Under the pieces are notes generated by a model. The model was not told the origin of the DNA. It worked only from the letters and a program-made list of their open reading frames with translations, and made no database searches. Of a DNA stretch of 64,000 nucleotides, positions 1 to 64,000 are shown in pieces; within the stretch, counting starts at the first letter, position 1, and each line of letters begins with the position of its first letter. The position numbers and the translations under genes are program-made. The stretch is from Labrys monachus (GTDB lineage: Bacteria > Pseudomonadota > Alphaproteobacteria > Rhizobiales > Labraceae): the NCBI RefSeq assembly GCF_030814655.1, contig NZ_JAUSVK010000001.1, positions 1,061,043-1,125,042 on the forward strand. Reading direction: 5' to 3'.

Positions 1-373
1 TGAAATAGGTGATGAAGCCGACGATGCCGATGACGAGGCTCGCCGCCGTGGTGGTGTCGACCGCGAGCAGCAGCGGCAGCATGGCGGTGCCGACATTCGA
101 CCAGCTCGGCGCCAGCAGCGCGGGGCCGGCCGGCACCACGCCGGCCCGGACGAAGCCGATGATGATCCAGGACACGGCCGACGAGCTCTGCGTCGCCAGG
201 CCGGCGATCGTCCCGCTCACGGCGGTGCTGACCGGGCCGCGCATGGCCTGCGCGAAGACGGCACGGGTCCGCCGGCCGGCAAGGGGCACGAGATTGGCGG
301 AAAGGGAGCGTACGCCGATGAAGAACAAGCCGAGCCCGCTGAGCAAGGCGGCAATGGTCGCGATGATGCTCAT
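1..373 (-). CDS. Na+/phosphate symporter family protein, N-terminal part (cut by window edge)
   Basis: Reading leftward from the ATG at 373, the frame stays open to the window edge (124 codons). It gives a hydrophobic protein starting MSIIATIAALLSGLGLFFIG. The segment ATQSSSAVSWIIIGFVRAG carries the QSSSA signature of the Na/Pi-cotransporter repeat (PF02690, NptA/YjbB type), with further membrane segments after it. The family moves phosphate with sodium across the inner membrane. Only the first repeat is visible, so overall length and any C-terminal PhoU-like domain are unknown. The 232 bp between this start and the receiver gene at 606 would hold its promoter; I see no clear operator there. 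Confidence 0.72.
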   Translation of the reverse strand, partial: MSIIATIAALLSGLGLFFIGVRSLSANLVPLAGRRTRAVFAQAMRGPVSTAVSGTIAGLATQSSSAVSWIIIGFVRAGVVPAGPALLAPSWSNVGTAMLPLLLAVDTTTAASLVIGIVGFITYF

Positions 374-605
374 GCAGCTTGCCGGTGGCGGTAGGGCATA
401 GGCGTGGTGTCCTTTCGGCCAGCGGCGACCGACGGAGTTAAGCCGCTGAAGGACAAGCCATAAGGTAGATTTGTGACTGTGATTTAACACCCCGATTCAC
501 GGGCGGTTTTCTTCGCGAAAGCCGCGCGGGCGGGAGGCGGACGAGGCGCCGGCCGAGGGGGAGCGGGCGGAGCCCGGCACCTCCCGGACAGGCAGGCGGA
601 AACGC

Positions 606-974
606 TCACGCGCCGGTGAGCGCCGCAATCTTTCCCATGAGCGATTCGAGATCGACGGGCTTGGTATCGTAATCGTCGGCGCCCGCTTCCATCGCGCGGG
701 CGCGATCGCCGGCCATCGCATGCGCCGTGAGCGCGATGATGGGAATCGCCTGCGTGGCCGCATCGTTCTTGAGACGGCGCGTGGCTTCCCACCCGTCCAT
801 GATCGGCAGGCTGAGATCCATCAGCACGATGTCCGGGCGTTCCGAATGGGTCATGGAGACGGCTTCCGCGCCATTGCCGGCGAAGAGCACCTGATGGCCG
901 CGGCGAAGCAGGCGCCGGCTCAGCATGTCCCGATTTTCCGGATTGTCTTCCACGAGCAGAATGCGCAGCGTCAT
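606..974 (-). CDS. Single-domain response regulator (CheY/DivK-like receiver)
   Basis: This 122-residue protein is one receiver domain and nothing else. It has the acidic pocket E9/D10, phospho-acceptor D53 in IVLMDLSLP, T83 and K105 (DTKP). There is no DNA-binding or enzymatic output, so it should act by protein contact, as DivK or CheY do, or as a phosphorelay intermediate. A GGGAG ribosome site lies 8 nt before the ATG. It starts 15 nt after the hybrid kinase gene ends, on the same strand, and is the last gene of a three-gene signalling unit. The kinase and SpoIIE phosphatase upstream are its probable partners (inference from context). Confidence 0.9.
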   Translation of the reverse strand: MTLRILLVEDNPENRDMLSRRLLRRGHQVLFAGNGAEAVSMTHSERPDIVLMDLSLPIMDGWEATRRLKNDAATQAIPIIALTAHAMAGDRARAMEAGADDYDTKPVDLESLMGKIAALTGA

Positions 975-989
975 CCGTGTAACTCCCGG

Positions 990-3485
990 TTATCCACGTA
1001 ATTCCTTGAGGGCGTCGAGCAGCGCGGCCCGCGCTTCCGGTCCCTTGGGAATGATCATGCCGCCCCGTTCGAGCAGGAAGCCGGATTCGTTCGCCGTCAG
1101 GTCCTTGGCCGTCATGACGAGCACCTTCACGTCCTTGAGCTTTTCGTCGCGCCGGACCCGGTCGAGCAGGGCGAAGCCGTCCATGTCGGGCATGATCAGG
1201 TCGAGCAGCATGAGGGCGGGCGGCGGATTCTGCTCGAGCCAGGCGAGCGCCTCGGCGCTGGAAGCGGCCTCGGTGACCTCGTAGCCGCTGGCAGCCAGCG
1301 CGCGCCCGGTGGCGCTGCGGTCGTCCGGATTGTCGTCGACCACGAGCACGCGGCCGTTCGTCGTGCCGGCGTGCGCGCGGACGGTGGCGATCAGCTGCCC
1401 GCGGTCGACGGGCTTGGTGAGGAACTCGGCCGCGCCGAGCGAGAGGCCGAGGGGCCGTTCGTCGAGCAGGCTGACGATCACGACCGGAATGTCGGCGAGC
1501 GCCGGATCGTTCTTGAGGGTGCCGAGCACGGTCCAGCCATCGACCTTGGGCATCATCACGTCGAGCAGGATGACCGCCGGCCGCAGCGCGCGCGCCTGTT
1601 CGATCGCTTCGGCGCCGCCGCCGGCATGCTCGACGCGATAACCCTCGCGGGCGAGCATGGTGCCGATGAGGTGATGGATCTGCGGATCGTCGTCGACCAG
1701 CAGGACGGTGGTGGCGTCCTCCGGCCCGCTCGCCGCCGCCGGCGTGGCGGATGTCGAGGCGGAGGTGGCGGCGGAGGGCACCTTCGTCTCCAGCGGCAGG
1801 GTAATGGTGAAGATGCTGCCCTTGCCGGGCGTGCTTTCCACCGTCACGTCGCCGCCGAGCAGCTTGCACAGGCGGCGGGTGATGACGAGGCCGAGGCCGG
1901 TGCCGCCATATTTGCGCGTCGTGCTGGCATCGGCCTGGGTGAAGGCCTGGAACAGGCGGCCCAGCTGTTCCTTGGTCATGCCGATGCCGGAATCGCTCAG
2001 GCGGAACACCACCTGGTCAGGCGGCAGCGAGACGTCGAGACGGACCAGCCCGCCCTCGGTGAACTTGCAGCCATTGCTCAGCAGATTGAGCAGGCTCTGC
2101 TTGAGCTTGGTGTAGTCGGTCCGCAGCATCGGCGTGTCGGCGGGTACGTTGAATTCCAGCCGGTTGCCGCGCGCCGCCGCCAGCGGCGTGACGAGCGATT
2201 GCAGCTCGTCCAGCAATTTCGGCAGGCTCACCGGCTCGAGATAGACCTCCATCCGGCCCGCCTCGATCTTGCTGAGGTCGAGAATGTCGTTGATCAGCTT
2301 CAGCAGGTGCTTGCCGGCGGACTCGATGCGCTTGAGATCCGGCAGCACCCTGTCCTGGCCGATATCCTCCATGTCCTCCTGCAGGATCTGCGCGTAGCCG
2401 ATGATCGCATTGAGGGGGGTGCGCAGCTCATGGCTCATATTGGCCATGAATTCCGATTTGGTCTGGTTGGCCTGTTCGGCGAGGTCGCGCGCTTCAGCCA
2501 TGGCCGTCTCCACGGCCTTGCGTTCGCTGATGTCGTAGAGCCAGTTCACCGCCGCCGTCTCGCCGTCATAATTTATCGTCTGGCGGCTGAGCAGGGCCCA
2601 GAACGTGGTCCTATCCGTCTTCACCAGATGGACCTCCTCGTCGCGCAGGCTTCCCTGGGCCTGGAACTTCGCCATCAGCCTCAGGCGCTCGGAGGGGTCG
2701 ACATGGACATCTTCGTTGGAACTGGGGGCGGCGCTCTTCTCGGTGGCGCCGTAGAGCTCGTCATGCCGCACATTGGCGTAGAGGAACCTGCCGTTCTGCG
2801 CGACGATGGCGACGGCGGTGGGGCTGCTGTCCAGCAGGCGCCGGGCCTGGTCGGCGAGGCTCTGGCTGGAGAGAAGGTAGCTCAAGGCGAGGGAAAAGCC
2901 GGCCGCGAGTATCGTGGTCATGATGACCGCGCCCTGGGCGGTATTGGCCGACTTCAGGAATTCCTCTCTCTTCACGCCGACATAGAGGACCCCGACCACC
3001 GCTCCCGAGGAATCGAGGATGGGATCGTAGGCGGTCATATAGGGTTCGCCGAGGATATCGGCCTCGCCGCGAAAGGGCTTCTTGTCCTTGAAGACGGCAT
3101 CATGGACGGGGCCCTGGGCGAGGGTCGTGCCCACGGCCCGATGGCCCTCCGTCATCACATTGGTGGAGACGCGCGTGTCTCCCATGAAGATCGTGGCGGT
3201 GCCTCCGACGAGATCCTTGATCTTGTCGACGACCTCGAAATTGTCGTTGAGGGAAAAATCCCCCGCCTTGAGCTTGCCGTTGTCGACGGAGAACGTCTTG
3301 CCCTTGGCGGACACGACCTCCCAGGCCACCCGCATGTTGGAATTCACCCGCTCCAGGGCGGAATCCTTGGCGATGTTGTCCAGCAGGATCGAGGTGATCA
3401 CGGTGACGATGATGCCGAGCACCACGACGCCGAGGAGCGTCAGCAATATGCTTCTCGTCAGGGGACTGGCTTTGACCATCGGCAT
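990..3485 (-). CDS. Membrane hybrid sensor histidine kinase with Cache-like sensor, PAS, and two receiver domains
   Basis: The 831-residue protein has a membrane helix at about 10-35, a periplasmic single-Cache-like sensor at about 40-180 ([21 protein letters not shown]) and a second helix at about 185-205. A PAS domain follows at about 215-325, then a HisKA dimerisation helix with phospho-His H352 in [10 protein letters not shown]. The ATPase domain has N467/N471, DSGIGM at 498-503 and GGTGLGL near 527. Two C-terminal receiver domains carry D642 and D762. It should autophosphorylate on sensing a periplasmic ligand and pass phosphate to its own receivers or to the adjacent receiver (606-974). 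It starts 23 nt after the REC-SpoIIE gene. An AGGAAG ribosome site precedes the ATG. Confidence 0.92.
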
Positions 3486-3508
3486 CTTCGGAAATCTTCC
3501 TGAGCGAG

Positions 3509-4702
3509 TTATGGGAGAACGGCGTGGAAGCGAAGGAGGAGGGCGGCGACGTCGTCCGAGGGGGGGCCCCCCGCTTCATGCGCGCGCACGGTCGAGACGA
3601 GGGAGGCCAGCGAGGCCGGCGGCGCGGCGAGCCAGGCTTCCACCCCGTGCTCCCCGAACAGGACGTCGTTCGGTGCCGCCGCCTCGGTGACGCCGTCGCT
3701 CAGGACGAGCAGGGCGTCGCCCGGGTGCAGGCGGCCCTCGCCCGCCTTGTACTCCGCGATGTCGATCACCCCGAGCGGCAGGCCTCCGGCGACGTCCAGC
3801 CGCTCGATCGTGCCGTCCGCGCGTCGCAGGAAGGGCGGGACATGCCCGCAATTGACATAAGCGAGCCGCCCGTCCGAAGGATCGAACACCCCGAGCAGCA
3901 GCGTGACGAACATGCAGCTCGGATTGCCTTTGCTCAGCTCGACATTGAGGGCCTGCGCCGCCTGGGCGAGGTCGGCGAACAGGTCGGAGGCGTCCGAGCG
4001 CATCGCCAGCGCGCGTATCAGCGTGTAGGTGCGGGCCATCACGAGAGCGGCGCCGGCGCCCTTGTCGGAGACGTCGCCGAGCACCAGCATATGCCGGCCG
4101 TCCGCCAGCACGACATGGTCGACGAGATCGCCCCCGACCTCGCGTGCGGGCTCCAGCACGACGTCGATGAGCAGGCTGTCGTCGGCATGGGGAGGCGGGA
4201 CGAAGGCGAGCTGGAGGTTGCGCGCCTCGGTCAGCTCCGCCTGCTTGCGGGAGAGCTCCTCGCGCATGCGGTCGCGCAGCCGCTTCTTTTCGAGCGAGGT
4301 GACGACGCGGGCCCGCAGCAGGGTCGGCTCGAACGGCTTGGGCAGGAAGTCCTCCGCCCCCAGCTCGATGGCGCGCACGACCGAATCCATCTCATTCATG
4401 GCGGAGATGACGATGACCGGCAGTCGTTCGGTGCCGCCACGCGCCGCCATGGCCTCCAGCACATCGAAGCCCGTCATCACCGGCATCATGATGTCGAGGA
4501 GCACGAGGTCCAGCGGCACGCTGGTGATGAGATCGAGCGCTTCGCGGCCATCGGCCGCCTGCAGCACATTGGTGATGCCGAGGCGGGAAAGCCGCCGGAC
4601 CAACAGCTCCCGGTTCATTTCGATGTCGTCCGCGACCAGGACGCGGGCACCCTTGAGCGATCCGGAGGTGAGATCGTCAAGCGGGACGTGACGAGCGCTC
4701 AT
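3509..4702 (-). CDS. Response regulator with SpoIIE/PP2C-type serine phosphatase output (RsbU-like)
   Basis: The first ~140 residues form a receiver domain (VLVADD, phospho-acceptor D70 in LVLLDIMMP). A short coiled linker (about 140-175) leads to a SpoIIE/PP2C phosphatase domain with [24 protein letters not shown] and SDGVTEA, the usual metal-binding aspartates. Such proteins are phosphorylation-gated Ser/Thr phosphatases that usually act on anti-anti-sigma (STAS) partners. No STAS or anti-sigma gene is in view, so the substrate is unknown. The start is set at the second in-frame ATG (4702), just ahead of recognisable sequence; an upstream ATG at 4765 would add 21 low-complexity residues. 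It is the first gene of the operon 4702-606. Confidence 0.88.
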
Positions 4703-5005
4703 GGCGGGCACGTACGGGCCAGGGGAACGCAAGGGGCGAGCGGAACGGCGGCAGCCGCGTTGCATGCGCTTCGGAAAACGGCGCGTCCGGTTGCGGCCTT
4801 GGCTGTGGTCATCTCTGTCACGGGGGCACGGAGCCTTCGACTTTGAGGCGATTCCATCTTGGAAATTCGCGGGACGGGGCAGTGAAAACGAATGGCGGAC
4901 CTTAATCGAGGAGTATGCGGACGTTCTAGACGAAAAGCCCAGACGGCACCATCGCTTTGACGTCTACATGGTTGACGCCCCACGCTGTTCCGGCGGCGCG
5001 AGTCG
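4703..5005. other. Intergenic region upstream of the REC-SpoIIE operon
   Basis: This 303 bp stretch separates the 3' end of the CDF-like gene from the start of the phosphatase operon, both read leftward. It should hold the operon promoter. I looked for the alphaproteobacterial general-stress promoter pattern (GGAAC with a spaced CGTT) and did not see a convincing copy. No believable gene or hairpin was found. Confidence 0.4.
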
Positions 5006-5926
5006 TCAGGACGGCTCGTGCCATTCGACCGGGATCACCGTGACCCGGGATCCGGGAATGAGGTTCCCGACGGTCGCTGCGACCTTGTCGACGATGCGCT
5101 GGATCTCGCCGATCTGGCGATGGGCGGAAAAGCCGAGGACGATCTCCACCAGCGGCGTATTGCCCGAGATCCGGGACTTCACCGACACCAGGTCGTCATA
5201 ATCCTCGAAATGATCGACGAGGGCCCGGTTGATCATCTCCTGCTGGGCTTCCTCGAGCGTGCGGTCGAGCAGCGAGGGCATCGCCCGGCGCCACATGGAA
5301 ACCGCCAGTTCCAGCATCACCAGCGCCACGAAGGCCGATCCGAGCACTTCGGCGGCGAGGCCGATCGGCGAGTCGCCGAACACGGCGTTCACGCACAGGG
5401 CGCACAGCACGAGGCCGGAGGACACCAGCTTCGCCAGCCGGGTGCGGACCTGCCCGATCATGATGACGGAATCGCCGCCGCGGCTGGCCAGCGACAGCGC
5501 CCTGAACGCCCAGGCGTTCTGGGCGACGTTGATGACACCGACGGTGGCAGCGAAGTAGAGGCCGAGGCCTGCCTGCACCGGCGGATTCCACCAGCGATAG
5601 GCGGCGGTGCCGGCCACCCACAGGCCGCCGAGGCCCATCGCCGTCCCGATACCGAGATTGGCGAATTGCTCCAGCTTGCCGGCGCCGTAGTCGAATGTGT
5701 GGGTCCGCCCGCGATGGATCCGCCGCATCAATATCAGCAGCACCATTTCCAGCGAGAAGAGCAGCGTGCCCCGCAGCGCCTCGGCGCCGATCATCAGCGA
5801 ATTCGCCCAGATGGCGACCGCGAAAGCGATCACGATCAGCACCAGATCAGACAGCCCCGCCATCAGCATCGACCGTTCCCGCTGCTGCGAGCCCGCATCG
5901 ATGGCGGCTGGGGGCGGGGATGTCAT
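5006..5926 (-). CDS. Cation diffusion facilitator (CDF) family-like membrane protein lacking the usual metal-site residues
   Basis: This is a 306-residue inner-membrane protein with about six hydrophobic segments and a soluble C-terminal domain. Family marks are the loop FDYGAGKLEQFA (CDF proteins usually read HxxGxGKxE here), SLLDRTLEEAQQEMI after the last helix, and a cytoplasmic domain ending in VTVIPVEWHEP. In hand alignment to E. coli YiiP, the two acidic ligands of helix 2 fall on Arg and Leu, and no HxxxD-like pair is seen in helix 5, so zinc or iron export should not be assumed. The ATG at 5926 has GGAG 9 nt upstream; an equally good ATG at 5986 would add 20 residues. An IS630 insertion begins 148 bp upstream of 5926 and may have displaced the promoter. 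Confidence 0.75.
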   Translation of the reverse strand: MTSPPPAAIDAGSQQRERSMLMAGLSDLVLIVIAFAVAIWANSLMIGAEALRGTLLFSLEMVLLILMRRIHRGRTHTFDYGAGKLEQFANLGIGTAMGLGGLWVAGTAAYRWWNPPVQAGLGLYFAATVGVINVAQNAWAFRALSLASRGGDSVIMIGQVRTRLAKLVSSGLVLCALCVNAVFGDSPIGLAAEVLGSAFVALVMLELAVSMWRRAMPSLLDRTLEEAQQEMINRALVDHFEDYDDLVSVKSRISGNTPLVEIVLGFSAHRQIGEIQRIVDKVAATVGNLIPGSRVTVIPVEWHEPS

Positions 5927-6165
5927 GATGGGGTTCTCCGTCACAGTCGAACAGGCATTCGTGGCCTCGCCGGCCGCTTCGTCCATTCGGAAAGTCTCCC
6001 GGACGCCGTCGGCATCGAACCGGCCGCGGCGCCTCGGTGCGCAGATGGCGAATAAGGCAACAGTGTGGTTTTTTAGAGCGGAATTTGTCTGAGTGGAATC
6101 GGAAGGGATTCCACTGGATGGCTTAGTGTGATTCATAGGTTTCCGGGCTATTCCGGAGATGAAGC

Positions 6166-7121
6166 ATGACGAAGCGTGGTGAAGCCTATTCGCAGGATTT
6201 GCGAGATCGTGTGCTTGGGGCGCTGGATAGCGGGATGTCGGCGAGCACAATCGCACCAATCTTCAGGGTGAGTGTGTCCTACATCTACAAGGCGGCCGCG
6301 CGGCGGCGCGCGACGGGGGAGGTCAGTGCCCGCCCCCAGCGCAATCATGTTCCGCTCAAGCTTGCCAAGCATGAAGAGGTTCTGCGGGCCAAGGTCGCGG
6401 CTGATCCGGATGCGCGTGTCGCGGATCTGCGGGCCTGGGCGGAGGAAGAATTGGGGGTCAGCATCAGCCATGCCCCGATGTGGCATATGCTCAAGCGGCT
6501 TGGGCTGACATATAAAAAAAGACGATCCACGCCAGCGAGCAAAAACGCCCCGATGTCGCGGCCGCTCGCCGCAAATGGCACAGCAACCAAATCTGGCTGA
6601 GGCCCTCGCGTCTGGTCTTCATTGACGAGACCTGGGCCTCGACCGCGATGGCGCGCCACTACGGCAGGTGCAAGCGCGGACAGCGCCTGATCGACTACGT
6701 GCCGCATGGCCATTGGAAAACCACGACCTTCATTGGCGCTCTGCGCAGCGGGGGATTGACAGCTCCCTGCGTGCTCGACGGCCCAGTCAACGGCGATTGC
6801 TTCAAGGCCTATGTCGCGCAGATCCTCGTTCCCACCCTCAATTACGGCGATATCGTCATCATGGACAATCTGAGCAGCCACAAAGTCCCGGGTGTGCGCC
6901 AAGCCATCGAGGCCGCAGGGGCGGAACTGCTTTACTTGCCCGCCTACTCCCCCGATCTCAATCCGATCGAGAACCTCTTCGCAAAGCTCAAAGCTCTCCT
7001 GCGCGCGGCTGCAACCCGATCCATCCACGATCTCTGGGACGAAATCGCCAAAACTCTCCCGCGCTTCTCCCCGTCCGAATGCAGAAATTACTTCTCTAAT
7101 GCTGGATATTCTACAGTCTGA
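6166..7121 (+). CDS. IS630-family transposase, two frames joined by a -1 shift at A7
   Basis: The first frame (6166-6600) encodes the helix-turn-helix N-terminus (YSQDLRDRVLGALDSG, VSVSYIYKAAARRR). The second frame carries the catalytic DDE domain: Asp in VFIDETWAS, Asp in IVIMDNLSSHK and Glu in PDLNPIENLFAKLK. Moving to the -1 frame after the run of seven A at 6514-6520 gives a continuous product (YKK then KTIHASEQKRPDV and on to FIDET). No sequence is missing, so this is programmed frameshifting or polymerase slippage as known in other IS630 elements, not a decayed gene. The HTH part alone could act as a repressor. Confidence 0.9.
6514..6521 (+). other. A7G slippery site for transposase frameshifting
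   Basis: Seven consecutive A residues followed by G lie in the codons TAT AAA AAA AGA. The downstream catalytic domain is in the -1 frame relative to the first open frame, and the two frames overlap here. Slippage on the A run joins them with no gap in the family alignment. Confidence 0.7.
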
Positions 7122-7135
7122 ACAATTTCGCTCTA

Positions 7136-7401
7136 GCTGGCTTGCTGTCAACGCCCGGCCGGCCGATAGTGCATGGGAAGAAGGATTTTTCGCACAATCT
7201 CGACGGAAATGCCGCGCGCTTCCCCCTGGGGATCCTTCGAAGGCAGGCAAGGCGGGGCGGTAAGGGAATGCCTGCGTCGTTTGCGGGGTCGTCGGCGCCG
7301 CCGACCGGAGCAAAACGCGTTTGCAGGGAAACGCTGTTTTGCTCTGGATCTTCGTCGATGTCCTTACGCGTCGGGCCGTTTCCGGCGGATACCAGGACGC
7401 C
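7136..7401. other. Spacer between IS630 and the RND operon with a hairpin
   Basis: No believable gene is present in these 266 bp. The main structure is an imperfect inverted repeat at 7308-7344 (GAGCAAAAC ... GTTTTGCTC around GCAGGG), a stable hairpin downstream of the leftward RND gene. It may act as a transcript terminator or be a dispersed repeat; no strong U-tract follows on either strand. Confidence 0.4.
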
Positions 7402-10400
7402 TCAGTGAGGCGCCGTCGGCGTCGCGGCCGGCTTGCGGGTGAAGCGGCTCTTGATGCCCTCGCGCAACGACTGGAACAGCACGTAGAGCATCGGAATCAG
7501 GAAGATGCCGATCAGGCTCGCACCGATCATGCCGGCGAAGACCGGCGTGCCGACGTCGCGCCGGCTGATCATCGCCGCACCGGTGGCGATGACGAGCGGG
7601 AGCAGGCCGAGCACGAAGGCGATCGAGGTCATCATCACGGCGCGGAACCGCATGGCGGCGCCCTGGATCGCAGCGTCCTGGATCGAATCGCCGTGCTCGC
7701 GCCGCTCCTTGGCGAATTCGACGATCAGGATGCCGTTCTTCGCCGCGAGGGCGATCAGCACCACCAGGCCGATCTGGGCGTAGACGTCGAGCGAAAGGCC
7801 CGCGACGCTGATGCCGAAGAAGGCGCAGAGAATGCCGACCGACACCGACAGCAGCACCGGGATCGGGATGGTCCAGCTTTCATAGAGGCCGACCAGGAAG
7901 AGGAAGGCGAAGAGGACGGCGAGGCCGAGCACGATGCTGGTCTGCCCCTGCGCTTCATGCTCCTGATAGGCGGTGCCGGTCCATTCGAAGCTGTAGCCGG
8001 GCGGCAGGGTCTTGGCGGAGACGTCGGTCATGGCGGCGAGGGCCGTGCCGGAGGAGATGCCCGGAGCCGGCGAGCCGTTGACGGTGATCGAGCGGTAATT
8101 GTTGTAGCGGCTGATGGTCTGCGGCCCGAGCTGGGTCGAGATCGAGGCGATGGAGCGCAGCGGCACCATCTCGCCGCCCTTGTTGCGGACGTAGATCTTC
8201 CAGATCGATTCGACGTCGCTGCGGTCGTTCGCCTCGCCCTGCAGGTTGACCTGCCAGGTGCGGCCATAGAGGTTGAAGTCGTTGATGTAATTGCCGCCGA
8301 GCGTGTTCTGCAGGGCCGCGAAGACGTCGGTCATGGAGAGACCGAGCGCCTGGGCCTTGTCGCGGTCGATATTGAGATAGATCGACGGGTTGGTGGCCGT
8401 GAAGGTCGAGAATACGCGCGAGAGCTGCGGGTTCTGATTGGCGGCGGCGAGCAGGCCCTGCATGACGCTGCCCATCGCGGCTGGATCGGCGCCCTCCAGG
8501 TTCTCGAGTTGGTATTCGAAGCCGCCGCTGGTCGACAGGCCGATGATCGGCGGCACGTTGAAGGCGAAGATCTGGGCCGAATTGATCGACTGGGTGGCGC
8601 CGAACACCTTGGCGATCAGCGCCTGCGCCGAGTTCTGGACGCCCTGCCGGTCGGCGAAGGGTTTCAGGCGCGCGACCATGAACGCCGCGTTCGGCTGGGC
8701 ACCGCCGTCGAGGATGGAGAAGCCGACGATGGCGAGCGTATCCTGGATCTGCGGGATCTGCTTGAGAATGCCTTCGGCCTGCTTGACGACCTCGGTCGTC
8801 CGGTTGACCGAGGCGCCGTCGGGAAGCTGCACGACGACGAAGAAGGCGCCCTGGTCCTCCTCCGGCACGAAGCCCGTCGGCGTCCTCAGCGCCATGTAGT
8901 AGATGCCGGCGCCGAAGACGGCCACCGCCACCAGGCTGAGGACCGACACGCGCACGAGCCGCCGCACCACGGCGGCATAGCCGTTGCGCACGCTGTCGAT
9001 GCCGTTCATCACCGCGCCCATGATGCCGCGCTTCTTGGAATGGCGCAGGAACACGGCGCAGAGCGCGGGAGAGAGCGTCAAGGCGTTGAAGGCGGAGATG
9101 ACCATCGCTGAGGTCATCACCACCGCGAACTGGCGGAAGAGTTCGCCGGTCAGGCCGGGAATGAAGGCGACAGGCACGAACACCGACAGCAGCACCAAAG
9201 AGATGGCGATGACGGGCGCGGTGATCTGCCCCATCGCCTTCTTGGTCGCATCGGCCGGGGAGAGATCGGGCTCCTCCTCCATCACGCGCTCGACATTCTC
9301 GACCACCACGATGGCATCGTCGACGACGATGCCGATGGCGAGCACCATGGCGAGCAGCGACACCGTATTGGCGGAATAGCCCAGCGCCAGCATCACGCCG
9401 AAGGCGCCGATGAGGCTGACCGGGACGGCGATCGCGGGGATGATGGTGGCGCGCAGGTTGCCAAGAAACAGGAAGACGACGATGACGACCAGGATGAACG
9501 CCTCCACCAGCGTACGGACGACTTCGCTGATGGTGTCGTTGACGAATTCCGAGGTGTCGTAGACGACGCGCGCCTTCATCCCCTCGGGAAAGCGCGTGCT
9601 CATATCGGCCAGCGCGTCGGTGACGCGCTTGGCGGTCTGCACCGCATTGGCGCCCGGCGAGAGATAGATGGCGATGGCGACGGCAGGCTTGCCGTTGAGG
9701 CGGCTGGTGGTGTCGAGGCTCTGGGCACCCATCTCGATGCGGGCGACGTCATGCACGCGCAACACCGAGCCGTCGGGATTGGCGCGCACCACGATGTTGC
9801 CGAACTGCTCGGGCGTCTCGAGGCGGCCGAGCGTCTGCAGGTTCATCTGGAACTGCTGGTCGGACGGCGCGGGCTGGGCGCCGATGCGGCCGACGGGGGC
9901 CTGGACGTTCTGGGCCTGGATCGCGCTGGCGATGTCGGAGGCCTGCAGGCCGAGATTGGTCAGGCGCTGGGAATCGAACCAGATGCGCATCGAGTAGTTC
10001 TGGCGGCTGAACAGGCTGGCCTGTCCGACGCCCTCGATGCGCGAGAGACGATCAAGCACGTTGATCGTCGCATAATTGGTGATGAACAGCGGATCCTGCT
10101 TGCCGGATTCCGAATAGAGAAAGAGGAACTGCAGAATGGCGGACGAGCGCTTCTGCGCTGTCACGCCCTGCTGCTGCACGGCGGGCGGCAGCTTGGAGAG
10201 CGCGGCCTGCACGCGGTTGTTGACGTTGACGGTATCGATGTCGGGGTTGGTGCCGAGCGCGAAGGAGACCGTAAGGCTGTAGCTGCCGTCATTGCCGCTC
10301 GTCGACTTCATGTAGAGCATCTTGTCGACGCCCACGACCTGGGCTTCGAGCGGCTGGCCGACCGCGGCTTCGACCACGCTGGCCGAGGCGCCGGGATAGG

Positions 10401-10545
10401 TGGTCGACACCTGGACCTGCGGCGGCACCAGGTTCGGAAACTGCTCGACGGGGATGCGCATCATCGCCAGCGCGCCGGCGATGGTGATGACGATGGCGAT
10501 GACGATCGCCAGGCGGGGCCGATCGATGAATACGGATGAAAACAT
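7402..10545 (-). CDS. RND multidrug efflux transporter, inner-membrane pump (HAE-1, AcrB type)
   Basis: At 1047 residues this is full length for the HAE-1 family. The start [20 protein letters not shown] matches AcrB-type N-termini. The proton-relay motif is intact ([19 protein letters not shown], two adjacent Asp), there are two large periplasmic loops and about 12 membrane helices, and [17 protein letters not shown] follows helix 7. It exports hydrophobic drugs or metabolites using the proton gradient, as a trimer with an adaptor and an outer-membrane channel. The adaptor gene ends 3 nt upstream of this start. No outer-membrane factor gene is nearby, so the pump probably uses a TolC-like channel encoded elsewhere. 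Confidence 0.95.
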
Positions 10546-10548
10546 CGC

Positions 10549-11739
10549 TTACTGTCCGGCTCCGCTGGTGTCGGCGGGCGTGGCGCTGGCCGGCGAAGGC
10601 GAAACCTTGATGCCCGGCCGTACGCGCTGGATGCCTGCTACCACGACGTGGTCGCCCTCGTTCAGCCCCGAAGAGACCATGGCGACCGCCGCGGTCGACG
10701 GGCCGAGCTGGATGCGCTTCTGGGATACCGTGTCGTCGGCGCCGACGACGTAGACGTAACTGCCCTGCTGGTCAGAGAGCACAGACGAACGCGGAATGGC
10801 CAGTGCGACGACCGGCTCGACGCCTTCGAGCAGCACCGTGATGAATTCACCGTCCACCAGCTGCCGCCGGTTGATGTCGCCGGGTTTCGTGCCGGGGGTG
10901 ATCGGATTGGGAATGGTGCCGCGCAGGACGATGGTGTCGGTCGAGTTCGCGACCGACGGATCGATGAAGTCGAGCTTACCCTGTTGCGCGTAGATCTTGC
11001 CATCGGGCAGGCGGATGCGGATCTTCACCGCGTCGAAGCCGCCCTTGCCGGCATAGTGCTCGCTGAGATCGAGCAATTGGCGCGACGGCACCGGAAAGGT
11101 CACATACATCGGATCCTGGCTGACGATCGTCGACAGCGTGCCGGAAGTCGGCCCCACGACGTTTCCGACGGTGATGGCGGTCCGTCCGATCTTCCCGTCG
11201 ATCGGGGCGGCGATGGTCGTGTAGTCGAGATTGATCTGGGAGGTCTTGAGCTGGGCCTGCGCGCCGAGCAACTGGGCGGCGTAGGCCTGCTGCTGGGCGA
11301 GGGCGCTGTCGACCGCCGATTGCTGGCCGGCCGGGGTGGAGAGCAGGGACTGAGCGCGTTTCGTGGTCAGGGTGGCGTTGCGCAGGAGCGCCTCGAACTG
11401 GGCGATATTGGCCTTGCTGCTGTCCACCAGCGCCTCGAAGGGCGGGCGTTCCAGGCGGTACAGTACATCGCCCTTCTTCACCTCGGCGCCTTCGGTAAAC
11501 GGAACCTCCTCCAGCTCGGCCGTGACGCGCGCGACGATGTTGACCCGGTTCACCGCTTCGACGCGCCCGATGAATTCCTGGACCTGGGTGATCGGCTTCT
11601 TGGCCGCGACGACGAAGCCCACGGCCGGAGGACCGCCGGGCATCTGGGCGAGTGCCTGCCCTTCGAGCGTGCCGAAGGCGACGGCCGAAAGAATCAGGAA
11701 GCGGAAGGAGAGGCAGCGCAGCGGAGCAAGAGACAGCAT
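10549..11739 (-). CDS. RND efflux periplasmic adaptor (membrane fusion protein, AcrA type)
   Basis: This 396-residue protein begins with a signal sequence (MLSLAPLRCLSFRFLILSAV, Ala-rich cleavage region near 30). It has the half-lipoyl segments VEAVNRVNIVARVTAELEEV and TTIAAPIDGKIGRTAITVGN around a coiled-coil hairpin (about 100-175), then beta-barrel and membrane-proximal domains. It bridges the RND pump to an outer-membrane channel. The ATG at 11739 has AGGA about 8 nt upstream; the frame continues upstream but reads non-family sequence. It is co-transcribed with the pump gene. A palindrome about 115 bp upstream (11853-11868) may be its operator. No regulator gene is adjacent. Confidence 0.93.
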   Translation of the reverse strand: MLSLAPLRCLSFRFLILSAVAFGTLEGQALAQMPGGPPAVGFVVAAKKPITQVQEFIGRVEAVNRVNIVARVTAELEEVPFTEGAEVKKGDVLYRLERPPFEALVDSSKANIAQFEALLRNATLTTKRAQSLLSTPAGQQSAVDSALAQQQAYAAQLLGAQAQLKTSQINLDYTTIAAPIDGKIGRTAITVGNVVGPTSGTLSTIVSQDPMYVTFPVPSRQLLDLSEHYAGKGGFDAVKIRIRLPDGKIYAQQGKLDFIDPSVANSTDTIVLRGTIPNPITPGTKPGDINRRQLVDGEFITVLLEGVEPVVALAIPRSSVLSDQQGSYVYVVGADDTVSQKRIQLGPSTAAVAMVSSGLNEGDHVVVAGIQRVRPGIKVSPSPASATPADTSGAGQ

Positions 11740-11852
11740 CGGACGTCCTGTAGCATGGTCCCGTCCGTCGACGGTCCGGCATCGAACCCCGCTCGGAAGC
11801 GGGCAAAGTCGGCATACGACAAGAAGACGCCAAACGCCAGCGCACGCACCAA

Positions 11853-11868
11853 GATACCGTATCGTATC
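11853..11868. promoter_or_regulatory. Candidate operator upstream of the RND operon
   Basis: GATAC-N6-GTATC (GATACCGTATCGTATC) is an inverted repeat in the 256 bp region between the divergent adaptor and DUF992 genes. Repressors of TetR type bind sites of this size and spacing near RND operons. Assigning it to such a regulator is inference, since none is encoded nearby. Confidence 0.4.
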
Positions 11869-11995
11869 AGGAACCGAAAGTGGACCGAGGAAAGCACGGA
11901 CCGAGGGGGCGATAGGCCGCGCGATTATCTCCGGAACAAAATCGGTGCCCGACCGTTGGCACACACCTGTTGGATCAATTGAATGGGATCTCGCC

Positions 11996-12472
11996 ATGCG
12001 CTTTCCTCTTGCATTGTCTTGCGCTGCTCTGGCTGTCTGCGCCGCTTCCCTGCAAGCGGCCCCGGCCGAGGCCAGCGTCCAGGTCGGCGTGTTGCGCTGC
12101 GACGTGTCGGCAGGCCTCGGGATGATCATCACCTCGTCGAAGAGCATGCGCTGCGCCTTCCGTTCGACGCACGGTCATACCGACCGCTATGTCGGCACCA
12201 TCCGGAAGTTCGGCCTCGATATCGGCAGGACGGAGCGCGGCGTACTGGTCTGGGACGTGCTCTCCTCGACGACCGGGCCGCAGCGGGGCGCTTTGGCGGG
12301 AGACTATGTCGGGGTGTCGGCGTCCGCGACGGCCGGCGTCGGCGGCGGGGCGAATGCGCTGGTCGGCGGCTCCGGCCGATCCTTCACCTTGCAGCCTCTT
12401 TCCGGCCAGGCGCAGAGAGGCGTCAGCCTCGCGGCGGGCGTCGCGTCGCTGACCCTGCGACCCGTGCGCTGA
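11996..12472 (+). CDS. DUF992 family periplasmic protein
   Basis: The 158-residue product has a signal peptide (MRFPLALSCAALAVCAASLQ, cleavage near ASA/EAS). The mature domain reads VGVLRCDVSAGLGMIITSSK, then MRCAFRS, DRYVGTIRKFGLDIG and a glycine-rich middle, which is the DUF992 pattern with two conserved cysteines. The family is widespread in Rhizobiales and its function is unknown. GGGA lies upstream of the ATG. It is divergent from the RND operon. The same strand carries longer open frames over this region, but only this frame gives a secretion signal and family sequence. Confidence 0.85.
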   Translation: MRFPLALSCAALAVCAASLQAAPAEASVQVGVLRCDVSAGLGMIITSSKSMRCAFRSTHGHTDRYVGTIRKFGLDIGRTERGVLVWDVLSSTTGPQRGALAGDYVGVSASATAGVGGGANALVGGSGRSFTLQPLSGQAQRGVSLAAGVASLTLRPVR

Positions 12473-13162
12473 CGGCAGCTTGAAGCAGGGGACCACTTGG
12501 CCCGTTGGCGCGCCGCGCAACGGCGTATACGGGTCCCGGCGAAGGTGCCGAAGCTCGCGAACCCTTCTGTGTGCTTCGCCGGCACCACGGTGTGGATGAC
12601 ATTCGGGCGCCCGTTGAGCCAAGGCGGCGGTCGCAGGCGCGTTCGTTGCCGAGGATCTGACGGACCGGTCGCCATGCCAGGGTACGCTATCCGGCCAGAA
12701 TAGGCCTTCCTTCGACAAGAGACAAAGCGGCTCCATCTCTTTAGCTGCTCTGCGGGCGGCCCCGGAGCATCGATGCCGCCGATCTTCCGACGTGACATCG
12801 CCCGCGCCATTCCAACGTCGTGGCGCTTCCCGGGCATTCCGATCGACGATGTTCAATGCCCCGGGGCGCTGCTCTGTTGCAGGCGGCAACCTCCGCGACC
12901 TTGCATAGCGCCGGTCACCCAGGACGCGGATGGAATGCTGGTCATCGTGGTGCGCATGTCGTTCGCGGCTGGGGCAAGATCTCGGCTTTCAGGCCCGCAG
13001 CCGGCGCCTCGGATTCCCATGACCGGCGCGAATGCGAGATCGCCGACCGTACGAACCCACAGCCTCCGCCCGGCGTGGGCGAGAGGCGCAAGCACATCCA
13101 GAAAGCGAGACCGCAAGTATGCTCGCGGTCTCGCTGTAGGATTCAGAGACGAATCTCCGGCG
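12473..13162. other. Intergenic region, no convincing gene
   Basis: These 690 bp lie between DUF992 and the histidine-rich gene, which converge. Short frames exist on both strands but lack ribosome sites and family resemblance. The only clear structure is the terminator hairpin at 13104-13135. Confidence 0.4.
13104..13135 (-). terminator. Intrinsic terminator of the histidine-rich protein gene
   Basis: AGCGAGACCGC and its exact complement GCGGTCTCGCT form an 11 bp stem with a 10 nt loop. On the minus strand the hairpin is followed by TTCT. It lies 27 nt beyond the stop of the gene 13163-13660. Confidence 0.75.
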
Positions 13163-13660
13163 CTAGTGGCCGTTATGACCGCCATGGTGTCCACCATGGT
13201 GGCCGTGATGGCCGCCGTGGTGCCCATGATGACCGCCATTGTGCCCACCGTGGTGGCCGTGATGACCGCCATGGTGACTGTGGCCATGATGGCCGTGATG
13301 GCCGCCGTGGTGACCATGGTGGCCATGGTGGTCGTGACCGTGATGACCATGATGACCATGATGGTGGTGGCCGTGATGGCCGTGATGACCATGGTGGTCG
13401 TGGCCGTGGTGGCCGTGATGGTGGTGGTGCCCATCATGCCCATGGTGGTGGTGATGGTGATGATGATGATGGTGCGGCTCGGGCGCCGGAGCAGGCGTGA
13501 ATTCGTTGGCCACCACCACATTGCTCACGCTCGGATCTTTGCAATAATGCTCAGCGCAGTTCGTCAACGAACCGGTGGCCGCGAGGGCGCTGGAGGGCGA
13601 GATAAGTGCGGTGCCGGCGAGGAACACAATCGGCGCCAATGCGAATACAAGTTTCGACAT
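13163..13660 (-). CDS. Secreted histidine/glycine-rich protein, putative metal binder
   Basis: The 165-residue product starts with a signal peptide (MSKLVFALAPIVFLAGTALI, cleavage after SSALA). A short region with two cysteines (NCAEHYCKD) follows, then a Pro/Ala linker, and from about residue 62 the rest is nearly all His and Gly. It begins with 11 consecutive His and continues as HHG-type repeats with occasional D, N or S. About 65 of 165 residues are His. Such tails bind Zn, Ni, Cu or Co; a role as a periplasmic metal store or buffer is inference. A GGGGA site 7 nt before the ATG and a downstream terminator support a real gene. Low-complexity DNA makes the repeat number likely to vary. Confidence 0.85.
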   Translation of the reverse strand: MSKLVFALAPIVFLAGTALISPSSALAATGSLTNCAEHYCKDPSVSNVVVANEFTPAPAPEPHHHHHHHHHHHGHDGHHHHHGHHGHDHHGHHGHHGHHHHGHHGHHGHDHHGHHGHHGGHHGHHGHSHHGGHHGHHGGHNGGHHGHHGGHHGHHGGHHGGHNGH

Positions 13661-14833
13661 AATGAAATCCCCATGAGAGCTCGCATGCGCACCACATGAG
13701 TGCCATCGCAGCAGAGGCGTTATCTGCTGTAAGAATCCACCTTTGTCAACGGTAAGGATCCACCGTCATGAGCATCTGCGTCGCATTCTTACTGCTGTAA
13801 AGGGCCGATGGTGGCTACGGAAAGCTGTCTTAGGTTTAAAAAATGCTTGCTATATGAAAGTAAAAAACTTCAGAATGGCGGAATATACGTAATTATATCG
13901 CAGGATGTCCCGGATAATTCCGGAATTACGATGCTAGATGCCGTGCGAGAATGTGTTTTTTTGCTCGGCAAAGTGAAAAAATTAGTCAAAAATGTGGCAA
14001 TTATATTGAAGGACGCGCGGGGCGATACGCTGACGTACAGGCTGCCGATACCGTTGTTGTGCCACTGGGCAGAATCCTGCCCCCGTGATATTCGGTCGCG
14101 GGTGTTTTGCGCGAAGACGCTGCATGAGGGCAAAGACACAACTTGAAGTCGCCTGATTTCTGCCGGAATTCACGTAAAAAGACGATGCCGCTCCGTAAGC
14201 ATGCTGCAAATGACGGGGTGTCCGTACTTGTCGGCGGTATCATGCGGCTATTTATGTCAACAACGTGGTGTCCATCCGCATGGTAGAGCTCAAGTTATTT
14301 CTTGGTGCCGGACGTTCAGGTCGCCATGGTCAGAAAGACGGGGCGCCACCATTTCGTATAAGGCGGGAACGTCTCTGATTGGAAGGGTTCTGCATTGCTT
14401 TAATGCAAAGGCCGAGGGTCCATCGGACGGATTTTATCCGCGGTCCGCGCGATCTGAAACGCATAATACGTTCCGCTCACGGGCGATCGCTCCCGATTTA
14501 TTGATCCCGGCGAGGCGCCGGGCTTCGAGATAAATTTGGTCCGATCCGCCTGCATCGACGGCCAGCGCGTCCGGCCGCATGTCGAATCGGGTCTGAAGGC
14601 GGTCGGCGACACGCCGAGGCGGGCGGGGAACAAGCGCCGTGCCCCGGTGTTTCCATGCCGATTATGGTCGGCGCCGAGTCGGGAGGCCTCGTCTTCGTTC
14701 ATCCTGGGTACAGGTCGAAGGTGAGAGAACACCGTTCAGGCGGCACAGCATGGCGGATTTCGTACCCCTTCGCTGCGTCTTTCGTGTGACCTCGGATATC
14801 GGCGTCCGGCGTTCAAGTGGGAAGGAGAGTGGC
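13661..14833. other. Long AT-richer gene-poor stretch between the His-rich gene and OpgC
   Basis: These 1.17 kb are less GC-rich than their surroundings, especially 13800-14030. Small inverted and direct repeats lie near the left end: CAGCAGA/TCTGCTG at 13709-13729, and GTAAGAATCCACC (13729-13741) repeated as GTAAGGATCCACC (13752-13764). An open frame on + at 13808-14146 (112 codons, rich in AAA, ATA and TTG codons) and one on - at 13870-14139 have no ribosome site or family resemblance. The stretch could be an acquired remnant, a regulatory region or an RNA locus; I cannot decide. Confidence 0.4.
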
Positions 14834-16507
14834 ATGGATGCTCCGGGGAGCCGCTCCGACTTTGCAAATTTGATAGGACCACATTTGAAATCGATGAGGC
14901 CTTATCTTTTCACCGCCCTGTTCGTGCTGCTCTGCTGGCCTCTGAGGTGGGTGTTCCCCTGGCACGGCTATTCCTTCTTCCTGTTCCTGCCGGCCGTTGC
15001 GCTTTCATCGGCATGGTTCGGCCTCGGCGCCGGCCTGTTCGCCCTGGCCCTGACGAGCCTCGCGGCGACATTCTTCTTCATCAACCCGGTTTACGCCCTG
15101 TGGCTGTCGCCCCAGGAACTGCCGCCGCTCGCGCTTTACGCGTTGACGTCGATCGGCATCATCGGGGCTTGCGAGGGCCTGCGCCTCGCCGCCCGGGAGC
15201 TTTCGGCCGCCTGGCGCGGCCGTCAAGATCGACGTCGGACGGCGAACGGCTGGGCGGTGACCGGCTCGGCAGCGACCGGGTTGGCTGCGACTGGAGCCAA
15301 GGCCGGCGCGAGGCCGCGCTCGGGCTCCGTGGACATGTGGCGGGGCTTCGTGCTGTGCACGATCTTCATCAATCACATGCCCGGCAATGTGTTCGAAGCC
15401 CTCACATTCCGGAATATCGGCCTTTCCGACTCCGCCGAGGCCTTCGTCTTCCTGTCGGGCGTGGCGATGGCGCTGGCCTACCGCAAGAAATTCGAATCGG
15501 GCAGGGAAACCGATGTCTCGCTCTCCCTGCTCAAGCGGGCGGTCAAGCTGTACGGGATCCATATCCTGATGTCGCTGGCCGGCCTGGCGATCTTCGCGGC
15601 CGGCGCCATCATCTGGCGCGATCCGGCCCTGATGGCCATGCATGGGCGCGATCTCTACGTGAAGGATGCCGGTACCTTCGTGGTGGGTCTGGTCTCCCTC
15701 GGCCATCAGCTCGGCTATTTCAACATATTGCCCCTCTACATCGTCCTCATCGCCTTCGTGCCCGGCCTGCTCTATCTCGCGCGCATCCGGCTGGAGCTCA
15801 TGCTGGCGGCGTCGGTCCTGCTTTATGCCGCCACGCGCTTCTACGGCTGGAACCTGCCCAATTGGCCGATCCCCGGCGGCTGGTTCTTCAATCCTTTCGC
15901 CTGGCAGCTGATGATGGCGATCGGCATCGCCGCCGGGCAGATGATGCAGCAGCACAGCCTGCCGAGATCGAAGTCCCTCTTCGTTCTGAGTTGCGTGATC
16001 GTCTTCGTCGGAGCCTTCGTGGTGACCAACGGCTTCGACCTGTCGTTCGGCGTCCGCGACGCCGTCTATGGCTGGCTCGATCTCGACAAGACCAATCTGG
16101 GCATCGGCCGGCTCGTGCATTTCCTCGGCCTGGCCTATTTCATCTACGGCCTGGGCGTTTCGGGCCGCCTGGCGGCTTCCCGTCTCCTGCAGCCGCTGGT
16201 GGTGCTGGGCCGCAACGGGCTGCTGGTGTTCGTGCTCCTATCGCTTCTCGCCGCGCTCGGACAGGTCCTGCTGCTCTCCGGCCATAACGGGCTCGGGGTC
16301 CAGCTCGCTCTCGTCGTCGGCGGACTCTGCTTCTTCTACGCCGCAGCCCGGCTGAGCGAGGCCGAACGCGCCGCCGGCCTGATCGGCAGGGCGCGCCCGT
16401 GGGGGCGGCGGGCAGGATTCCTGCAAGCCCAACCGGTCCTCGCCGACTCGCCTGGCGAGCGCGCGCTGGCGCCCGTCAGCAAGGCCTCGGCGTCTCCGCG
16501 CCGCTGA
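14834..16507 (+). CDS. OpgC-family glucan succinyltransferase fused to an N-terminal DUF4118-like membrane domain
   Basis: The 557-residue membrane protein has two parts. Residues 20-125 hold three to four helices like the sensor-associated DUF4118 domain (FFLFLPAVALSSAWFGLGAG). A Gly/Ala/Thr-rich linker (about 130-163) follows. The OpgC acyltransferase domain then starts at 165 (VDMWRGFVLCTIFINHMPGN, SAEAFVFLSGVAMALAYRKK) with about ten helices. OpgC proteins add succinyl groups to osmoregulated periplasmic glucans; standard members lack the first domain. The start is fixed by AAGGAG 6 nt upstream of ATG 14834. The 3' neighbour is a convergent GH3 glucosidase, so a shared link to beta-glucans is possible. 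Confidence 0.85.
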   Translation: MDAPGSRSDFANLIGPHLKSMRPYLFTALFVLLCWPLRWVFPWHGYSFFLFLPAVALSSAWFGLGAGLFALALTSLAATFFFINPVYALWLSPQELPPLALYALTSIGIIGACEGLRLAARELSAAWRGRQDRRRTANGWAVTGSAATGLAATGAKAGARPRSGSVDMWRGFVLCTIFINHMPGNVFEALTFRNIGLSDSAEAFVFLSGVAMALAYRKKFESGRETDVSLSLLKRAVKLYGIHILMSLAGLAIFAAGAIIWRDPALMAMHGRDLYVKDAGTFVVGLVSLGHQLGYFNILPLYIVLIAFVPGLLYLARIRLELMLAASVLLYAATRFYGWNLPNWPIPGGWFFNPFAWQLMMAIGIAAGQMMQQHSLPRSKSLFVLSCVIVFVGAFVVTNGFDLSFGVRDAVYGWLDLDKTNLGIGRLVHFLGLAYFIYGLGVSGRLAASRLLQPLVVLGRNGLLVFVLLSLLAALGQVLLLSGHNGLGVQLALVVGGLCFFYAAARLSEAERAAGLIGRARPWGRRAGFLQAQPVLADSPGERALAPVSKASASPRR

Positions 16508-16584
16508 GGCCTCCGAAGGCGGCGGCATCCCGGAAGCGGATCGGGTTGCCGTCCGGCTCGCAGCGCTTCGAAAGCAGGCGTTCC

Positions 16585-18717
16585 TCAGGTCTTCAAGGTC
16601 ACCATGGCCGTCAGGAGGCGGCTGCGGTCGGCGGTGGTGCCGAGGAGAATCTCGAAGGCGCCGGCCTCCAGGACCGGCTTCAACGCCGCATCGAGAAAGC
16701 CGAGGTCGCGGGCGGGAAGGTCGAAGGCCACCGTTCCGCTGTTGGCGGGATCGAGCACGATCTTGGTGAAGCCCTTCAACTCCAGGACAGGCCGCGAGAC
16801 GCTCGCTACGACATCGCGTACGAAGAGGAAGACCGTTTCCTCCACACGGGTGGCACCGCGGTTCGTCGCCGTGGCCGTGACGCGCAGCGTATCATCCGCG
16901 GCAAGCTCGGCATGGCTGGTCCTGAGATCCGCGAACTCGACCTCGCCATAGGTCAGTCCGTGGCCGAAGGGAAAGCGGGGCGTGTTGGGGACGTCGATGT
17001 ATTTGCTGGTGTAGTGATCCTGCGCATTATAGGGCCGCCCGGTGGGATAATGCGCGAAGAACAGAGGCAATTGGCCCACGGCTTGGGGCCAGCTGACGGG
17101 TAGTCGGCCCGTCGGGGCGAAGGCCCCCGTCAGCAGGTCGGCCACGGCGGGCCCCGCCTGCTCGCCGAGGAACCAGCCCATCAGCACGGCGTCCGCCTTG
17201 TCGAGCAGGGACGGCACGATCAGCGGCCTTCCGGCGAAGAGCACCACGACGACCTTCTTGCCCAAGGCGAGCAGCGCATCGGCCAGCGCCTGCTGCTGGC
17301 CGGGAAGGCCGGGATCCGCCCGGCTCGCCGCTTCTCCGCTCATGACGGCGGCCTCGCCGAGGCACAGGACGACGACGTCGGCGCCCCGCGCCGTCTCCAC
17401 GGCGGCGGCGATGCCCGACCGGTCCTCGCTCTCGATGTCGACGCCCACGGCGTAGGCGACATCCGTCTTCACCGCCGCGCGCAGGCCCTCGAGCAGGGTG
17501 ACGCTGTCCTCCGCCCGCGCCGCGCCGCCCCAGGGGCCGCGCATCTCCGTCCTGGCGTGGGCCAGCGGGCCGATCAGGGCGATGCGTTCCTGCGGCGCCA
17601 GCGGCAGGGCGCCCTTGCGGTTGGTCAGCAGCACGGCGGATCTGCGTCCCATGTCGCGCGCCACCTCGCGATGGTCGAGACCGCCGGCCACGGTGGCGGG
17701 GGGCGACGAGCCGCGCCTGTAGGGCGCATCGAACAGGCCGAGACGCTCCTTCAGGGCCAGGACGCGCCGGACTGCCTGGTCGACCTCCTCCATGCCGACG
17801 AGGCCGCGCGCCAGCGCCTCGGGCAGGTGCTTGCGATAGGCGTTCGAGACCATGTCGATATCGATGCCGACCTGCAGGGCCAGCGCGGCCGCCTCGGCGA
17901 GGTCGGCGGCCACGCCATGGTGCAACAATTCGGCAATCGCGTTGTAGTCGCTGATGACGACGCCTTCGAAGCCGAGCTTCTCGCGCAGCCAGCCGCGCAG
18001 CAGGGGCTTGTGGGCCGTCATCGGAATGCCGGCGAGATTGGTGAAGGCCGGCATGATCGCGGCGACGCCGGTCTTCACCGCGGTTTCGAAGGGCGGCAGG
18101 TAGACCTCGTGCAGGGCGCGCTCGGAAATGTCGACGCTGGCATATTCCCGGCCGGCCAGCACCGGTCCGTAGGCGCAGAAATGCTTGGCGGTCGCAGCCA
18201 GCGCGCCGATCGACGACAGATCGGCACCCTCGAAGCCCTTGATCTTGGCGCTCGCCATCTGCTGGGTGACGAAAGGGTCCTCGCCGGCGCTTTCGACCAT
18301 ACGGCCCCAGCGCAGGTCGCGCGAGACGTCGAGCATCGGTGCGAATGTCAGCGCAACGCCGTCGTTCCAGGCTTCCACGGCGGCGATGCGGGCGGTGAGA
18401 GCCCACGCCGCGGGATCGAACATCGCCGCTTCCGCCAGCGGCACCGGGAACATGGTGCGATGGCCGTGGATGATGTCGAGGCCGATCAGCAGGGGAATGC
18501 CGAGGCGGGATTCCTCCACCGCGATGCGCTGGACCTCGTTGACATGATCCGCCCCGACCATGTTGAGCAGGTTGCCGATATCGCCCGAGCGGATCGCGTC
18601 GGGCGAATCGCCGCCGAGGAGAGGGCCCGTCACGGCATAGCCGGAAGCGACCATGTTGAGCTGCCCGAGCTTTTCCCGCAGCGTCATGGTGGCAAGCAGG
18701 GTATCGATCCGGCTCAT
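16585..18717 (-). CDS. Glycoside hydrolase family 3 beta-glucosidase (BglX-like)
   Basis: The protein has 710 residues with the standard GH3 architecture: an N-terminal TIM barrel with KHFCAYG (K178/H179) and nucleophile D257 in VVISDYNAI, a C-terminal alpha/beta sandwich, and a fibronectin III-like tail from about 625. It should release glucose from the non-reducing end of beta-glucosides. There is no signal peptide, unlike E. coli BglX, so it is probably cytoplasmic. The ATG at 18717 is preceded by AGAGGA at 5 nt; the frame extends 13 residues upstream without support. It is divergent from the GH15 gene, with 160 bp between the two starts. Confidence 0.93.
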   Translation of the reverse strand: MSRIDTLLATMTLREKLGQLNMVASGYAVTGPLLGGDSPDAIRSGDIGNLLNMVGADHVNEVQRIAVEESRLGIPLLIGLDIIHGHRTMFPVPLAEAAMFDPAAWALTARIAAVEAWNDGVALTFAPMLDVSRDLRWGRMVESAGEDPFVTQQMASAKIKGFEGADLSSIGALAATAKHFCAYGPVLAGREYASVDISERALHEVYLPPFETAVKTGVAAIMPAFTNLAGIPMTAHKPLLRGWLREKLGFEGVVISDYNAIAELLHHGVAADLAEAAALALQVGIDIDMVSNAYRKHLPEALARGLVGMEEVDQAVRRVLALKERLGLFDAPYRRGSSPPATVAGGLDHREVARDMGRRSAVLLTNRKGALPLAPQERIALIGPLAHARTEMRGPWGGAARAEDSVTLLEGLRAAVKTDVAYAVGVDIESEDRSGIAAAVETARGADVVVLCLGEAAVMSGEAASRADPGLPGQQQALADALLALGKKVVVVLFAGRPLIVPSLLDKADAVLMGWFLGEQAGPAVADLLTGAFAPTGRLPVSWPQAVGQLPLFFAHYPTGRPYNAQDHYTSKYIDVPNTPRFPFGHGLTYGEVEFADLRTSHAELAADDTLRVTATATNRGATRVEETVFLFVRDVVASVSRPVLELKGFTKIVLDPANSGTVAFDLPARDLGFLDAALKPVLEAGAFEILLGTTADRSRLLTAMVTLKT

Positions 18718-18877
18718 GTCGTTCCTCTTTCCGTCGTCGTTGCCATGAACGTCCACGATCAGGACCTTCTACGACTCTGACAGTCTGGCTTAAAGAAATA
18801 ACCATCATAAGGCAGGATGCGCGGTGCTTCGCCGCCACGCGCCGATTGCCGGCGCATCAGGAAGAACGGATACCGCC

Positions 18878-20212
18878 ATGGCCGACGCCATCGAACGAGA
18901 GACGCTGGACCGCTGGATCGAGCGCCAATATCCGATCGCGGCGCGCAACATGCTGCGGAGCGTGTCGGCCACGGACGTGGTCAAGGCGCGGCCCGGATTC
19001 GGCCAGACGATCGTTCCGGCGAGGGGATCGGTGGTCGCCTCGCCCGTGCCGGCCTCCTATGATCCGGATCCCGACTATTTCTTCCACTGGTATCGCGACT
19101 CGGCCGTGGTCATCGATGCGCTGCGCCTGCTCGGCATCGCCGAGGGGCCGCGTCATTTCTGCGACTTCGTGCATTTCAGCCTCGGGCTCGACCGGCTGAG
19201 CGGCGCCGACCTCGTCGAGAATCCGGGCTGGCGCGCGGGCGTGGCGGCGGATTTCCGGCAGTTCGTCCGCGACGAGGCCGATCTCTCGGCCATCGAGATC
19301 CGCGGCGAGACGCGCGTCAATCCCGACGGGTCTCTCGACATCTCGCGCTGGAACCGCCCCCAGCATGACGGCATCGCCGCCCGCGCGCTGACGGTGCTGC
19401 GCTGGGCCGCTGGCGCGGCCTTGGGCGCCGAGGACCGGGAGGCCATCGACAGGCTCCTGCAGGAGGATCTCGATTTCGTCCTCGCCCATTGGCGGGAACC
19501 GAGCTTCGACATCTGGGAGGAGGAGAAGGCGCATCATTATTACACCCTGCGCATCCAGGGGGCGGCCCTGGAGGAGGGCGCCCCCTGGCTGGATGAGCGC
19601 GGCGAAGCGGCGGCGGCGCAGACCGCCCGCGAGGCTGCCGGCGAGATCCGCCGGCGTCTCGACCAATATTGGGTGCAGGACGGCGGCTATTACCGCTCGC
19701 GACTGACCGGGGACGGCGGGCCGACGTCGAAGGACCTCGATATCGCCGTGATCCTCGCCGTGATCCATGCCGGCGGCGACGGCGCCCTCCACTCGGTCCG
19801 GGACGCCCGGGTCGAGACGACGCTCGACCGTCTCGACGCGGTATTCGACGCCGACTATCCGATCAACCGCGACAGGCCGGAGGACCGGGGGCCGGCGCTC
19901 GGCCGCTACCCCGGGGACGTCTATTATTCCGGCGGAGCCTATTATTTCTCGACGCTGGGCGCCGCCGAATTCTGCTTCCGGCGGGCGCGGAGCCTGAAGG
20001 GCGACGATCCGGCGGCCGCCGCGCGCCTGTTCGCGCGGGGGGATGCCTATCTGGAGACGATCCGGGCCTACACGCCGGCGGACGGCGAGATGTCCGAGCA
20101 GTTCGACAAGGCGACGGGCGCCCATGTCTCGGCCCGCCATCTCGCCTGGAGCTATGCCGCCTTCATCGGTGCCGTGAAGGCCAGGCAGGCCTTCGCGTTG
20201 GGGAAGGCGTAG
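18878..20212 (+). CDS. Glycoside hydrolase family 15 protein (glucoamylase-like)
   Basis: This 444-residue protein has the (alpha/alpha)6 barrel features of GH15: DPDYFFHWYRDSAVVIDALR, DGIAARALTVLRWA, and the catalytic-acid region SFDIWEEEKAHHYYTLRIQG. A second Glu lies near GEMSEQFDKATG. It should cleave terminal glucose from alpha-glucans. No secretion signal is seen, so the substrate is probably an internal or imported oligosaccharide. The start is taken at MADAIERE; an upstream ATG at 18824 would add 18 unconserved residues. It converges on the EmrB gene, with stops 9 bp apart. Confidence 0.9.
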   Translation: MADAIERETLDRWIERQYPIAARNMLRSVSATDVVKARPGFGQTIVPARGSVVASPVPASYDPDPDYFFHWYRDSAVVIDALRLLGIAEGPRHFCDFVHFSLGLDRLSGADLVENPGWRAGVAADFRQFVRDEADLSAIEIRGETRVNPDGSLDISRWNRPQHDGIAARALTVLRWAAGAALGAEDREAIDRLLQEDLDFVLAHWREPSFDIWEEEKAHHYYTLRIQGAALEEGAPWLDERGEAAAAQTAREAAGEIRRRLDQYWVQDGGYYRSRLTGDGGPTSKDLDIAVILAVIHAGGDGALHSVRDARVETTLDRLDAVFDADYPINRDRPEDRGPALGRYPGDVYYSGGAYYFSTLGAAEFCFRRARSLKGDDPAAAARLFARGDAYLETIRAYTPADGEMSEQFDKATGAHVSARHLAWSYAAFIGAVKARQAFALGKA

Positions 20213-20221
20213 AGGCAGCCT

Positions 20222-21799
20222 TCACTCCATCACGGCGCTGTGGTCCATCGCCACCGGCTTGGCGGATTTGCGTAGCAGGAACACCAGCGGCATGACGGCC
20301 AGGGAGAGGATCATCATCAGCTTGAAGTCGTCGATGAAGCTGATGATCGTGGCCTGCTGGGTCACCATGCCGTCGAGCGAAGCCAGGCCTGCGCGGCTGA
20401 ACGGGTTGAGCCAATGGGCCGAGGCGATGCTCTGCATCGCGCGATTGTAGGGCGAGACGTAGCTGGCGATGTCGGCGTGGTTGACCTGCACATTCTCGGT
20501 GAGCAGGGCCGAAACCACGGAGATGCCGACGCTGGAGCCGATGTTGCGCGACAGATTGTAGAGGCCGGTGCCGTCGCCGCGCATCTCGGCGCCGAGGGTC
20601 TCGAAGGTCACCGTCGTCAGCGGCACGAACAGGAAGCCGAGACCGGCGCCCTGGACGAAGCCGGTGACGACGATCCGCTCCTGCGACACATCCGGCGTCC
20701 AGCCCGTCATGTCGTACATCGCCCATGCCGTGAGGCCGAGGCCGATGAGCAGCAGGATGCGGGTGTCGACCCGGCCGATCAGGCGCCCCATCATGAACAT
20801 GCACACCATGGTGCCGACGCCGCGCGGGCCCATGACCAGGCCCGCCGTCACCACCGGATAGCCCATCAGGGTCTGCAGATAGGGCGTCATCAGCGACATC
20901 GAGGCGAGATAGGTGATGCCGACGATGAAGATGAAGATCATGCCCACCGAGAAGTTGCGGTCGAGGAACAGCCGTGGATTCACGAAGGGCTTGCGGGCGG
21001 TGAAGGTGTGCACCAGGAAGACGTAGAACGCGCCTGCGCTGACCAGCGCCTCGAGGATGATCTCACCCGAGGAGAACCAGTCGAGCTGCTCGCCGCGGTC
21101 GAGGAACATCTGGAGCGCGGCAATGCCGAGGCTGAGCGTGCCGAAGCCGAGCCAGTCGAGCTTGGCGCCGGCATTGCTTTTGGTCTCCTTGACGAAGGCC
21201 ATCACGCCGAGCATGGCGGCGAGGCCGATCGGCAGGTTGATGTAGAATACCCAGCGCCAGGAGATGTTCTCGGTCAGCCAGCCGCCGATCACCGGACCGA
21301 GCACCGGGCCGACCATGACCGACACGCCGAACAGCGCCATGGCCGAGCCGCGCTCCTCGACGGTGTAGATGTCGAGCAGGATGGCCTGGGACAGCGGCAC
21401 CAGCGAAGCGCCGAAGAAGCCCTGCAGCAGACGGAAGCCGACGATCTCGTTGAGGGACTGCGCCATGCCGCACAGCATGGAGGCCACCACGAAGCCGACG
21501 ATGGCGACGAGCAGCACGCGCTTGCGTCCGAAACGGGCGGCGAGAAAGCCGGACGGCGGCGTCATGATGGCGGCGGCGACGATGTAGGAGGTCAGCACCC
21601 AGTTGATCTGGTCGGCACTGGCCGAGACGCTGCCCTGGATATAGGGCAGCGCGACATTGGCGATCGTGGTGTCGAGCGCCTGCATGATCACCGCGAGGAT
21701 GACGCAGGCCGTGATCGCGCCGCGGTTGGCGACCGTGGGCGCCGGTACCGGCATGGTCAGGGATGCGGCGGAGGCCGTCGCCGTGGCGGACGCACTCAT
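20222..21799 (-). CDS. MFS drug efflux transporter, DHA2 family (EmrB/QacA type)
   Basis: The 525-residue protein has 14 predicted membrane helices. Signatures include the DHA2 start QALDTTIANVALPYIQGS, motif A-like GFLAARFGRKRVLL and the motif C region GPVLGPVIGGWL. It exports hydrophobic drugs or toxic metabolites by proton antiport and, with the adaptor encoded 9 nt upstream, should form an EmrAB-type tripartite pump. It is the last gene of the marR-emrA-emrB unit. A TolC-like partner is not encoded nearby. Confidence 0.93.
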   Translation of the reverse strand: MSASATATASAASLTMPVPAPTVANRGAITACVILAVIMQALDTTIANVALPYIQGSVSASADQINWVLTSYIVAAAIMTPPSGFLAARFGRKRVLLVAIVGFVVASMLCGMAQSLNEIVGFRLLQGFFGASLVPLSQAILLDIYTVEERGSAMALFGVSVMVGPVLGPVIGGWLTENISWRWVFYINLPIGLAAMLGVMAFVKETKSNAGAKLDWLGFGTLSLGIAALQMFLDRGEQLDWFSSGEIILEALVSAGAFYVFLVHTFTARKPFVNPRLFLDRNFSVGMIFIFIVGITYLASMSLMTPYLQTLMGYPVVTAGLVMGPRGVGTMVCMFMMGRLIGRVDTRILLLIGLGLTAWAMYDMTGWTPDVSQERIVVTGFVQGAGLGFLFVPLTTVTFETLGAEMRGDGTGLYNLSRNIGSSVGISVVSALLTENVQVNHADIASYVSPYNRAMQSIASAHWLNPFSRAGLASLDGMVTQQATIISFIDDFKLMMILSLAVMPLVFLLRKSAKPVAMDHSAVME

Positions 21800-21808
21800 G
21801 GCGACGCC

Positions 21809-23017
21809 TCACTCGTGCGCGGCTTGGCCGCGGCCGAGCCATTTGTCCACGAAGGCCGGCAGGCCGCGAGCATGGCCGGTGTCGACGCTGACCTCGACGC
21901 TCATGCCGACCCGCAGAGGCGGGTTGTCCGGCGCCGGGTCCAGGGCGACCCGCATCGGAATGCGCTGCACGACCTTGACCCAGTTGCCGGAGGTGTTCTG
22001 GGCCGGCAGCAGCGAGAAGCTCGAGCTTGAAGCCGGGCTGATGGTGTCGACCTTGCCCCTCCACTCCACGCCCGGATAGGTATCGACCGATACGGTCACC
22101 GGCTGGCCGGGCTTGACATAGGTCAGCTCGGTTTCCTTGGGGCTGGCCTCGACCCACATATGCTCGGTGGAGACGAGGTTGAAAGCCTGCTGCGAGGCCT
22201 GGAGATAGGCGCCGAGCTGCAGGTTGTCGACATTGGTGACGATGCCGTCGAACGGAGCCTTCACGACAGTGTCGTTGAGATCGCGCTGAGCGCTGTCCAC
22301 CGCCGACTTCGCCTGCAGGTAGAAGGGGTTCTGTTCAACCGGCAGCGAGGCGTCGCCGCCGAGCTGGGCCAGCATGGCCTGGGCCTGCGACTGGGCCACC
22401 AGGACCTTCTGGCGGGCCGCGTCGAGATCGTGCTTGGCGGTGTCGTAATTGGCCTTCGAGGCGGCGGAACTGCTCTGCAGATCCTGCTGGCGCTTGAAAT
22501 TGGTCTCGTAATAGGGAATGTCCGTCCTGGCCTGTTCGATCTGGCTCACGGCAAGGGTGTAGCTCGCCTGCAGCGTCAGCACCTGGTTGCGCACCGTGCC
22601 GAGCTGGGCCTGCGCGCCTGCGAGGGCGATCTTGTAGGTGTCCTGGCGTAGCCGGTAGAGGATGTCGCCCTTCCTGACACGCTGGTTGTTGGTGACGTCG
22701 ATCTCGATCACGGTGCCCGCGACATCGGTGGAGACGCCGACCGTCGCCGCCTGGACATAGGCATTGTCGGTTTCCACGACCTGGCCGCCGGTCACGTAAT
22801 AATAGCCGCCGACGACGAGCGCGATGGGGAGCAGGGCGAACAGGACCGGTCGGACCAGCGAGCGCTTCCTTTTCGGCGCCGCGGGCGGCATGGCCGCCGG
22901 GGTGACGACGGGAGCCGGCTTCGGCGCTGAAGGCGCCTCGGACTGGGACGGCTTGGCGTCCTGCTTGTCGTCCGTCTTGCGGCTGTCGATGCGAGGAACG
23001 GTATTGCCGTCAGCCAT
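21809..23017 (-). CDS. EmrA/HlyD-family efflux adaptor
   Basis: This is a 402-residue membrane-fusion protein. A cytoplasmic Lys/Pro/Ala-rich tail of about 60 residues precedes a single membrane anchor (VLFALLPIALVVGGYYYVTG). The lipoyl halves follow (VSTDVAGTVIEIDVTNNQRV and VVKAPFDGIVTNVDNLQLGA) around a long coiled-coil (about 115-215), then a barrel domain. AAGGAGG 6 nt before ATG 23017 sets the start. That ATG overlaps the end of the marR gene by 8 nt, implying translational coupling. It pairs with the DHA2 transporter immediately downstream. Confidence 0.93.
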   Translation of the reverse strand: MADGNTVPRIDSRKTDDKQDAKPSQSEAPSAPKPAPVVTPAAMPPAAPKRKRSLVRPVLFALLPIALVVGGYYYVTGGQVVETDNAYVQAATVGVSTDVAGTVIEIDVTNNQRVRKGDILYRLRQDTYKIALAGAQAQLGTVRNQVLTLQASYTLAVSQIEQARTDIPYYETNFKRQQDLQSSSAASKANYDTAKHDLDAARQKVLVAQSQAQAMLAQLGGDASLPVEQNPFYLQAKSAVDSAQRDLNDTVVKAPFDGIVTNVDNLQLGAYLQASQQAFNLVSTEHMWVEASPKETELTYVKPGQPVTVSVDTYPGVEWRGKVDTISPASSSSFSLLPAQNTSGNWVKVVQRIPMRVALDPAPDNPPLRVGMSVEVSVDTGHARGLPAFVDKWLGRGQAAHE

Positions 23018-23474
23018 GTTCTGCCTCCTTGCCATCGACCGGCAAGCGGCAGGCTTCCAGAAGATTGGTTTTCATAATGGTTAAGGTGTTGAGCAATTGG
23101 ATGCGGTCCTGATCGGAAATGCCCGTCAGGGCTTCGCCGCGGGTGGCTTCGCCGATGCCGCGGATCGTCGTGAGGATGGGATGGGCGGCCGGGGTCAGGA
23201 AAAGCAGCCATATGCGCCGGTCGGCGGCATGCTGGCGACGCTCCACCAGGCCACGCGCCTCGAGCTTGTCGAGGATGCGGACCAGCGTGATCGGCTCGAT
23301 TTCCAGGATATCGGCGAGACCGCCCTGATGGATGCCCTCGTTCTGGGCGAGATAGGCGAGAGCCTGCCATTGCGAACGCGTCAAGCCGAGATCCCGGGCG
23401 CGCTGTTCGAAGCGTTTGCGCAGGAGGCGGGCGACGTCGTGCAGCAGGAAGCCCAGGGTCGGTTGGACGAGCAT
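23010..23474 (-). CDS. MarR-family regulator of the EmrAB-type pump
   Basis: The 154-residue winged-helix regulator contains SQWQALAYLAQNEGIHQGGL, a recognition helix around LADILEIEPITLVRILDKLE and the wing LVERRQHAADRRIWLLFLT. The MarR-emrA-emrB order is typical of locally controlled efflux, with derepression by the pump's substrates. The ATG at 23474 gives normal MarR length; an in-frame TTG at 23516 would add 14 residues but lies inside the candidate operator at 23501-23518. Confidence 0.9.
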   Translation of the reverse strand: MLVQPTLGFLLHDVARLLRKRFEQRARDLGLTRSQWQALAYLAQNEGIHQGGLADILEIEPITLVRILDKLEARGLVERRQHAADRRIWLLFLTPAAHPILTTIRGIGEATRGEALTGISDQDRIQLLNTLTIMKTNLLEACRLPVDGKEAEHG

Positions 23475-23500
23475 CGTGGCACAAGCCGAGTTAATTATGA

Positions 23501-23518
23501 GGTTGCTTATTTTCAACC
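23501..23518. promoter_or_regulatory. Candidate MarR operator of the efflux operon
   Basis: GGTTG-N8-CAACC (GGTTGCTTATTTTCAACC) sits 27 nt upstream of the marR ATG in an AT-rich promoter region. Autoregulation through such a site is usual for EmrR/MarR systems. Binding is inferred. Confidence 0.45.
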
Positions 23519-23607
23519 CAATCTATAACAAGGATGGCGAAATTGCAATCGGTAAGTAGGCCCCCGCAGACGAAATGCGCGGCTGGCGTACAGGATCTGG
23601 TCGAAAT

Positions 23608-23949
23608 ATGAGGCAGCGAAGCGTCGTTCTGCTTGGTTTTGGGTTTCTTGCCGCTCTGTCCTGCTTCGCAATGTCGAGCGTGCCGGCAGGTGCGGCCCCT
23701 AAATTCGTCAGTTGCGGCGGTGCGGCCATGCTCGGAGGCGCTCAACTCAACTGCAGCCACCTCGACGCGAAGAAACCGTCCCAATTGTGCAATTTCAGCT
23801 GGGCCCTCCTGCTGCCCAACAATGTCCCCCAGATCGCCTCGGGATCGTTCCTGCTGCCGCGCGGAGCCAACAACGCGATCGTCTATCAGGGAAGCGGTTT
23901 CACCGGCGCTCTCAGCGAACCCATCATACTCTGCCAGGATCAGCGCTGA
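23608..23949 (+). CDS. Small secreted protein of unknown function
   Basis: This 113-residue product has a clear signal peptide (MRQRSVVLLGFGFLAALSCF, cleavage near PAGA/AP). The mature part of about 80 residues has four to five cysteines (FVSCGG, LNCSH, LCNFSW, ILCQDQ) that could form disulfides in the periplasm. I do not recognise the family. The upstream ribosome site is weak (AGGA at 13 nt). It is divergent from the MarR operon and precedes the caspase-fold gene on the same strand by 242 bp. Confidence 0.6.
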   Translation: MRQRSVVLLGFGFLAALSCFAMSSVPAGAAPKFVSCGGAAMLGGAQLNCSHLDAKKPSQLCNFSWALLLPNNVPQIASGSFLLPRGANNAIVYQGSGFTGALSEPIILCQDQR

Positions 23950-24191
23950 AACGGTATTTTCCGCATATTGCGGCGCATTTTGTTGCCGATGGTCGGCGCG
24001 AGGCGGGCTTTCGGCCGGAAGGGTCGCCGGCGAGGCTGCGGATCGAAATCGCCGGGGTGAAATGTTGCTCGGAACCCTTCGCTGCCCTTCTACGGTCCTA
24101 AAGCTGCCTTCTTGTATGTTTCCAATGCACGTCCTGCGTTTTCCGGTGCGTGAAAACACGCGGGGCATGTGCAACGACAAAAGGGTGGAAA

Positions 24192-26774
24192 ATGGCCGCA
24201 AGGATGATGGCGAAACTGTTTCTCGTTTTCGGGGCTCTCTTCCTTCTTGCCGGGGCGGCGCGGGCGCAGGACGAGAAGCGCATCGCGCTCGTCATCGGCA
24301 ATGGCGCCTATCAGGCGGGGCCTCTGGCCACCGCGGCCAACGATGCCGGACTGATCGCGCAGACGCTGCAGGCGTCCGGCTTCGATGTCGTCGGCGCCCG
24401 CGATCTCGACCAGGATGCCCTGCGCCACGCCTTCCGTGATTTTCTGGACAAGGCGACTGCGTCGGGTCCCCACACCGTCGCCTTCGTCTATCTCGCCGGC
24501 TATGGCCTGCAACTCCAGGGCGAGAATTATTTCGTGCCTGTCGATGCGAGGATCGCGAATGCCGCCGCGGTGTCGGTGGACGCCGTCCGCATCTCCGATT
24601 TCACCAAGGCACTGGCCGCTCTTCCGCTCAAGATGAGCATCGTCGTCGTCGATGGCGCCCGCGCCAATGATTTCGCCCGCGGCGACCAGCCGCTCGCCGG
24701 CGGCCTCGCCCTCGTCGACGCCGATCCGAACATGCTGGTCGCCTTCAATGCCGCTCCGGGCACCGTCGCCCCGGCCGAGCAGGGGCCTTATGGCGCCTAT
24801 GCGCAATCGCTCGCCGAGATGATGCGGGTCGGCGGGCTGCCGCTGCAGGACGTCTTCGACAGGACGCGGCTGCGCGTCAGCGAGAAGACCAACGGCGCCG
24901 TGCTGCCGTGGAGCACGTCGAGGATCACCGAGCCTTTCGTCTTCTTCGAGCGGGGTTCCGGCGCGCCGGCGCCCCAGGCCTCCTATGATCGCGACGCGGC
25001 GATGCGGGCCAAGCCCATCGCCCAATTCGACGCGCGGGACGCCTATATGGCGGCGCTCGACCGCGACACGCTGCCCGGCTACGAGGAGTTCCTGAAGGCC
25101 TATCCGAAGGATGCGATGGCCAAGCGCGTGCGCGCCATCGTCGCCGCGCGACGCGAGGCGATCACGTGGCGGCAGACCTGGATGCGCGACACGCCGAACG
25201 CCTACTGGTCCTATCTCAGGCGCTATCCGCGCGGGCCGCACGCTTGGGATGCGCGGCGCCGCCTCCGCCATTTCGAGGCCGCCCTCGAGCCGCCCGCGAC
25301 CTTCGATGCCATCGAATACGATGTGCCGCCGCCGCCGGAATTCGAGGTCGTCTATGTCGACCGTCCGGTGTTCATCTTCAGCGATCCGGACTTCGATCTG
25401 CCGCCGCCGCCCCCGCCGCCGGTGATCTTCCTGCCGCCGCCGCCGCGCGACTTCGTCGAATTGCCGCCGCCGCCCCCGCCCCGCGGTGACTACATGCTGC
25501 CGATGCCGCGCTACGTCGCGGTTCCCGAATGGGTGCGGCCCCCGCGCTATATCGAGCCGCCGCCCCAGAACGTCATCTTCGAGAACATCCACAACTCGAC
25601 GGTCGTCAACGAGATGATCGACAATCCGCGACGGGAAGACGAACGCCCCGGCGCCGCCATGACGCCGGGCGAGAAGGTGACCGGCGCCGCGATTGCGGCG
25701 GGTGCGGCTGCCGCCGTGCTCGGCGTTACCCTGCCGCCCTATCTGCGGAACCGCCCCGGTGCCGGACCGAGGAATCCGGGCGGGGTCGACCGCACCGGCG
25801 GCCAGCCCATCCTGCCGGGGCAGCCGCGGCCTGGATTGCAGCCCCTTCCGGGCGTCGTCCAGCCCGGCAAGCTCCCGGCCGGCCAGAACCCGCCGGGCGT
25901 GAACGGGCAGAATCCGTTGCCGGGACAAGCCGGCCCGCAGGATCACAAGGGTCCGGCCGGGCAGAACAACCTGCCGGGCATGAACGGGCAGAAGCCGCTG
26001 CCGGGACAGGGCAATCTGCCGAAGGCCGGTGGGCAGCCGCCGCTCCCGGGCCAGGCCGGCCCCCAGGACCACAAGGGTGAGAAGGGGCCGGGCGGGCAGA
26101 ACAACCTGCCTGGCATGAACGGCGGTCAGCCGCTCCCCGGCCAGGCGGGCCAGCAGGGCCGGAAGGGGCACAAGCCCCCGCCGGGCCAGAACAACCTGCC
26201 GGGCATGAACGGGCAGGCGCCCGACACCCTTCAGAATCCGGCTGCGCAGGCGCAGCCCGGCGCGGAGCCGGGTAATCCCAAGCCGGGCAAGCAGGGCCGC
26301 GGAAAGAAGGGTCATGGCGCGTTGCCGGGCAATGGTCCCGCCGGCGGCGCTCAGCCCGGCAATCCGGCCCTCCAGCCGGAGCCGGGCGTCGGCGGGCCGA
26401 AGGCGAATGCACCCGGGAATGGCCAGGAGGGGGGCCTGCCGACGGCGAAGCAGCACCGCCGGAACCAGCCCGGTGGCGACCAGGGGCCGGCGGCTGGCAA
26501 GCCGTTCCCGTCGCAGCCTGCGCCGCAGCTCGAAAGGGCGCAGCCTCAATCCAACAGGCCGGCCCATGCGCCCAAACCCCAGATGCAGCCGATGCAGGAA
26601 CGCCCGGCGCCTCAGCCGCGCCTTCAGCCGCAGATCCGCCAGGCGCCCCAGATGCAGCCGCAGCGTCAGCCTCGGCCGGAACCGCGGGTGCAGCAGCCGA
26701 TGCGGCAACCGCCGCAGGCCCATCCCGCCGCGCCCGGGCGAAACTGCGGCCGGCCGGGGATGCCGCCCTGCTGA
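24192..26774 (+). CDS. Secreted caspase-fold (peptidase C14-like) protein with substituted catalytic dyad and long Pro/Gly/Gln-rich tail
   Basis: The 860-residue protein starts with a signal peptide (MMAKLFLVFGALFLLAGAAR, cleavage near ARA/QDE). Residues 27-250 form a caspase/orthocaspase p20-like domain: RIALVIGNGAY, NDAGLIAQTLQASGFDV, YLAGYG and VVVDGARAND. Active members have His in the AGHG motif and Cys in the DACR motif. Here those positions are Tyr104 and Gly155, so proteolysis is not expected. A helical region (about 265-375) is followed by poly-Pro blocks (about 380-460), a short hydrophobic segment near 510-525 and a ~340-residue tail of repeats such as NNLPGMNGQ and PLPGQAGPQ, rich in P, G, Q and N. 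Probably a periplasmic or surface scaffold (inference). Confidence 0.85.
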   Translation: MAARMMAKLFLVFGALFLLAGAARAQDEKRIALVIGNGAYQAGPLATAANDAGLIAQTLQASGFDVVGARDLDQDALRHAFRDFLDKATASGPHTVAFVYLAGYGLQLQGENYFVPVDARIANAAAVSVDAVRISDFTKALAALPLKMSIVVVDGARANDFARGDQPLAGGLALVDADPNMLVAFNAAPGTVAPAEQGPYGAYAQSLAEMMRVGGLPLQDVFDRTRLRVSEKTNGAVLPWSTSRITEPFVFFERGSGAPAPQASYDRDAAMRAKPIAQFDARDAYMAALDRDTLPGYEEFLKAYPKDAMAKRVRAIVAARREAITWRQTWMRDTPNAYWSYLRRYPRGPHAWDARRRLRHFEAALEPPATFDAIEYDVPPPPEFEVVYVDRPVFIFSDPDFDLPPPPPPPVIFLPPPPRDFVELPPPPPPRGDYMLPMPRYVAVPEWVRPPRYIEPPPQNVIFENIHNSTVVNEMIDNPRREDERPGAAMTPGEKVTGAAIAAGAAAAVLGVTLPPYLRNRPGAGPRNPGGVDRTGGQPILPGQPRPGLQPLPGVVQPGKLPAGQNPPGVNGQNPLPGQAGPQDHKGPAGQNNLPGMNGQKPLPGQGNLPKAGGQPPLPGQAGPQDHKGEKGPGGQNNLPGMNGGQPLPGQAGQQGRKGHKPPPGQNNLPGMNGQAPDTLQNPAAQAQPGAEPGNPKPGKQGRGKKGHGALPGNGPAGGAQPGNPALQPEPGVGGPKANAPGNGQEGGLPTAKQHRRNQPGGDQGPAAGKPFPSQPAPQLERAQPQSNRPAHAPKPQMQPMQERPAPQPRLQPQIRQAPQMQPQRQPRPEPRVQQPMRQPPQAHPAAPGRNCGRPGMPPC

Positions 26775-26789
26775 GGATCGCAAAAAAAC

Positions 26790-26811
26790 GCGGAGCGGAA
26801 TTCCGCTCCGC
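26790..26811 (-). terminator. Bidirectional terminator between the caspase-fold gene and the SDR operon
   Basis: GCGGAGCGGAA and its exact complement make a 22 nt perfect palindrome between two convergent genes. On the minus strand the hairpin is followed after one G by seven U, a classic intrinsic terminator for the SDR operon. On the plus strand it lies 16 nt after the caspase-fold stop. Confidence 0.8.
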
Positions 26812-26859
26812 TTCTGCCGATGCGTCGCGTTCGGGAGGGGGGAGCGCCCCTCCCGGCGC

Positions 26860-27651
26860 CTATACCGTCTTCAGCATGCCGCCGTCGACGTAATAGGTCG
26901 AGCCGACGCTGTAGCTCGCCTTGTCCGAGCACAGGAAGACGAAGAAGTTCGCCAGTTCCTGCGCCGTCGCGAAGCGCTTGATCGGTGCATGCTCGCGTGC
27001 GACCTCGTCGAGATAGCCCTGCCAGTCGCCGCCCTTGTCGGCCGTGAGCTGCTTGGCGGTCTTGACCCAGTCGGGCGTCAGGATCAGGCCGGGATTGACG
27101 GTGTTGACGCGGATATTGTCCTTGATCACCTCTTGGGCGAGGGTCTTGGAGAACATCATCAGCGCAGCCTTGGTGACGTTGTAGATCGGCTCGTACCACA
27201 AGGGCTGCGCCGCGCAGATCGAGGCGTTGTGCAGGATGACGCCGGCGCCGCGTTCGCGCATCGAGGGCACGAAGCCGCGGGCCAGCCGGACGGCAGCCAT
27301 CACATGCAGGTCCCAATAGCTCTGCCACTTCTCGTCCGGCGCTTCCATGATGGTCTCGTTGGAGCCCGTCCCGGCATTGTTGATCAGGATGTCGGCGCCG
27401 CCGAAGGTCGCGGCGGTCTCATCGACCAGCTTGCGCGTGCCCTCCGGCGTGCCGACGTCGCAGGCGACACCGAGCGTGCGCACGCCGAAATGAGCGGCGA
27501 TGCGCCCGGCCTCGGCGGTGACGCGTTCGCTCTGGCGTGCCGCCAGCACGACGTGGCTTCCTTCCGCCGCCAGTCCTTCGGCGATCGCGAGGCCGATGCC
27601 GACGCTGCCGCCGGTGATGACGGCGACCTTGCCCTTCAATCCGAGATCCAT
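26860..27651 (-). CDS. Short-chain dehydrogenase/reductase (SDR)
   Basis: This is a classical SDR of 263 residues: cofactor motif TGGSVGIG (13-20), NNAG (91-94), catalytic S144, Y157 and K161 (YNVTK), and C-terminal YYVDGGML. It is likely an NAD(P)-dependent alcohol or sugar oxidoreductase. GGAGG lies 5 nt before the ATG. It is the last gene of the leftward FGGY kinase operon, 63 nt after the first SDR, and is followed by a strong terminator. The substrate cannot be read from sequence; the context suggests a polyol or keto-sugar intermediate. Confidence 0.9.
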   Translation of the reverse strand: MDLGLKGKVAVITGGSVGIGLAIAEGLAAEGSHVVLAARQSERVTAEAGRIAAHFGVRTLGVACDVGTPEGTRKLVDETAATFGGADILINNAGTGSNETIMEAPDEKWQSYWDLHVMAAVRLARGFVPSMRERGAGVILHNASICAAQPLWYEPIYNVTKAALMMFSKTLAQEVIKDNIRVNTVNPGLILTPDWVKTAKQLTADKGGDWQGYLDEVAREHAPIKRFATAQELANFFVFLCSDKASYSVGSTYYVDGGMLKTV

Positions 27652-27714
27652 GCGAGCCTCCTCCTTGTCGTGATTTTTGTAGCGATCCTGGTCGTGATCT
27701 TGCCGTGCGGTTTT

Positions 27715-28473
27715 TCAGAAGCCGCCGACGACATAGCCGCCGTCGACGGGCAAAGTGGTGGCGGTGACGAACTGGGCGGCGGGCGAGGCGAAGAAGATCG
27801 CGGTTCCCACGAGGTCGTCGACGCTGCCCCAGCGCTTGAGCGCCGATTTCTTCGCGATCTTGTCCGCCGGGACGGGATCTTCCCACAGCGCCCGCGTCAT
27901 GTCCGTCTTGTGGTAGCCGGGGGCGATCGCGTTGACGCGAATGCCCTCCGGCCCGAATTTATGCGCCAGCGCCCGCGTCAGCCCCACGATGCCGGTCTTG
28001 CTGGCGCAATAGGCGGGCACGCTGTCATCGGCGAGATAGCTCAGCATCGAGGCGAAATTGATGATGGAGCCCTTCGACTTGAGCAGGAGCGGATGGGCCG
28101 CCATCGATAGGCGCATGGCGCTGTTCATGTTGACGTCGATGACTTCGAGATAGGTCTCCTCCGTCCATTCCGCGCCCGGGCGGGCGATGCCCTGGGCGTT
28201 GACCAGCACGTCCAGGCTCGGCAAGATCGAGAAGAAGGCGTCGACGGCCTGCTTGTCGCGGACGTCGAGCTTTTCGAAGCGGATGCCAGCGAGGCCGGGG
28301 TCGGCCCTGGCCGCCGACAGCTTGGCCGACGACGAGCCGGTGGCGATGACGCCGGCGCCGAGCCGGGCAAAGCCCTCGGCGAGGGCGAGGCCGATGCCGC
28401 TCGATCCGCCGGAAATGACGACGGTCTTGCCGGCGAAGAGATCGGGGCGGAAGGCCGAGAGAACGTCCTGCAT
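27715..28473 (-). CDS. Short-chain dehydrogenase/reductase (SDR), GFAG-type relative of sugar/polyol dehydrogenases
   Basis: The 252-residue SDR has SGGSSGIG (21-28), NAQG in place of the usual NNAG, catalytic S142, Y155 and K159 (YCASK), and C-terminal LPVDGGYVVGGF. It is probably a sugar or polyol dehydrogenase. The start at 28473 is set by AGAGGAA 6 nt upstream; the same frame continues far upstream through the overlapping GldA-like gene without family sequence. It is the third gene of the FGGY kinase operon, 89 nt after the GldA-like gene. Confidence 0.9.
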   Translation of the reverse strand: MQDVLSAFRPDLFAGKTVVISGGSSGIGLALAEGFARLGAGVIATGSSSAKLSAARADPGLAGIRFEKLDVRDKQAVDAFFSILPSLDVLVNAQGIARPGAEWTEETYLEVIDVNMNSAMRLSMAAHPLLLKSKGSIINFASMLSYLADDSVPAYCASKTGIVGLTRALAHKFGPEGIRVNAIAPGYHKTDMTRALWEDPVPADKIAKKSALKRWGSVDDLVGTAIFFASPAAQFVTATTLPVDGGYVVGGF

Positions 28474-28562
28474 GGGTATTCCTCTTTCGCTCGAATTCTG
28501 GAGTGGGTGCCCCGGCATGTCGCGCCCCGCGGGGATGTGCGGGGACATGGCGGGTTTCAGCG

Positions 28563-29633
28563 TCAGATCAGGGCGCGGAGCGCCGCGACGACCTTGTCGA
28601 GCGTCATCGGAGCCGCCTCGTTGTGCATGATCTCGCCCGGCCGGCAGGCGCGTTCGGCCACGATGCGCAGCTTCTCCTCCGTCGCGTCGGCGATGCCGAT
28701 ATCGGCGAGCCGCACCGGCAGCTTCACCGCCACGCAGAAATCGCGGATGCGCCGGAACTCCTCCTGCGGGGCGCTCTGCAGGATCAGTTCGGCGAGCACG
28801 CCGATGGCGACCTTCTCGCCGTGGAGATGGTGATGCACGTCGTCGAGCTCGCACAGGCCGTGATGGATGGCATGGGCGCCGGCGACGCCGCCGGATTCGA
28901 AGCCGACGCCGCTGAGCAGGATATTGGCTTCCACCACCCGCTCGAAGGCGGGGCCGGGCGCGCCGGCTTCGCATTCGGCGAGCGCCGCCACCCCATGGTC
29001 GAGCACGGTGTCGCGGCACAGGCGGGCGACTTCGTAGGCGATCGCGGCGCCGCGCGTTTTCATGCAATTGTCGGCGCCCGACAGGCGGCAGGCCTCCGCC
29101 TCGTAGAAGGTGGCGAGGGCGTCGCCGATGCCGGCGGACAGGAAACGGGCCGGGGCCCTGGCGATGATCGCGGTGTCGACCAGGACGAGATCGGGATTGC
29201 GCGGGAAGAAGAAGTCATACGCCACCTTGCCGTCATCGTGATAGATCACGGCGAGCGCGCTGCAGGGGGCATCCGAGGCGGCGATCGTCGGTACGATCAC
29301 GCTCGGCCGCCCCAGCCGGAAGGCCGCGGCCTTGGCGGTGTCCAGCGCCTTGCCGCCACCGATGCCGATCACCACTTCGGCCCCCGCCTCGCGCCCGATC
29401 GCCTCGACCCGTGCGATCTCGCTTTCCGAGCACTCGCCGCCATGGCGGACCAGCGTCGCCGCGACGGCTCCGGCGCAGGCCGCTTCGACGGCCGGGGCGA
29501 GCGCGTCGTAGATACCCCGGTCGACGACGCACAGGGCGGTCCTGCCGAACGTCGCCGCTTCCTTGCCGAGAAGCGGGAGAATGCCGGGTCCCTGGAGATA
29601 ACGGCCCGGAAAGCGGGCGCCGATGAGTGTCAT
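28563..29633 (-). CDS. GldA-like iron/zinc-containing glycerol or polyol dehydrogenase
   Basis: The 356-residue protein fits the glycerol dehydrogenase branch of the metal-dependent alcohol dehydrogenases. It opens with GARFPGRYLQGPGIL, has NAD-binding GGGKALDTAK (92-101) and TIAASDAPCSALAVIY, and puts metal ligands at D171, H254 and H271 (HGEK). It should oxidise a vicinal diol to a ketone with NAD+. Its ATG overlaps the stop of the FGGY kinase gene (ATGA), so the two are translationally coupled. Dihydroxyacetone or another ketose made here could be the kinase substrate, though the exact polyol is unknown. Confidence 0.9.
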   Translation of the reverse strand: MTLIGARFPGRYLQGPGILPLLGKEAATFGRTALCVVDRGIYDALAPAVEAACAGAVAATLVRHGGECSESEIARVEAIGREAGAEVVIGIGGGKALDTAKAAAFRLGRPSVIVPTIAASDAPCSALAVIYHDDGKVAYDFFFPRNPDLVLVDTAIIARAPARFLSAGIGDALATFYEAEACRLSGADNCMKTRGAAIAYEVARLCRDTVLDHGVAALAECEAGAPGPAFERVVEANILLSGVGFESGGVAGAHAIHHGLCELDDVHHHLHGEKVAIGVLAELILQSAPQEEFRRIRDFCVAVKLPVRLADIGIADATEEKLRIVAERACRPGEIMHNEAAPMTLDKVVAALRALI

Positions 29634-31159
29634 GATACTTTTTCCGTGTGCGAAGCCGCAGCGAGGCCGTCGAGGTCGTCATAGAGGGCCTGCGAATGCC
29701 TGTAGATGCGGTCGAACACCGGCTGCATCCTCGCATAGGTGTCGGCCCAGGCTGGATCGGGCAGGACCTCGTCGGCATAGGCCACGAAGCGCGTGACCGC
29801 ATCCTCGACCCGCGAGAAGCGCCCGACGGCCGTCGCCGCCATCGCGGCGCAGCCCACCAGGCCGCATTCGGTTTCCTGGGGCACGAGGATCGGCACATTG
29901 TAGGCGCTGGCCTTGATCTTCAGCCAGAGCGCCGTCTTCGCCCCCCCGCCCGAGGCGACGACGCGCTCGAGCTTCTGGCCGGTGGCGGCTTCGATGATGC
30001 GGATATGGCGGGTGACGGCGAAGGCCACGCCTTCCAGGATGGCGCGGTGGAGATGGGCGAGGCCGTGGCGGGCGCCGATGCCGAAGAACTGGGCCCGCGC
30101 ATTGCGATGCGCGCCGAGCCTTTCTCCGACCAGGAAGGGCAGGAAGAACAGGGCGTCGGCGCCGGCCGGCGCTTCGGCCGCCTTCGCCACGATCTCGCCA
30201 TAGCCCAGCGCCTTCTCGTGAAAGGCGCGGCGGGCCCAGCGCATGGCGTCGCCGCCGGTTTCCAGCAGCGTGAACGGGCCCCAATGGCCTTCGACGGTGC
30301 GCACATTGCACATCTCCGGGTCGAGCAGCGGGCGTTCGGCGATCAGGGTGATGATCGAGGACGTGCCCATGACGTCGGAGGCGAGGCCCGGCCGCATCAC
30401 GCCCGACCCGAGCACGGCGACGGGATAGTCGGCGCCGCCCACCAGCACGGGGGTTCCCTCGGCGAGGCCGGTCTCGGCCGCCGCCGCGGCGGTGACCGCG
30501 CCGAGGATGTCCAGCGGCGAGCGGATCGGCGGCAGCTTGGCGGCATCGAGGCCGAGCCGGTCGATCATCGCCGCCGACCATTGCCCCGTCTGCGGGTTCA
30601 TCAGGAAGCTGCAGGAGGCGTCGCCCTCGTCCATGGCGATCTCGCCGGTCAGCCGCAGGTTGATGTAGTCCTTCGGCATCAGGACGGTGGCGGCGGCCTC
30701 ATAGGCCTTGGGGTCGTTGTCGCGCAGCCAGGCGAGCTTGAAGCCAGGCCAGGCCGGCGTCGGCGGGTTGCCGCTCTCGGCGAGATAGGAGGCGGGCGCA
30801 TTGTCGCGCTCGAAGGCCGCCACCAGCGCCGCGGTGCGCTTGTCGTTCCACAGCGGCGCGGTCTCGCGCGTCGGACGGCCATGGCCGTCGACCAGCACGG
30901 TGCCGTGCATCTGTCCGCAGGCGGCGACGGCGAGGATGCGCCTGACCGCGTCGGGCTCCCGGTCGAGCACGGCCCTGACCGCCTGGACCGTGCCGGCCCA
31001 CCAGTCGGCCGGGCGCTGCTCGGCCCAGCCGAAGGCCGGGACGATCTGGTCATACTCGCTGGCGGAGATCTGCCTTATGGCCCCGCCGGCGGCATCGACC
31101 AGAGCCGCGCGGGCGCTGCCGGTGCCGACGTCGATGGCGAGGATCAGGTCCTGGGTCAT
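29630..31159 (-). CDS. FGGY-family carbohydrate kinase (xylulokinase-like)
   Basis: This 509-residue sugar kinase has two ASKHA ATPase domains: AIDVGTGSARAALVDAAG at the N-terminus, CGQMHGTVLVDGHG, the hinge segment GGADYPVAVLGSG and the adenosine motif VASGGGAKTALWLKIKASAY. It phosphorylates a ketose or polyol with ATP. Similarity is to the xylulokinase group, but specificity within FGGY kinases is not predictable by eye. The start at 31159 has GGGAGG 7 nt upstream. It leads the leftward operon kinase-GldA-SDR-SDR, and its promoter region is shared with the KDPG-aldolase operon and carries two HexR-type palindromes. Confidence 0.9.
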   Translation of the reverse strand: MTQDLILAIDVGTGSARAALVDAAGGAIRQISASEYDQIVPAFGWAEQRPADWWAGTVQAVRAVLDREPDAVRRILAVAACGQMHGTVLVDGHGRPTRETAPLWNDKRTAALVAAFERDNAPASYLAESGNPPTPAWPGFKLAWLRDNDPKAYEAAATVLMPKDYINLRLTGEIAMDEGDASCSFLMNPQTGQWSAAMIDRLGLDAAKLPPIRSPLDILGAVTAAAAAETGLAEGTPVLVGGADYPVAVLGSGVMRPGLASDVMGTSSIITLIAERPLLDPEMCNVRTVEGHWGPFTLLETGGDAMRWARRAFHEKALGYGEIVAKAAEAPAGADALFFLPFLVGERLGAHRNARAQFFGIGARHGLAHLHRAILEGVAFAVTRHIRIIEAATGQKLERVVASGGGAKTALWLKIKASAYNVPILVPQETECGLVGCAAMAATAVGRFSRVEDAVTRFVAYADEVLPDPAWADTYARMQPVFDRIYRHSQALYDDLDGLAAASHTEKVS

Positions 31160-31301
31160 GGCCGGCCTCCCCGGTTGCGGCGGCCTGCGGCCTGCGAGGA
31201 ACGTGTGACGGCCGGCTTGCGCGCGGATTTCGGAACACGATGGCGGTGATGGGGCTGGGACATGTGGATTTGCTGTTTGTCGCCGGGAGGCGGTCCGTCG
31301 A

Positions 31302-31314
31302 GTAGCGATGCTAC
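31302..31314. promoter_or_regulatory. Palindromic operator 1 (HexR-like), FGGY kinase side
   Basis: GTAGC-GAT-GCTAC is a perfect inverted repeat 143 nt upstream of the kinase ATG. With flanks it reads AGTA-N7-TACA, one base from the HexR consensus layout TGTA-N7-TACA. The HexR-like regulator at 34183-35085 is the natural candidate to bind it. Confidence 0.65.
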
Positions 31315-31403
31315 ATGATTTCGGTAAGGTCAACCGAAACTTCGGCTCATTCTACGCTGCAACGCAGCAATGTCTCATCCATCTTGCATGTAAAAGCCGC
31401 TGT

Positions 31404-31420
31404 CTGTAGCATTGCTACAG
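31404..31420. promoter_or_regulatory. Palindromic operator 2 (HexR-like), KDPG-aldolase side
   Basis: CTGTAGCATTGCTACAG is a perfect 17 nt palindrome around one T. It contains TGTA-N7-TACA, the spacing of known HexR sites. It lies about 150 nt upstream of the KDPG-aldolase-like start, so each arm of the divergent locus has one site. The remaining part of 31160-31567 shows no gene. Confidence 0.7.
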
Positions 31421-31567
31421 ATTGGGAGCGGCATATGCGAGAGAGGGCAATCCCTAGCAGCTCGAAACGGGCGCGCCGGCTGGATCCGCGTGGCGAACGC
31501 GCATTATAAGCACGGCGTTCCCGCGAGGAAGCCCTGGTGCCTTCCCGCCCATGATTTCTGGAGAGCC

Positions 31568-32227
31568 ATGATGGCAGCAAGCCCCCTCGAGCAGATCGAA
31601 GCAATCGGTGTCGTCCCGGTCATCGCCATCGAAGAGGCGGGCCATGCCGTGGCCCTCGCCGACGCCCTGGCCGAGGGCGGCCTGCCGATCGCCGAGATCA
31701 CCTTCCGGACCCGGGCCGCCGCCGACGTCCTGGCGACGCTCAAGGAGAAGCGTCCGGATTTCCTGGCGGGCGCCGGCACCGTGCTCGACCTCGATTCGGT
31801 GCGGGCCTCGAAGGAGAACGGCGCGAAGTTCGCGCTGTCGCCGGGCTTCGATCCCGAGATCGCCGCCGCCGCCGTCGCGATCGGCCTGCCCTTCGCGCCC
31901 GGCATCATGACGCCGACCGACCTCACCCTCGCGGTCCGGGCCGGGTTCCGGCTGTGCAAGTTCTTTCCGGCCGGCATCGCGGGCGGGCCGAAGGCGCTGG
32001 AAGCGATCGTCGCGCCGTTCAACCATCTCGGGGTCCGCTTCATCCCGACCGGCGGCGTCAGCCTGGAGACGATGGGCGACTGGCTGAAGCACCGCTTCGT
32101 CGCCGCGGTCGGCGGCACCTGGATCGCCCGTCCGGAAGACCTGCGCGAAGGCCGCTTCGCCGACATCACGGCAAAGGCGAGGGCGGCGGTGGAGCGTGCC
32201 AGAGCCATAAGGGAAAGTGCATCATGA
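31568..32227 (+). CDS. KDPG/KHG aldolase-family protein (Eda-like)
   Basis: The 219-residue TIM barrel has the family's catalytic pattern: E43 and R47 in IAEITFRTR, the phosphate-site segment GAGTVLDLD, and Schiff-base K131 in LCKFFPAGIAGGPKALE. The family splits 2-keto-3-deoxy-6-phosphogluconate or related keto-deoxy acids into pyruvate and an aldehyde. The usual CKFFPAE reads CKFFPAG here, a possible specificity difference. GGAGA lies 5 nt before the ATG. Its TGA overlaps the next ATG (ATGA). It is the first gene of the rightward arm of the HexR-like locus. Confidence 0.9.
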   Translation: MMAASPLEQIEAIGVVPVIAIEEAGHAVALADALAEGGLPIAEITFRTRAAADVLATLKEKRPDFLAGAGTVLDLDSVRASKENGAKFALSPGFDPEIAAAAVAIGLPFAPGIMTPTDLTLAVRAGFRLCKFFPAGIAGGPKALEAIVAPFNHLGVRFIPTGGVSLETMGDWLKHRFVAAVGGTWIARPEDLREGRFADITAKARAAVERARAIRESAS

Positions 32228-33177
32228 GTCTCTATCAGCCGGCGACCCGGCCGACCCTCTACTTCATCGGCGTCACCACCACAAAGAGCTCGATCATGCG
32301 GGTGTTTCCCGCCTGGGCGGCGCATCTCGGGCTGAAGGATGCGGTGATCAAGGGGATCGATTTCCCCCTGCATGCCGAGCCGCAGGCCTATCGCGAGGCC
32401 GTCGCCTTCATCAAGGCCGACCCGCTGTCGCTGGGCGCGCTCGTCACCACCCATAAGATCGATCTCTACAAGGCCTGCCGCGACATGTTCGACGAGATCG
32501 ATCCCTTCGCGCGCGGGATGGAGGAGACGAGCTGCCTCTCCAAGCGGGACGGGCGCCTCGTCTGCCACGCCAAGGACCCGATCTCCTCCGGGCTGGCTCT
32601 CGACGGCTTCATCGAGCCCGGCCATTTCGCCCGCACCGGCGCCGAACTCTTCTCGATCGGCGCCGGCGGCTCGACCATCGCCTTGACGTGGCACATCGTC
32701 CGGCCCGAACGCAGCGACGACGTGCCTTCCCGCATCATCGTCTCCAACCGCAGCCCGCACCGCCTCGACGAGATCCGGCGCATCCATGCCGAGATCGGCA
32801 TGCGCGTGTCGGTGGATTATGTCCTCGCCCCCAGGCCCGAGGACAATGACGCCGTGACGGCGACGCTGAAGCCCGGTTCGGTGGTCATCAACGCGACCGG
32901 CCTCGGCAAGGATGCGCCGGGCTCGCCGCTCACCGATGCCGTGCGCTTCCCCGAACGCGCCATCGTCTGGGATCTCAACTATCGCGGCGACCTCGTCTTC
33001 CTCGACCAGGCCCGGCGCCAGCAGGCGGAACGGCACCTGCAGATCGAGGATGGCTGGACCTATTTCCTGCATGGCTGGACGCAGGTGATCGCAGAAGTCT
33101 TCCACATCGCGATCCCGACCGCCGGCCCGGATTTCGACCGCCTCGGCGAGATCGCCATCAGCGCCGCCAAAGGCTAG
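32224..33177 (+). CDS. Shikimate dehydrogenase-like oxidoreductase
   Basis: The 317-residue protein has the two-domain shikimate dehydrogenase fold. An N-terminal substrate domain holds TTKSSIMRVFPAW, K78 in LVTTHKIDLYKAC and D127 in SSGLALDGF at the places of the catalytic Lys/Asp pair. The nucleotide domain has FSIGAGGSTIAL (147-151), INATGLGKD and a C-terminal QIxxG-like region replaced by LHGWTQVIAEVFHI. It is longer and divergent from AroE and sits in a sugar-catabolic operon, so an unconventional substrate is likely. It is coupled by ATGA overlap to the aldolase gene. Inference: oxidation or reduction of a sugar acid or lactone. Confidence 0.8.
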   Translation: MSLYQPATRPTLYFIGVTTTKSSIMRVFPAWAAHLGLKDAVIKGIDFPLHAEPQAYREAVAFIKADPLSLGALVTTHKIDLYKACRDMFDEIDPFARGMEETSCLSKRDGRLVCHAKDPISSGLALDGFIEPGHFARTGAELFSIGAGGSTIALTWHIVRPERSDDVPSRIIVSNRSPHRLDEIRRIHAEIGMRVSVDYVLAPRPEDNDAVTATLKPGSVVINATGLGKDAPGSPLTDAVRFPERAIVWDLNYRGDLVFLDQARRQQAERHLQIEDGWTYFLHGWTQVIAEVFHIAIPTAGPDFDRLGEIAISAAKG

Positions 33178-33186
33178 GCGCGCCCG

Positions 33187-34086
33187 ATGGCACCTGACCG
33201 GGGCGCGTGGCCGTCCTTCGAACAGATCCCTTATGACGGGCCGCTGGCGGCGCGTCTCGCCACCCGTCCGGCAGCGGGCGGGCTTTCGCTGTACTGGCTG
33301 GGGCAGGCGGGCTTCGTGCTGGATACCGGGCAGGCCCGTCTGCTGATCGATCCCTATCTCTCGGATGCGCTGGCGGTGAAATATCGCGGCCGCGGCTTCT
33401 CGCATGAACGCATGATGCCGCCTCCGATCGGCGTCGACGATCTGCCGCCGATCGATGCGGTGCTGTGCACGCACCACCATACCGACCACATGGACGGCGA
33501 AACGCTGCAGCGGATCGCCGCTCGCTGTGCCGGAACGCGCTTCGTCGTGCCGCTCGCCTCCCTCGCCCTCGCACGCGAGCGGATCGGCGCGGCGCCGGGA
33601 CGCCTCGTCGGCGTCGATGCGGGGGACGGCCTCGACCTCGCTGCGGGCCTCCGGCTGAGCGTGATGCGCGCCGCCCACGAAACGCTGGAACGCGATGCCG
33701 CCGGCCGGCATGTCTTCCTCGGCTACGGGCTGGAGGCGGATGGGCTCAGGGTCTTCCATTCCGGCGATACCGTGCCGTTCGAGGGGCAGGCGGCGGAAAT
33801 CGCCGCGTTCCGGCCCGATCTCGCTTTGTTTCCGGTCAATGGCCGTTCGGACGCCTTGCGCTCGGCCGGCATTGCCGGCAATTTCACGCTGGACGAAACG
33901 GCCGATCTCGCTCGCGAATGCCGCGTGCCGGTCGTCATGGCCCATCATTACGGCATGTTCGCCTTCAACAGCGCGGCGCCGGAAGCGATCGATGCCAGGG
34001 CCCGTGGCATGACGGGCGGGACGAGGCTGGTCCGTGCGAGGACGGGCGTCGAATACCGCCTCGGCAAGGACCCGGTGGGCGGATGA
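33187..34086 (+). CDS. UlaG-like metallo-beta-lactamase-fold hydrolase
   Basis: This 299-residue MBL-fold enzyme resembles the UlaG (L-ascorbate-6-phosphate lactonase) group. It has LYWLGQAGFVLDTGQARLLI, LIDPYLSD, metal-binding THHHTDHMDG, FHSGDTVPF and a late His in VVMAHHYGMF. UlaG relatives hydrolyse sugar-acid lactones or phosphodiesters using Mn or Zn. It starts 9 nt after the SDH-like gene, in the same operon. A lactonase step feeding the aldolase is a reasonable guess from context, not shown by sequence. Confidence 0.85.
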   Translation: MAPDRGAWPSFEQIPYDGPLAARLATRPAAGGLSLYWLGQAGFVLDTGQARLLIDPYLSDALAVKYRGRGFSHERMMPPPIGVDDLPPIDAVLCTHHHTDHMDGETLQRIAARCAGTRFVVPLASLALARERIGAAPGRLVGVDAGDGLDLAAGLRLSVMRAAHETLERDAAGRHVFLGYGLEADGLRVFHSGDTVPFEGQAAEIAAFRPDLALFPVNGRSDALRSAGIAGNFTLDETADLARECRVPVVMAHHYGMFAFNSAAPEAIDARARGMTGGTRLVRARTGVEYRLGKDPVGG

Positions 34087-34182
34087 CGGCGGGCCTCGAA
34101 GGGCGGTAGCCTTGTCGGCTCATCCATCGGCCTGGGGCGCGAGCAGGCATTCTTGCGGGATGAAGGAGAGGACCGCCAGCCC

Positions 34183-35085
34183 ATGACCACACCGATCCCG
34201 CCCGCGGCGGCGCAGCCGGCCGCCCGCGCGACGACGCAGAACGTGCTCGAGGTCGTGCGCCTCATGCGGTCGGAGCTGCGCAAGTCCGACCGCAAGGTGG
34301 CGGACCTGATCCTGGCCGATCCCCACCGCATCCTGAATGCGACGGTGGCGGAGACCGCCCACGCCGCCGAGGTCAGCGAGCCGACGGTGATCCGCTTCTG
34401 CACGGCGATCGGCTGCAACGGCTTCCAGGACTTCAAGCTCCGCCTCGCGCAGAGCCTGGCGCTCGGCACGCCCGCCACCCATTCGGTGCTGCTCGACACC
34501 GATTCGCCGGAGGCGGTGGTGGAGAAGATCTTCGACTACACGATCACCAGCCTCGACTGGGCGCGCCACCATCTCGACAAGGCGGCCCTGACGCGGGCGA
34601 TCGGCATCCTCGAAAAGGCCAATTACATCGAATTCTTCGGCTTCGGCGCCTCGGGCATCGTCGCCCGCGACGCCCAGCAGAAATTCCCGCTCTTCGGCGT
34701 GCCCTGCGGGGCGCAGCTCGATTCCCACCAGCAGCTGATGGTCGCGGCGATGATGAAGCCCGGCGACGTCGCGGTGGTCATTTCCAACACCGGCATGACG
34801 CGCTCCATCATCGAGGTGGCGCGCACGGCGCACGAGAACGGCGTCGCGGTGATCGGCATCACCGGGGCCGACACGCCCCTGACGCGCCATTGCGACGTGG
34901 CGCTGATCGTCGAGACGCTCGACAACACCAACATCTACACGCCGACGATCTCGCGCATCGCCGCCCTCGTCGTCATCGACGTGCTCTCCACCGCCGTGGC
35001 GTTGCGGCGCGACGAGGACCACCTGCGCCGCTTCCGCCTGATGAAGCGCCGCCTCACCGAACTGCGCACCAACGAGCGGCTCTAG
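34183..35085 (+). CDS. RpiR/SIS-family transcriptional regulator, HexR-like
   Basis: The 300-residue protein has an N-terminal HTH_6 domain (ELRKSDRKVADLILADPHRI, AEVSEPTVIRFCTAIGCNGF) followed by a SIS sugar-phosphate-binding domain (YIEFFGFGASGIVARDAQQK, VISNTGMTRSIIEVARTA). It matches HexR along its length, including DFKLRLAQSLALGTP and SRIAALVVIDVLSTAVALRR. HexR responds to KDPG and controls Entner-Doudoroff genes through TGTA-N7-TACA sites, and two such palindromes lie in this locus. Its TAG stop lies within the CTAG target of an IS5 insertion but is unchanged. An in-frame TTG at 34155 is an alternative start. Confidence 0.9.
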   Translation: MTTPIPPAAAQPAARATTQNVLEVVRLMRSELRKSDRKVADLILADPHRILNATVAETAHAAEVSEPTVIRFCTAIGCNGFQDFKLRLAQSLALGTPATHSVLLDTDSPEAVVEKIFDYTITSLDWARHHLDKAALTRAIGILEKANYIEFFGFGASGIVARDAQQKFPLFGVPCGAQLDSHQQLMVAAMMKPGDVAVVISNTGMTRSIIEVARTAHENGVAVIGITGADTPLTRHCDVALIVETLDNTNIYTPTISRIAALVVIDVLSTAVALRRDEDHLRRFRLMKRRLTELRTNERL

Positions 35086-36354
35086 CAGGCTGCGGAAATT
35101 GACATCTGTATAGGTGATTTTCGTTTTTGCTCATGCAGTTGGAGTGGGATTTCTGACGGATGTGGATCGGGTATCGATGCGTTTTTCCGGTATTCCGGTT
35201 CAAGTCGTTGCGAAGAGTTTGGGAAGTCGGATGAGGTTGTAGGCTGCGGCTCTGAGAGTGAACATCCATCCGACCCGTTCTTGGCCTCGGTGTTTTGTTT
35301 GCCGGAAGCCGCCGGCTTCCTTGATCCAGCCGAACGGCTCTTCGATGCGTTTGCGGATCGTCTGGCTGAGGGCATATCCGGGGTGGCGTGTCGTGCGCCG
35401 ATCGATGGCTGACCGGCGGTTGGTGGCGTTCTGCGCGACATGCGGCGTCACGCCGAGAGCGCGCAACCTGGCCACATGCGCAGCGACGTCATAGGCCTTG
35501 TCGGCGCCCAGGGTGACACGGCCGGCCGGCGCGGCGTCCTCGATCATCGCCTCGGCCGCCGCCCGCTCGGCCCAGCCGGTGGCCTTCGTCAGTTCGGCAT
35601 CGACGATGAGGCCGTTGCGGTTCTCCATGAGGACATGGCCGAGATAGGCCAGCTTGGCGGGCTGGCCGTCCGCCTTGCGATAAAGCCGGGCATCCGGGTC
35701 GGTGGTGCTCTCATGGGTCTGGTTGGAGCGCTTCTCGCCCCGGAAATCGCGCTCGCCATTGCGGCCCGGCCCGGGCGGTGACCCGCTGCCATCCTTGGGC
35801 TGAAAGCTCTTCATCGACGCCCAGGCGGCGATCAGCGTGCCGTCCACCGAAAAATGCTCGCTCGACAGCAAGGGCTTGACCTGCGGATCGGCCAGGATCG
35901 CAAGCAGAAATTCCCGCGCGATGTCGCCCTCCAAAAGCCGGTCGCGGTTCTTGGTGAACACCGTCACATCCCAGATCGGCGCATCCATCGACAGGCCGAT
36001 GAACCAGCGGAACAGCATGTTGTAGCGCACCTGCTCCATGAGCTGGCGCTCGGAACGGATGCCGAAGAAGGCCTGCACCAACAAGGCCCGCAGCAGTTTC
36101 TCCGGTGCGATCGAGGCGCGGCCATACGGCGAATAGAGCTTCGAGAACGGCTCGGACAACCGTTCGAGAGCCGCGTTCACCACAAGGCGGATGGCACGTA
36201 GCGGATGATCGCGAGGAACAAGCGATTCAGGGCTCTGATAACTAAAGAGCGCACCCGTCTGTTCATCCGATCCGCGCATCAGCCCCTCCAAGCAATCCAC
36301 AACAATCAGTGAATCAGATCGCTCGCGCTTCGGGTAGTGAATTTCCGCAGCCTG
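35086..36354 (-). mobile_element. IS5-family insertion sequence, copy 1
   Basis: The 1269 bp element has ends that are inverted repeats of CAGGCTGCGGAAATT, with CTAG on both sides (35082-35085 and 36355-36358). A 4 bp YTAR-type target duplication such as CTAG is characteristic of the IS5 subgroup. The left CTAG supplies the TAG stop of the HexR-like gene. It carries one intact transposase on the minus strand. Confidence 0.9.
35200..36279 (-). CDS. IS5-family DDE transposase
   Basis: This 359-residue transposase has an N-terminal DUF772 region (HPLRAIRLVVNAALERLSEP, LLRALLVQAFFGIRSERQLM, FIGLSMDAPIWDVTVF) and a DDE domain with Asp in HFSVDGTLIAAWAS, Asp in TLGADKAYDV and Glu in IRKRIEEPFGWIK. 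It appears intact. GGAGGGG 3 nt before ATG 36279 sets the start. It is clearly related to, but not identical with, the transposase at 54767-55918: a 20-plus residue insert after the first Asp in that copy is absent here. Confidence 0.92.
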   Translation of the reverse strand: MRGSDEQTGALFSYQSPESLVPRDHPLRAIRLVVNAALERLSEPFSKLYSPYGRASIAPEKLLRALLVQAFFGIRSERQLMEQVRYNMLFRWFIGLSMDAPIWDVTVFTKNRDRLLEGDIAREFLLAILADPQVKPLLSSEHFSVDGTLIAAWASMKSFQPKDGSGSPPGPGRNGERDFRGEKRSNQTHESTTDPDARLYRKADGQPAKLAYLGHVLMENRNGLIVDAELTKATGWAERAAAEAMIEDAAPAGRVTLGADKAYDVAAHVARLRALGVTPHVAQNATNRRSAIDRRTTRHPGYALSQTIRKRIEEPFGWIKEAGGFRQTKHRGQERVGWMFTLRAAAYNLIRLPKLFATT

Positions 36355-36573
36355 CTAGAGACGGCTGTGGAGCGATGCCCGGAAGATGTGGACATCCGCC
36401 CCCTGCGCCCGGCCCGGGGGTGACGCCGGCGGGCGGCAGGCGCTATGGCTTCGGGCTGCCCGCTACAGGAAAACATCGATAGAATCGCTTTTCAGCCCTA
36501 TCTGTCATCCTGACACCCATCGTTCTCGAAAGGCTGGGCTTTTCGAACCAAATCCTGGAAATCGGCACGGCGT

Positions 36574-38091
36574 ATGAAGATCGAAATCGACATGGGCACC
36601 GCTTCCGCGCCCGGCAGTGGGCCCGCGATGCTCGATATCGAAGAGTTGCTGGCGACGCGGCTCCTGGTGCAGGGCAATTCGGGCTCGGGCAAGTCGCATC
36701 TGCTGCGCCGCCTGCTCGAGCAGAGCGCCCCCCATGTCCAGCAGGTCATCATCGATCCCGAGGGCGAATTCGCCAGCCTGTCGGACCGCTACGGCCATGT
36801 CGTCATCGACGGCGAGCGCAGCCTGGCCGAGCTCGAGCATATCGCCCAGCGCATCCGCCAGCATCGGGCCTCCGCGGTGCTGGTGCTGGAAAGCCTCGAC
36901 GCGGAGATGCAGATGCGGGCCGCGGCGGCCTTCCTCAACGCCCTGTTCGATGCGGAGCGCGATTTCTGGTTTCCGATGCTCGTCGTGGTCGACGAGGCCC
37001 AGCTCTTCGCGCCGGCGGCCTCGGGCGAGGTGTCGGAAGAGGCGCGCAAGGTGTCGCTGGGCGCGATGACCAACCTGATGTGCCGCGGCCGCAAGCGCGG
37101 GCTGGCCGGCATCATCGCCACCCAGCGCCTCGCCAAGCTCGCCAAGAACGTCGCTGCCGAAGCCTCCAACTTCCTGATGGGCCGTACCTTCCTCGATATC
37201 GACATGGCGCGTGCGGCCGATCTCCTCGGCCTCGACCGCCGCCAGGCCGAGACCTTCCGTGAATTGCAGCGCGGCCAGTTCGTCGCGCTCGGCCCGGCCC
37301 TCTCGCGCCGTCCTTTGCCGATCCGGGTCGGGCCGGTGGAGACGCGCCCGCGCGTCGCCACGCCGAAGCTGACGCCGCTGCCGGAAGCAGGGGAGGGAAC
37401 GCGCGACCTCATCCTGGCGCCGGTGCCGATGGCCGCCTCGCGCCCGCGTGCCGAGCGCCGGGCGCCGTCCCCGCCGCCGCCCTCGACCAACGAGATCCTG
37501 GAGCAGCTGGTCCGCGACAGGCCGGCTGAAAGCGCAGGCGAGGAAGGCCTGCCCGCCATGCCGGACGCCGAGCGGCAGCTCGCCTATCGCCGCATCGCCT
37601 TCGCCATCCTGCAGGAGGCCGACGCCGCCTTCCGCACCGAGGCCGTGCTCTACCAGGATTTCATCGTGCGCTGCCGCATCGCCAGGCTGGGCGGGACGCC
37701 GCCGGCGATGGCCGAGTTCAAGTTCCTCCTCAACGCGGCCCGGGCCGGCATGGACCCCGATGTCGTGGACGGCGAGGCATGGCAGCGGGCGCTCGACCAT
37801 GCCCGCCGGGTCCCGGTCGATCTCCAGGCCGTCTTCCTCATCCTGGCCGGCGCTGCGCTGAACGGGGCGCCATGCCCGTCCGATGCGGAGATCGCGCAGC
37901 GCTGCGGCAGCCATTCTGCGGGCCGGGCGCGCAGCCAGATCCGGCACCTGCAGAACGCCGACTTCGTGATGACGCGCACCGACATGCGCGGCAGCCGCAT
38001 CGCCACGGTTCCGGATCTCGGCTGGGAGACCGCGCCGGGCGACCCGAATGCACCCGCCGTCTCGAGAGACGGCCTTGCGGCGGCGGAATAG
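36574..38091 (+). CDS. HerA-like/DUF87 P-loop ATPase
   Basis: The 505-residue protein has Walker A GNSGSGKSH (34-42), Walker B MLVVVDEAQLF (D140/E141) and CRGRKRGLAGIIATQRLAKL, the arginine-rich sensor stretch of the HerA/FtsK-like ATPases. A Pro-rich linker (about 285-310) leads to a C-terminal winged-helix-like domain (about 345-480) with SHSAGRARSQIRHLQNADFV. HerA-type enzymes translocate DNA; this standalone form is common in Rhizobiales and its role is not established. No NurA nuclease or defence gene is adjacent. It starts about 215 bp right of the IS5 element and seems undisturbed by it. Confidence 0.85.
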   Translation: MKIEIDMGTASAPGSGPAMLDIEELLATRLLVQGNSGSGKSHLLRRLLEQSAPHVQQVIIDPEGEFASLSDRYGHVVIDGERSLAELEHIAQRIRQHRASAVLVLESLDAEMQMRAAAAFLNALFDAERDFWFPMLVVVDEAQLFAPAASGEVSEEARKVSLGAMTNLMCRGRKRGLAGIIATQRLAKLAKNVAAEASNFLMGRTFLDIDMARAADLLGLDRRQAETFRELQRGQFVALGPALSRRPLPIRVGPVETRPRVATPKLTPLPEAGEGTRDLILAPVPMAASRPRAERRAPSPPPPSTNEILEQLVRDRPAESAGEEGLPAMPDAERQLAYRRIAFAILQEADAAFRTEAVLYQDFIVRCRIARLGGTPPAMAEFKFLLNAARAGMDPDVVDGEAWQRALDHARRVPVDLQAVFLILAGAALNGAPCPSDAEIAQRCGSHSAGRARSQIRHLQNADFVMTRTDMRGSRIATVPDLGWETAPGDPNAPAVSRDGLAAAE

Positions 38092-38179
38092 CACCGCCGC
38101 CGGGGGGCCGAATGCCGGCGGTTCCTCGCATGGCCGTTGCTTTGATTGTTATTCAAATCGGGCAGCAGGACAGAACGCC

Positions 38180-38641
38180 CTACTCGTCGCATCCTTCGTC
38201 TCGAGTCTTGGGGTACTCGTCGATATCGATCGTGCCGCCTGAAAGCTCGATATCTCGTTTACACTGTTCACTGACGACAGGCAGTCGGTCGCCGGCATCA
38301 TTGTCCCAGTAGCAGAATATTCGGAAGCGTTCGCCCCTCGACTTGAGCAGGTCCGCCAGGGCCGGCCTGGGCAGCCGAAGCCGGTGAAGAAGGTGGGAGA
38401 TGTGGGGCGTGAGTTCGTCTGCTCGAACATGTGATCTGCTTTGGATGCTCCATAGTCCCGTTGCCCCCAGTCTGATGCGTCCTGACGGGGTTGCGAATGG
38501 AAGTCCCTTCCTTATCGCTTTGTCTGGCTTGCAGTCGAAATAGGCGGTCCAGAAATCCGGATCCAGATTGTCGCCTTGGACGCAAGCCGACGCGTGGGCG
38601 AGGCGGTAGTCCTTGCCTGCCGATGTCGGAGTGGATGTCAT
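38180..38641 (-). CDS. DUF4279 domain protein
   Basis: The 153-residue soluble protein matches the DUF4279 pattern: ACVQGDNLDPDFWTAYFDCK near the N-terminus, GLWSIQSRSHV in the middle, HISHLLHRLRLPRPALADLL and a late FCYWDN. The family often occurs near immunity or toxin loci but has no proven function. The start at 38641 has GGGAG 6 nt upstream; the frame runs 28 residues further without support. It is convergent with the HerA-like gene and follows the ClpP-fold gene on the same strand by 174 bp. Confidence 0.85.
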   Translation of the reverse strand: MTSTPTSAGKDYRLAHASACVQGDNLDPDFWTAYFDCKPDKAIRKGLPFATPSGRIRLGATGLWSIQSRSHVRADELTPHISHLLHRLRLPRPALADLLKSRGERFRIFCYWDNDAGDRLPVVSEQCKRDIELSGGTIDIDEYPKTRDEGCDE

Positions 38642-38815
38642 GCTCGGCTCCCGTGGTGGAGAATTTCGATCCTGACCAGTTGACCCGGCCACAACCCCAT
38701 CCTTCGTCATCTTTCTGGTCGGCATACAGCCGAGCCGGAGCGGATCACTAATTTAGCTCTCCGGTATGAAATGCATTTTTCGATTCCGGGCGATTCGGTC
38801 TGAAGAAAGAGCGCT

Positions 38816-40423
38816 CTACTCCGCGCCGCGCACGCTGGTGGCGAGACTTGGAATGAAGCGGCAGGCCTGGCGGTCCTGGTGCCTCGTTACGAAGGCGATC
38901 TCGTCGCCGGCACCGGCATGGAGATTGTGCGGGATCAGGACCGACTGGCGCGTGCCGAACATCGCCGGGCTGTCGACAATCACCCCCACGCGTTCGTAGC
39001 CGAAATATTTCGGATCGGCGCTCAGGCGTAATTGATGCTCGACCCCGGCGAGCACCAAGCCGGCGGGGGCCAGCGGAAAGACCACCATGATCCGTCCCTT
39101 CAGCCGCATGCCCGCGACAGGGATGGTATCGATACCCGTGCAGCGTTGCGGTCGATCCCGGACCGTAGCTCCGTGCGGCGGATCCTTGTGACGGAGGGGC
39201 TGGACCGGCGCCGCAACCACCAGCGCCATCTTCTTGCTGGTGGTGCTGGCGGACGGCGAGCCCGCATCGGGCGTGACCGGCTCGGGCTTGGCGGGCGCCG
39301 AACGGGCCTTTTCGACAGGAGGGGCCGGCGCGGCGGCCTCTATCGGGCGCGGCACGGGCGGGGTGATCGCGAAGGACAGCGGAGGCACAGACCAATCCGG
39401 GTAAAGCGCGGTATAGGAAACCGGCAAGTGCTGGATGATCGTGATTGGTGGGTCTTTCGCCGGCGGGTGGGAAGTCGTGCCGGCGGGCCGGGAGGTTCCG
39501 TCCTGCCAATGGTCACCCGAGGCTTCCTGGTGGATCCATCCCGAAGCGGGGACCGCTGGTTCGAGGAGGGCATGGGTCGGATGCCCCAGCGCGTCGATAA
39601 AGGCTTCCGGCGAGAAGCGATCGGTGGCAAGGCCGGTCGAATCGAGCTCGGCCATCGTCATCCAATGGACTTGCTCGGGCGTGGCTTTATGCATGAGCGC
39701 CACGAGATCGCCCCGGATGCCCATCGTTCTGAAGTAGGCAGCCCATCTGTCGTAGCTGCCGCTGCGAGGCGCCCCTTCGGTCGAATAGCTCGACAAGACC
39801 TTGCTTCGATAGCCCATGCGGCGGCCCAGGGGGTCCACGACCGGAACGTGCTCGATTTCCTCATGAACGATCGTCGCGCTCGCCTCGTGCAGGCCCACCC
39901 CGACATCATAGGACACGATACGCCTTTCGCCGGCGGCCAGGATGTAGACGCAGGCCGAGGCGCAGTAGGCCGCGTTGCCGTGCGGCTCGCCCAACCGGCC
40001 CGTCAGGGCGCCCTCCCTGCAGGTCTTGTCCCCTTTCGGGCAGGCTTGCAGCCATGTGGCGCTGACGGCGACGTCGAGATGGCGCTGCCTTATCATGTGC
40101 CCGATCTTGAGCGCACTCTCGATCAGGCCGCCGTTGGACACGATGAGGATGGGCAGTTTCCGCGGCGCCATCGCAGCGAAAGCGCGCTCGAAGAGTGCAG
40201 GGGTGTCCGCCGTGATCCGTCCTTCCGCCGAGATCCACGCCGCGCAGCCGGGTGCGCATCCAGCTTCGTCGCTGTGGACGATGATCACCCGCATCGGCGG
40301 GCCTTCCGGCCCGTGCGTCACCGTGAACAGATCAGGCCCCGCCGGAAGATTCAGCGTGTCCGCATAGGTGGCTCCGCCGCACAAGCCGAGCAGCAGGACG
40401 AGCGCATGCAGATATCTGATCAT
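38816..40423 (-). CDS. Periplasmic protein with ClpP/crotonase-like serine domain (COG3904 type)
   Basis: This 535-residue protein begins with a signal peptide (MIRYLHALVLLLGLCGGATY, cleavage near YA/DTL). Residues about 45-245 resemble the ClpP-like COG3904 family: ISAEGRITADTPALFERAFA, SNGGLIESALKIGHMIRQRH, then CASACVYILAAGERR with the presumed nucleophile Ser, and GVGLHEA with a following His. The middle (about 300-390) is a Pro/Ala-rich linker. The C-terminus (about 420-530) is a separate domain with two Cys. A peptidase role is plausible but unproven. It is separated by 153 bp from the methyltransferase-like gene upstream. Confidence 0.75.
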   Translation of the reverse strand: MIRYLHALVLLLGLCGGATYADTLNLPAGPDLFTVTHGPEGPPMRVIIVHSDEAGCAPGCAAWISAEGRITADTPALFERAFAAMAPRKLPILIVSNGGLIESALKIGHMIRQRHLDVAVSATWLQACPKGDKTCREGALTGRLGEPHGNAAYCASACVYILAAGERRIVSYDVGVGLHEASATIVHEEIEHVPVVDPLGRRMGYRSKVLSSYSTEGAPRSGSYDRWAAYFRTMGIRGDLVALMHKATPEQVHWMTMAELDSTGLATDRFSPEAFIDALGHPTHALLEPAVPASGWIHQEASGDHWQDGTSRPAGTTSHPPAKDPPITIIQHLPVSYTALYPDWSVPPLSFAITPPVPRPIEAAAPAPPVEKARSAPAKPEPVTPDAGSPSASTTSKKMALVVAAPVQPLRHKDPPHGATVRDRPQRCTGIDTIPVAGMRLKGRIMVVFPLAPAGLVLAGVEHQLRLSADPKYFGYERVGVIVDSPAMFGTRQSVLIPHNLHAGAGDEIAFVTRHQDRQACRFIPSLATSVRGAE

Positions 40424-40576
40424 CGAAATGCAATCGAAATGTGCACCCTTGCCGTTCGCGCGAACGATTCCGGATGGCGGACAGTCGGATCTGCAGACGA
40501 TGAATTTCGTGCGTGCTTCGTCAAGCGGGAGAGCGCGCGATCCGTCATCACATAACGTTGATCGCAGGGGTGAAGG

Positions 40577-41146
40577 TCAGCCGAAACGTAGGAACGGCAC
40601 CAGCATCGGCACGCGGCGGGCATAGGAATCATAGGCTTCGCGGCCGAGATCCTCGCGCAGGAAGCCCTCCTCGAGCCGGGCCTTGACGATGATGCCGGCC
40701 AGGATGATGACGCCGCCGCCGATGCCGAGGAGACCGCCCTTGATCAGGACGGTGGCGAGGACGGCGAGCAGCAGCCCGGCATAGATCGGGTGGCGCACCA
40801 GCCCGTATGGCCCGGTGTCGACGATGTGATGGTCCGGCTTGATGGTCACCGAGCTCGACCACAGCCTGCCCAGATGAAGGCGGGCCCACCACGCGAAGGC
40901 GAAGCCGGCAGCGGCGAGAAGCACCAGCAGCCAGGCTTGTACATGACCCGGCCACCACAGATGCATGGCCCACGCGCTGTGCGCGGGAACCGCCAGGAGG
41001 AGGCCTCCGGTCAGGAGGGCCATGCGATAAATGGCCGCATTCCGCGTGGTCTCGATGCGGGTCGGGCGGCTGGCCCAGCGCGCCGCCACGAGCCAGGACA
41101 GGGCCCAGGCAACCCAGAGGCCGATGAGGACGATGCCGGGATGCAT
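40577..41146 (-). CDS. Isoprenylcysteine carboxyl methyltransferase-like membrane protein
   Basis: The 189-residue integral membrane protein has about five helices and the SAM-binding signature GPYGLVRHPIYAGLLLAVLA followed by KARLEEGFLREDLGREAYDS near the C-terminus, typical of bacterial ICMT/PEMT relatives. These proteins methylate lipids, isoprenoids or small thiols; the bacterial substrate is generally unknown. The start at 41146 has GGAGGG 4 nt upstream; upstream in-frame codons are Arg/Cys-rich and not family-like. Confidence 0.87.
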   Translation of the reverse strand: MHPGIVLIGLWVAWALSWLVAARWASRPTRIETTRNAAIYRMALLTGGLLLAVPAHSAWAMHLWWPGHVQAWLLVLLAAAGFAFAWWARLHLGRLWSSSVTIKPDHHIVDTGPYGLVRHPIYAGLLLAVLATVLIKGGLLGIGGGVIILAGIIVKARLEEGFLREDLGREAYDSYARRVPMLVPFLRFG

Positions 41147-41769
41147 GGGTCCCTCCGTTGCGGCAGGCGGCCGGCGGCGGCCCCACTGCACCGTCCGGAC
41201 TCTCGTGGAGAAATCACGCCGGTTCAAGGCGCAATTCCGGCAATTTGTGCAGTGCATCAATCGCCTGCGACTGTCCGCCCGTCCGGAGAATGACGGGCGG
41301 GGGAGCGGTCGGAAGGCGGGTGGGCCTCCGTTTGCACCGACCGGCCCGGCGGCAAAGGATTAAATGGCATGGGAATTGCCGAGCGGGCGGCTGAGAACTT
41401 CAACGTTTTTCCATGGCATCGGGCGCTGCGAATAAAGCGCCAGTCGAACCGCGGGCCCGATGTATAACAGCGTCCCTTGCGGGTATAAAGGCGAAGTATA
41501 GTTCTGTTGAAAAAGTCGTCCGGCTCTCCCGTCCTCGGACGGATTTCAAAAATGGGATTTTTCGCCAATCCAGCACGGCGCAACTGGGCCACCCATTTCC
41601 GGAATGGCATCGTCCGGCGCAAAGGGTATTGCCATCGGCTTTGGAGACTGATGCAATACAGATGCCTTAATTTCGTGCCAGACAGATTTTTCCTGGAAAT
41701 GGCGGATGGCATCGTTTCGGCCGGCCGGGAAAAATATGGGGCGACCCTGCTCTCCAACATGGGTGATAA
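41147..41769. other. Intergenic region between methyltransferase-like and manC genes
   Basis: This 623 bp divergent region becomes AT-richer toward manC. Overlapping small frames occur on both strands (for example + 41507-41782) with no ribosome site or family resemblance. It should hold promoters for both flanking genes. I found no clear operator or hairpin. Confidence 0.35.
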
Positions 41770-43191
41770 ATGTCATCTCTGATCGTTCCTTTGATCGTGT
41801 GCGGCGGCTCAGGCACCCGGCTCTGGCCGGCCTCGCGTGCCAGCCGTCCCAAGCAGTTCCTGCCGCTGTTCGGGGACCTCTCCACATTTCAGGAAACGGT
41901 CCGCCGCGTCAGCGAGCCCTCTGTGTTCGGGCGCCCGGTCGTGGTGACCAACCACGACCATCGTTTCCTCGTCGCCGACCAGCTTCTGTCGATCGGCGTC
42001 GAGGCCGACATCGTGCTGGAGCCTGAGGCGCGCGATTCGGGGCCGGCCATCGCGGTCGGCGCAGCCTTCATCGCCGAGCGCGACGGCGATCGGACCCTGG
42101 TCCTGGCGCTCGCCGCCGACCACCGCGTCAGGGACATCGAGGGTTTTCTCGGGGCCTGCATCGCCGCCCGCGCCGCTGCCTCGAAGGGGCAGATCGTCAC
42201 GTTCGGCGTCACGCCCGATCATCCGGCGACCGGCTATGGCTATATCGAGGTCGGCGAGGAAGTGGCGGACGGCGTCCTGGCCGTGCGGCGCTTCGTCGAA
42301 AAGCCCGACATCGAGACCGCCACGCGCTATGTGCGCGAAGGCTATCTGTGGAACTCCGGCAATTTCATGTTCCAGGCCGCCGCCCTGCTCGCCGAATATG
42401 CCACGCGCGAGCCCGCAACGGTCGCCGCCGCCAAGGAGGCCGTGGCCGACGCCGCCCGTGACCTCGGCTTCGTCCGCCTCGATGCCGAGGCCTTCGCCCG
42501 CTGCGGCAAGCGCTCCATCGACTACGCGGTCATGGAGAAGACGCAGCATGCGGCCGTCGTCCCCGCGACCTTCGACTGGTCGGATGTCGGCTCCTGGAGC
42601 GCCGTACGCGATCTCTCCCCGCAGGACGAGGCCGGCAATGCGCAACTCGGCAAGGGCGTGTTCGTCAATGCCCGCCGCAATCTCGTCTCCTCGGAAAGCC
42701 AGCTCGTCTGTGTCGTCGGCCTCGACGATCTCGCGGTGATCGCCACGGGCGACGCCATCCTGGTGGCGCGGCGGGAGGATGCCGCCGGCGTGAAGGCCCT
42801 CGTCGAAGGCCTCAAGCAGACCCATGGCAAGCTCACGCAGGAGCATCTGCAGGCCTTCCGCCCCTGGGGCAATTACCGCTCGCTCGATCTCGGGCCGCGC
42901 CATCAGGTCAAGCGCATCGTGGTGAAGCCCGGCGGGCAATTGTCCCTGCAGAAGCACCACCACCGCTCGGAGCACTGGATCGTGGTGCGCGGCGTCGCCA
43001 CCGTCAGCGTGAACGGCGAGATCAAGACGCTGCACGAGAACGAATCGACCTATATCCCGATCGGGGCGACGCACCGGCTGGAGAATCCCGGCAAGATCGA
43101 CCTCGAACTCGTCGAGGTGCAGACCGGCAGCTATTTCGGCGAGGACGACATCATCCGCCTCGCCGACGTCTACAACCGGGCGGCATCCTGA
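41770..43191 (+). CDS. manC: Bifunctional mannose-1-phosphate guanylyltransferase / mannose-6-phosphate isomerase (type II)
   Basis: This is a full-length 473-residue enzyme. The nucleotidyltransferase domain (1-290) has CGGSGTRLWPASRASRPKQF, the sugar-binding FVEKPD and GNFMF. The cupin isomerase domain (about 360-470) carries GGQLSLQKHHHRSEHWIVVR and the metal-binding His/Glu set. It makes GDP-mannose for exopolysaccharide or LPS. It stands alone with no polysaccharide genes adjacent. It is convergent with the polyol SDR gene, and two copies of a REP-like repeat lie between them. Confidence 0.95.
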   Translation: MSSLIVPLIVCGGSGTRLWPASRASRPKQFLPLFGDLSTFQETVRRVSEPSVFGRPVVVTNHDHRFLVADQLLSIGVEADIVLEPEARDSGPAIAVGAAFIAERDGDRTLVLALAADHRVRDIEGFLGACIAARAAASKGQIVTFGVTPDHPATGYGYIEVGEEVADGVLAVRRFVEKPDIETATRYVREGYLWNSGNFMFQAAALLAEYATREPATVAAAKEAVADAARDLGFVRLDAEAFARCGKRSIDYAVMEKTQHAAVVPATFDWSDVGSWSAVRDLSPQDEAGNAQLGKGVFVNARRNLVSSESQLVCVVGLDDLAVIATGDAILVARREDAAGVKALVEGLKQTHGKLTQEHLQAFRPWGNYRSLDLGPRHQVKRIVVKPGGQLSLQKHHHRSEHWIVVRGVATVSVNGEIKTLHENESTYIPIGATHRLENPGKIDLELVEVQTGSYFGEDDIIRLADVYNRAAS

Positions 43192-43208
43192 GCGGATGAC
43201 GGCCGGCC

Positions 43209-43289
43209 GGAGGGTCGATCACCGATCGACCTCTTCCCTTTCGGCACGCTCTGCGTTTCCGAGAAGGGCGATCGGTGATCGCCCCTCCG
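43209..43289. repeat. REP-like twin-hairpin repeat, copy 1
   Basis: It contains GGTCGATCACCGATCGACC (8 bp stem, ACC loop) and GGGCGATCGGTGATCGCCC (8 bp stem, GGT loop) separated by about 34 nt. The second hairpin is nearly the reverse complement of the first, giving a BIME-like unit in the 3' region between convergent manC and SDR genes. Confidence 0.75.
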
Positions 43290-43346
43290 TCCGTGCCATT
43301 CCTTGACACGGGTTGCGGCCTGAAGAGGGGACGTCCGACCACCGTC

Positions 43347-43424
43347 GGAGGGTGATCACCGATCGACCTCTTCCCTTCCGGCACGCCCTGCGTTTCCGAG
43401 AGGGGCGATCGGTGAGCGCCCCTC
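43347..43424. repeat. REP-like twin-hairpin repeat, copy 2
   Basis: A second copy, about 60 bp from the first and in the same orientation, keeps the GATCACCGATCGACCTCTTC and CTGCGTTTCCGAGA segments with few changes (the last hairpin reads GGGGCGATCGGTGAGCGCCC). Tandem copies between convergent genes are typical REP placement. Confidence 0.75.
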
Positions 43425-43431
43425 ATCGCCA

Positions 43432-44202
43432 TCACCAGCAGGTGTAGCCGCCGTCGGCGAGCACGATGGAACCGGTGAGCAGGCTGGCGGCGTCCGAGGC
43501 GAGGAAATGCACGGTGGAGGCGATCTCGTCGACCTCGCCGAGGCGTCCCATCGGCGTCATGTCCAGCCAGGTCTGGAACATCGCCGCGTTTTCCTTGGCG
43601 AAGGCGGTGAGCGGCGTGTTGATGTAGGTCGGTGCCACCGCGTTGACGCGGACCCCGCGCGTGCCCCATTCGGCGGCAAGCGACTTGGTGAGGTGATGCA
43701 CGCCGGCCTTGGATGCGTTGTAGTAGGACTGTTCCTGCGGCTTGTTGACGATGAAGCCGGACATCGAGCCGATATTGACGATCGATCCCTTGCCGGCGGC
43801 GAGCATATGCTTGCCGAAGGCTCGGCAGCACCAGAACACGCCGTTGAGATTGACGTCGATCACGTTGAGCCAATGCTCGTCGGCGACGTTCTCCGCCGGG
43901 GTCATCGAGCGGGCGATGCCGGCATTGTTGACGAGGATGTCGATCGGCGCCTTGGCCGCGAGGTCGTCGGCGACCTTGGTCACCTCGTCGGGCTTGGTCA
44001 CGTCCATCTTGACGATATCGACGGCATAGCCCTTGGCGGCGAGCGCAGCCTGCCCTTCCGTCGCCACCGCCATGTCGAAATCGGCGATCACGACCTTGGC
44101 GCCGGCTTCCGCCAGCGCCTCGGCGCAGGCCAGGCCGATGCCGCGTCCGCCGCCGGTGACGAGTGCGTTGCGTCCGGTAAGATCAAGCTTCTTCATATAC
44201 AT
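43432..44202 (-). CDS. Polyol/sugar short-chain dehydrogenase (SDR)
   Basis: This classical SDR of 256 residues has TGGGRGIG (16-23), D41 at the end of strand 2 (favours NAD), NNAG (92-95), S146, and Y161/K165 (YNASK), ending VLADGGYTCW. Relatives oxidise sorbitol, xylitol, arabinitol or threitol. It lies 149 nt downstream of the polyol transporter ATPase gene as the last gene of that operon, matching the smo (sorbitol/mannitol) arrangement. An ATG two codons in (44196) is an equally good start. Confidence 0.92.
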   Translation of the reverse strand: MYMKKLDLTGRNALVTGGGRGIGLACAEALAEAGAKVVIADFDMAVATEGQAALAAKGYAVDIVKMDVTKPDEVTKVADDLAAKAPIDILVNNAGIARSMTPAENVADEHWLNVIDVNLNGVFWCCRAFGKHMLAAGKGSIVNIGSMSGFIVNKPQEQSYYNASKAGVHHLTKSLAAEWGTRGVRVNAVAPTYINTPLTAFAKENAAMFQTWLDMTPMGRLGEVDEIASTVHFLASDAASLLTGSIVLADGGYTCW

Positions 44203-44351
44203 GGCTAGGCCCTTTCACGCGCGGTCCGATGCCGCGGATCGTCATGGAAGCAGCGCCGCAGAATCGGCACCGCTTCGTTTCTTGCAGCAGTCGCGAGGCC
44301 CGTTCGTCAAGGCGGCGCAGGGGGGCGGAGCGCCGCCGCCCGAAGAGAGGG

Positions 44352-45353
<1,002 letters not shown>

Positions 45354-45387
45354 CACGCCACTCCCCAATTGATGATTTTATTTTTGA

Positions 45388-46218
45388 TCATTTTACCGCT
45401 CCGAAGGTCAAGCCGCGGACGAGCTGCTTCTGCGAGAACCAGCCGAGCACGACGATCGGCAGGATGGCCAGGGTCGAGGCCGCCGAGAGCGTGGCCCAGA
45501 ACAGGCCCTCCCGGGCGGAATAGCCGGCGATGAACTGGGTCAGAGGCGCAGCGTCGAAGGTCGTCAGGTTGATGGTCCAGAAGGCTTCGTTCCAGGCGAG
45601 GATGGTATTGAGGAGCAGGGTCGAGGCGATGCCCGGCACGGCCATCGGGGCGAGGACATAGATGATCTCCCGCCAGAGCGAAGCCCCGTCCATGCGTGCG
45701 GCCTCCAGGATCTCGCCGGGGATCTCCTTGAAATAGGTGTAGAGCATCCACACGACGATCGGCAGGTTGAGCAGGAACATCACGATGAGCACGCCCCACC
45801 GGTTGTCGAGCAGGCCCAGATAGTTGAACAGCAGGAAGATCGGCATCAGGGCGCCGATGGCCGGCATCATCTTGGTGGAGAGCATCCAGAGCAGCAGGTC
45901 CTTGGTCTTCCTGCCGGGCGCAAAGGCCATGGCCCATGCGGCGGGAACCGCGAAGACCAGGCCGAGCAGGGTCGAGCCGATCGACAGGAAGACGGAATTC
46001 CAGGCCGCGAGGAAATAGTTCGACCGCTCGAGGATCTCCGCATAATTCTCCGTGGTCCAGTGGAAGAACAGGAAGACCGGCGGCATGGCGCTGGCGTCGC
46101 CTTCCGTCTTGAAGCTGGTGATCACCATCCACAGGATCGGAAAGAACACGATGAGGCCGGCGAGCCACGCGGCCGCGGTCACCAGGATTTTGCGTCGGGT
46201 CGAGACTGCGCGCGCCAT
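45388..46218 (-). CDS. Polyol ABC transporter permease (SmoG/MalG type)
   Basis: This 276-residue permease has six membrane helices and the EAA loop (EILEAARMDGASLWREIIYV then LAPMAVPG) that contacts the ATPase. The C-terminus KQLVRGLTFGAVK is typical of MalG-like subunits. Its ATG at 46218 lies 4 nt after the stop of the other permease gene; the same frame is open upstream inside that gene but unrelated in sequence. Second permease of the smo-like operon. Confidence 0.94.
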   Translation of the reverse strand: MARAVSTRRKILVTAAAWLAGLIVFFPILWMVITSFKTEGDASAMPPVFLFFHWTTENYAEILERSNYFLAAWNSVFLSIGSTLLGLVFAVPAAWAMAFAPGRKTKDLLLWMLSTKMMPAIGALMPIFLLFNYLGLLDNRWGVLIVMFLLNLPIVVWMLYTYFKEIPGEILEAARMDGASLWREIIYVLAPMAVPGIASTLLLNTILAWNEAFWTINLTTFDAAPLTQFIAGYSAREGLFWATLSAASTLAILPIVVLGWFSQKQLVRGLTFGAVK

Positions 46219-46222
46219 GACG

Positions 46223-47086
46223 TCAGGCCTCCAGGTTCTTGCCGATGAGACGGACGAGGAACATCGCGACGATGTTGGCGAGGACGACCGCGATGAGCGC
46301 GCCGGCCGAGGCGCCGCCGATATCCGATGCCTGCTGCGTGAGATAGACCAGATAGGGCAGGTTCGAGGTCGAGGGGCCGCCATTGGTGGTGACCTTGATC
46401 TCGGCGAAGGTGTTGAGCAGGAAGATCGTCTCGATCAGCACCACCACGGTGATGGCGCGCGAGAGGTGCGGCAGCACGATGTAGAAGAAATAGGAGAGCG
46501 GCTTGGCGCCGTCGAGCTGCGCGGCTTCCTTCTGCTCCTCGTCCAGGGACTGGATCGCCGTCAGCAGGATGAGCGTGGCGAAGGGCAGCCACTGCCAGGC
46601 GACGATCAGGATGATCGACAGCAGCGGGTAATTGGTGAACCAGATCACCACCGGCAGGTGCAGCGATTGCGAGATCCAGGTGAAGAGACCCGAATCCGGA
46701 TTCATGAACAGGTTCTTCCACACCAGCGCCGAGACGGTCGGCATCACGAAGAAGGGGGCGAGCACCATCAGGCGCACGATGCCCTGCCCGAAGAAGGGCT
46801 GGTCCATCAGGAGGGCGAGCAGGACGCCGCCGACGACGGTGATGACGAGGACGCTGGCGACCAGGGTCAAGGTGACGATCAGGGCCTGGATGAAGGCGGG
46901 ATCGGTCAGGAAGTAATAATAATTCTCCCAGCCTGACCAGTCATAGGTGTCGAGGTTCTGGAGATCGTAGCGGTGGAACGAGAACCAGATGGTCATCACC
47001 AGCGGGACGATCATCCAGATGAAGAGCATCAGCACCGAGGGCGCGACGGCTGCCCGGGCCAGCAAACGCGTCTGCTGCGTCGCCAT
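46223..47086 (-). CDS. Polyol ABC transporter permease (SmoF/MalF type)
   Basis: This 287-residue inner-membrane permease has six helices, the EAA loop QKEAAQLDGAKPLSYFFYIV and a MalF-like start (ARAAVAPSVLMLFIWMIVPL). GGGGAGG lies 7 nt before the ATG. It forms the channel with the subunit encoded 4 nt downstream. It lies 168 nt after the binding-protein gene. Confidence 0.94.
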   Translation of the reverse strand: MATQQTRLLARAAVAPSVLMLFIWMIVPLVMTIWFSFHRYDLQNLDTYDWSGWENYYYFLTDPAFIQALIVTLTLVASVLVITVVGGVLLALLMDQPFFGQGIVRLMVLAPFFVMPTVSALVWKNLFMNPDSGLFTWISQSLHLPVVIWFTNYPLLSIILIVAWQWLPFATLILLTAIQSLDEEQKEAAQLDGAKPLSYFFYIVLPHLSRAITVVVLIETIFLLNTFAEIKVTTNGGPSTSNLPYLVYLTQQASDIGGASAGALIAVVLANIVAMFLVRLIGKNLEA

Positions 47087-47254
47087 TCGAAATCCTCCCC
47101 ATGACCGAAACCTTGATGGTCTGTTCTTGACGGGCTGCCCTTGGCTTGGCCCGCGATTGGCCTCGATCCGCCTCGGCTCGAAAGAGGCTGCCCGTTCCGG
47201 AGAAGGGGCAGCCCAGTGTCGGGAGGTCGGGATCGTCCGTTCCGCGAGGCGGGT

Positions 47255-48571
47255 CTACTTGATGTAGCCGGCCTTCGTCATGGTGCGCGTCGTACTGTTC
47301 TGGGCGGAGGCGAGGGCGGCATCCACGGTGGTGCTGCCGGCGAGGGCCGCCGAGAACTGCTGGCCGACCGTGGTGCCGATGCCCTGGAACTCGGGAATGG
47401 CGACGAACTGCACGCCGACATAGGGCACGGGCTTGACGGTCGGATGGGTCGGATCGGCGGACATGATCGAATCCAGCGTCAGCTTCGCGAAGGGAGCTGC
47501 CTTCTGGTATTCGGGGTTGGCGTAGAGCGACTTGCGCGTGCCGGGGGGCACGTTCGCCCAGCCTTCCTTCGAGGCCACCAGGTCGATGTAGTGCTTGCCC
47601 GTCGCCCAGGCGATGAACTTCTCGGCCGCCTCGATGTGCTTGGAGCTCTTCGGGATGGCGAGCGACCAGGCCCACAGCCAGTTGGCGTTCTTGCCGAGGC
47701 CGTTGTTCGGCGCCAGCGCGAAGCCGACCTGGTCGGAGACCTTGGACTGCTTGGGATCGCTGACGAAGGAAGCGGCGACGGTGGCGTCGATCCACATGCC
47801 GCATTTGCCGGAATTGAACAGCGTCAGGTTCTCGTTGAAGCCGTTGGACGAGGCGCCGGGCGGGCCGGCATCCTTCAGCAGCTTGACGTAGAAGCTGAGC
47901 GTGTTCTTCCATTCCGGCTGGTCGAATTGGGGATGCCACTTCTCATCGAACCAGCGGGCGCCGAACGAATTCGACATCGCGGTGATGAAGGCCATGTTCT
48001 CACCCCAGCCCGCCTTGCCGCGCAGGCAGATGCCGTAGGTGCCGGTGGCCTTGTCGGCGATCTTGCGCGCCGCGTCGGCGACGAAATCCCAGGTCGGGCT
48101 TTCCGGCATGGTGAGGCCGGCCTTGGCGAACAGGTCCTTGCGATACATCACCATCGAGGATTCGCCGTAGAAAGGCGCGGCGTAGAGCTTGTCCTCGTAG
48201 CTGAGCCCGGCGCGAATCGGGGTGAGGAGGTCGTCGACGTCGTAGTCGGCGCCGAGCTTGTCGAGCGAGACCAGCCAGCCCTTCTTGGCCCAGATCGGCA
48301 CTTCATAGGTGCCGATGGTGAGGACGTCGAACTGGCCGGCCTTGGTGGCGATGTCGGTCGTCACCTTCTCGCGCAGCGCGTTCTCCTCCAGCGTCACCCA
48401 GTTCAGCGTGACGTCCGGATTGGCTTTCGTAAAGTCGTCCGTCAGCTTCTGCATGCGGACCATGTCGCCATTGTTGACGGTGGCGATCGTCAGCGTATCG
48501 GCCGCCCAGGCGGAGGCGACGCTGCATGCGAGCGCGCCGGCCAGAGCGAGTAAGGTTTTCGCAGTCTTCAC
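47255..48571 (-). CDS. Extracellular solute-binding protein for sorbitol/mannitol-type polyols (SmoE-like)
   Basis: The 438-residue CUT1 binding protein has a signal peptide (KTLLALAGALACSVASAWAA). The family body includes TIATVNNGDMVRMQKLTDDF, TIGTYEVPIWAKKGWL, YEDKLYAAPFYGESSMVMYR and GAWSLAIPKSSKH-like segments. The start is a GTG at 48571 with AGGGAGG 5 nt upstream; an upstream ATG in the frame lacks a ribosome site. It captures polyols in the periplasm for the permeases downstream. Assignment to sorbitol/mannitol rests on family resemblance and operon order, not on binding data. Confidence 0.92.
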   Translation of the reverse strand: MKTAKTLLALAGALACSVASAWAADTLTIATVNNGDMVRMQKLTDDFTKANPDVTLNWVTLEENALREKVTTDIATKAGQFDVLTIGTYEVPIWAKKGWLVSLDKLGADYDVDDLLTPIRAGLSYEDKLYAAPFYGESSMVMYRKDLFAKAGLTMPESPTWDFVADAARKIADKATGTYGICLRGKAGWGENMAFITAMSNSFGARWFDEKWHPQFDQPEWKNTLSFYVKLLKDAGPPGASSNGFNENLTLFNSGKCGMWIDATVAASFVSDPKQSKVSDQVGFALAPNNGLGKNANWLWAWSLAIPKSSKHIEAAEKFIAWATGKHYIDLVASKEGWANVPPGTRKSLYANPEYQKAAPFAKLTLDSIMSADPTHPTVKPVPYVGVQFVAIPEFQGIGTTVGQQFSAALAGSTTVDAALASAQNSTTRTMTKAGYIK

Positions 48572-48726
48572 CAGAACCTCCCTTAGAAAAGACGTGCCAT
48601 TTCGATGCGGCTTATTGGGCGTTGAGCAGGCGCCCAACACCCGGGCATGTTCTCAACGGTGCGACGCCTTGTCAAGCGGGGTCCGGGAACATCTTTGGCT
48701 GCGCTGCAACAATCCGGGCCCGGCGA

Positions 48727-49686
48727 TCAGTTCTGGTCGAGGAGAGCGAGCGCGGTATGCTCGTCGGTGATCAGGCCGGAAAGGAGGTCGCCCTTCAGTG
48801 CCGCCCGCAGCGGAGCGACCTTGCGCGGGCCGGCGGCCACGCCGACCACGGGGACGATGCGCGCGAGGTCGTCCGGACGGAAGCCCGGAAGGCGGTTGGT
48901 GTAGTCGTTGGACTGGATCCTGCCGTCCCGGTCGAAGGGCCAGGCCGCGATTTCGCCGATGGCGCCGTTCTCGACGAGGTAGCGCATCTCGGATTCCTCG
49001 ACGAAACCGTCCTGCTGCAGCGGCGAGCCCCAATTGACGTCGCTGACGCCGACATAGATCGCCCGCGCGGTTTCCACCAGCTCGCGGATCCTGCGGTGCA
49101 CCGGCTGCTGCTGCAGGGTGCGGCAATGCTCCACCGTGCCGGCGACGACCGGCATCTGCAGCGGATAGCATTTGGCCCCCAGCTTGTCGGCGAGGCGCAT
49201 GGCGATCTCATAGGGGCTGACGCAGCCGTCCCGGGCCGCATTGCCGACGATCGATACCATCTTGAGGTCCGGACGAGAGCGGGCGGAAATCTCGCGCGCC
49301 ATGCGCAGCAGGGTGCGTCCGGTGGAAAACCCGAAGACGCCCGAACCGCGCTGGCCGAACTGGGCTTCAAGGACCTGCGCCGCCGCCAGCCCGACCGCCG
49401 CCAGCGGGTCGTGCAGCCCGTTCGGCACGACCTCGCAGATCGACAGGCCGAAACGGCCCCGCAGATTCTGCGCCAGCGCGGTGCATTCGGCGACGGGGCC
49501 CTGGATGCGGAACTCGATCACCCGTTCCGACACCGCGAGCGCGATCAGGCGCTGGACACTCTGGCGGGAGACGTCGAACTGGGTGGCGATCTCGTCCTGC
49601 GTGGCGCCATCGATGTAATAGAGCCAGGCTGCACGCGTCGCGAGGTCCAGCTTGCGGCCCTGGAGTTCGCCGACATCGCCGCTCAT
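48727..49686 (-). CDS. SorC-family sugar-binding transcriptional regulator
   Basis: The 319-residue regulator has an N-terminal HTH (ATRAAWLYYIDGATQDEIAT, FDVSRQSVQRLIALAVSERV) and a C-terminal sugar-phosphate-binding domain (FGFSTGRTLLRMAREIS, SIVGNAARDGCVSPYEIAMR, GVAAGPRKVAPLRAAL). Members of this family control sorbitol, mannitol or related operons and respond to the sugar or its phosphate. It is the first gene of the leftward polyol operon, 155 nt before the binding-protein gene, so both autoregulation and control of the transporter are expected. Confidence 0.92.
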   Translation of the reverse strand: MSGDVGELQGRKLDLATRAAWLYYIDGATQDEIATQFDVSRQSVQRLIALAVSERVIEFRIQGPVAECTALAQNLRGRFGLSICEVVPNGLHDPLAAVGLAAAQVLEAQFGQRGSGVFGFSTGRTLLRMAREISARSRPDLKMVSIVGNAARDGCVSPYEIAMRLADKLGAKCYPLQMPVVAGTVEHCRTLQQQPVHRRIRELVETARAIYVGVSDVNWGSPLQQDGFVEESEMRYLVENGAIGEIAAWPFDRDGRIQSNDYTNRLPGFRPDDLARIVPVVGVAAGPRKVAPLRAALKGDLLSGLITDEHTALALLDQN

Positions 49687-49879
49687 GCGGTTCCTTCCCT
49701 TTGAGTAAATGCTCGCGTCATATGCGAAAGCTCAATTGTTGCGCGTAGCATGCACTCATGGCCGCGCTGCGCAAGCTTCCAATGGCGCAAATAATCGATT
49801 TATCGTCGCCTTTGCTACTCCCGGCTCCCGCCTGTGGGGGAACGGCCGCCTTCCGTGTGCCCGATATCGCGCGATCTGA

Positions 49880-50311
49880 TCAGCGCAACCGCGCGAGCAG
49901 CGACAGCAGGATCTTCCGCTCGGCCTCGTCGAGAGGGGAGAGAGTCAGCCGGGAGATCTCCAGGGCGACGGCGGCGAGACGTTCATAGAGCGCGCGGCCG
50001 CCCGGCGACAGCGAGAGGGCGAGGCGGCGGCGGTCGTCCGGATCGGGCCTGGTCTCGACGAAGCCACGCTTGATGAGGCGCTCGACCACGCCCTTCACCG
50101 TGGCGACGTCCATGGCGGTGAGGCGGCCAAGCATGTTCTGCGAACAGCAGCCGAGTTCGGCGAGCTTGGCCAGGACGGCCCATTGCGTGGGCGTAAGGGA
50201 TTCGCCGAGATGCTCGGCGAACAGGGCGGCATGGCGCTGATAGGCCTGCCTCAGCACGAAGCCGATCTGATCGTCGAGGATATAGGCCGCGCTCTCCTCT
50301 GGATCAGCCAC
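49880..50311 (-). CDS. MarR-family transcriptional regulator
   Basis: The 143-residue product begins at a GTG (VADPEESAAYILDDQIGFVL) and carries the MarR winged helix: TPTQWAVLAKLAELGCCSQN, LTAMDVATVKGVVERLIKRG and the wing ETRPDPDDRRRLALSLSPGG. A short Cys pair (GCCSQN) could sense redox or electrophiles, as in some MarR proteins. The frame is open further upstream but Arg/Ser-rich. It follows the ferredoxin-NADP reductase gene by 49 nt on the same strand, suggesting joint control through the palindrome at 51268-51289. Confidence 0.83.
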   Translation of the reverse strand: MADPEESAAYILDDQIGFVLRQAYQRHAALFAEHLGESLTPTQWAVLAKLAELGCCSQNMLGRLTAMDVATVKGVVERLIKRGFVETRPDPDDRRRLALSLSPGGRALYERLAAVALEISRLTLSPLDEAERKILLSLLARLR

Positions 50312-50360
50312 GCCCTTGTCCGCCCCCTTGCAACGCCCGCTTCGTCGACCCCAGGCTGTT

Positions 50361-51134
50361 CTACCTGTCGACGAACGCTTTTTCGATGACGAAATGGCCG
50401 GGCTCGCCGTGATTGCCCTCGACGGCACCCCGCTCCTCGAGCAGGGCCTTCAGGTCGCGCAGCATCTCCGGGCTGCCGCAGATCATCACGCGGTCCTGCT
50501 CGACGTCGAGCGGCGGCAGGCCGATATCCTCGAACAGCTTCTCCGACTTGATGAGGTCGGTGATGCGCCCGGTGTTGCGGAAGGCCTCGCGCGTCACCGT
50601 CGGGTAATAGATCAGCTGCTCGCGCACGCTTTCGCCGAGGAATTCATGGGCCGGCAATTCATGGGTGATGCGCTCGCCATAGGCGAGTTCCTGCACCTGG
50701 CGGCAGCCATGGATCAGCACGATCTTCTCGAAGCGGCCATAGGTCTCGGGATCCTTGATCAGGCTCAGGAAGGGGGCGAGGCCGGTGCCGGTGCCGATGA
50801 GATAGAGGTGGCGGCCGGGCTTGAGGTTGTCGAGCAGCAGCGTTCCCGTCGCCTTGCGGCCAACGATGATGGCGTCGCCTTCCTTCAGATGCTGGAGGCG
50901 CGAGGTGAGCGGGCCGTCCTGCACCTTGATCGAGAAGAATTCGAGCGTGTCCTCGTGATTGGCGCTGACGAGACTGTAGGCGCGCAGCAGCGGCCGGCCG
51001 TTGACCGGCAGGCCGATCATGGTGAACTGCCCGTTCTCGAAACGGAAGCCGGGATCGCGCGTCGTGGTGAAACTGAACAGCTTGTCGGTCCAGTGATGGA
51101 CGCTGAGGACGCGCTCCTCGTTGAAATTGCTCAT
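50361..51134 (-). CDS. fpr: Ferredoxin--NADP(+) reductase
   Basis: The 257-residue flavoprotein has the FAD motif RPLLRAYSLVSAN, NADP-binding GTGTGLAPFLSLIKDPE, VILIHGCR-like and MICGSPEMLRDLKALLEERG segments, and C-terminal VIEKAFVDR, the bacterial subclass I ending. It moves electrons between NADPH and ferredoxin or flavodoxin, often in oxidative-stress defence. GAGG 5 nt before ATG 51134 sets the start. A MarR gene follows in the same direction. Confidence 0.93.
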   Translation of the reverse strand: MSNFNEERVLSVHHWTDKLFSFTTTRDPGFRFENGQFTMIGLPVNGRPLLRAYSLVSANHEDTLEFFSIKVQDGPLTSRLQHLKEGDAIIVGRKATGTLLLDNLKPGRHLYLIGTGTGLAPFLSLIKDPETYGRFEKIVLIHGCRQVQELAYGERITHELPAHEFLGESVREQLIYYPTVTREAFRNTGRITDLIKSEKLFEDIGLPPLDVEQDRVMICGSPEMLRDLKALLEERGAVEGNHGEPGHFVIEKAFVDR

Positions 51135-51267
51135 GCTGGCCTCGCCGCCGCTACAGTCGATCGTTTGCCGGTGAGATATCCGCAAACATTCTGGCAATCA
51201 AATAAATAAACATTTGATAGCGTGAATTGCAGGGGGCTGCGATTTCCCGTCGCGGTATCAGCCGGAT

Positions 51268-51289
51268 ATTCGTTCGTATACAAACGAAT
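51268..51289. promoter_or_regulatory. Near-perfect palindromic operator upstream of fpr-marR
   Basis: ATTCGTT and AACGAAT arms flank a CGTATACA centre, giving a 22 bp site with 20 matching positions, 134 bp upstream of the fpr ATG. Size and symmetry fit a MarR dimer site. The MarR gene downstream of fpr is the likely binder (inference). The rest of 51135-51374 shows no gene. Confidence 0.6.
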
Positions 51290-51374
51290 TGGCGCGAGAT
51301 CAAGATCCGGCTTGAGGGGCTGTCGGCTGGGAGGGGCGGCGTGCCGCCGCGTATCGGCACGCCGTGCGGGCGGC

Positions 51375-53015
51375 TCAGTCCAGCGTGATCGATTCGCCCC
51401 AGGGCCAGGTCACCCTGTAGCCGAACCTGATGTCCTTGACCTCGCCGGGAGCGAGATCATAGGTCCATACCGCCACGCCGCGGCGGTCGTCGGCGTTCTT
51501 CACCGTCGGCGGCGTCATCTGCGGCGAAAGCTCGATGCGGATGGCGCTGTTCTCGCTGACGGGCAGGGCCTCCTCCACGGAGATCCGGATCGGGGTCGGA
51601 CGGCCGTTGCGCAGCGTGACCTTGTAGTCGCGCCGGTCCGAGCTGGTCGGATGGGCGTTGCCGCTGTCCGATTCCAGCTTGCGCGTCACGACGCGGTCGA
51701 TCTTGATGCGGTCGTCGACGCCGAAGCCGAGCCGCACCGGCTGGCCGCTTGTGGCGAAGGGCATGTCGGCCTGGCCGGCATAGAGCCCGTCGCGGTAGAT
51801 GGAGACGCTGCCGGGAAAGAGCGGCGTGTCGTCCGCCAAGTCGAAGGCCGCTTCGATATAGGCAGCTTCCTGCAGGGCCGGGGCGGCCCGTGCCACGACC
51901 TCGGGACTGACGGTGAAGGATGCGAGGCGCAGCGACCGGGTCGAGGGGCCGGACTGGATCGATGTCCGCCCCGGGAGCGTCCATGTGCTCTGGAAGCCGG
52001 CGATGTCGGTCCTGGCCTCCGTTTCGCGGCCGGGCACCGGCGGAGGCGCGGGTCTGGCAGCCAGGCTCGGCGCGATCGGCGCGCTTGCCGCTTCGCTCTT
52101 GCGCGCCTCGGCGCGGGGCGCCGGGACGACGGCGTCCGCCAGGATGTCCGGCGCGAAAGCGACGATCCTGCTGTCCAGCTTCGGCACGCTCGCGCCCGTG
52201 GAGGCATGGGCCGTCGAGATCGTCAGGGTGACGTCCCGCCAATCCTCGCCGGTCGATTGGGTGACCCTGGCGCGGCGGATGACTTCGAGCGCGTTCCGGC
52301 CCGTGTCGAGCCGCGCGTCATAGAGGGGCGTCCAGCCGGCTTGGGCGACGAGGTAGGAGACGTGCAGCCTGCCTCTCGCCGGCCGGTCCGACGAAAGGGC
52401 GATACGCAGCGCGGTTCCCTGCCTGCCCTGCGGGCGGCCGTCGCGCCGTCTCTCGAGGTCGGCGATCTGCTCGTCCACGCCGCGCAGCGTCACCTTGGCC
52501 TGGCGGATCGCTTCGTTGACGCCCGTAAGGTCGTCGCCGACGGCGTTCCACGTCGCCCGCAGCGAGGCGGCGTCGCCGCCGTCCTTGCCGGTCGGAAAGC
52601 CGGAGGTGCGGGCGAAGCGTTCGATCAGCGCCTGCTTGGCGGTCAGCGCGGCGATCGTCGCGGCGACGGCGTCGCGCCTGTCATGCAGGTCGACCAGCGC
52701 CTTGCCCGCGCTCGCATCGGGCTGCGGCACGTCGATCGTCGCCGTGGAAGCATCGATGCCGGCAATCGCGACGCCATCGGCCTCTCCGGCATCGACGCGC
52801 AGAGAGCTTGCGTCGATGCCGGGCGGAAGGTCGCGGGCGACCAGGGTCGTCTCGCCGGGCGGCGCGGAAAAATCGATGACGCGGCTCACCGTGGCGCCGT
52901 CGGGATAGACAGCCACTGCATCGATCGCCGATCTCACGTCGAGATCGGCCGCAAAGACCGGGGTGGTGCCGAGCAGCAGAAGCGCGGTGACGGCGAGGCG
53001 ATTGGCGAGACCCAT
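51375..53015 (-). CDS. MuiA-type protein (DUF4139/DUF4140)
   Basis: The 546-residue protein has a signal peptide (ANRLAVTALLLLGTTPVFAA). An N-terminal DUF4140 domain follows (AVAVYPDGATVSRVIDFSAP), then a coiled-coil region (about 110-190), a linker rich in Ala/Pro (about 290-330) and a C-terminal DUF4139 beta domain (YLVAQAGWTPLYDARLDTGR, EYKVTLRNGRPTPIRISVEE-like). Overproduced homologues were linked to suppression of mucoidy, hence the name; the biochemical role is unknown. It is probably periplasmic. It is separated by 106 bp from the amidotransferase gene upstream on the same strand. Confidence 0.85.
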   Translation of the reverse strand: MGLANRLAVTALLLLGTTPVFAADLDVRSAIDAVAVYPDGATVSRVIDFSAPPGETTLVARDLPPGIDASSLRVDAGEADGVAIAGIDASTATIDVPQPDASAGKALVDLHDRRDAVAATIAALTAKQALIERFARTSGFPTGKDGGDAASLRATWNAVGDDLTGVNEAIRQAKVTLRGVDEQIADLERRRDGRPQGRQGTALRIALSSDRPARGRLHVSYLVAQAGWTPLYDARLDTGRNALEVIRRARVTQSTGEDWRDVTLTISTAHASTGASVPKLDSRIVAFAPDILADAVVPAPRAEARKSEAASAPIAPSLAARPAPPPVPGRETEARTDIAGFQSTWTLPGRTSIQSGPSTRSLRLASFTVSPEVVARAAPALQEAAYIEAAFDLADDTPLFPGSVSIYRDGLYAGQADMPFATSGQPVRLGFGVDDRIKIDRVVTRKLESDSGNAHPTSSDRRDYKVTLRNGRPTPIRISVEEALPVSENSAIRIELSPQMTPPTVKNADDRRGVAVWTYDLAPGEVKDIRFGYRVTWPWGESITLD

Positions 53016-53121
53016 GGCGAAGCTCCGATGAAGGCGCCATCGGAGGGGTCAATTGCGGCGCGAGGGCGGCGGTTCGCGCCTGGGTTGCGACAGGTGTGAC
53101 CGAAGGAACAGGAGACGGGCC

Positions 53122-53979
53122 TTACGCCCGGCCGCGCTCCGACTGCACCGGCCTGACGCGCAGGGCGATGAAGTTCTCGATTTCCTTGAGCCGGATCCTG
53201 GCGTCGAGAATGTCCGGCCCGATGCCGTAGCGCCATGAAATATCCTTGCGGCGCGGGTCGGCCACCAGCGCCTCGAGGTCCGCCAGCCACTGGTCGGCGG
53301 TGCCCGCGTCACGGAAGAAACCTTCGGCCAGCAATGTCGGCTTGTAGCGGCGCATGATCACCGACAATTCGTTCAGCGAAAATTCCGGGTGATACTGGAT
53401 GCCCCAGAACCGCCCGCCCTCATAGGGGATCTCGACGGCCTGCACGTCGCTGACCGGGTTGGCGGCGAGGACGATGGCCCCCTCCGGCAGCGTCTCGACT
53501 TCGTCGCCATGCACGCAGGGGCTGGTGAACACCGGCGCCTTGCCGCGATAGAGCGGATGATCGCGTCCTTCCGGCGTCAGGGCGATGTCGCGCGCGATGC
53601 CGACCTCGCGCCCGCGCGGATTGGCGCGGACCGAGCCGCCGGCCGCGACCGTGGCCACCTGCAAGCCCCAGCAGGAGCCGAAGAAGGGCGTGCCCGAGCG
53701 ATAGACTTCGCGGGCCAGCTCGACCTGCCGCATCGTCTCCGGCTCCGCTTTCCAGATGTTCAGGCCGGAGCCGGTCAGCACCACGCCGTCATAGCCCTCC
53801 AGGCCCGTCCTTTCCGGCAGGTTGGCGCCCTCGTCCGCGGGCAGGGCGATGTCGCAGATCGCCTCGGGCGCGAGGCTCTTGAGGACGGCGGCGTAGGATT
53901 CGGAAGGCGTGAGGCCATAGGTGGCCCTGTGCCGTTCACGCGCAGCACGGACATTGCCTTCGACGACGAGGAGACGCAT
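53122..53979 (-). CDS. Class I glutamine amidotransferase-like protein
   Basis: This 285-residue protein has a GATase-1 domain with an intact triad: C103 in GSCWGLQ, H197 and E199 in GIQYHPEF. The oxyanion strand VLTGSGLNIW comes before it. About 65 extra residues at the C-terminus (MRRYKPTLLAEGFFRDAGTA onward) are helical. It hydrolyses glutamine or a related gamma-glutamyl compound; no synthase partner is encoded nearby, as in GMP-synthase-like stand-alone members. The start at 53979 begins family sequence (MRLLVVEGN); the upstream ribosome site is weak. Confidence 0.87.
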   Translation of the reverse strand: MRLLVVEGNVRAARERHRATYGLTPSESYAAVLKSLAPEAICDIALPADEGANLPERTGLEGYDGVVLTGSGLNIWKAEPETMRQVELAREVYRSGTPFFGSCWGLQVATVAAGGSVRANPRGREVGIARDIALTPEGRDHPLYRGKAPVFTSPCVHGDEVETLPEGAIVLAANPVSDVQAVEIPYEGGRFWGIQYHPEFSLNELSVIMRRYKPTLLAEGFFRDAGTADQWLADLEALVADPRRKDISWRYGIGPDILDARIRLKEIENFIALRVRPVQSERGRA

Positions 53980-54120
53980 TTCGCACCCGGGAGATCGCAG
54001 TGAATTGGCTCGTGCGCACGGCTTTAGCAGCCCCCGGCCCGGAGGAAAAGAGCACAGCGTCCGGGGTGGCAATCATCGGAGGCATCGGGTAGAGCGCCCC
54101 TGCAAGCCGGAGCTTCTCCC

Positions 54121-54363
54121 ATGAATCGCCTTTTACGCATTCTGATCGTCGTCGTCGTGGCCTTCATCGCCGTCATCGGCGGCCGCTGGTATGCCTATGT
54201 CACCAACACGACCGACCCGTTCGATGAAGTGGGCATCGAGCTCAACAGCCGCATGCCCGGCCCGCTCAACGCATGGGGCTGCAGCCGGCTGAAGGAGACC
54301 TTCGGCAACAAGACGCTGCCGCCCTATGGCTGCGCCGCCGGCGGCGGCACGGCCTGGAAGTAG
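54121..54363 (+). CDS. Small membrane-anchored protein of unknown function
   Basis: The 80-residue product has one N-terminal membrane helix (RILIVVVVAFIAVIGGRWYA) and a periplasmic tail with two cysteines (NAWGCSRLKE and PPYGCAAGG). GGAG lies 8 nt before the ATG. I do not recognise a named family; it resembles small conserved Rhizobiales proteins. It is divergent from the amidotransferase gene. Confidence 0.65.
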   Translation: MNRLLRILIVVVVAFIAVIGGRWYAYVTNTTDPFDEVGIELNSRMPGPLNAWGCSRLKETFGNKTLPPYGCAAGGGTAWK

Positions 54364-54689
54364 TTGATCTGGGATCGCAGCGTCCCGTCCATAGGCGCTA
54401 AGCTTCCAGACAATAGCGCGGTTTTTCTTCTCCCCGCCGAGACCCCAAGCATTTCCAAAGGAAATGCAGCGTCCCGAAAGGGAGAAGGCGGCTCATTATC
54501 GTATTTTGGCGCATAGGAGCGTCCACGATTTGTCATTGCCGGGGCTTGTCCCGGCGATCCGGCCGGGCCGCGAGCCGTCATGCCGTACGAAGTCCGGATA
54601 CCCGGGACAAAGCCCGGATATCACAAAGCTGCGCCTCTTCCTCTCATCTTGGCCTAGGGGCAGGGTGCCCGCGGCCCGGGGAAGAAGAC
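54364..54689. other. Spacer between the small membrane protein and IS5 copy 2
   Basis: These 326 bp hold no convincing gene. Open frames read through but are Arg-rich without ribosome sites. No terminator with a clear U-tract was found. Confidence 0.35.
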
Positions 54690-54693
54690 CTAG

Positions 54694-56065
54694 CAGGCTG
54701 CGGAAAAAGTCTTCCTCGAAGCGTTCCATGGTGATTCACTGCTGGTGCATGAACGGGAGGGGATCGATGCGCGGAGCGGATGTTCGGACGGAGAGTCTGT
54801 TCTCGTATGTGAGCTGCGAAGCTCGGGTTCCTGCGGATCATCCGCTGCGTGCGATCCGTGCGATTGTCGACGAGGCGCTGGAGGCGCTGTCGCCGGAGTT
54901 CGACAAGCTGTATTCGCGGCATGGGCGTCCTTCGATCCCGCCGGAGAAGCTGCTGCGTGCGCTGTTGCTGCAGGCCTTCTTCACGATCCGCTCGGAGCGG
55001 CAACTGATGGAACAGATGGATTACAATCTGATGTTCCGCTGGTTTGCCGGGCTGTCGATGGATGCGCCGATCTGGGATGTGACGGTGTTCACCAAGAACC
55101 GCGAGCGCCTGCAGGAAGGCGATATCGCCGCCAAGTTCCTGGCTGCGGTGCTGTCCCAGCCGCGGGTGACGGCGTTGCTGTCGGAGGATCATTTTTCGGT
55201 GGACGGCACCCTGATCGAGGCCTGGGCGAGCATCAAGGGCTTCAAACCCAAGGCCGATAGGGCCGACAGCCCGGACAAGGACGATGATGGCGGTTCGGGC
55301 AGCGTCCCGCCGGCTTCCGGTGCGGCTCCGGAAGGCAAGCCCGCCGGCGGACGGAACGCCGAGCGCGATTTCCATGGCGAGAAGCGCAGCAACCGGACCC
55401 ATGCCTCGACCAGCGATCCGGATGCCCGGCTCTACAAGAAGGGCCGCGGCGCCGCGGCCAGGCTGTGCCATATGGGGCACTTCCTCATGGAGAACCGCCA
55501 CGGCCTGATCGTCGACACCGAACTGACGCTTGCGACCGGCACTGCCGAGCGGGAAGCGGCCCTGAGCATGCTCAGGCGCCGCAACGCCCGTCATCGCATC
55601 ACGGTCGCTGCCGACAAGGCCTATGACGTGGCTGGCTTTGTGGCGGATCTGCGCAGTATCAAGGTCACCCCGCATGTGGCGCAGAACACCACCAACCGGC
55701 GTTCCGCCATTGACGGGCGCACCACCCGGCATGCCGGCTACGCTCTCAGCCAGCGCATCCGCAAGCGGATCGAGGAAGGGTTCGGCTGGATCAAGACCTG
55801 TGGCGGACTGAGCAAGACCCGCCATCGAGGCACTGAACGCGTCGGTTGGTCCTTCACGCTGACGGCGGCGGCCTGCAATCTGATCCGATTGCCCAAATTG
55901 ATCGAAATCAAAGGATAACTGCGCCAAAATGTCGGAAAACGCATCCAAAATGCTGTTTTGGCAGCGGTCATTGCATGAAAACCGGCCGCCAAAATCAAAC
56001 CGAACCCAAAAAATCAGGCCCTCAGCCAAAATATGCGGCCACGCAACACGTTTTTCCGCAGCCTG
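54694..56065 (+). mobile_element. IS5-family insertion sequence, copy 2
   Basis: The 1372 bp element is bounded by inverted repeats of CAGGCTGCGGAAAAA, with CTAG flanking both sides (54690-54693 and 56066-56069). Its outer 12 bp match the ends of the element at 35086-36354, while the interiors differ. The right CTAG supplies the TAG stop codon of serA, leaving that gene intact. It encodes one intact transposase. Confidence 0.9.
54767..55918 (+). CDS. IS5-family DDE transposase
   Basis: The 383-residue transposase has a DUF772 region (HPLRAIRAIVDEALEALSPE, LLRALLLQAFFTIRSERQLM, GLSMDAPIWDVTVFTKNRER) and catalytic residues in HFSVDGTLIEAWAS (Asp), VAADKAYDV (Asp) and IRKRIEEGFGWIK (Glu). Compared with the other IS5 copy, it has a longer Asp/Gly/Pro-rich insert after the first Asp. 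GGGAGGGG before ATG 54767 sets the start; the frame runs further upstream outside family sequence. Confidence 0.92.
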   Translation: MRGADVRTESLFSYVSCEARVPADHPLRAIRAIVDEALEALSPEFDKLYSRHGRPSIPPEKLLRALLLQAFFTIRSERQLMEQMDYNLMFRWFAGLSMDAPIWDVTVFTKNRERLQEGDIAAKFLAAVLSQPRVTALLSEDHFSVDGTLIEAWASIKGFKPKADRADSPDKDDDGGSGSVPPASGAAPEGKPAGGRNAERDFHGEKRSNRTHASTSDPDARLYKKGRGAAARLCHMGHFLMENRHGLIVDTELTLATGTAEREAALSMLRRRNARHRITVAADKAYDVAGFVADLRSIKVTPHVAQNTTNRRSAIDGRTTRHAGYALSQRIRKRIEEGFGWIKTCGGLSKTRHRGTERVGWSFTLTAAACNLIRLPKLIEIKG

Positions 56066-57655
56066 CTAGAACGTCAGCGCCTTCACCTGCACGACGTTCG
56101 GGATGGTGTTGATCTCCTTCAGCAGCTTGTCGTCCACCGCCTGGTCGATCGCCACCAGCGCGATGGCGTTGCCGCCCTCGAAGTCGCGGCCGAACTGCAT
56201 ATGGGCGATGTTGATGCCGTTCTCGCCGAGCACCGTGCCGATGCGGCCGATGAAGCCGGGACGGTCGTGGTTGGTGATGTAGAGCATGCGCGGCAGCAGG
56301 TCCGCCTCCACATTGATGCCCTTGATCTGCACGATGCGCGGCTTGGTGCCGGCGATGATGGTGCCGGCCACCGCCCGCGTCAGGTTCCCGGTCTCGACTT
56401 CCAGCGTGATCAGCGAATCATGGTCGCCCGTCTTCTCGCGGGTGGTCTCCTCGATGACGATGCCGCGCTCGCGCGCCACGGTCGGGGCGGCCACGATGTT
56501 GATGTCGGCCAGCATCGGGCGCAGCAGGCCGGCGACGGCCGCGCTGGTGAGCGCCTTGATCTTCATGTGGGCAACCTCGCCCTCATAGATGATGCGGATG
56601 GTCTTGATGTCGGTCTCGGTGAGCTGGCCGGCGAAGGAGCCGAGCTTCTCGGCGAGCGAGATGAAGGGTTTCAGGCGGGGCGCTTCCTCGGCCGTGATCG
56701 AGGGGAAGTTGACGGCGTTGGAGATGGCGCCGCGCAACAGATAGTCCGACATCTGCTCGGCGACCTGCAGCGCGACATTCTCCTGTGCCTCGGTGGTGGA
56801 GGCGCCGAGATGCGGCGTGCACACGACGTTGGGCAGGCCGAACAGCGGGTTGGCCGTGGCCGGCTCCTCGACGAAGACGTCGAGTGCGGCGCCGGCGACA
56901 TGGCCGCTCTTGAGCAGTTCGGCCAGCGCTTCCTCGTCGATCAGGCCGCCGCGGGCGCAGTTGATGATGCGCACGCCCTTGCGCGTCCTGGCGAGCGCTT
57001 CGCGCGACAGGATGTTGCGCGTCTGCGGCGTCATCGGCGTGTGCAGCGTGATGATCTCGGCGCGGGCCAGCAGGTCGTCGAGGTCGACCTTCTCGACGCC
57101 GAGCTCGAGCGCCCGCTCCGGGCTGAGGAAGGGATCGTAGGCGATGACGCGCATCTTGAGGCCGACGGCGCGGTCCGCGACGATCGAGCCGATATTGCCG
57201 CAACCGATGATGCCCAGCACCTTGCCGGTGATCTCGACGCCCATGAAGCGGTTCTTTTCCCACTTGCCGGCCTGCGTCGAGGCGTCGGCGGCGGGAATTT
57301 CGCGGGCCAAGGCGAACATCATGGCGATGGCGTGTTCGGCCGTGGTGATCGAATTGCCGAAGGGCGTGTTCATGACGATGACGCCGCGGCCGGTGGCGGC
57401 GGGAATGTCGACATTGTCGACGCCGATGCCGGCGCGGCCGATCACCTTGAGATTGGTCGCCTTGGCGAGGATCGCCGCCGTGACCTTGGTGGCCGAACGG
57501 ATGGCGAGGCCGTCATACTTGCCGATGATCTCGGCGAGCTTTTCCTTGTCCTTGCCGAGACTGGGCTGGAAGTCGACCTCGATGCCGCGATCCCTGAAGA
57601 TCTGCACGGCGGCGGGGGAAAGAGCGTCTGAAATCAGGACTTTGGGGGCGGGCAT
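56066..57655 (-). CDS. serA: D-3-phosphoglycerate dehydrogenase
   Basis: This 529-residue enzyme is of the long form. The substrate domain begins KVLISDALSPAAVQIF. The NAD domain has VLGIIGCGNIGSIVADRA, the catalytic Arg in NCARGGLIDEEAL and His in HLGASTTEAQENVA. An allosteric substrate-binding domain (about 315-450) and a C-terminal ACT domain follow (NHDRPGFIGRIGTVLGENGI). It makes 3-phosphohydroxypyruvate, the first step to serine. CAGGAG 5 nt before ATG 57655 sets the start. It is downstream of serC on the same strand, separated by a large repeat-filled gap. Its TAG stop lies in the IS5 target CTAG. Confidence 0.96.
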   Translation of the reverse strand: MPAPKVLISDALSPAAVQIFRDRGIEVDFQPSLGKDKEKLAEIIGKYDGLAIRSATKVTAAILAKATNLKVIGRAGIGVDNVDIPAATGRGVIVMNTPFGNSITTAEHAIAMMFALAREIPAADASTQAGKWEKNRFMGVEITGKVLGIIGCGNIGSIVADRAVGLKMRVIAYDPFLSPERALELGVEKVDLDDLLARAEIITLHTPMTPQTRNILSREALARTRKGVRIINCARGGLIDEEALAELLKSGHVAGAALDVFVEEPATANPLFGLPNVVCTPHLGASTTEAQENVALQVAEQMSDYLLRGAISNAVNFPSITAEEAPRLKPFISLAEKLGSFAGQLTETDIKTIRIIYEGEVAHMKIKALTSAAVAGLLRPMLADINIVAAPTVARERGIVIEETTREKTGDHDSLITLEVETGNLTRAVAGTIIAGTKPRIVQIKGINVEADLLPRMLYITNHDRPGFIGRIGTVLGENGINIAHMQFGRDFEGGNAIALVAIDQAVDDKLLKEINTIPNVVQVKALTF

Positions 57656-57722
57656 GGTGTCTCCTGGAGCGCGGACATCCTGTCCGCTTCTTGGAACGGC
57701 AATTGACGAAGAGACGAGCATC

Positions 57723-58004
57723 GGGACCGCCGGCATCCTGCCCACAGGCGCTAACTTAATTTAGACGGATGCGACGCTCGGGTCTCCCTTCCCCCTTGCG
57801 GGGAAGGGTAAGGGATGGGGGTCGAGACATAGTCTCGACCGATGAGATTGTGTCCTGACCCCCACCCTTCTATTCCCTCCCCGCAAGGGGGAGGGAGGGC
57901 CCAAACGTCACGTTTAACAATCTAAAGTTAGCGCTTATGGGCATTCTGCCGACGCTTGGAAACGGCAGGTTTCCGGAAAAGGCCGGCTGGACGCCGGCGG
58001 TCCC
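57723..58004. repeat. Large nested inverted repeat between serC and serA
   Basis: Outer arms GGGACCGCCGGC (57723-57734) and GCCGGCGGTCCC (57993-58004) are exact complements. Inside, CGGCA-N3-TGCCCA-N3-GCGCTAACTT (57731 onward) pairs with AAGTTAGCGC-N3-TGGGCA-N3-TGCCG (57925-57951). The core contains the G/C-rich twin hairpin repeat at 57786-57899. No gene is present in 57656-58013. Confidence 0.7.
57786..57899. repeat. G/C-rich twin-hairpin repeat, copy 1
   Basis: It has two hairpins, CCCTTCCCC with CGGGGAAGGG at one end and CCCTCCCC with GGGGGAGGG at the other, separated by about 65 nt that include GTCGAGAC and GTCTCGAC. The same design recurs at 61590-61701. Confidence 0.7.
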
Positions 58005-58013
58005 AGGAGGAAC

Positions 58014-59180
58014 TCAGCCGAGCGCGGCCTTGGCGCGCTGGAACGACCATTCGAGCCAGGGCAGCAGGGCTTCGACGTCGGAGGTCTGGACCGTCGCGCC
58101 GCACCAGATGCGCAGGCCTGGCGGTGCATCGCGATAGGAGGCGATGTCGAGCCCCGCCTTTTCCGCTTCGATGGCAGAGGAGAGGGCCTTGGCAAACGCC
58201 GCCTGGCCGTCGGCATCGAGCGCCGTCACCGCCGGGTCGACCACCTTGAGGCAGACCGAGGTGTTGGAGCGCGTGGCCTCGTCCTTGGCCAGGAATTCGA
58301 TCCACGGCGTCTTCGCGACGAAGCGCTCGATGGCGGCGAGATTGGCGTCGGCCCGGGCGATCAGGCCGTCGAGGCCGCCCACGGTCTTGGCCCAGTCGAG
58401 CGCGTCGAGATAGTCCTCCACGCAGAGGAGGGACGGCGTGTTGATGGTCTCGCCCTTGAAGATGCCCTCGATGAGCTTGCCGCCCTTGGTGAGGCGGAAG
58501 ATCTTGGGCAGCGGCCAGGCCGGGGTGTAGCTTTCCAGGCGGGCGACGGCACGGGGAGACAGGATCAGCATGCCGTGCGCGGCCTCGCCGCCCAGCACCT
58601 TCTGCCAGGAGAAGGTGACGACGTCGAGCTTGTCCCAGTCGAGGCGCTGGGCGAAGGCCGCCGAGGTGGCGTCGCAGATGGCGAGGCCCTCGCGGTCGGC
58701 CGGGATCCAGTCGGCATTGGCGACGCGAACGCCTGACGTCGTGCCGTTCCAGGTGAAGACGATGTCGCGCGTCTTCGCATCGACCTTGCTGAAGTCGACG
58801 AGATCGCCATAGCCCGCCTTGAAGACGCGGGCATCTTCGAGCTTGAGCTGCTTGACGACGTCGGTGACCCATTCGGCGCCGAAGGATTCCCAGGCCAGCA
58901 TGTCGACGCCGCGGGCGCCGAGCAGGGACCACAGGGCCATTTCGACCGCGCCGGTGTCGGACGCCGGCACGATGCCGATGCGGTAGTCGGCGGGCACGCC
59001 GAGAATCTCGCGCGTCAGCCCGATCGCCTGTTCCAGCTTGGTCTTGCCGATTTTTGCCCGGTGGGAGCGGCCGAGGGCGGCACCCTTGAGGGCTTCAGGG
59101 GTCCAGCCTGGGCGCTTGGCGCAGGGGCCGGACGAAAAGTTTGCAACAGCGGGCTTTGCCGCTGGCATTGGCAGTGTCAT
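58014..59180 (-). CDS. serC: Phosphoserine aminotransferase
   Basis: The 388-residue PLP enzyme is of the alphaproteobacterial SerC form: [55 protein letters not shown] and PLP-binding Lys194 in [14 protein letters not shown], with [16 protein letters not shown] near the middle. It transaminates 3-phosphohydroxypyruvate, the product of SerA. GGAG 8 nt before ATG 59180 sets the start, although the frame is open 368 codons further through the adjacent permease gene. It sits upstream of serA on the same strand. Confidence 0.95.
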
Positions 59181-59324
59181 TGCGATGTCTCCATCCTCGC
59201 AGATGGGCGTCCCTCGTTGGGGAGGAATGTCCCGCCGCCCGTATGCGCCGTCAGGGCCGATGGCGTCAAGAGGCTTTCGAAGGTCGCAAGAAGGATATTT
59301 CGGCGTATGCCGAGAAGTCTGCAT

Positions 59325-59400
59325 GGAGGGTCGATCACCGATCGACCTCTTCGCCATCCGGCGAATGCGAGATTCCATGTCGATCGGTGATCGACACTCC
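59325..59400. repeat. REP-like twin-hairpin repeat, copy 3
   Basis: It shares GGAGGGTCGATCACCGATCG and ACCTCTTC with the copies near 43.2-43.4 kb and ends with GTCGATCGGTGATCGAC. The spacer between hairpins differs. It lies in the 281 bp gap between the permease gene and serC, where no gene is seen. Confidence 0.75.
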
Positions 59401-59461
59401 AAGGCACGATTCCTTCGCGACGACGACTGGAAACGCTCGGCCCCTACGGATACTCCCGCGC

Positions 59462-60388
59462 CTACTTCACCGAGCCGGCGGTCAGGCCCTTGACGATATA
59501 GCGTTCCAGGAAGATGCCGATGAGCGCCAGCGGCGCGATCGCCGTGGTCGAGAGGGCGGCCATCGACCACCAGTTGATCCCCTGCGAGCCGGTCTGGCTC
59601 GCCACCATCACCGGCAGGGTCTTGGCGTCGCTGCTGGTGAGGAGGGCGGCGAAGAAATATTCGTTCCAGCTCAGCACCAGCGAGAGGATGAAGGCGGCGA
59701 CCATGCCGGGCAGGGCGATCGGCAGGATGATGTGCCAGAAGGCGCCCCAGAGCGAGAGCCCGTCGACTAGGGCGGCCTCGTCGAGCTCGATGGGAATCGT
59801 GTCGAACTGGTCGCGCATGATCCAGATGACGATCGGCAGCACCGACAGCGTGTAGAGCAGGATCAGGCCGATGGTGGTGTCGAGCAGGGCCAGCTCGCGA
59901 TAGAGCACGAGGAAGGGCAGCGCCAGCACGACCGGCGGCAGAATCAGCTGCGACAGGAAGAAGAACGAAATGTCGCGGTTGCGCATCCAGGCGAACTTGT
60001 ACTGGAAGCGGCTGAGGCCGTAGGCGGCGAGGGAGCCGATCACCACGGCGAGCAGCGAGGCGCCGAGCGAGGTGATGACGCTGTTCATGAAGCGCGCCAC
60101 GAACTCGTCGCGCACCGTCGATGTCTCGAAGATCGTGTCGGGCGACAGGCCGAGCGAGCGCCAGCCCTTCCAGTCGGGCTGGAAGTCGATCCAGGGCAGG
60201 AGATGGCCCTGGGTGACGTCGACGGCGCTCTTCATCGAGGTCGTCAGCGTCCAGTAGATTGGAAACAGCGAGACGAAGGCCCACAGGATCAGGGCGCCGT
60301 AGATCAGCACCCGGCTGAGGATCATGGTGGCGCGGAAGGCCGTTTCGCTACGGCCCGGGGCTTCGGAGGATGTTGTGCTGATCGCCAA
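59462..60388 (-). CDS. Carbohydrate ABC transporter permease (MalG type)
   Basis: This 308-residue CUT1 permease has six helices (first at about 25-50), the EAA loop [20 protein letters not shown] then ILPIALPG, and C-terminal [14 protein letters not shown]. The likely start is a TTG at 60388 with GGGG 8 nt upstream; the first ATG (60325) would remove the N-terminal tail and lacks a ribosome site. It follows the partner permease gene by 16 nt. Substrate is unknown. Confidence 0.92.
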
Positions 60389-60404
60389 TTTCTGTGCCCC
60401 GCAA

Positions 60405-61514
60405 TCAGTTGACGCGCCGCACGCGCTTGTTGGCGAAATTCAGCAGCATGGTGACGAAGACGATGATCAGCACGAGGTAGAACATCGCCAGCATCGTGCC
60501 GTAGCCGACATTGGACCGGTCCCGGTATTCCCGGTAGATGAAGCTCGACACGGTGTCGGTGGCGCCGCCCGGCCCCCCCGAGGTCGTGTTGATGACGATG
60601 TCGGCGAGCTTCAGCTTGAAGATGATCCGGAGGATGACGGCGGTGATGCTCACCGGCATCATCAGCGGGAAGGTCATCTCGCGGAATTGCTGCCAACCCG
60701 TGGCGCCGTCGATCCGCGAGGCTTCCATCACCTCGCGGGGCAGGGCCTGGAGGCCGGCCAGCAGCAGGATCATCAGGAAGGGAATGGAGACCCAGGCGTC
60801 CATCGCCTCGATGCTGATCCGGGCGATCCAGGGATCGGTGAAGAAGGAGGGGCTGTGCCAGCCGAGCACCCGCATCAGCCGGCCCACCGGCCCGTAGCGA
60901 TATTCCATCATCGACTTGCCCACCATCCAGCTCACCGCCACAGGGCTGAGCATGAAGGGCATCAGGAAGGCGACGCGGAAGAATTTGCGGGCCTTGATCT
61001 CGGCATTGAGCAGCAGGGCCAGGCCGAAGGCGATCGCATATTCGACGAACACGGCCAGGACGTAATAGACCATGTTCAGCAGGGCGTTCCAGAAGTAGCG
61101 ATCGTGGAACAGCGTCACCAGATTGTCGACGCCGTTGAAGTGCTGGCCGCTGAAGGAGCTGAGATTCCAGTCGCTGAAGGCGATGTAGAAGCCGAAGAGC
61201 GTGGGGAAGATCACCATCGCCACGGTGAAGAGCACGGCGGGCAGGATGAAGAGCGCCCGCTCGCCGGCCTCGCCGCGGATCAGCACCTGGGCGATGCCGA
61301 GCGCGATCGACCATCCCAGGAAGGCATAGAGCACGGGACGCCAATTGGCGAAGCCGAAGCCGAGTGCGCCATTCTCGTGCAGGATCTGGACCAGGGCCAT
61401 GCCGACCAGCACGAGGGAGGCGAGGGCGACCAGGACCCTCCCCGCCGTCCGCCGGCTGGGGGAGATCGAGGAGGGAATATAGGGGCTGTCGCTTGTCGGC
61501 GGAGCTGGTGGCAT
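60405..61514 (-). CDS. Carbohydrate ABC transporter permease (MalF type)
   Basis: The 369-residue permease carries an extra pair of N-terminal helices (VLVALASLVLVGMALVQILH) before the usual six, as in some larger MalF-type subunits. The EAA loop is EVMEASRIDGATGWQQFREM then TFPLMMP. AGGA 6 nt before ATG 61514 sets the start. It is downstream of the binding-protein gene, separated by 270 bp containing a twin-hairpin repeat that may lower its expression relative to the binding protein. Confidence 0.92.
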   Translation of the reverse strand: MPPAPPTSDSPYIPSSISPSRRTAGRVLVALASLVLVGMALVQILHENGALGFGFANWRPVLYAFLGWSIALGIAQVLIRGEAGERALFILPAVLFTVAMVIFPTLFGFYIAFSDWNLSSFSGQHFNGVDNLVTLFHDRYFWNALLNMVYYVLAVFVEYAIAFGLALLLNAEIKARKFFRVAFLMPFMLSPVAVSWMVGKSMMEYRYGPVGRLMRVLGWHSPSFFTDPWIARISIEAMDAWVSIPFLMILLLAGLQALPREVMEASRIDGATGWQQFREMTFPLMMPVSITAVILRIIFKLKLADIVINTTSGGPGGATDTVSSFIYREYRDRSNVGYGTMLAMFYLVLIIVFVTMLLNFANKRVRRVN

Positions 61515-61589
61515 CGAACGTCCTGGGAGCACGGACATCCCATCCCCAGGCGCCGGATCGAGGCCGTAGGACGAGACGCTGGGGATTTT

Positions 61590-61701
61590 CCCTTCCCCCT
61601 GTGGGGAAGGGGTAGGGGATGGGGGGGTCGTCGTCTTTCTGCCCGACCCCGCTCCGCTGTCTCGACCCTCACCCTCTGATCCCTCCCCACAAGGGGGAGG
61701 G
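61590..61701. repeat. G/C-rich twin-hairpin repeat, copy 2
   Basis: The hairpins CCCTTCCCC/TGGGGAAGGG and CCCTCCCC/GGGGGAGGG frame about 65 nt that include GACCCCGCTCCG. It follows the same pattern as 57786-57899, and sits between the binding-protein and first permease genes of one operon. Confidence 0.7.
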
Positions 61702-61784
61702 AAGCGGCAAATGTCGAGTTCTCGGGCTCAAACGAGCATATATCGACGTCTCGGCCGTTCTTGAGCCGTGGAATTCCAGTCGCG

Positions 61785-63455
61785 TTACATGCCCAGCGAG
61801 GCCTTGTAGAGCGCGATCTGTTTCTCGCGGCCGATCTGGTCGGTCAGCTTCTCCCAGGCAGCGGCGATCTGGTCGGCGCCTTCCTGGGCCTTGAGCTGGC
61901 CGGCGAAGATCTTGGTCAGCACATCCTCGGCCAGGCTGTAATATTGGAAGATGCCGGGAATGCGCGGCTCGATCGCGCCGTTCGGGTGGTTGTAGGAGTT
62001 GAACTGCGAATCGAGATAGTTGGCGATGAAGTCCTTCTCATAGCCGGCCGCGACCCATTCGGCGATGTTGCTCTGGCTGTTGCGGTAGCACTGGAAGCCG
62101 GAGGGATAGGCGGCCGTCCACATCGCGAGATCCTTGCCGCCGAGATGGGCCGCCGCGCTCCAGGCCGCTTTCTTCTTCTTCTCGTCCTTTTCGACACGGG
62201 CCATGACGTAGATGCCCCAGCCGAGATAAGCCAGGTTGGGCGCGAAGTTCGGCCCGCTCGGCAGCTTTTCCCACGCACCGCTCTTGGCGTTGTAGACATC
62301 GTCCGAGCCGGGCAGGATATCGAAGGCGCATTTATCGCCGATGACGGAGGTGTCGTTGGTCTTGGCGTTGGAGCCGATATCGCCCCACCACACGCACATC
62401 GAACCGGTGCCGCCGAGGAATTGCTGCCAGCCGGTGGTGTTCGGGTCGGCGTTGAGCTGGTCGGCGGGCTCGGAAGGCAAGGCGTCCAGCACGTCCTGGA
62501 TGGCCCGCACCCAGGCCGGATTGTTGATGCGCGGCTTCATGGTGTCGACGTCGAACAGCCAGGCCTTGTCGCTGGGATGCTTGGCATAGGCGGTGGCGCG
62601 GCTGCCGAGGAAGTAGAAGCCGAAGCCTCCCCACGGCTTGCAGGGGTCGAGATAGCCATAGGCGTCCTGGCCGTCGATCTGCTTGCCCTTGAGGAATTTG
62701 GTGACGGTCTGCACCTGCTGCCAGGTTTTCGGCACGGCCCATTCGGTGGTGTTGCCGGCATCCTTCCAGGCCTTGGCCAGCGCCTCGTCCTTGAAGTAGT
62801 CGGTGCGGTAGTTGAAATTGTGGGTGTCGCCGTCGATGGTGACGCGATATTGCTTGCCGTCCCAGGTGCCGACCGGGGGCTTGAGGTAATTCACGAGATC
62901 GTCGAAATCGATGAGCTTCTTCACCCAGTCCGGCATTTCCGATGCCAGGCCCTTGCCGCAGACGTCGCCCTCGAAGGGCGCGCCCATTTCGAGGATGTCG
63001 AAGTCCACCGTGCCGGTGGCGATGGCCTGCTGGAGGCGGGGATTGTAATCGGCCTGCGCGAGATCGATCCAGGTGATCTTGGCGCCGGTATAGGCCTCCC
63101 ATGGCTTGAGGAAGCCGCGGAACAGCAGATTGTGCAGGTTCTGGTTGTTGAGGCCCATGAAAGAGAGCTCGACGCCCGCGAACTCGCCCTGCTTCACGGT
63201 CGACTTGGTGCCGCCGAGGCAGAGTTCACCGACCTTCTGCCAGTCGGAATCGGTGGGCGAGCCCTTGCCGACGCCGGGGATCTGCAGGATCTTGGCGCGC
63301 AGGTCGCCTTCCTCGTCCGCCAGGGCCGACGTCGCCGAGGCGCCGAAGCCGGCGCCGCCCAGCGCCGCCAGCACACCAGCCCCTGCCGCGCCCTTCAGCA
63401 GGGCCCTGCGGCTCGCCTGCAGCGCAAGAAAATGCTTGTAGTCGTGCAATCTCAC
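61785..63455 (-). CDS. Extracellular sugar-binding protein with Tat-type signal
   Basis: The 556-residue CUT1-type binding protein starts with a twin-arginine signal (ASRRALLKGAAGAGVLAALG), implying export in folded form. The body includes FMGLNNQNLHNLLFRGFLKP, DLAQADYNPRLQQAIATGTV, FDILEMGAPFEGD and NFNYRTDYFKDEALAKAWKD, typical of the long Rhizobiales carbohydrate-binding family. The start is GTG 63455 with GGGAGGA 7 nt upstream. It leads an operon with two permeases but no ATPase gene. A core similar to the HexR-type palindrome lies about 175 bp upstream. Confidence 0.92.
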   Translation of the reverse strand: MRLHDYKHFLALQASRRALLKGAAGAGVLAALGGAGFGASATSALADEEGDLRAKILQIPGVGKGSPTDSDWQKVGELCLGGTKSTVKQGEFAGVELSFMGLNNQNLHNLLFRGFLKPWEAYTGAKITWIDLAQADYNPRLQQAIATGTVDFDILEMGAPFEGDVCGKGLASEMPDWVKKLIDFDDLVNYLKPPVGTWDGKQYRVTIDGDTHNFNYRTDYFKDEALAKAWKDAGNTTEWAVPKTWQQVQTVTKFLKGKQIDGQDAYGYLDPCKPWGGFGFYFLGSRATAYAKHPSDKAWLFDVDTMKPRINNPAWVRAIQDVLDALPSEPADQLNADPNTTGWQQFLGGTGSMCVWWGDIGSNAKTNDTSVIGDKCAFDILPGSDDVYNAKSGAWEKLPSGPNFAPNLAYLGWGIYVMARVEKDEKKKKAAWSAAAHLGGKDLAMWTAAYPSGFQCYRNSQSNIAEWVAAGYEKDFIANYLDSQFNSYNHPNGAIEPRIPGIFQYYSLAEDVLTKIFAGQLKAQEGADQIAAAWEKLTDQIGREKQIALYKASLGM

Positions 63456-63627
63456 AGTCTGTTCCTCCCGTTTCCTCGGTGCCGTTCCGGCCCGTATCGG
63501 CAGTCGATGCCGGTCTTATTCTTGAGCGTATTCTCGCTCTTGATCGTATTCTTGGCGGCCTCTTCCGGGCAGCTATGGATGTCGACGGCCCCTCAATGAG
63601 CATGAGCTTTCGTGCGGGACCGAAGTC

Positions 63628-63638
63628 TAGCGATGCTA
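63628..63638. promoter_or_regulatory. Third copy of the TAGC-GAT-GCTA palindrome core
   Basis: TAGCGATGCTA is identical to the 11 bp core of operator 1 at 31302-31314, but the outer bases (TC and AA) do not complete TGTA/TACA. It lies 173 bp upstream of the binding-protein GTG. Control of this transporter by the HexR-like protein is possible but weakly supported. Confidence 0.4.
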
Positions 63639-63713
63639 AAAAGGCAGCTCCGCTCCTGTCAACAAAATCCTGTACGCTCCGCTCCAACATCAGGGAATTG
63701 AATTCAGAAGCTC

Positions 63714-63729
63714 ATTTCGCCGGCGAAAT
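63714..63729. promoter_or_regulatory. Perfect 16 bp palindrome upstream of the ABC operon
   Basis: ATTTCGCCGGCGAAAT is fully self-complementary, and a partial relative (ATTTCGCGGTGAAA) follows about 25 bp later. It is likely an operator for a LacI- or ROK-type sugar regulator encoded outside the window. Confidence 0.45.
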
Positions 63730-64000
63730 TCTCTCTCATGTCGAATTTGTGGATTTCGCGGTGAAACAAACGGTCGATTTCGGACTATACGTCTTCAACT
63801 ACGACAGGATGACCAGCAAAACAGAGCGCTCGCGTGGCAGCGCCCGGCATGATCCGTGTTGGGAAGGCTGCCGGTTCCCCCCTCCGATACGGGCCGCCTC
63901 CACCGTCTTTCCCGCCTTGCCCGGACTCGCGACGGCAGAGCGCGGGCAGGCGCCGGACGCCCCCGACACCGCCGCCTAGTTGAGCCGCAGTCCGCTCGCC

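Follow-up and report, generated by a model that had tools for sequence, protein, structure and literature searches.

Which pathway does a bacterial locus serve when it carries a sugar kinase and polyol dehydrogenases on one strand and an aldolase, a shikimate-dehydrogenase-like oxidoreductase, a metallohydrolase and an RpiR-family regulator on the other? Such a locus lies in Labrys monachus, within a stretch of 64,000 nucleotides analysed here as a whole (the window). A preliminary description placed it at 29630-35085, with an FGGY kinase gene divergent from genes for an Eda-type aldolase, the oxidoreductase (SDHL), an MBL-fold hydrolase and the regulator. That description recognised no known pathway in it, and our search of the open-licence PMC literature likewise found no paper on the gene set; a description outside that scope is possible. 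The set is widespread among bacteria, undescribed in the papers searched, and probably serves the catabolism of a sugar alcohol or rare sugar. Specifically, we propose, with a probability of about 0.55 for the claim as a whole, that the window locus makes up half of one regulon, split in this genome, for what may be a hexitol or rare ketohexose, and that its general direction runs from polyol through phosphorylated ketose and aldose phosphate into an oxidative route.

Gene content of the locus

Every named gene forms one intact open reading frame (Table 1), and the two 4-bp ATGA overlaps noted earlier, kinase/GldA at 29630-29633 and Eda/SDHL at 32224-32227, are both present. The enzyme set stands as named, but both short-chain dehydrogenases (SDRs) and most of GldA fall outside the 29630-35085 interval. 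For the regulator, an alternative upstream TTG start at 34153 is possible.

Table 1 Features of the window locus and its distant counterpart
Feature	Position	Strand	Remarks
SDR1	26860-27651	-	intact ORF
SDR2, short-chain dehydrogenase, conserved cluster member	27715-28473	-	SDR2-type gene in 50/80 loci; closest solved chain 4avy
GldA-type iron-containing polyol dehydrogenase	28563-29633	-	Fe-ADH; NCBIfam NF006941
FGGY sugar kinase, ATGA-coupled to GldA	29630-31159	-	FGGY_N/C; in 65/80 loci
Candidate operator, one mismatch, AGTAGCGATGCTACA	31301-31315	.	palindrome search
Candidate operator, exact palindrome, TGTAGCATTGCTACA, RccR-type 15-bp site	31405-31419	.	palindrome search
Eda-type class I aldolase, KDPG/KHG aldolase family	31568-32227	+	TIGR01182; catalytic residues kept
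SDHL, oxidoreductase modelled with shikimate-dehydrogenase fold	32224-33177	+	no Pfam match; Lys78, Asp118 invariant
MBL-fold hydrolase, proposed sugar-acid lactonase	33187-34086	+	Lactamase_B_2; in 63/80 loci
RpiR-family regulator, HexR/RccR-like	34183-35085	+	HTH_6 + SIS; in 65/80 loci
Second half	C1:3372590-3381119 (whole genome)		ribose-type ABC transporter, second GldA, MDR, second FGGY kinase, cPGI

The GldA-like protein passes the NCBIfam glycerol dehydrogenase model (430.1 bits, cut-off 336), the kinase has the FGGY_N/C domains and misses the xylulokinase model TIGR01312 (331.8 bits, cut-off 380), and the solved chain closest to SDR2 is itself a probable SDR (E 1e-53). Three of the original labels are corrected. 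The UlaG-like hydrolase has the MBL fold but scores far under the UlaG model PRK11709 (24.6 bits, cut-off 306), and the HexR-like regulator has the HTH_6 and SIS domains but falls narrowly below the HexR model PRK11302 (285.1 bits, cut-off 296) and has a likely operator of RccR type. The SDH-like protein is predicted by structure modelling to adopt the shikimate-dehydrogenase fold (AroE/YdiB superfamily), yet none of 54 family members matches any Pfam family (E 0.01), and scores against the NCBIfam aroE models are 20-37 bits (best 36.5, cut-off 413), with cut-offs of 200-413. In the alignment, K78 and D118 are invariant in all 54 members; reading it by eye, we take them to be the catalytic Lys/Asp pair of shikimate dehydrogenase.

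Conservation of the cluster in relatives

Neighbourhoods were compared at 80 loci with SDHL relatives, kept out of 179; because 19 of the 80 are shorter than 20 kb, counts of absence are upper bounds. The most frequent neighbour of SDHL is a homologue of cupin glucose-6-phosphate isomerase (cPGI, 76 loci), followed by the FGGY kinase and the regulator (65 each), the MBL-fold gene (63) and Eda (34). An SDR2-type gene occurs in 50 loci, GldA of the window subtype in 26 and another GldA subtype in 19. This arrangement recurs in Alphaproteobacteria and Betaproteobacteria, as judged from record titles, and is thus more than a chance one. The two arms of the locus are thus linked, as the kinase count indicates, but the set as first read was incomplete, since its commonest partner, cPGI, and the ABC transporter are encoded elsewhere. 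SDR1, counted earlier among its members, has a counterpart of at least 40% identity in two of the 80 loci and is judged separate from the conserved cluster, as is the region at 43.4-49.7 kb of the window.

Linkage also bears on whether the locus might hold two independent pathways, one for a polyol and one for a sugar acid, that are mere neighbours. The polyol dehydrogenases differ among clusters, and 13 loci have neither MBL, nor the 2-hydroxyacid dehydrogenase that is usual in the cluster (PGDHL), nor Eda. In two classes, SDHL and cPGI nevertheless occur together with the kinase at most loci (65/80), and the promoters of both halves in Labrys carry a common candidate operator; we regard such independence as improbable. 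The 13 loci, which weigh against our scheme as well, comprise seven of the eight Mesorhizobium loci encoding hexulose-phosphate synthase (HPS) and isomerase homologues, four Inquilinus-like loci, two of which (L030 and L056) end at contig ends, and L079 and L087.

A second half of the set and a common candidate operator

cPGI and an ABC transporter are found 2.28 Mb from the window locus in the same genome (Table 1). The Labrys cPGI is 58% identical to the Sinorhizobium meliloti copy, which passes Pfam GPI PF06560 (264.3 bits, cut-off 20.7); in two further genomes (G002 and G003) the cPGI match contains one in-frame TGA. The MDR of this second half resembles galactitol-1-phosphate 5-dehydrogenase. 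The nearest solved binding protein, 4RY9, presumably holds D-talitol, the same compound as D-altritol; the open-licence PMC papers searched included none on this ligand.

Both divergent promoters contain an exact TGTAG-N5-CTACA palindrome, which occurs at four places in the 6.92 Mb genome, and the window promoter adds a copy with one mismatch. The two remaining exact palindromes lie, by eye, near an apparent transposase and near amino-acid transport genes and are judged unrelated. According to PMC5489143, the 15-bp RccR site is TGTAGT/ACTACA and both RccR and HexR respond to KDPG; the palindrome fits this consensus in the five outer bases of each half, the sixth being C/G where the consensus has T/A. 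The Pseudomonas form of the HexR site, TTGT-N7-8-ACAA, has no match in the window or in either divergent promoter. The locus had been called HexR-controlled, a designation that we replace: we infer that the two halves are under the control of one RpiR protein of RccR-like type, acting at the candidate operators. In its domains the regulator resembles RccR and HexR, and in its putative operator RccR, but its gene sits in a sugar cluster.

Two results weigh against this scheme. Among the 79 of 80 loci surveyed for promoter palindromes (one has too little upstream DNA), 50 have no site at one mismatch, and a control pattern read backward is commoner in the genome than the palindrome itself (310 versus 76). 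If the proposal is correct, this genome shows clearly how a catabolic regulon can be divided between two loci and still retain its operators.

A putative oxidative route for phosphorylated ketoses

In the proposed route, the ribose-type ABC transporter would import a polyol, the SDR, GldA and MDR enzymes would oxidise it to a ketose, and the FGGY kinase would phosphorylate this ketose, whereupon cPGI would convert the ketose-6-P into an aldose-6-P. SDHL could then oxidise the aldose-6-P; the simplest site would be C1, giving a lactone for the MBL enzyme to open. Oxidation at C2 would fall to a D-2-hydroxyacid dehydrogenase, a role that we propose for PGDHL in most clusters and for a GlcD-like flavoenzyme in others. 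The Eda-type aldolase would cleave the resulting 2-keto acid phosphate into a three-carbon keto acid and glyceraldehyde-3-P. The regulator might act on both halves in answer to a KDPG-like intermediate. The exact order of steps after cPGI is put forward tentatively, and we would not expect it to hold in every detail.

The acid branch is the rule among these clusters, since MBL together with PGDHL or GlcD lies near SDHL in 60 of the 80 loci. PGDHL is missing from the window locus, and in this strain C2 oxidation may be carried out by an unlinked GlcD-like gene. In some clusters the flavoenzyme has apparently replaced an NAD-type enzyme at this step; 14 of the 17 GlcD loci belong to Burkholderiaceae, so these counts are not independent. 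Several observations count against this part of the scheme: locus L129 carries PGDHL and a GlcD-like gene within one cluster, both PGDHL and a GlcD-like gene (54%) occur in the Labrys genome G003, and in the present genome the GlcD-like gene adjoins a GntR-like one, with no operator site in the surrounding 9 kb.

SDHL itself probably acts on sugars despite its resemblance to shikimate dehydrogenase, and is a probable NADP(H) oxidoreductase. Shikimate dehydrogenase oxidises a secondary alcohol of a ring, not C1, which counts against the C1 scheme. Instead, like 5-ketofructose reductase, SDHL might oxidise or reduce a secondary hydroxyl (C3 or C5) and so introduce or remove a keto group in a sugar or sugar phosphate. 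It could thereby invert a carbon, for instance turning allose-6-P into glucose-6-P by way of a 3-keto sugar, or reduce a keto sugar after its import, with MBL, PGDHL and Eda as an optional side branch. The 13 loci without these genes suggest that the acid branch may be dispensable for SDHL, and 5-ketofructose reductase shares the fold. SDHL is, however, 14-22% identical to members of the superfamily, including 5-ketofructose reductase (7COK/7COL), to which its sequence similarity is marginal, and another shikimate-dehydrogenase homologue was inactive on 5-ketofructose, according to PMC7954740. Given also how regularly the acid branch accompanies SDHL, we consider action at a secondary hydroxyl possible, if on the unlikely side. 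Oxidation at C1, in turn, leaves the HPS and isomerase homologues of the eight Mesorhizobium loci unexplained.

The most far-reaching version of our proposal, which we rate as doubtful, is that SDHL represents a new family of sugar-phosphate dehydrogenases that use NADP and are built on the shikimate-dehydrogenase fold. It would then be the central enzyme of an undescribed route that needs no Edd: ketohexose-6-P would become aldose-6-P (cPGI), lactone (SDHL), aldonate (MBL), 2-keto-aldonate (PGDHL, or a GlcD flavoenzyme recruited twice) and finally glyceraldehyde-3-P together with hydroxypyruvate or pyruvate (Eda), with an RccR-like regulator in control. From the rest of the superfamily SDHL differs in its lack of any Pfam match and in its adjacency to cPGI. 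In public annotation this family, which is present in rhizobia, Paraburkholderia and further bacteria, goes under the name 'shikimate dehydrogenase'; if the proposal is true, a function would be assigned and this label corrected.

The aldolase and related pathways

The scheme parallels the Entner-Doudoroff pathway (Zwf-Pgl-Edd-Eda) in its presumed isomerase, oxidation, lactone-opening and Eda steps, but other families would take the first steps, most clusters add a 2-hydroxyacid oxidation, and no protein in this genome (G000) exceeds the Edd cut-off (best 225.9 bits, cut-off 708). L-ascorbate (Ula) utilisation offers the lactonase idea for MBL and a counterpart to the HPS-family protein of Mesorhizobium; the MBL enzyme here is distant from UlaG. 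In its steps, the Agrobacterium route for D-altritol and galactitol shares an ABC transporter, an SDR polyol dehydrogenase and a ketohexose kinase but ends at fructose-6-P via an epimerase and is not known to involve SDHL, cPGI, MBL or Eda. Its altritol dehydrogenase is covered in PMC12193009.

The cluster could also be an ordinary entry into the Entner-Doudoroff pathway, yielding glucose-6-P or 6-phosphogluconate from a polyol, with Eda as an extra KDPG aldolase and a HexR-type regulator. Consistent with this, the aldolase passes the KDPG/KHG model (212.8 bits, cut-off 156) with E45, R49, T73 and K133 kept, the regulator is near HexR, KDPG is the signal for both RccR and HexR, and three other Labrys genomes encode a true Edd. 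Aldolases of the group sister to those of the cluster neighbour sugar kinases (PfkB, in one of three scanned), a setting that could also suit an ordinary KDPG aldolase. On the other hand, genome G004 also stays under the Edd cut-off (237 bits), which 2 of 14 control genomes pass, and the IlvD/Edd-family dehydratase of locus L094, used as a query, finds no homologue in the surroundings of the 80 loci; in L094 itself it adjoins TRAP transporter genes and is judged separate from the cluster. Moreover, the tree sets the cluster Edas apart as a distinct group (a branch with support 95/72 has 39 rows on one side). An ordinary Entner-Doudoroff entry is unlikely in our estimation. For the proposed oxidative route, an aldolase step to pyruvate as its end is possible; cleavage of a 3-hydroxy-2-keto acid by Eda would be unusual and counts against it, as does the presence of Eda beside SDHL in just 34 loci.

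The CKFFPAG motif had been taken as a hint of altered specificity. Its last position is G in 21, K in 8, M in 5, T in 2, V in 2 and Q in 1 of the 39 cluster Edas and never E, compared with E in 21, G in 7, S in 2, K in 1 and A in 1 of 32 comparators (the best-scoring matches and three from this genome); with G in 7 of these 32, the motif is ruled out as a diagnostic mark. A more constant mark of the cluster Edas is the residue directly after the GG near the C-terminus, which is Thr in 39 of 39 versus Ser in 28 of 32 comparators.

The neighbourhood data indicate that the window locus belongs to a real, conserved polyol or rare-sugar gene set, of which no description was found in the literature searched. 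Fair confidence attaches to part of the cluster logic, but not to the substrate or to the step of the shikimate-dehydrogenase-like gene (SDHL). With SDHL as query and one genome per species, 179 stretches encoded a relative; the 80 best of these, at 69-88% identity, were retained, and a gene was counted at 40% identity or more within 10 kb per side of SDHL, or less at contig ends. Among these best 80 of 179, SDHL is accompanied by a cupin glucose-6-phosphate isomerase homologue (cPGI) in 76, the FGGY kinase and the RpiR-family regulator in 65 each, the metallo-beta-lactamase-fold hydrolase (MBL) in 63, an ABC permease in 57, the polyol-type SDRx in 54, SDR2 in 50, a 2-hydroxyacid dehydrogenase (PGDHL) and the transporter binding protein (SBP) in 47 each, and the aldolase Eda in 34. 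By record title, the hosts of SDHL relatives include Sinorhizobium, Rhizobium, Shinella, Mesorhizobium, Labrys, Acidisoma, Aureimonas, Paracoccus, Inquilinus, Paraburkholderia, Caballeronia, Propionivibrio and one 'Mycobacterium sp. KBS0706'. Distribution among genomes is patchy: of 385 sampled from the whole class, 6 carry the trait, the window's own counted in, and so do 5/5 of the family, all from one genus.

Six stretches from plasmid records (L091-L095, L129) agree with this pattern. Specifically, L093, L095 and L129 place SBP-ABC-permease opposite cPGI-Eda-SDHL-PGDHL-MBL-regulator, L092 shares this layout without Eda, L094 has the cluster layout but different transporter genes, and L091 (S. 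meliloti) keeps the core in different surroundings. This last, Sinorhizobium meliloti-type stretch carries in addition a deoxyribose-phosphate aldolase, a further FGGY kinase and an Ldh-family dehydrogenase. In a remodelled cluster on a Shinella zoogloeoides plasmid (L127), two genes bear the annotation shikimate dehydrogenase, and there are also two sugar phosphate isomerase/epimerases, phosphatases and Eda. Eight Mesorhizobium loci among the 80 (L059, L067, L070, L072, L073, L078, L089, L090) contain homologues of hexulose-6-phosphate synthase and 6-phospho-3-hexuloisomerase, which fall under the NCBIfam cut-offs and adjoin cPGI-SDHL.

The S. meliloti cPGI lies near archaeal cupin phosphoglucose isomerase (E 9e-50), which points to a hexose-6-phosphate. 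The nearest relatives of SDRx (R. leguminosarum copy) are a putative polyol dehydrogenase and galactitol dehydrogenase, and the structure nearest to the binding-protein model (L021 copy) is 4RY9.

In the window locus, the eight genes of the preliminary description are all intact by ORF check, and both of its ATGA overlaps are present. cPGI, the transporter and PGDHL are all missing from it. The genome is one contig of 6,920,400 bases, and a second half of the cluster lies 2.28 Mb distant. Labrys genome G004 has regulator-MBL-SDHL-cPGI opposite SBP-ABC, followed by the contig end, and is unsplit as far as seen. In Labrys G001-G003, SDHL and cPGI are on different contigs; their SDHL loci resemble the window's and include PGDHL, and the cPGI half as read in G003 matches the second half of the cluster in the window's genome. 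For PGDHL, the best match anywhere in the window's genome reaches 35% identity. In G002 and G003, the sequence matching cPGI contains one in-frame TGA.

Coordinates of features in the window, its genome and related stretches
Feature	Position	Remark
Candidate operator TGTAGCATTGCTACA	window 31405	window promoter
Candidate operator AGTAGCGATGCTACA	window 31301	window promoter
Candidate operators TGTAGTCACACTACA, TGTACTTAAGCTACA		cPGI-SBP intergenic stretch, second half
cPGI	C1:3372593-3373204	genome search
SBP, ABC, permease, GldA2, MDR, second FGGY kinase	to C1:3381119	opposite cPGI
SorC/DeoR-type sugar regulator-like ORF	C1:3381128-3382126 (L098)	after second half; family name by eye
Long ORF	window 24150-26774	apparent caspase-type domain, then Pro/Gln/Gly-rich repeat tail (by eye)
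SDR1	window 26860-27651	adjoins kinase arm
IS5-family element	window 35081-36359	transposase 35200-36300
Second sugar-alcohol-type cluster	window 43432-49686	SDR, ABC transporter genes, Sugar-bind-domain regulator
S. meliloti-type stretch	L091 6827-22266
S. zoogloeoides remodelled cluster	L127 3755-21404

We infer that the regulator binds candidate TGTAG-N5-CTACA sites in the promoters of both halves. The exact motif occurs at four genome places, two of which are the window promoter and the cPGI-SBP promoter; with up to one mismatch there are 76 places versus 310 for the backward-read pattern, the control being commoner. Within the window, four such sites, two of them in the divergent promoter, compare with 0.18 expected from shuffles. 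A site with up to one mismatch precedes the first core gene (within 400 bases) in 29/79 loci versus 20/3333 other 400-base blocks, and at two mismatches in 47/79 versus 239/3333. In Pseudomonas, the RpiR-family regulator RccR, which responds to KDPG, recognizes a 15-bp pseudopalindrome, TGTAGT/ACTACA, with two copies before aceE, and the HexR site is TTGT-N7-8-ACAA (PMC5489143). The HexR control proposed earlier is not supported by this comparison: the Pseudomonas HexR site TTGT-N7-8-ACAA has no match in the window or in either half's promoter, where the palindrome is TGTAG-N5-CTACA.

PGDHL (47/80) and a GlcD-like flavoenzyme (17/80) occur together in none of the 80 loci, and Eda appears there only alongside PGDHL (34/34); the window locus itself has Eda without PGDHL. 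A counter-example is L129 (R. leguminosarum 22B), with PGDHL plus a GlcD-like gene beyond the regulator. The GlcD-like genes of the loci split into two separate groups, and recruitment to the cluster at least twice is therefore likely. Among Labrys, neither the window's genome nor G004 has PGDHL in the cluster, and both have a GlcD-like gene (65 and 67%) grouping with the cluster type; the best match is 45-46% in G001 and G002 and 54% in G003. In the window's genome and G004 this gene lies away from the cluster and adjoins a GntR-like gene, with no operator site found beside it.

Catalytic residues are conserved in the cluster Edas, which group together next to three aldolases with sugar-kinase-like neighbour ORFs, the one scanned being PfkB. 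True Edd is present in G001-G003 (959-960 bits), and none in the window's genome or G004 exceeds the cut-off of 708 (best 226 and 237 bits); a role for Eda of the window locus in this strain's standard Entner-Doudoroff pathway is therefore unlikely. Both genomes do have Eda-family genes, although in neither does a 6-phosphogluconate dehydratase pass the curated cut-off. The IlvD/Edd-family search gave five IlvD-family matches in the window's genome, all under the Edd cut-off, one of which could take part; no homologue of the L094 family member was found near any of the 80 loci.

SDR1 is outside the conserved cluster (2/80 loci, beyond the core). The IS5-family element carries inverted repeat TCTAGCAGGCTGCGGAAATT at each end, and the regulator's TAG stop codon falls inside this repeat; assuming that CTAG is the target duplication, the regulator protein would have come through the insertion unchanged. 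In the second sugar-alcohol-type cluster, the SDR is 64% identical to SDRx and the ABC transporter genes are of another type (by eye); in L011, L012 and L121, too, an SDRx-like gene and an ABC ATPase come after the SDHL locus.
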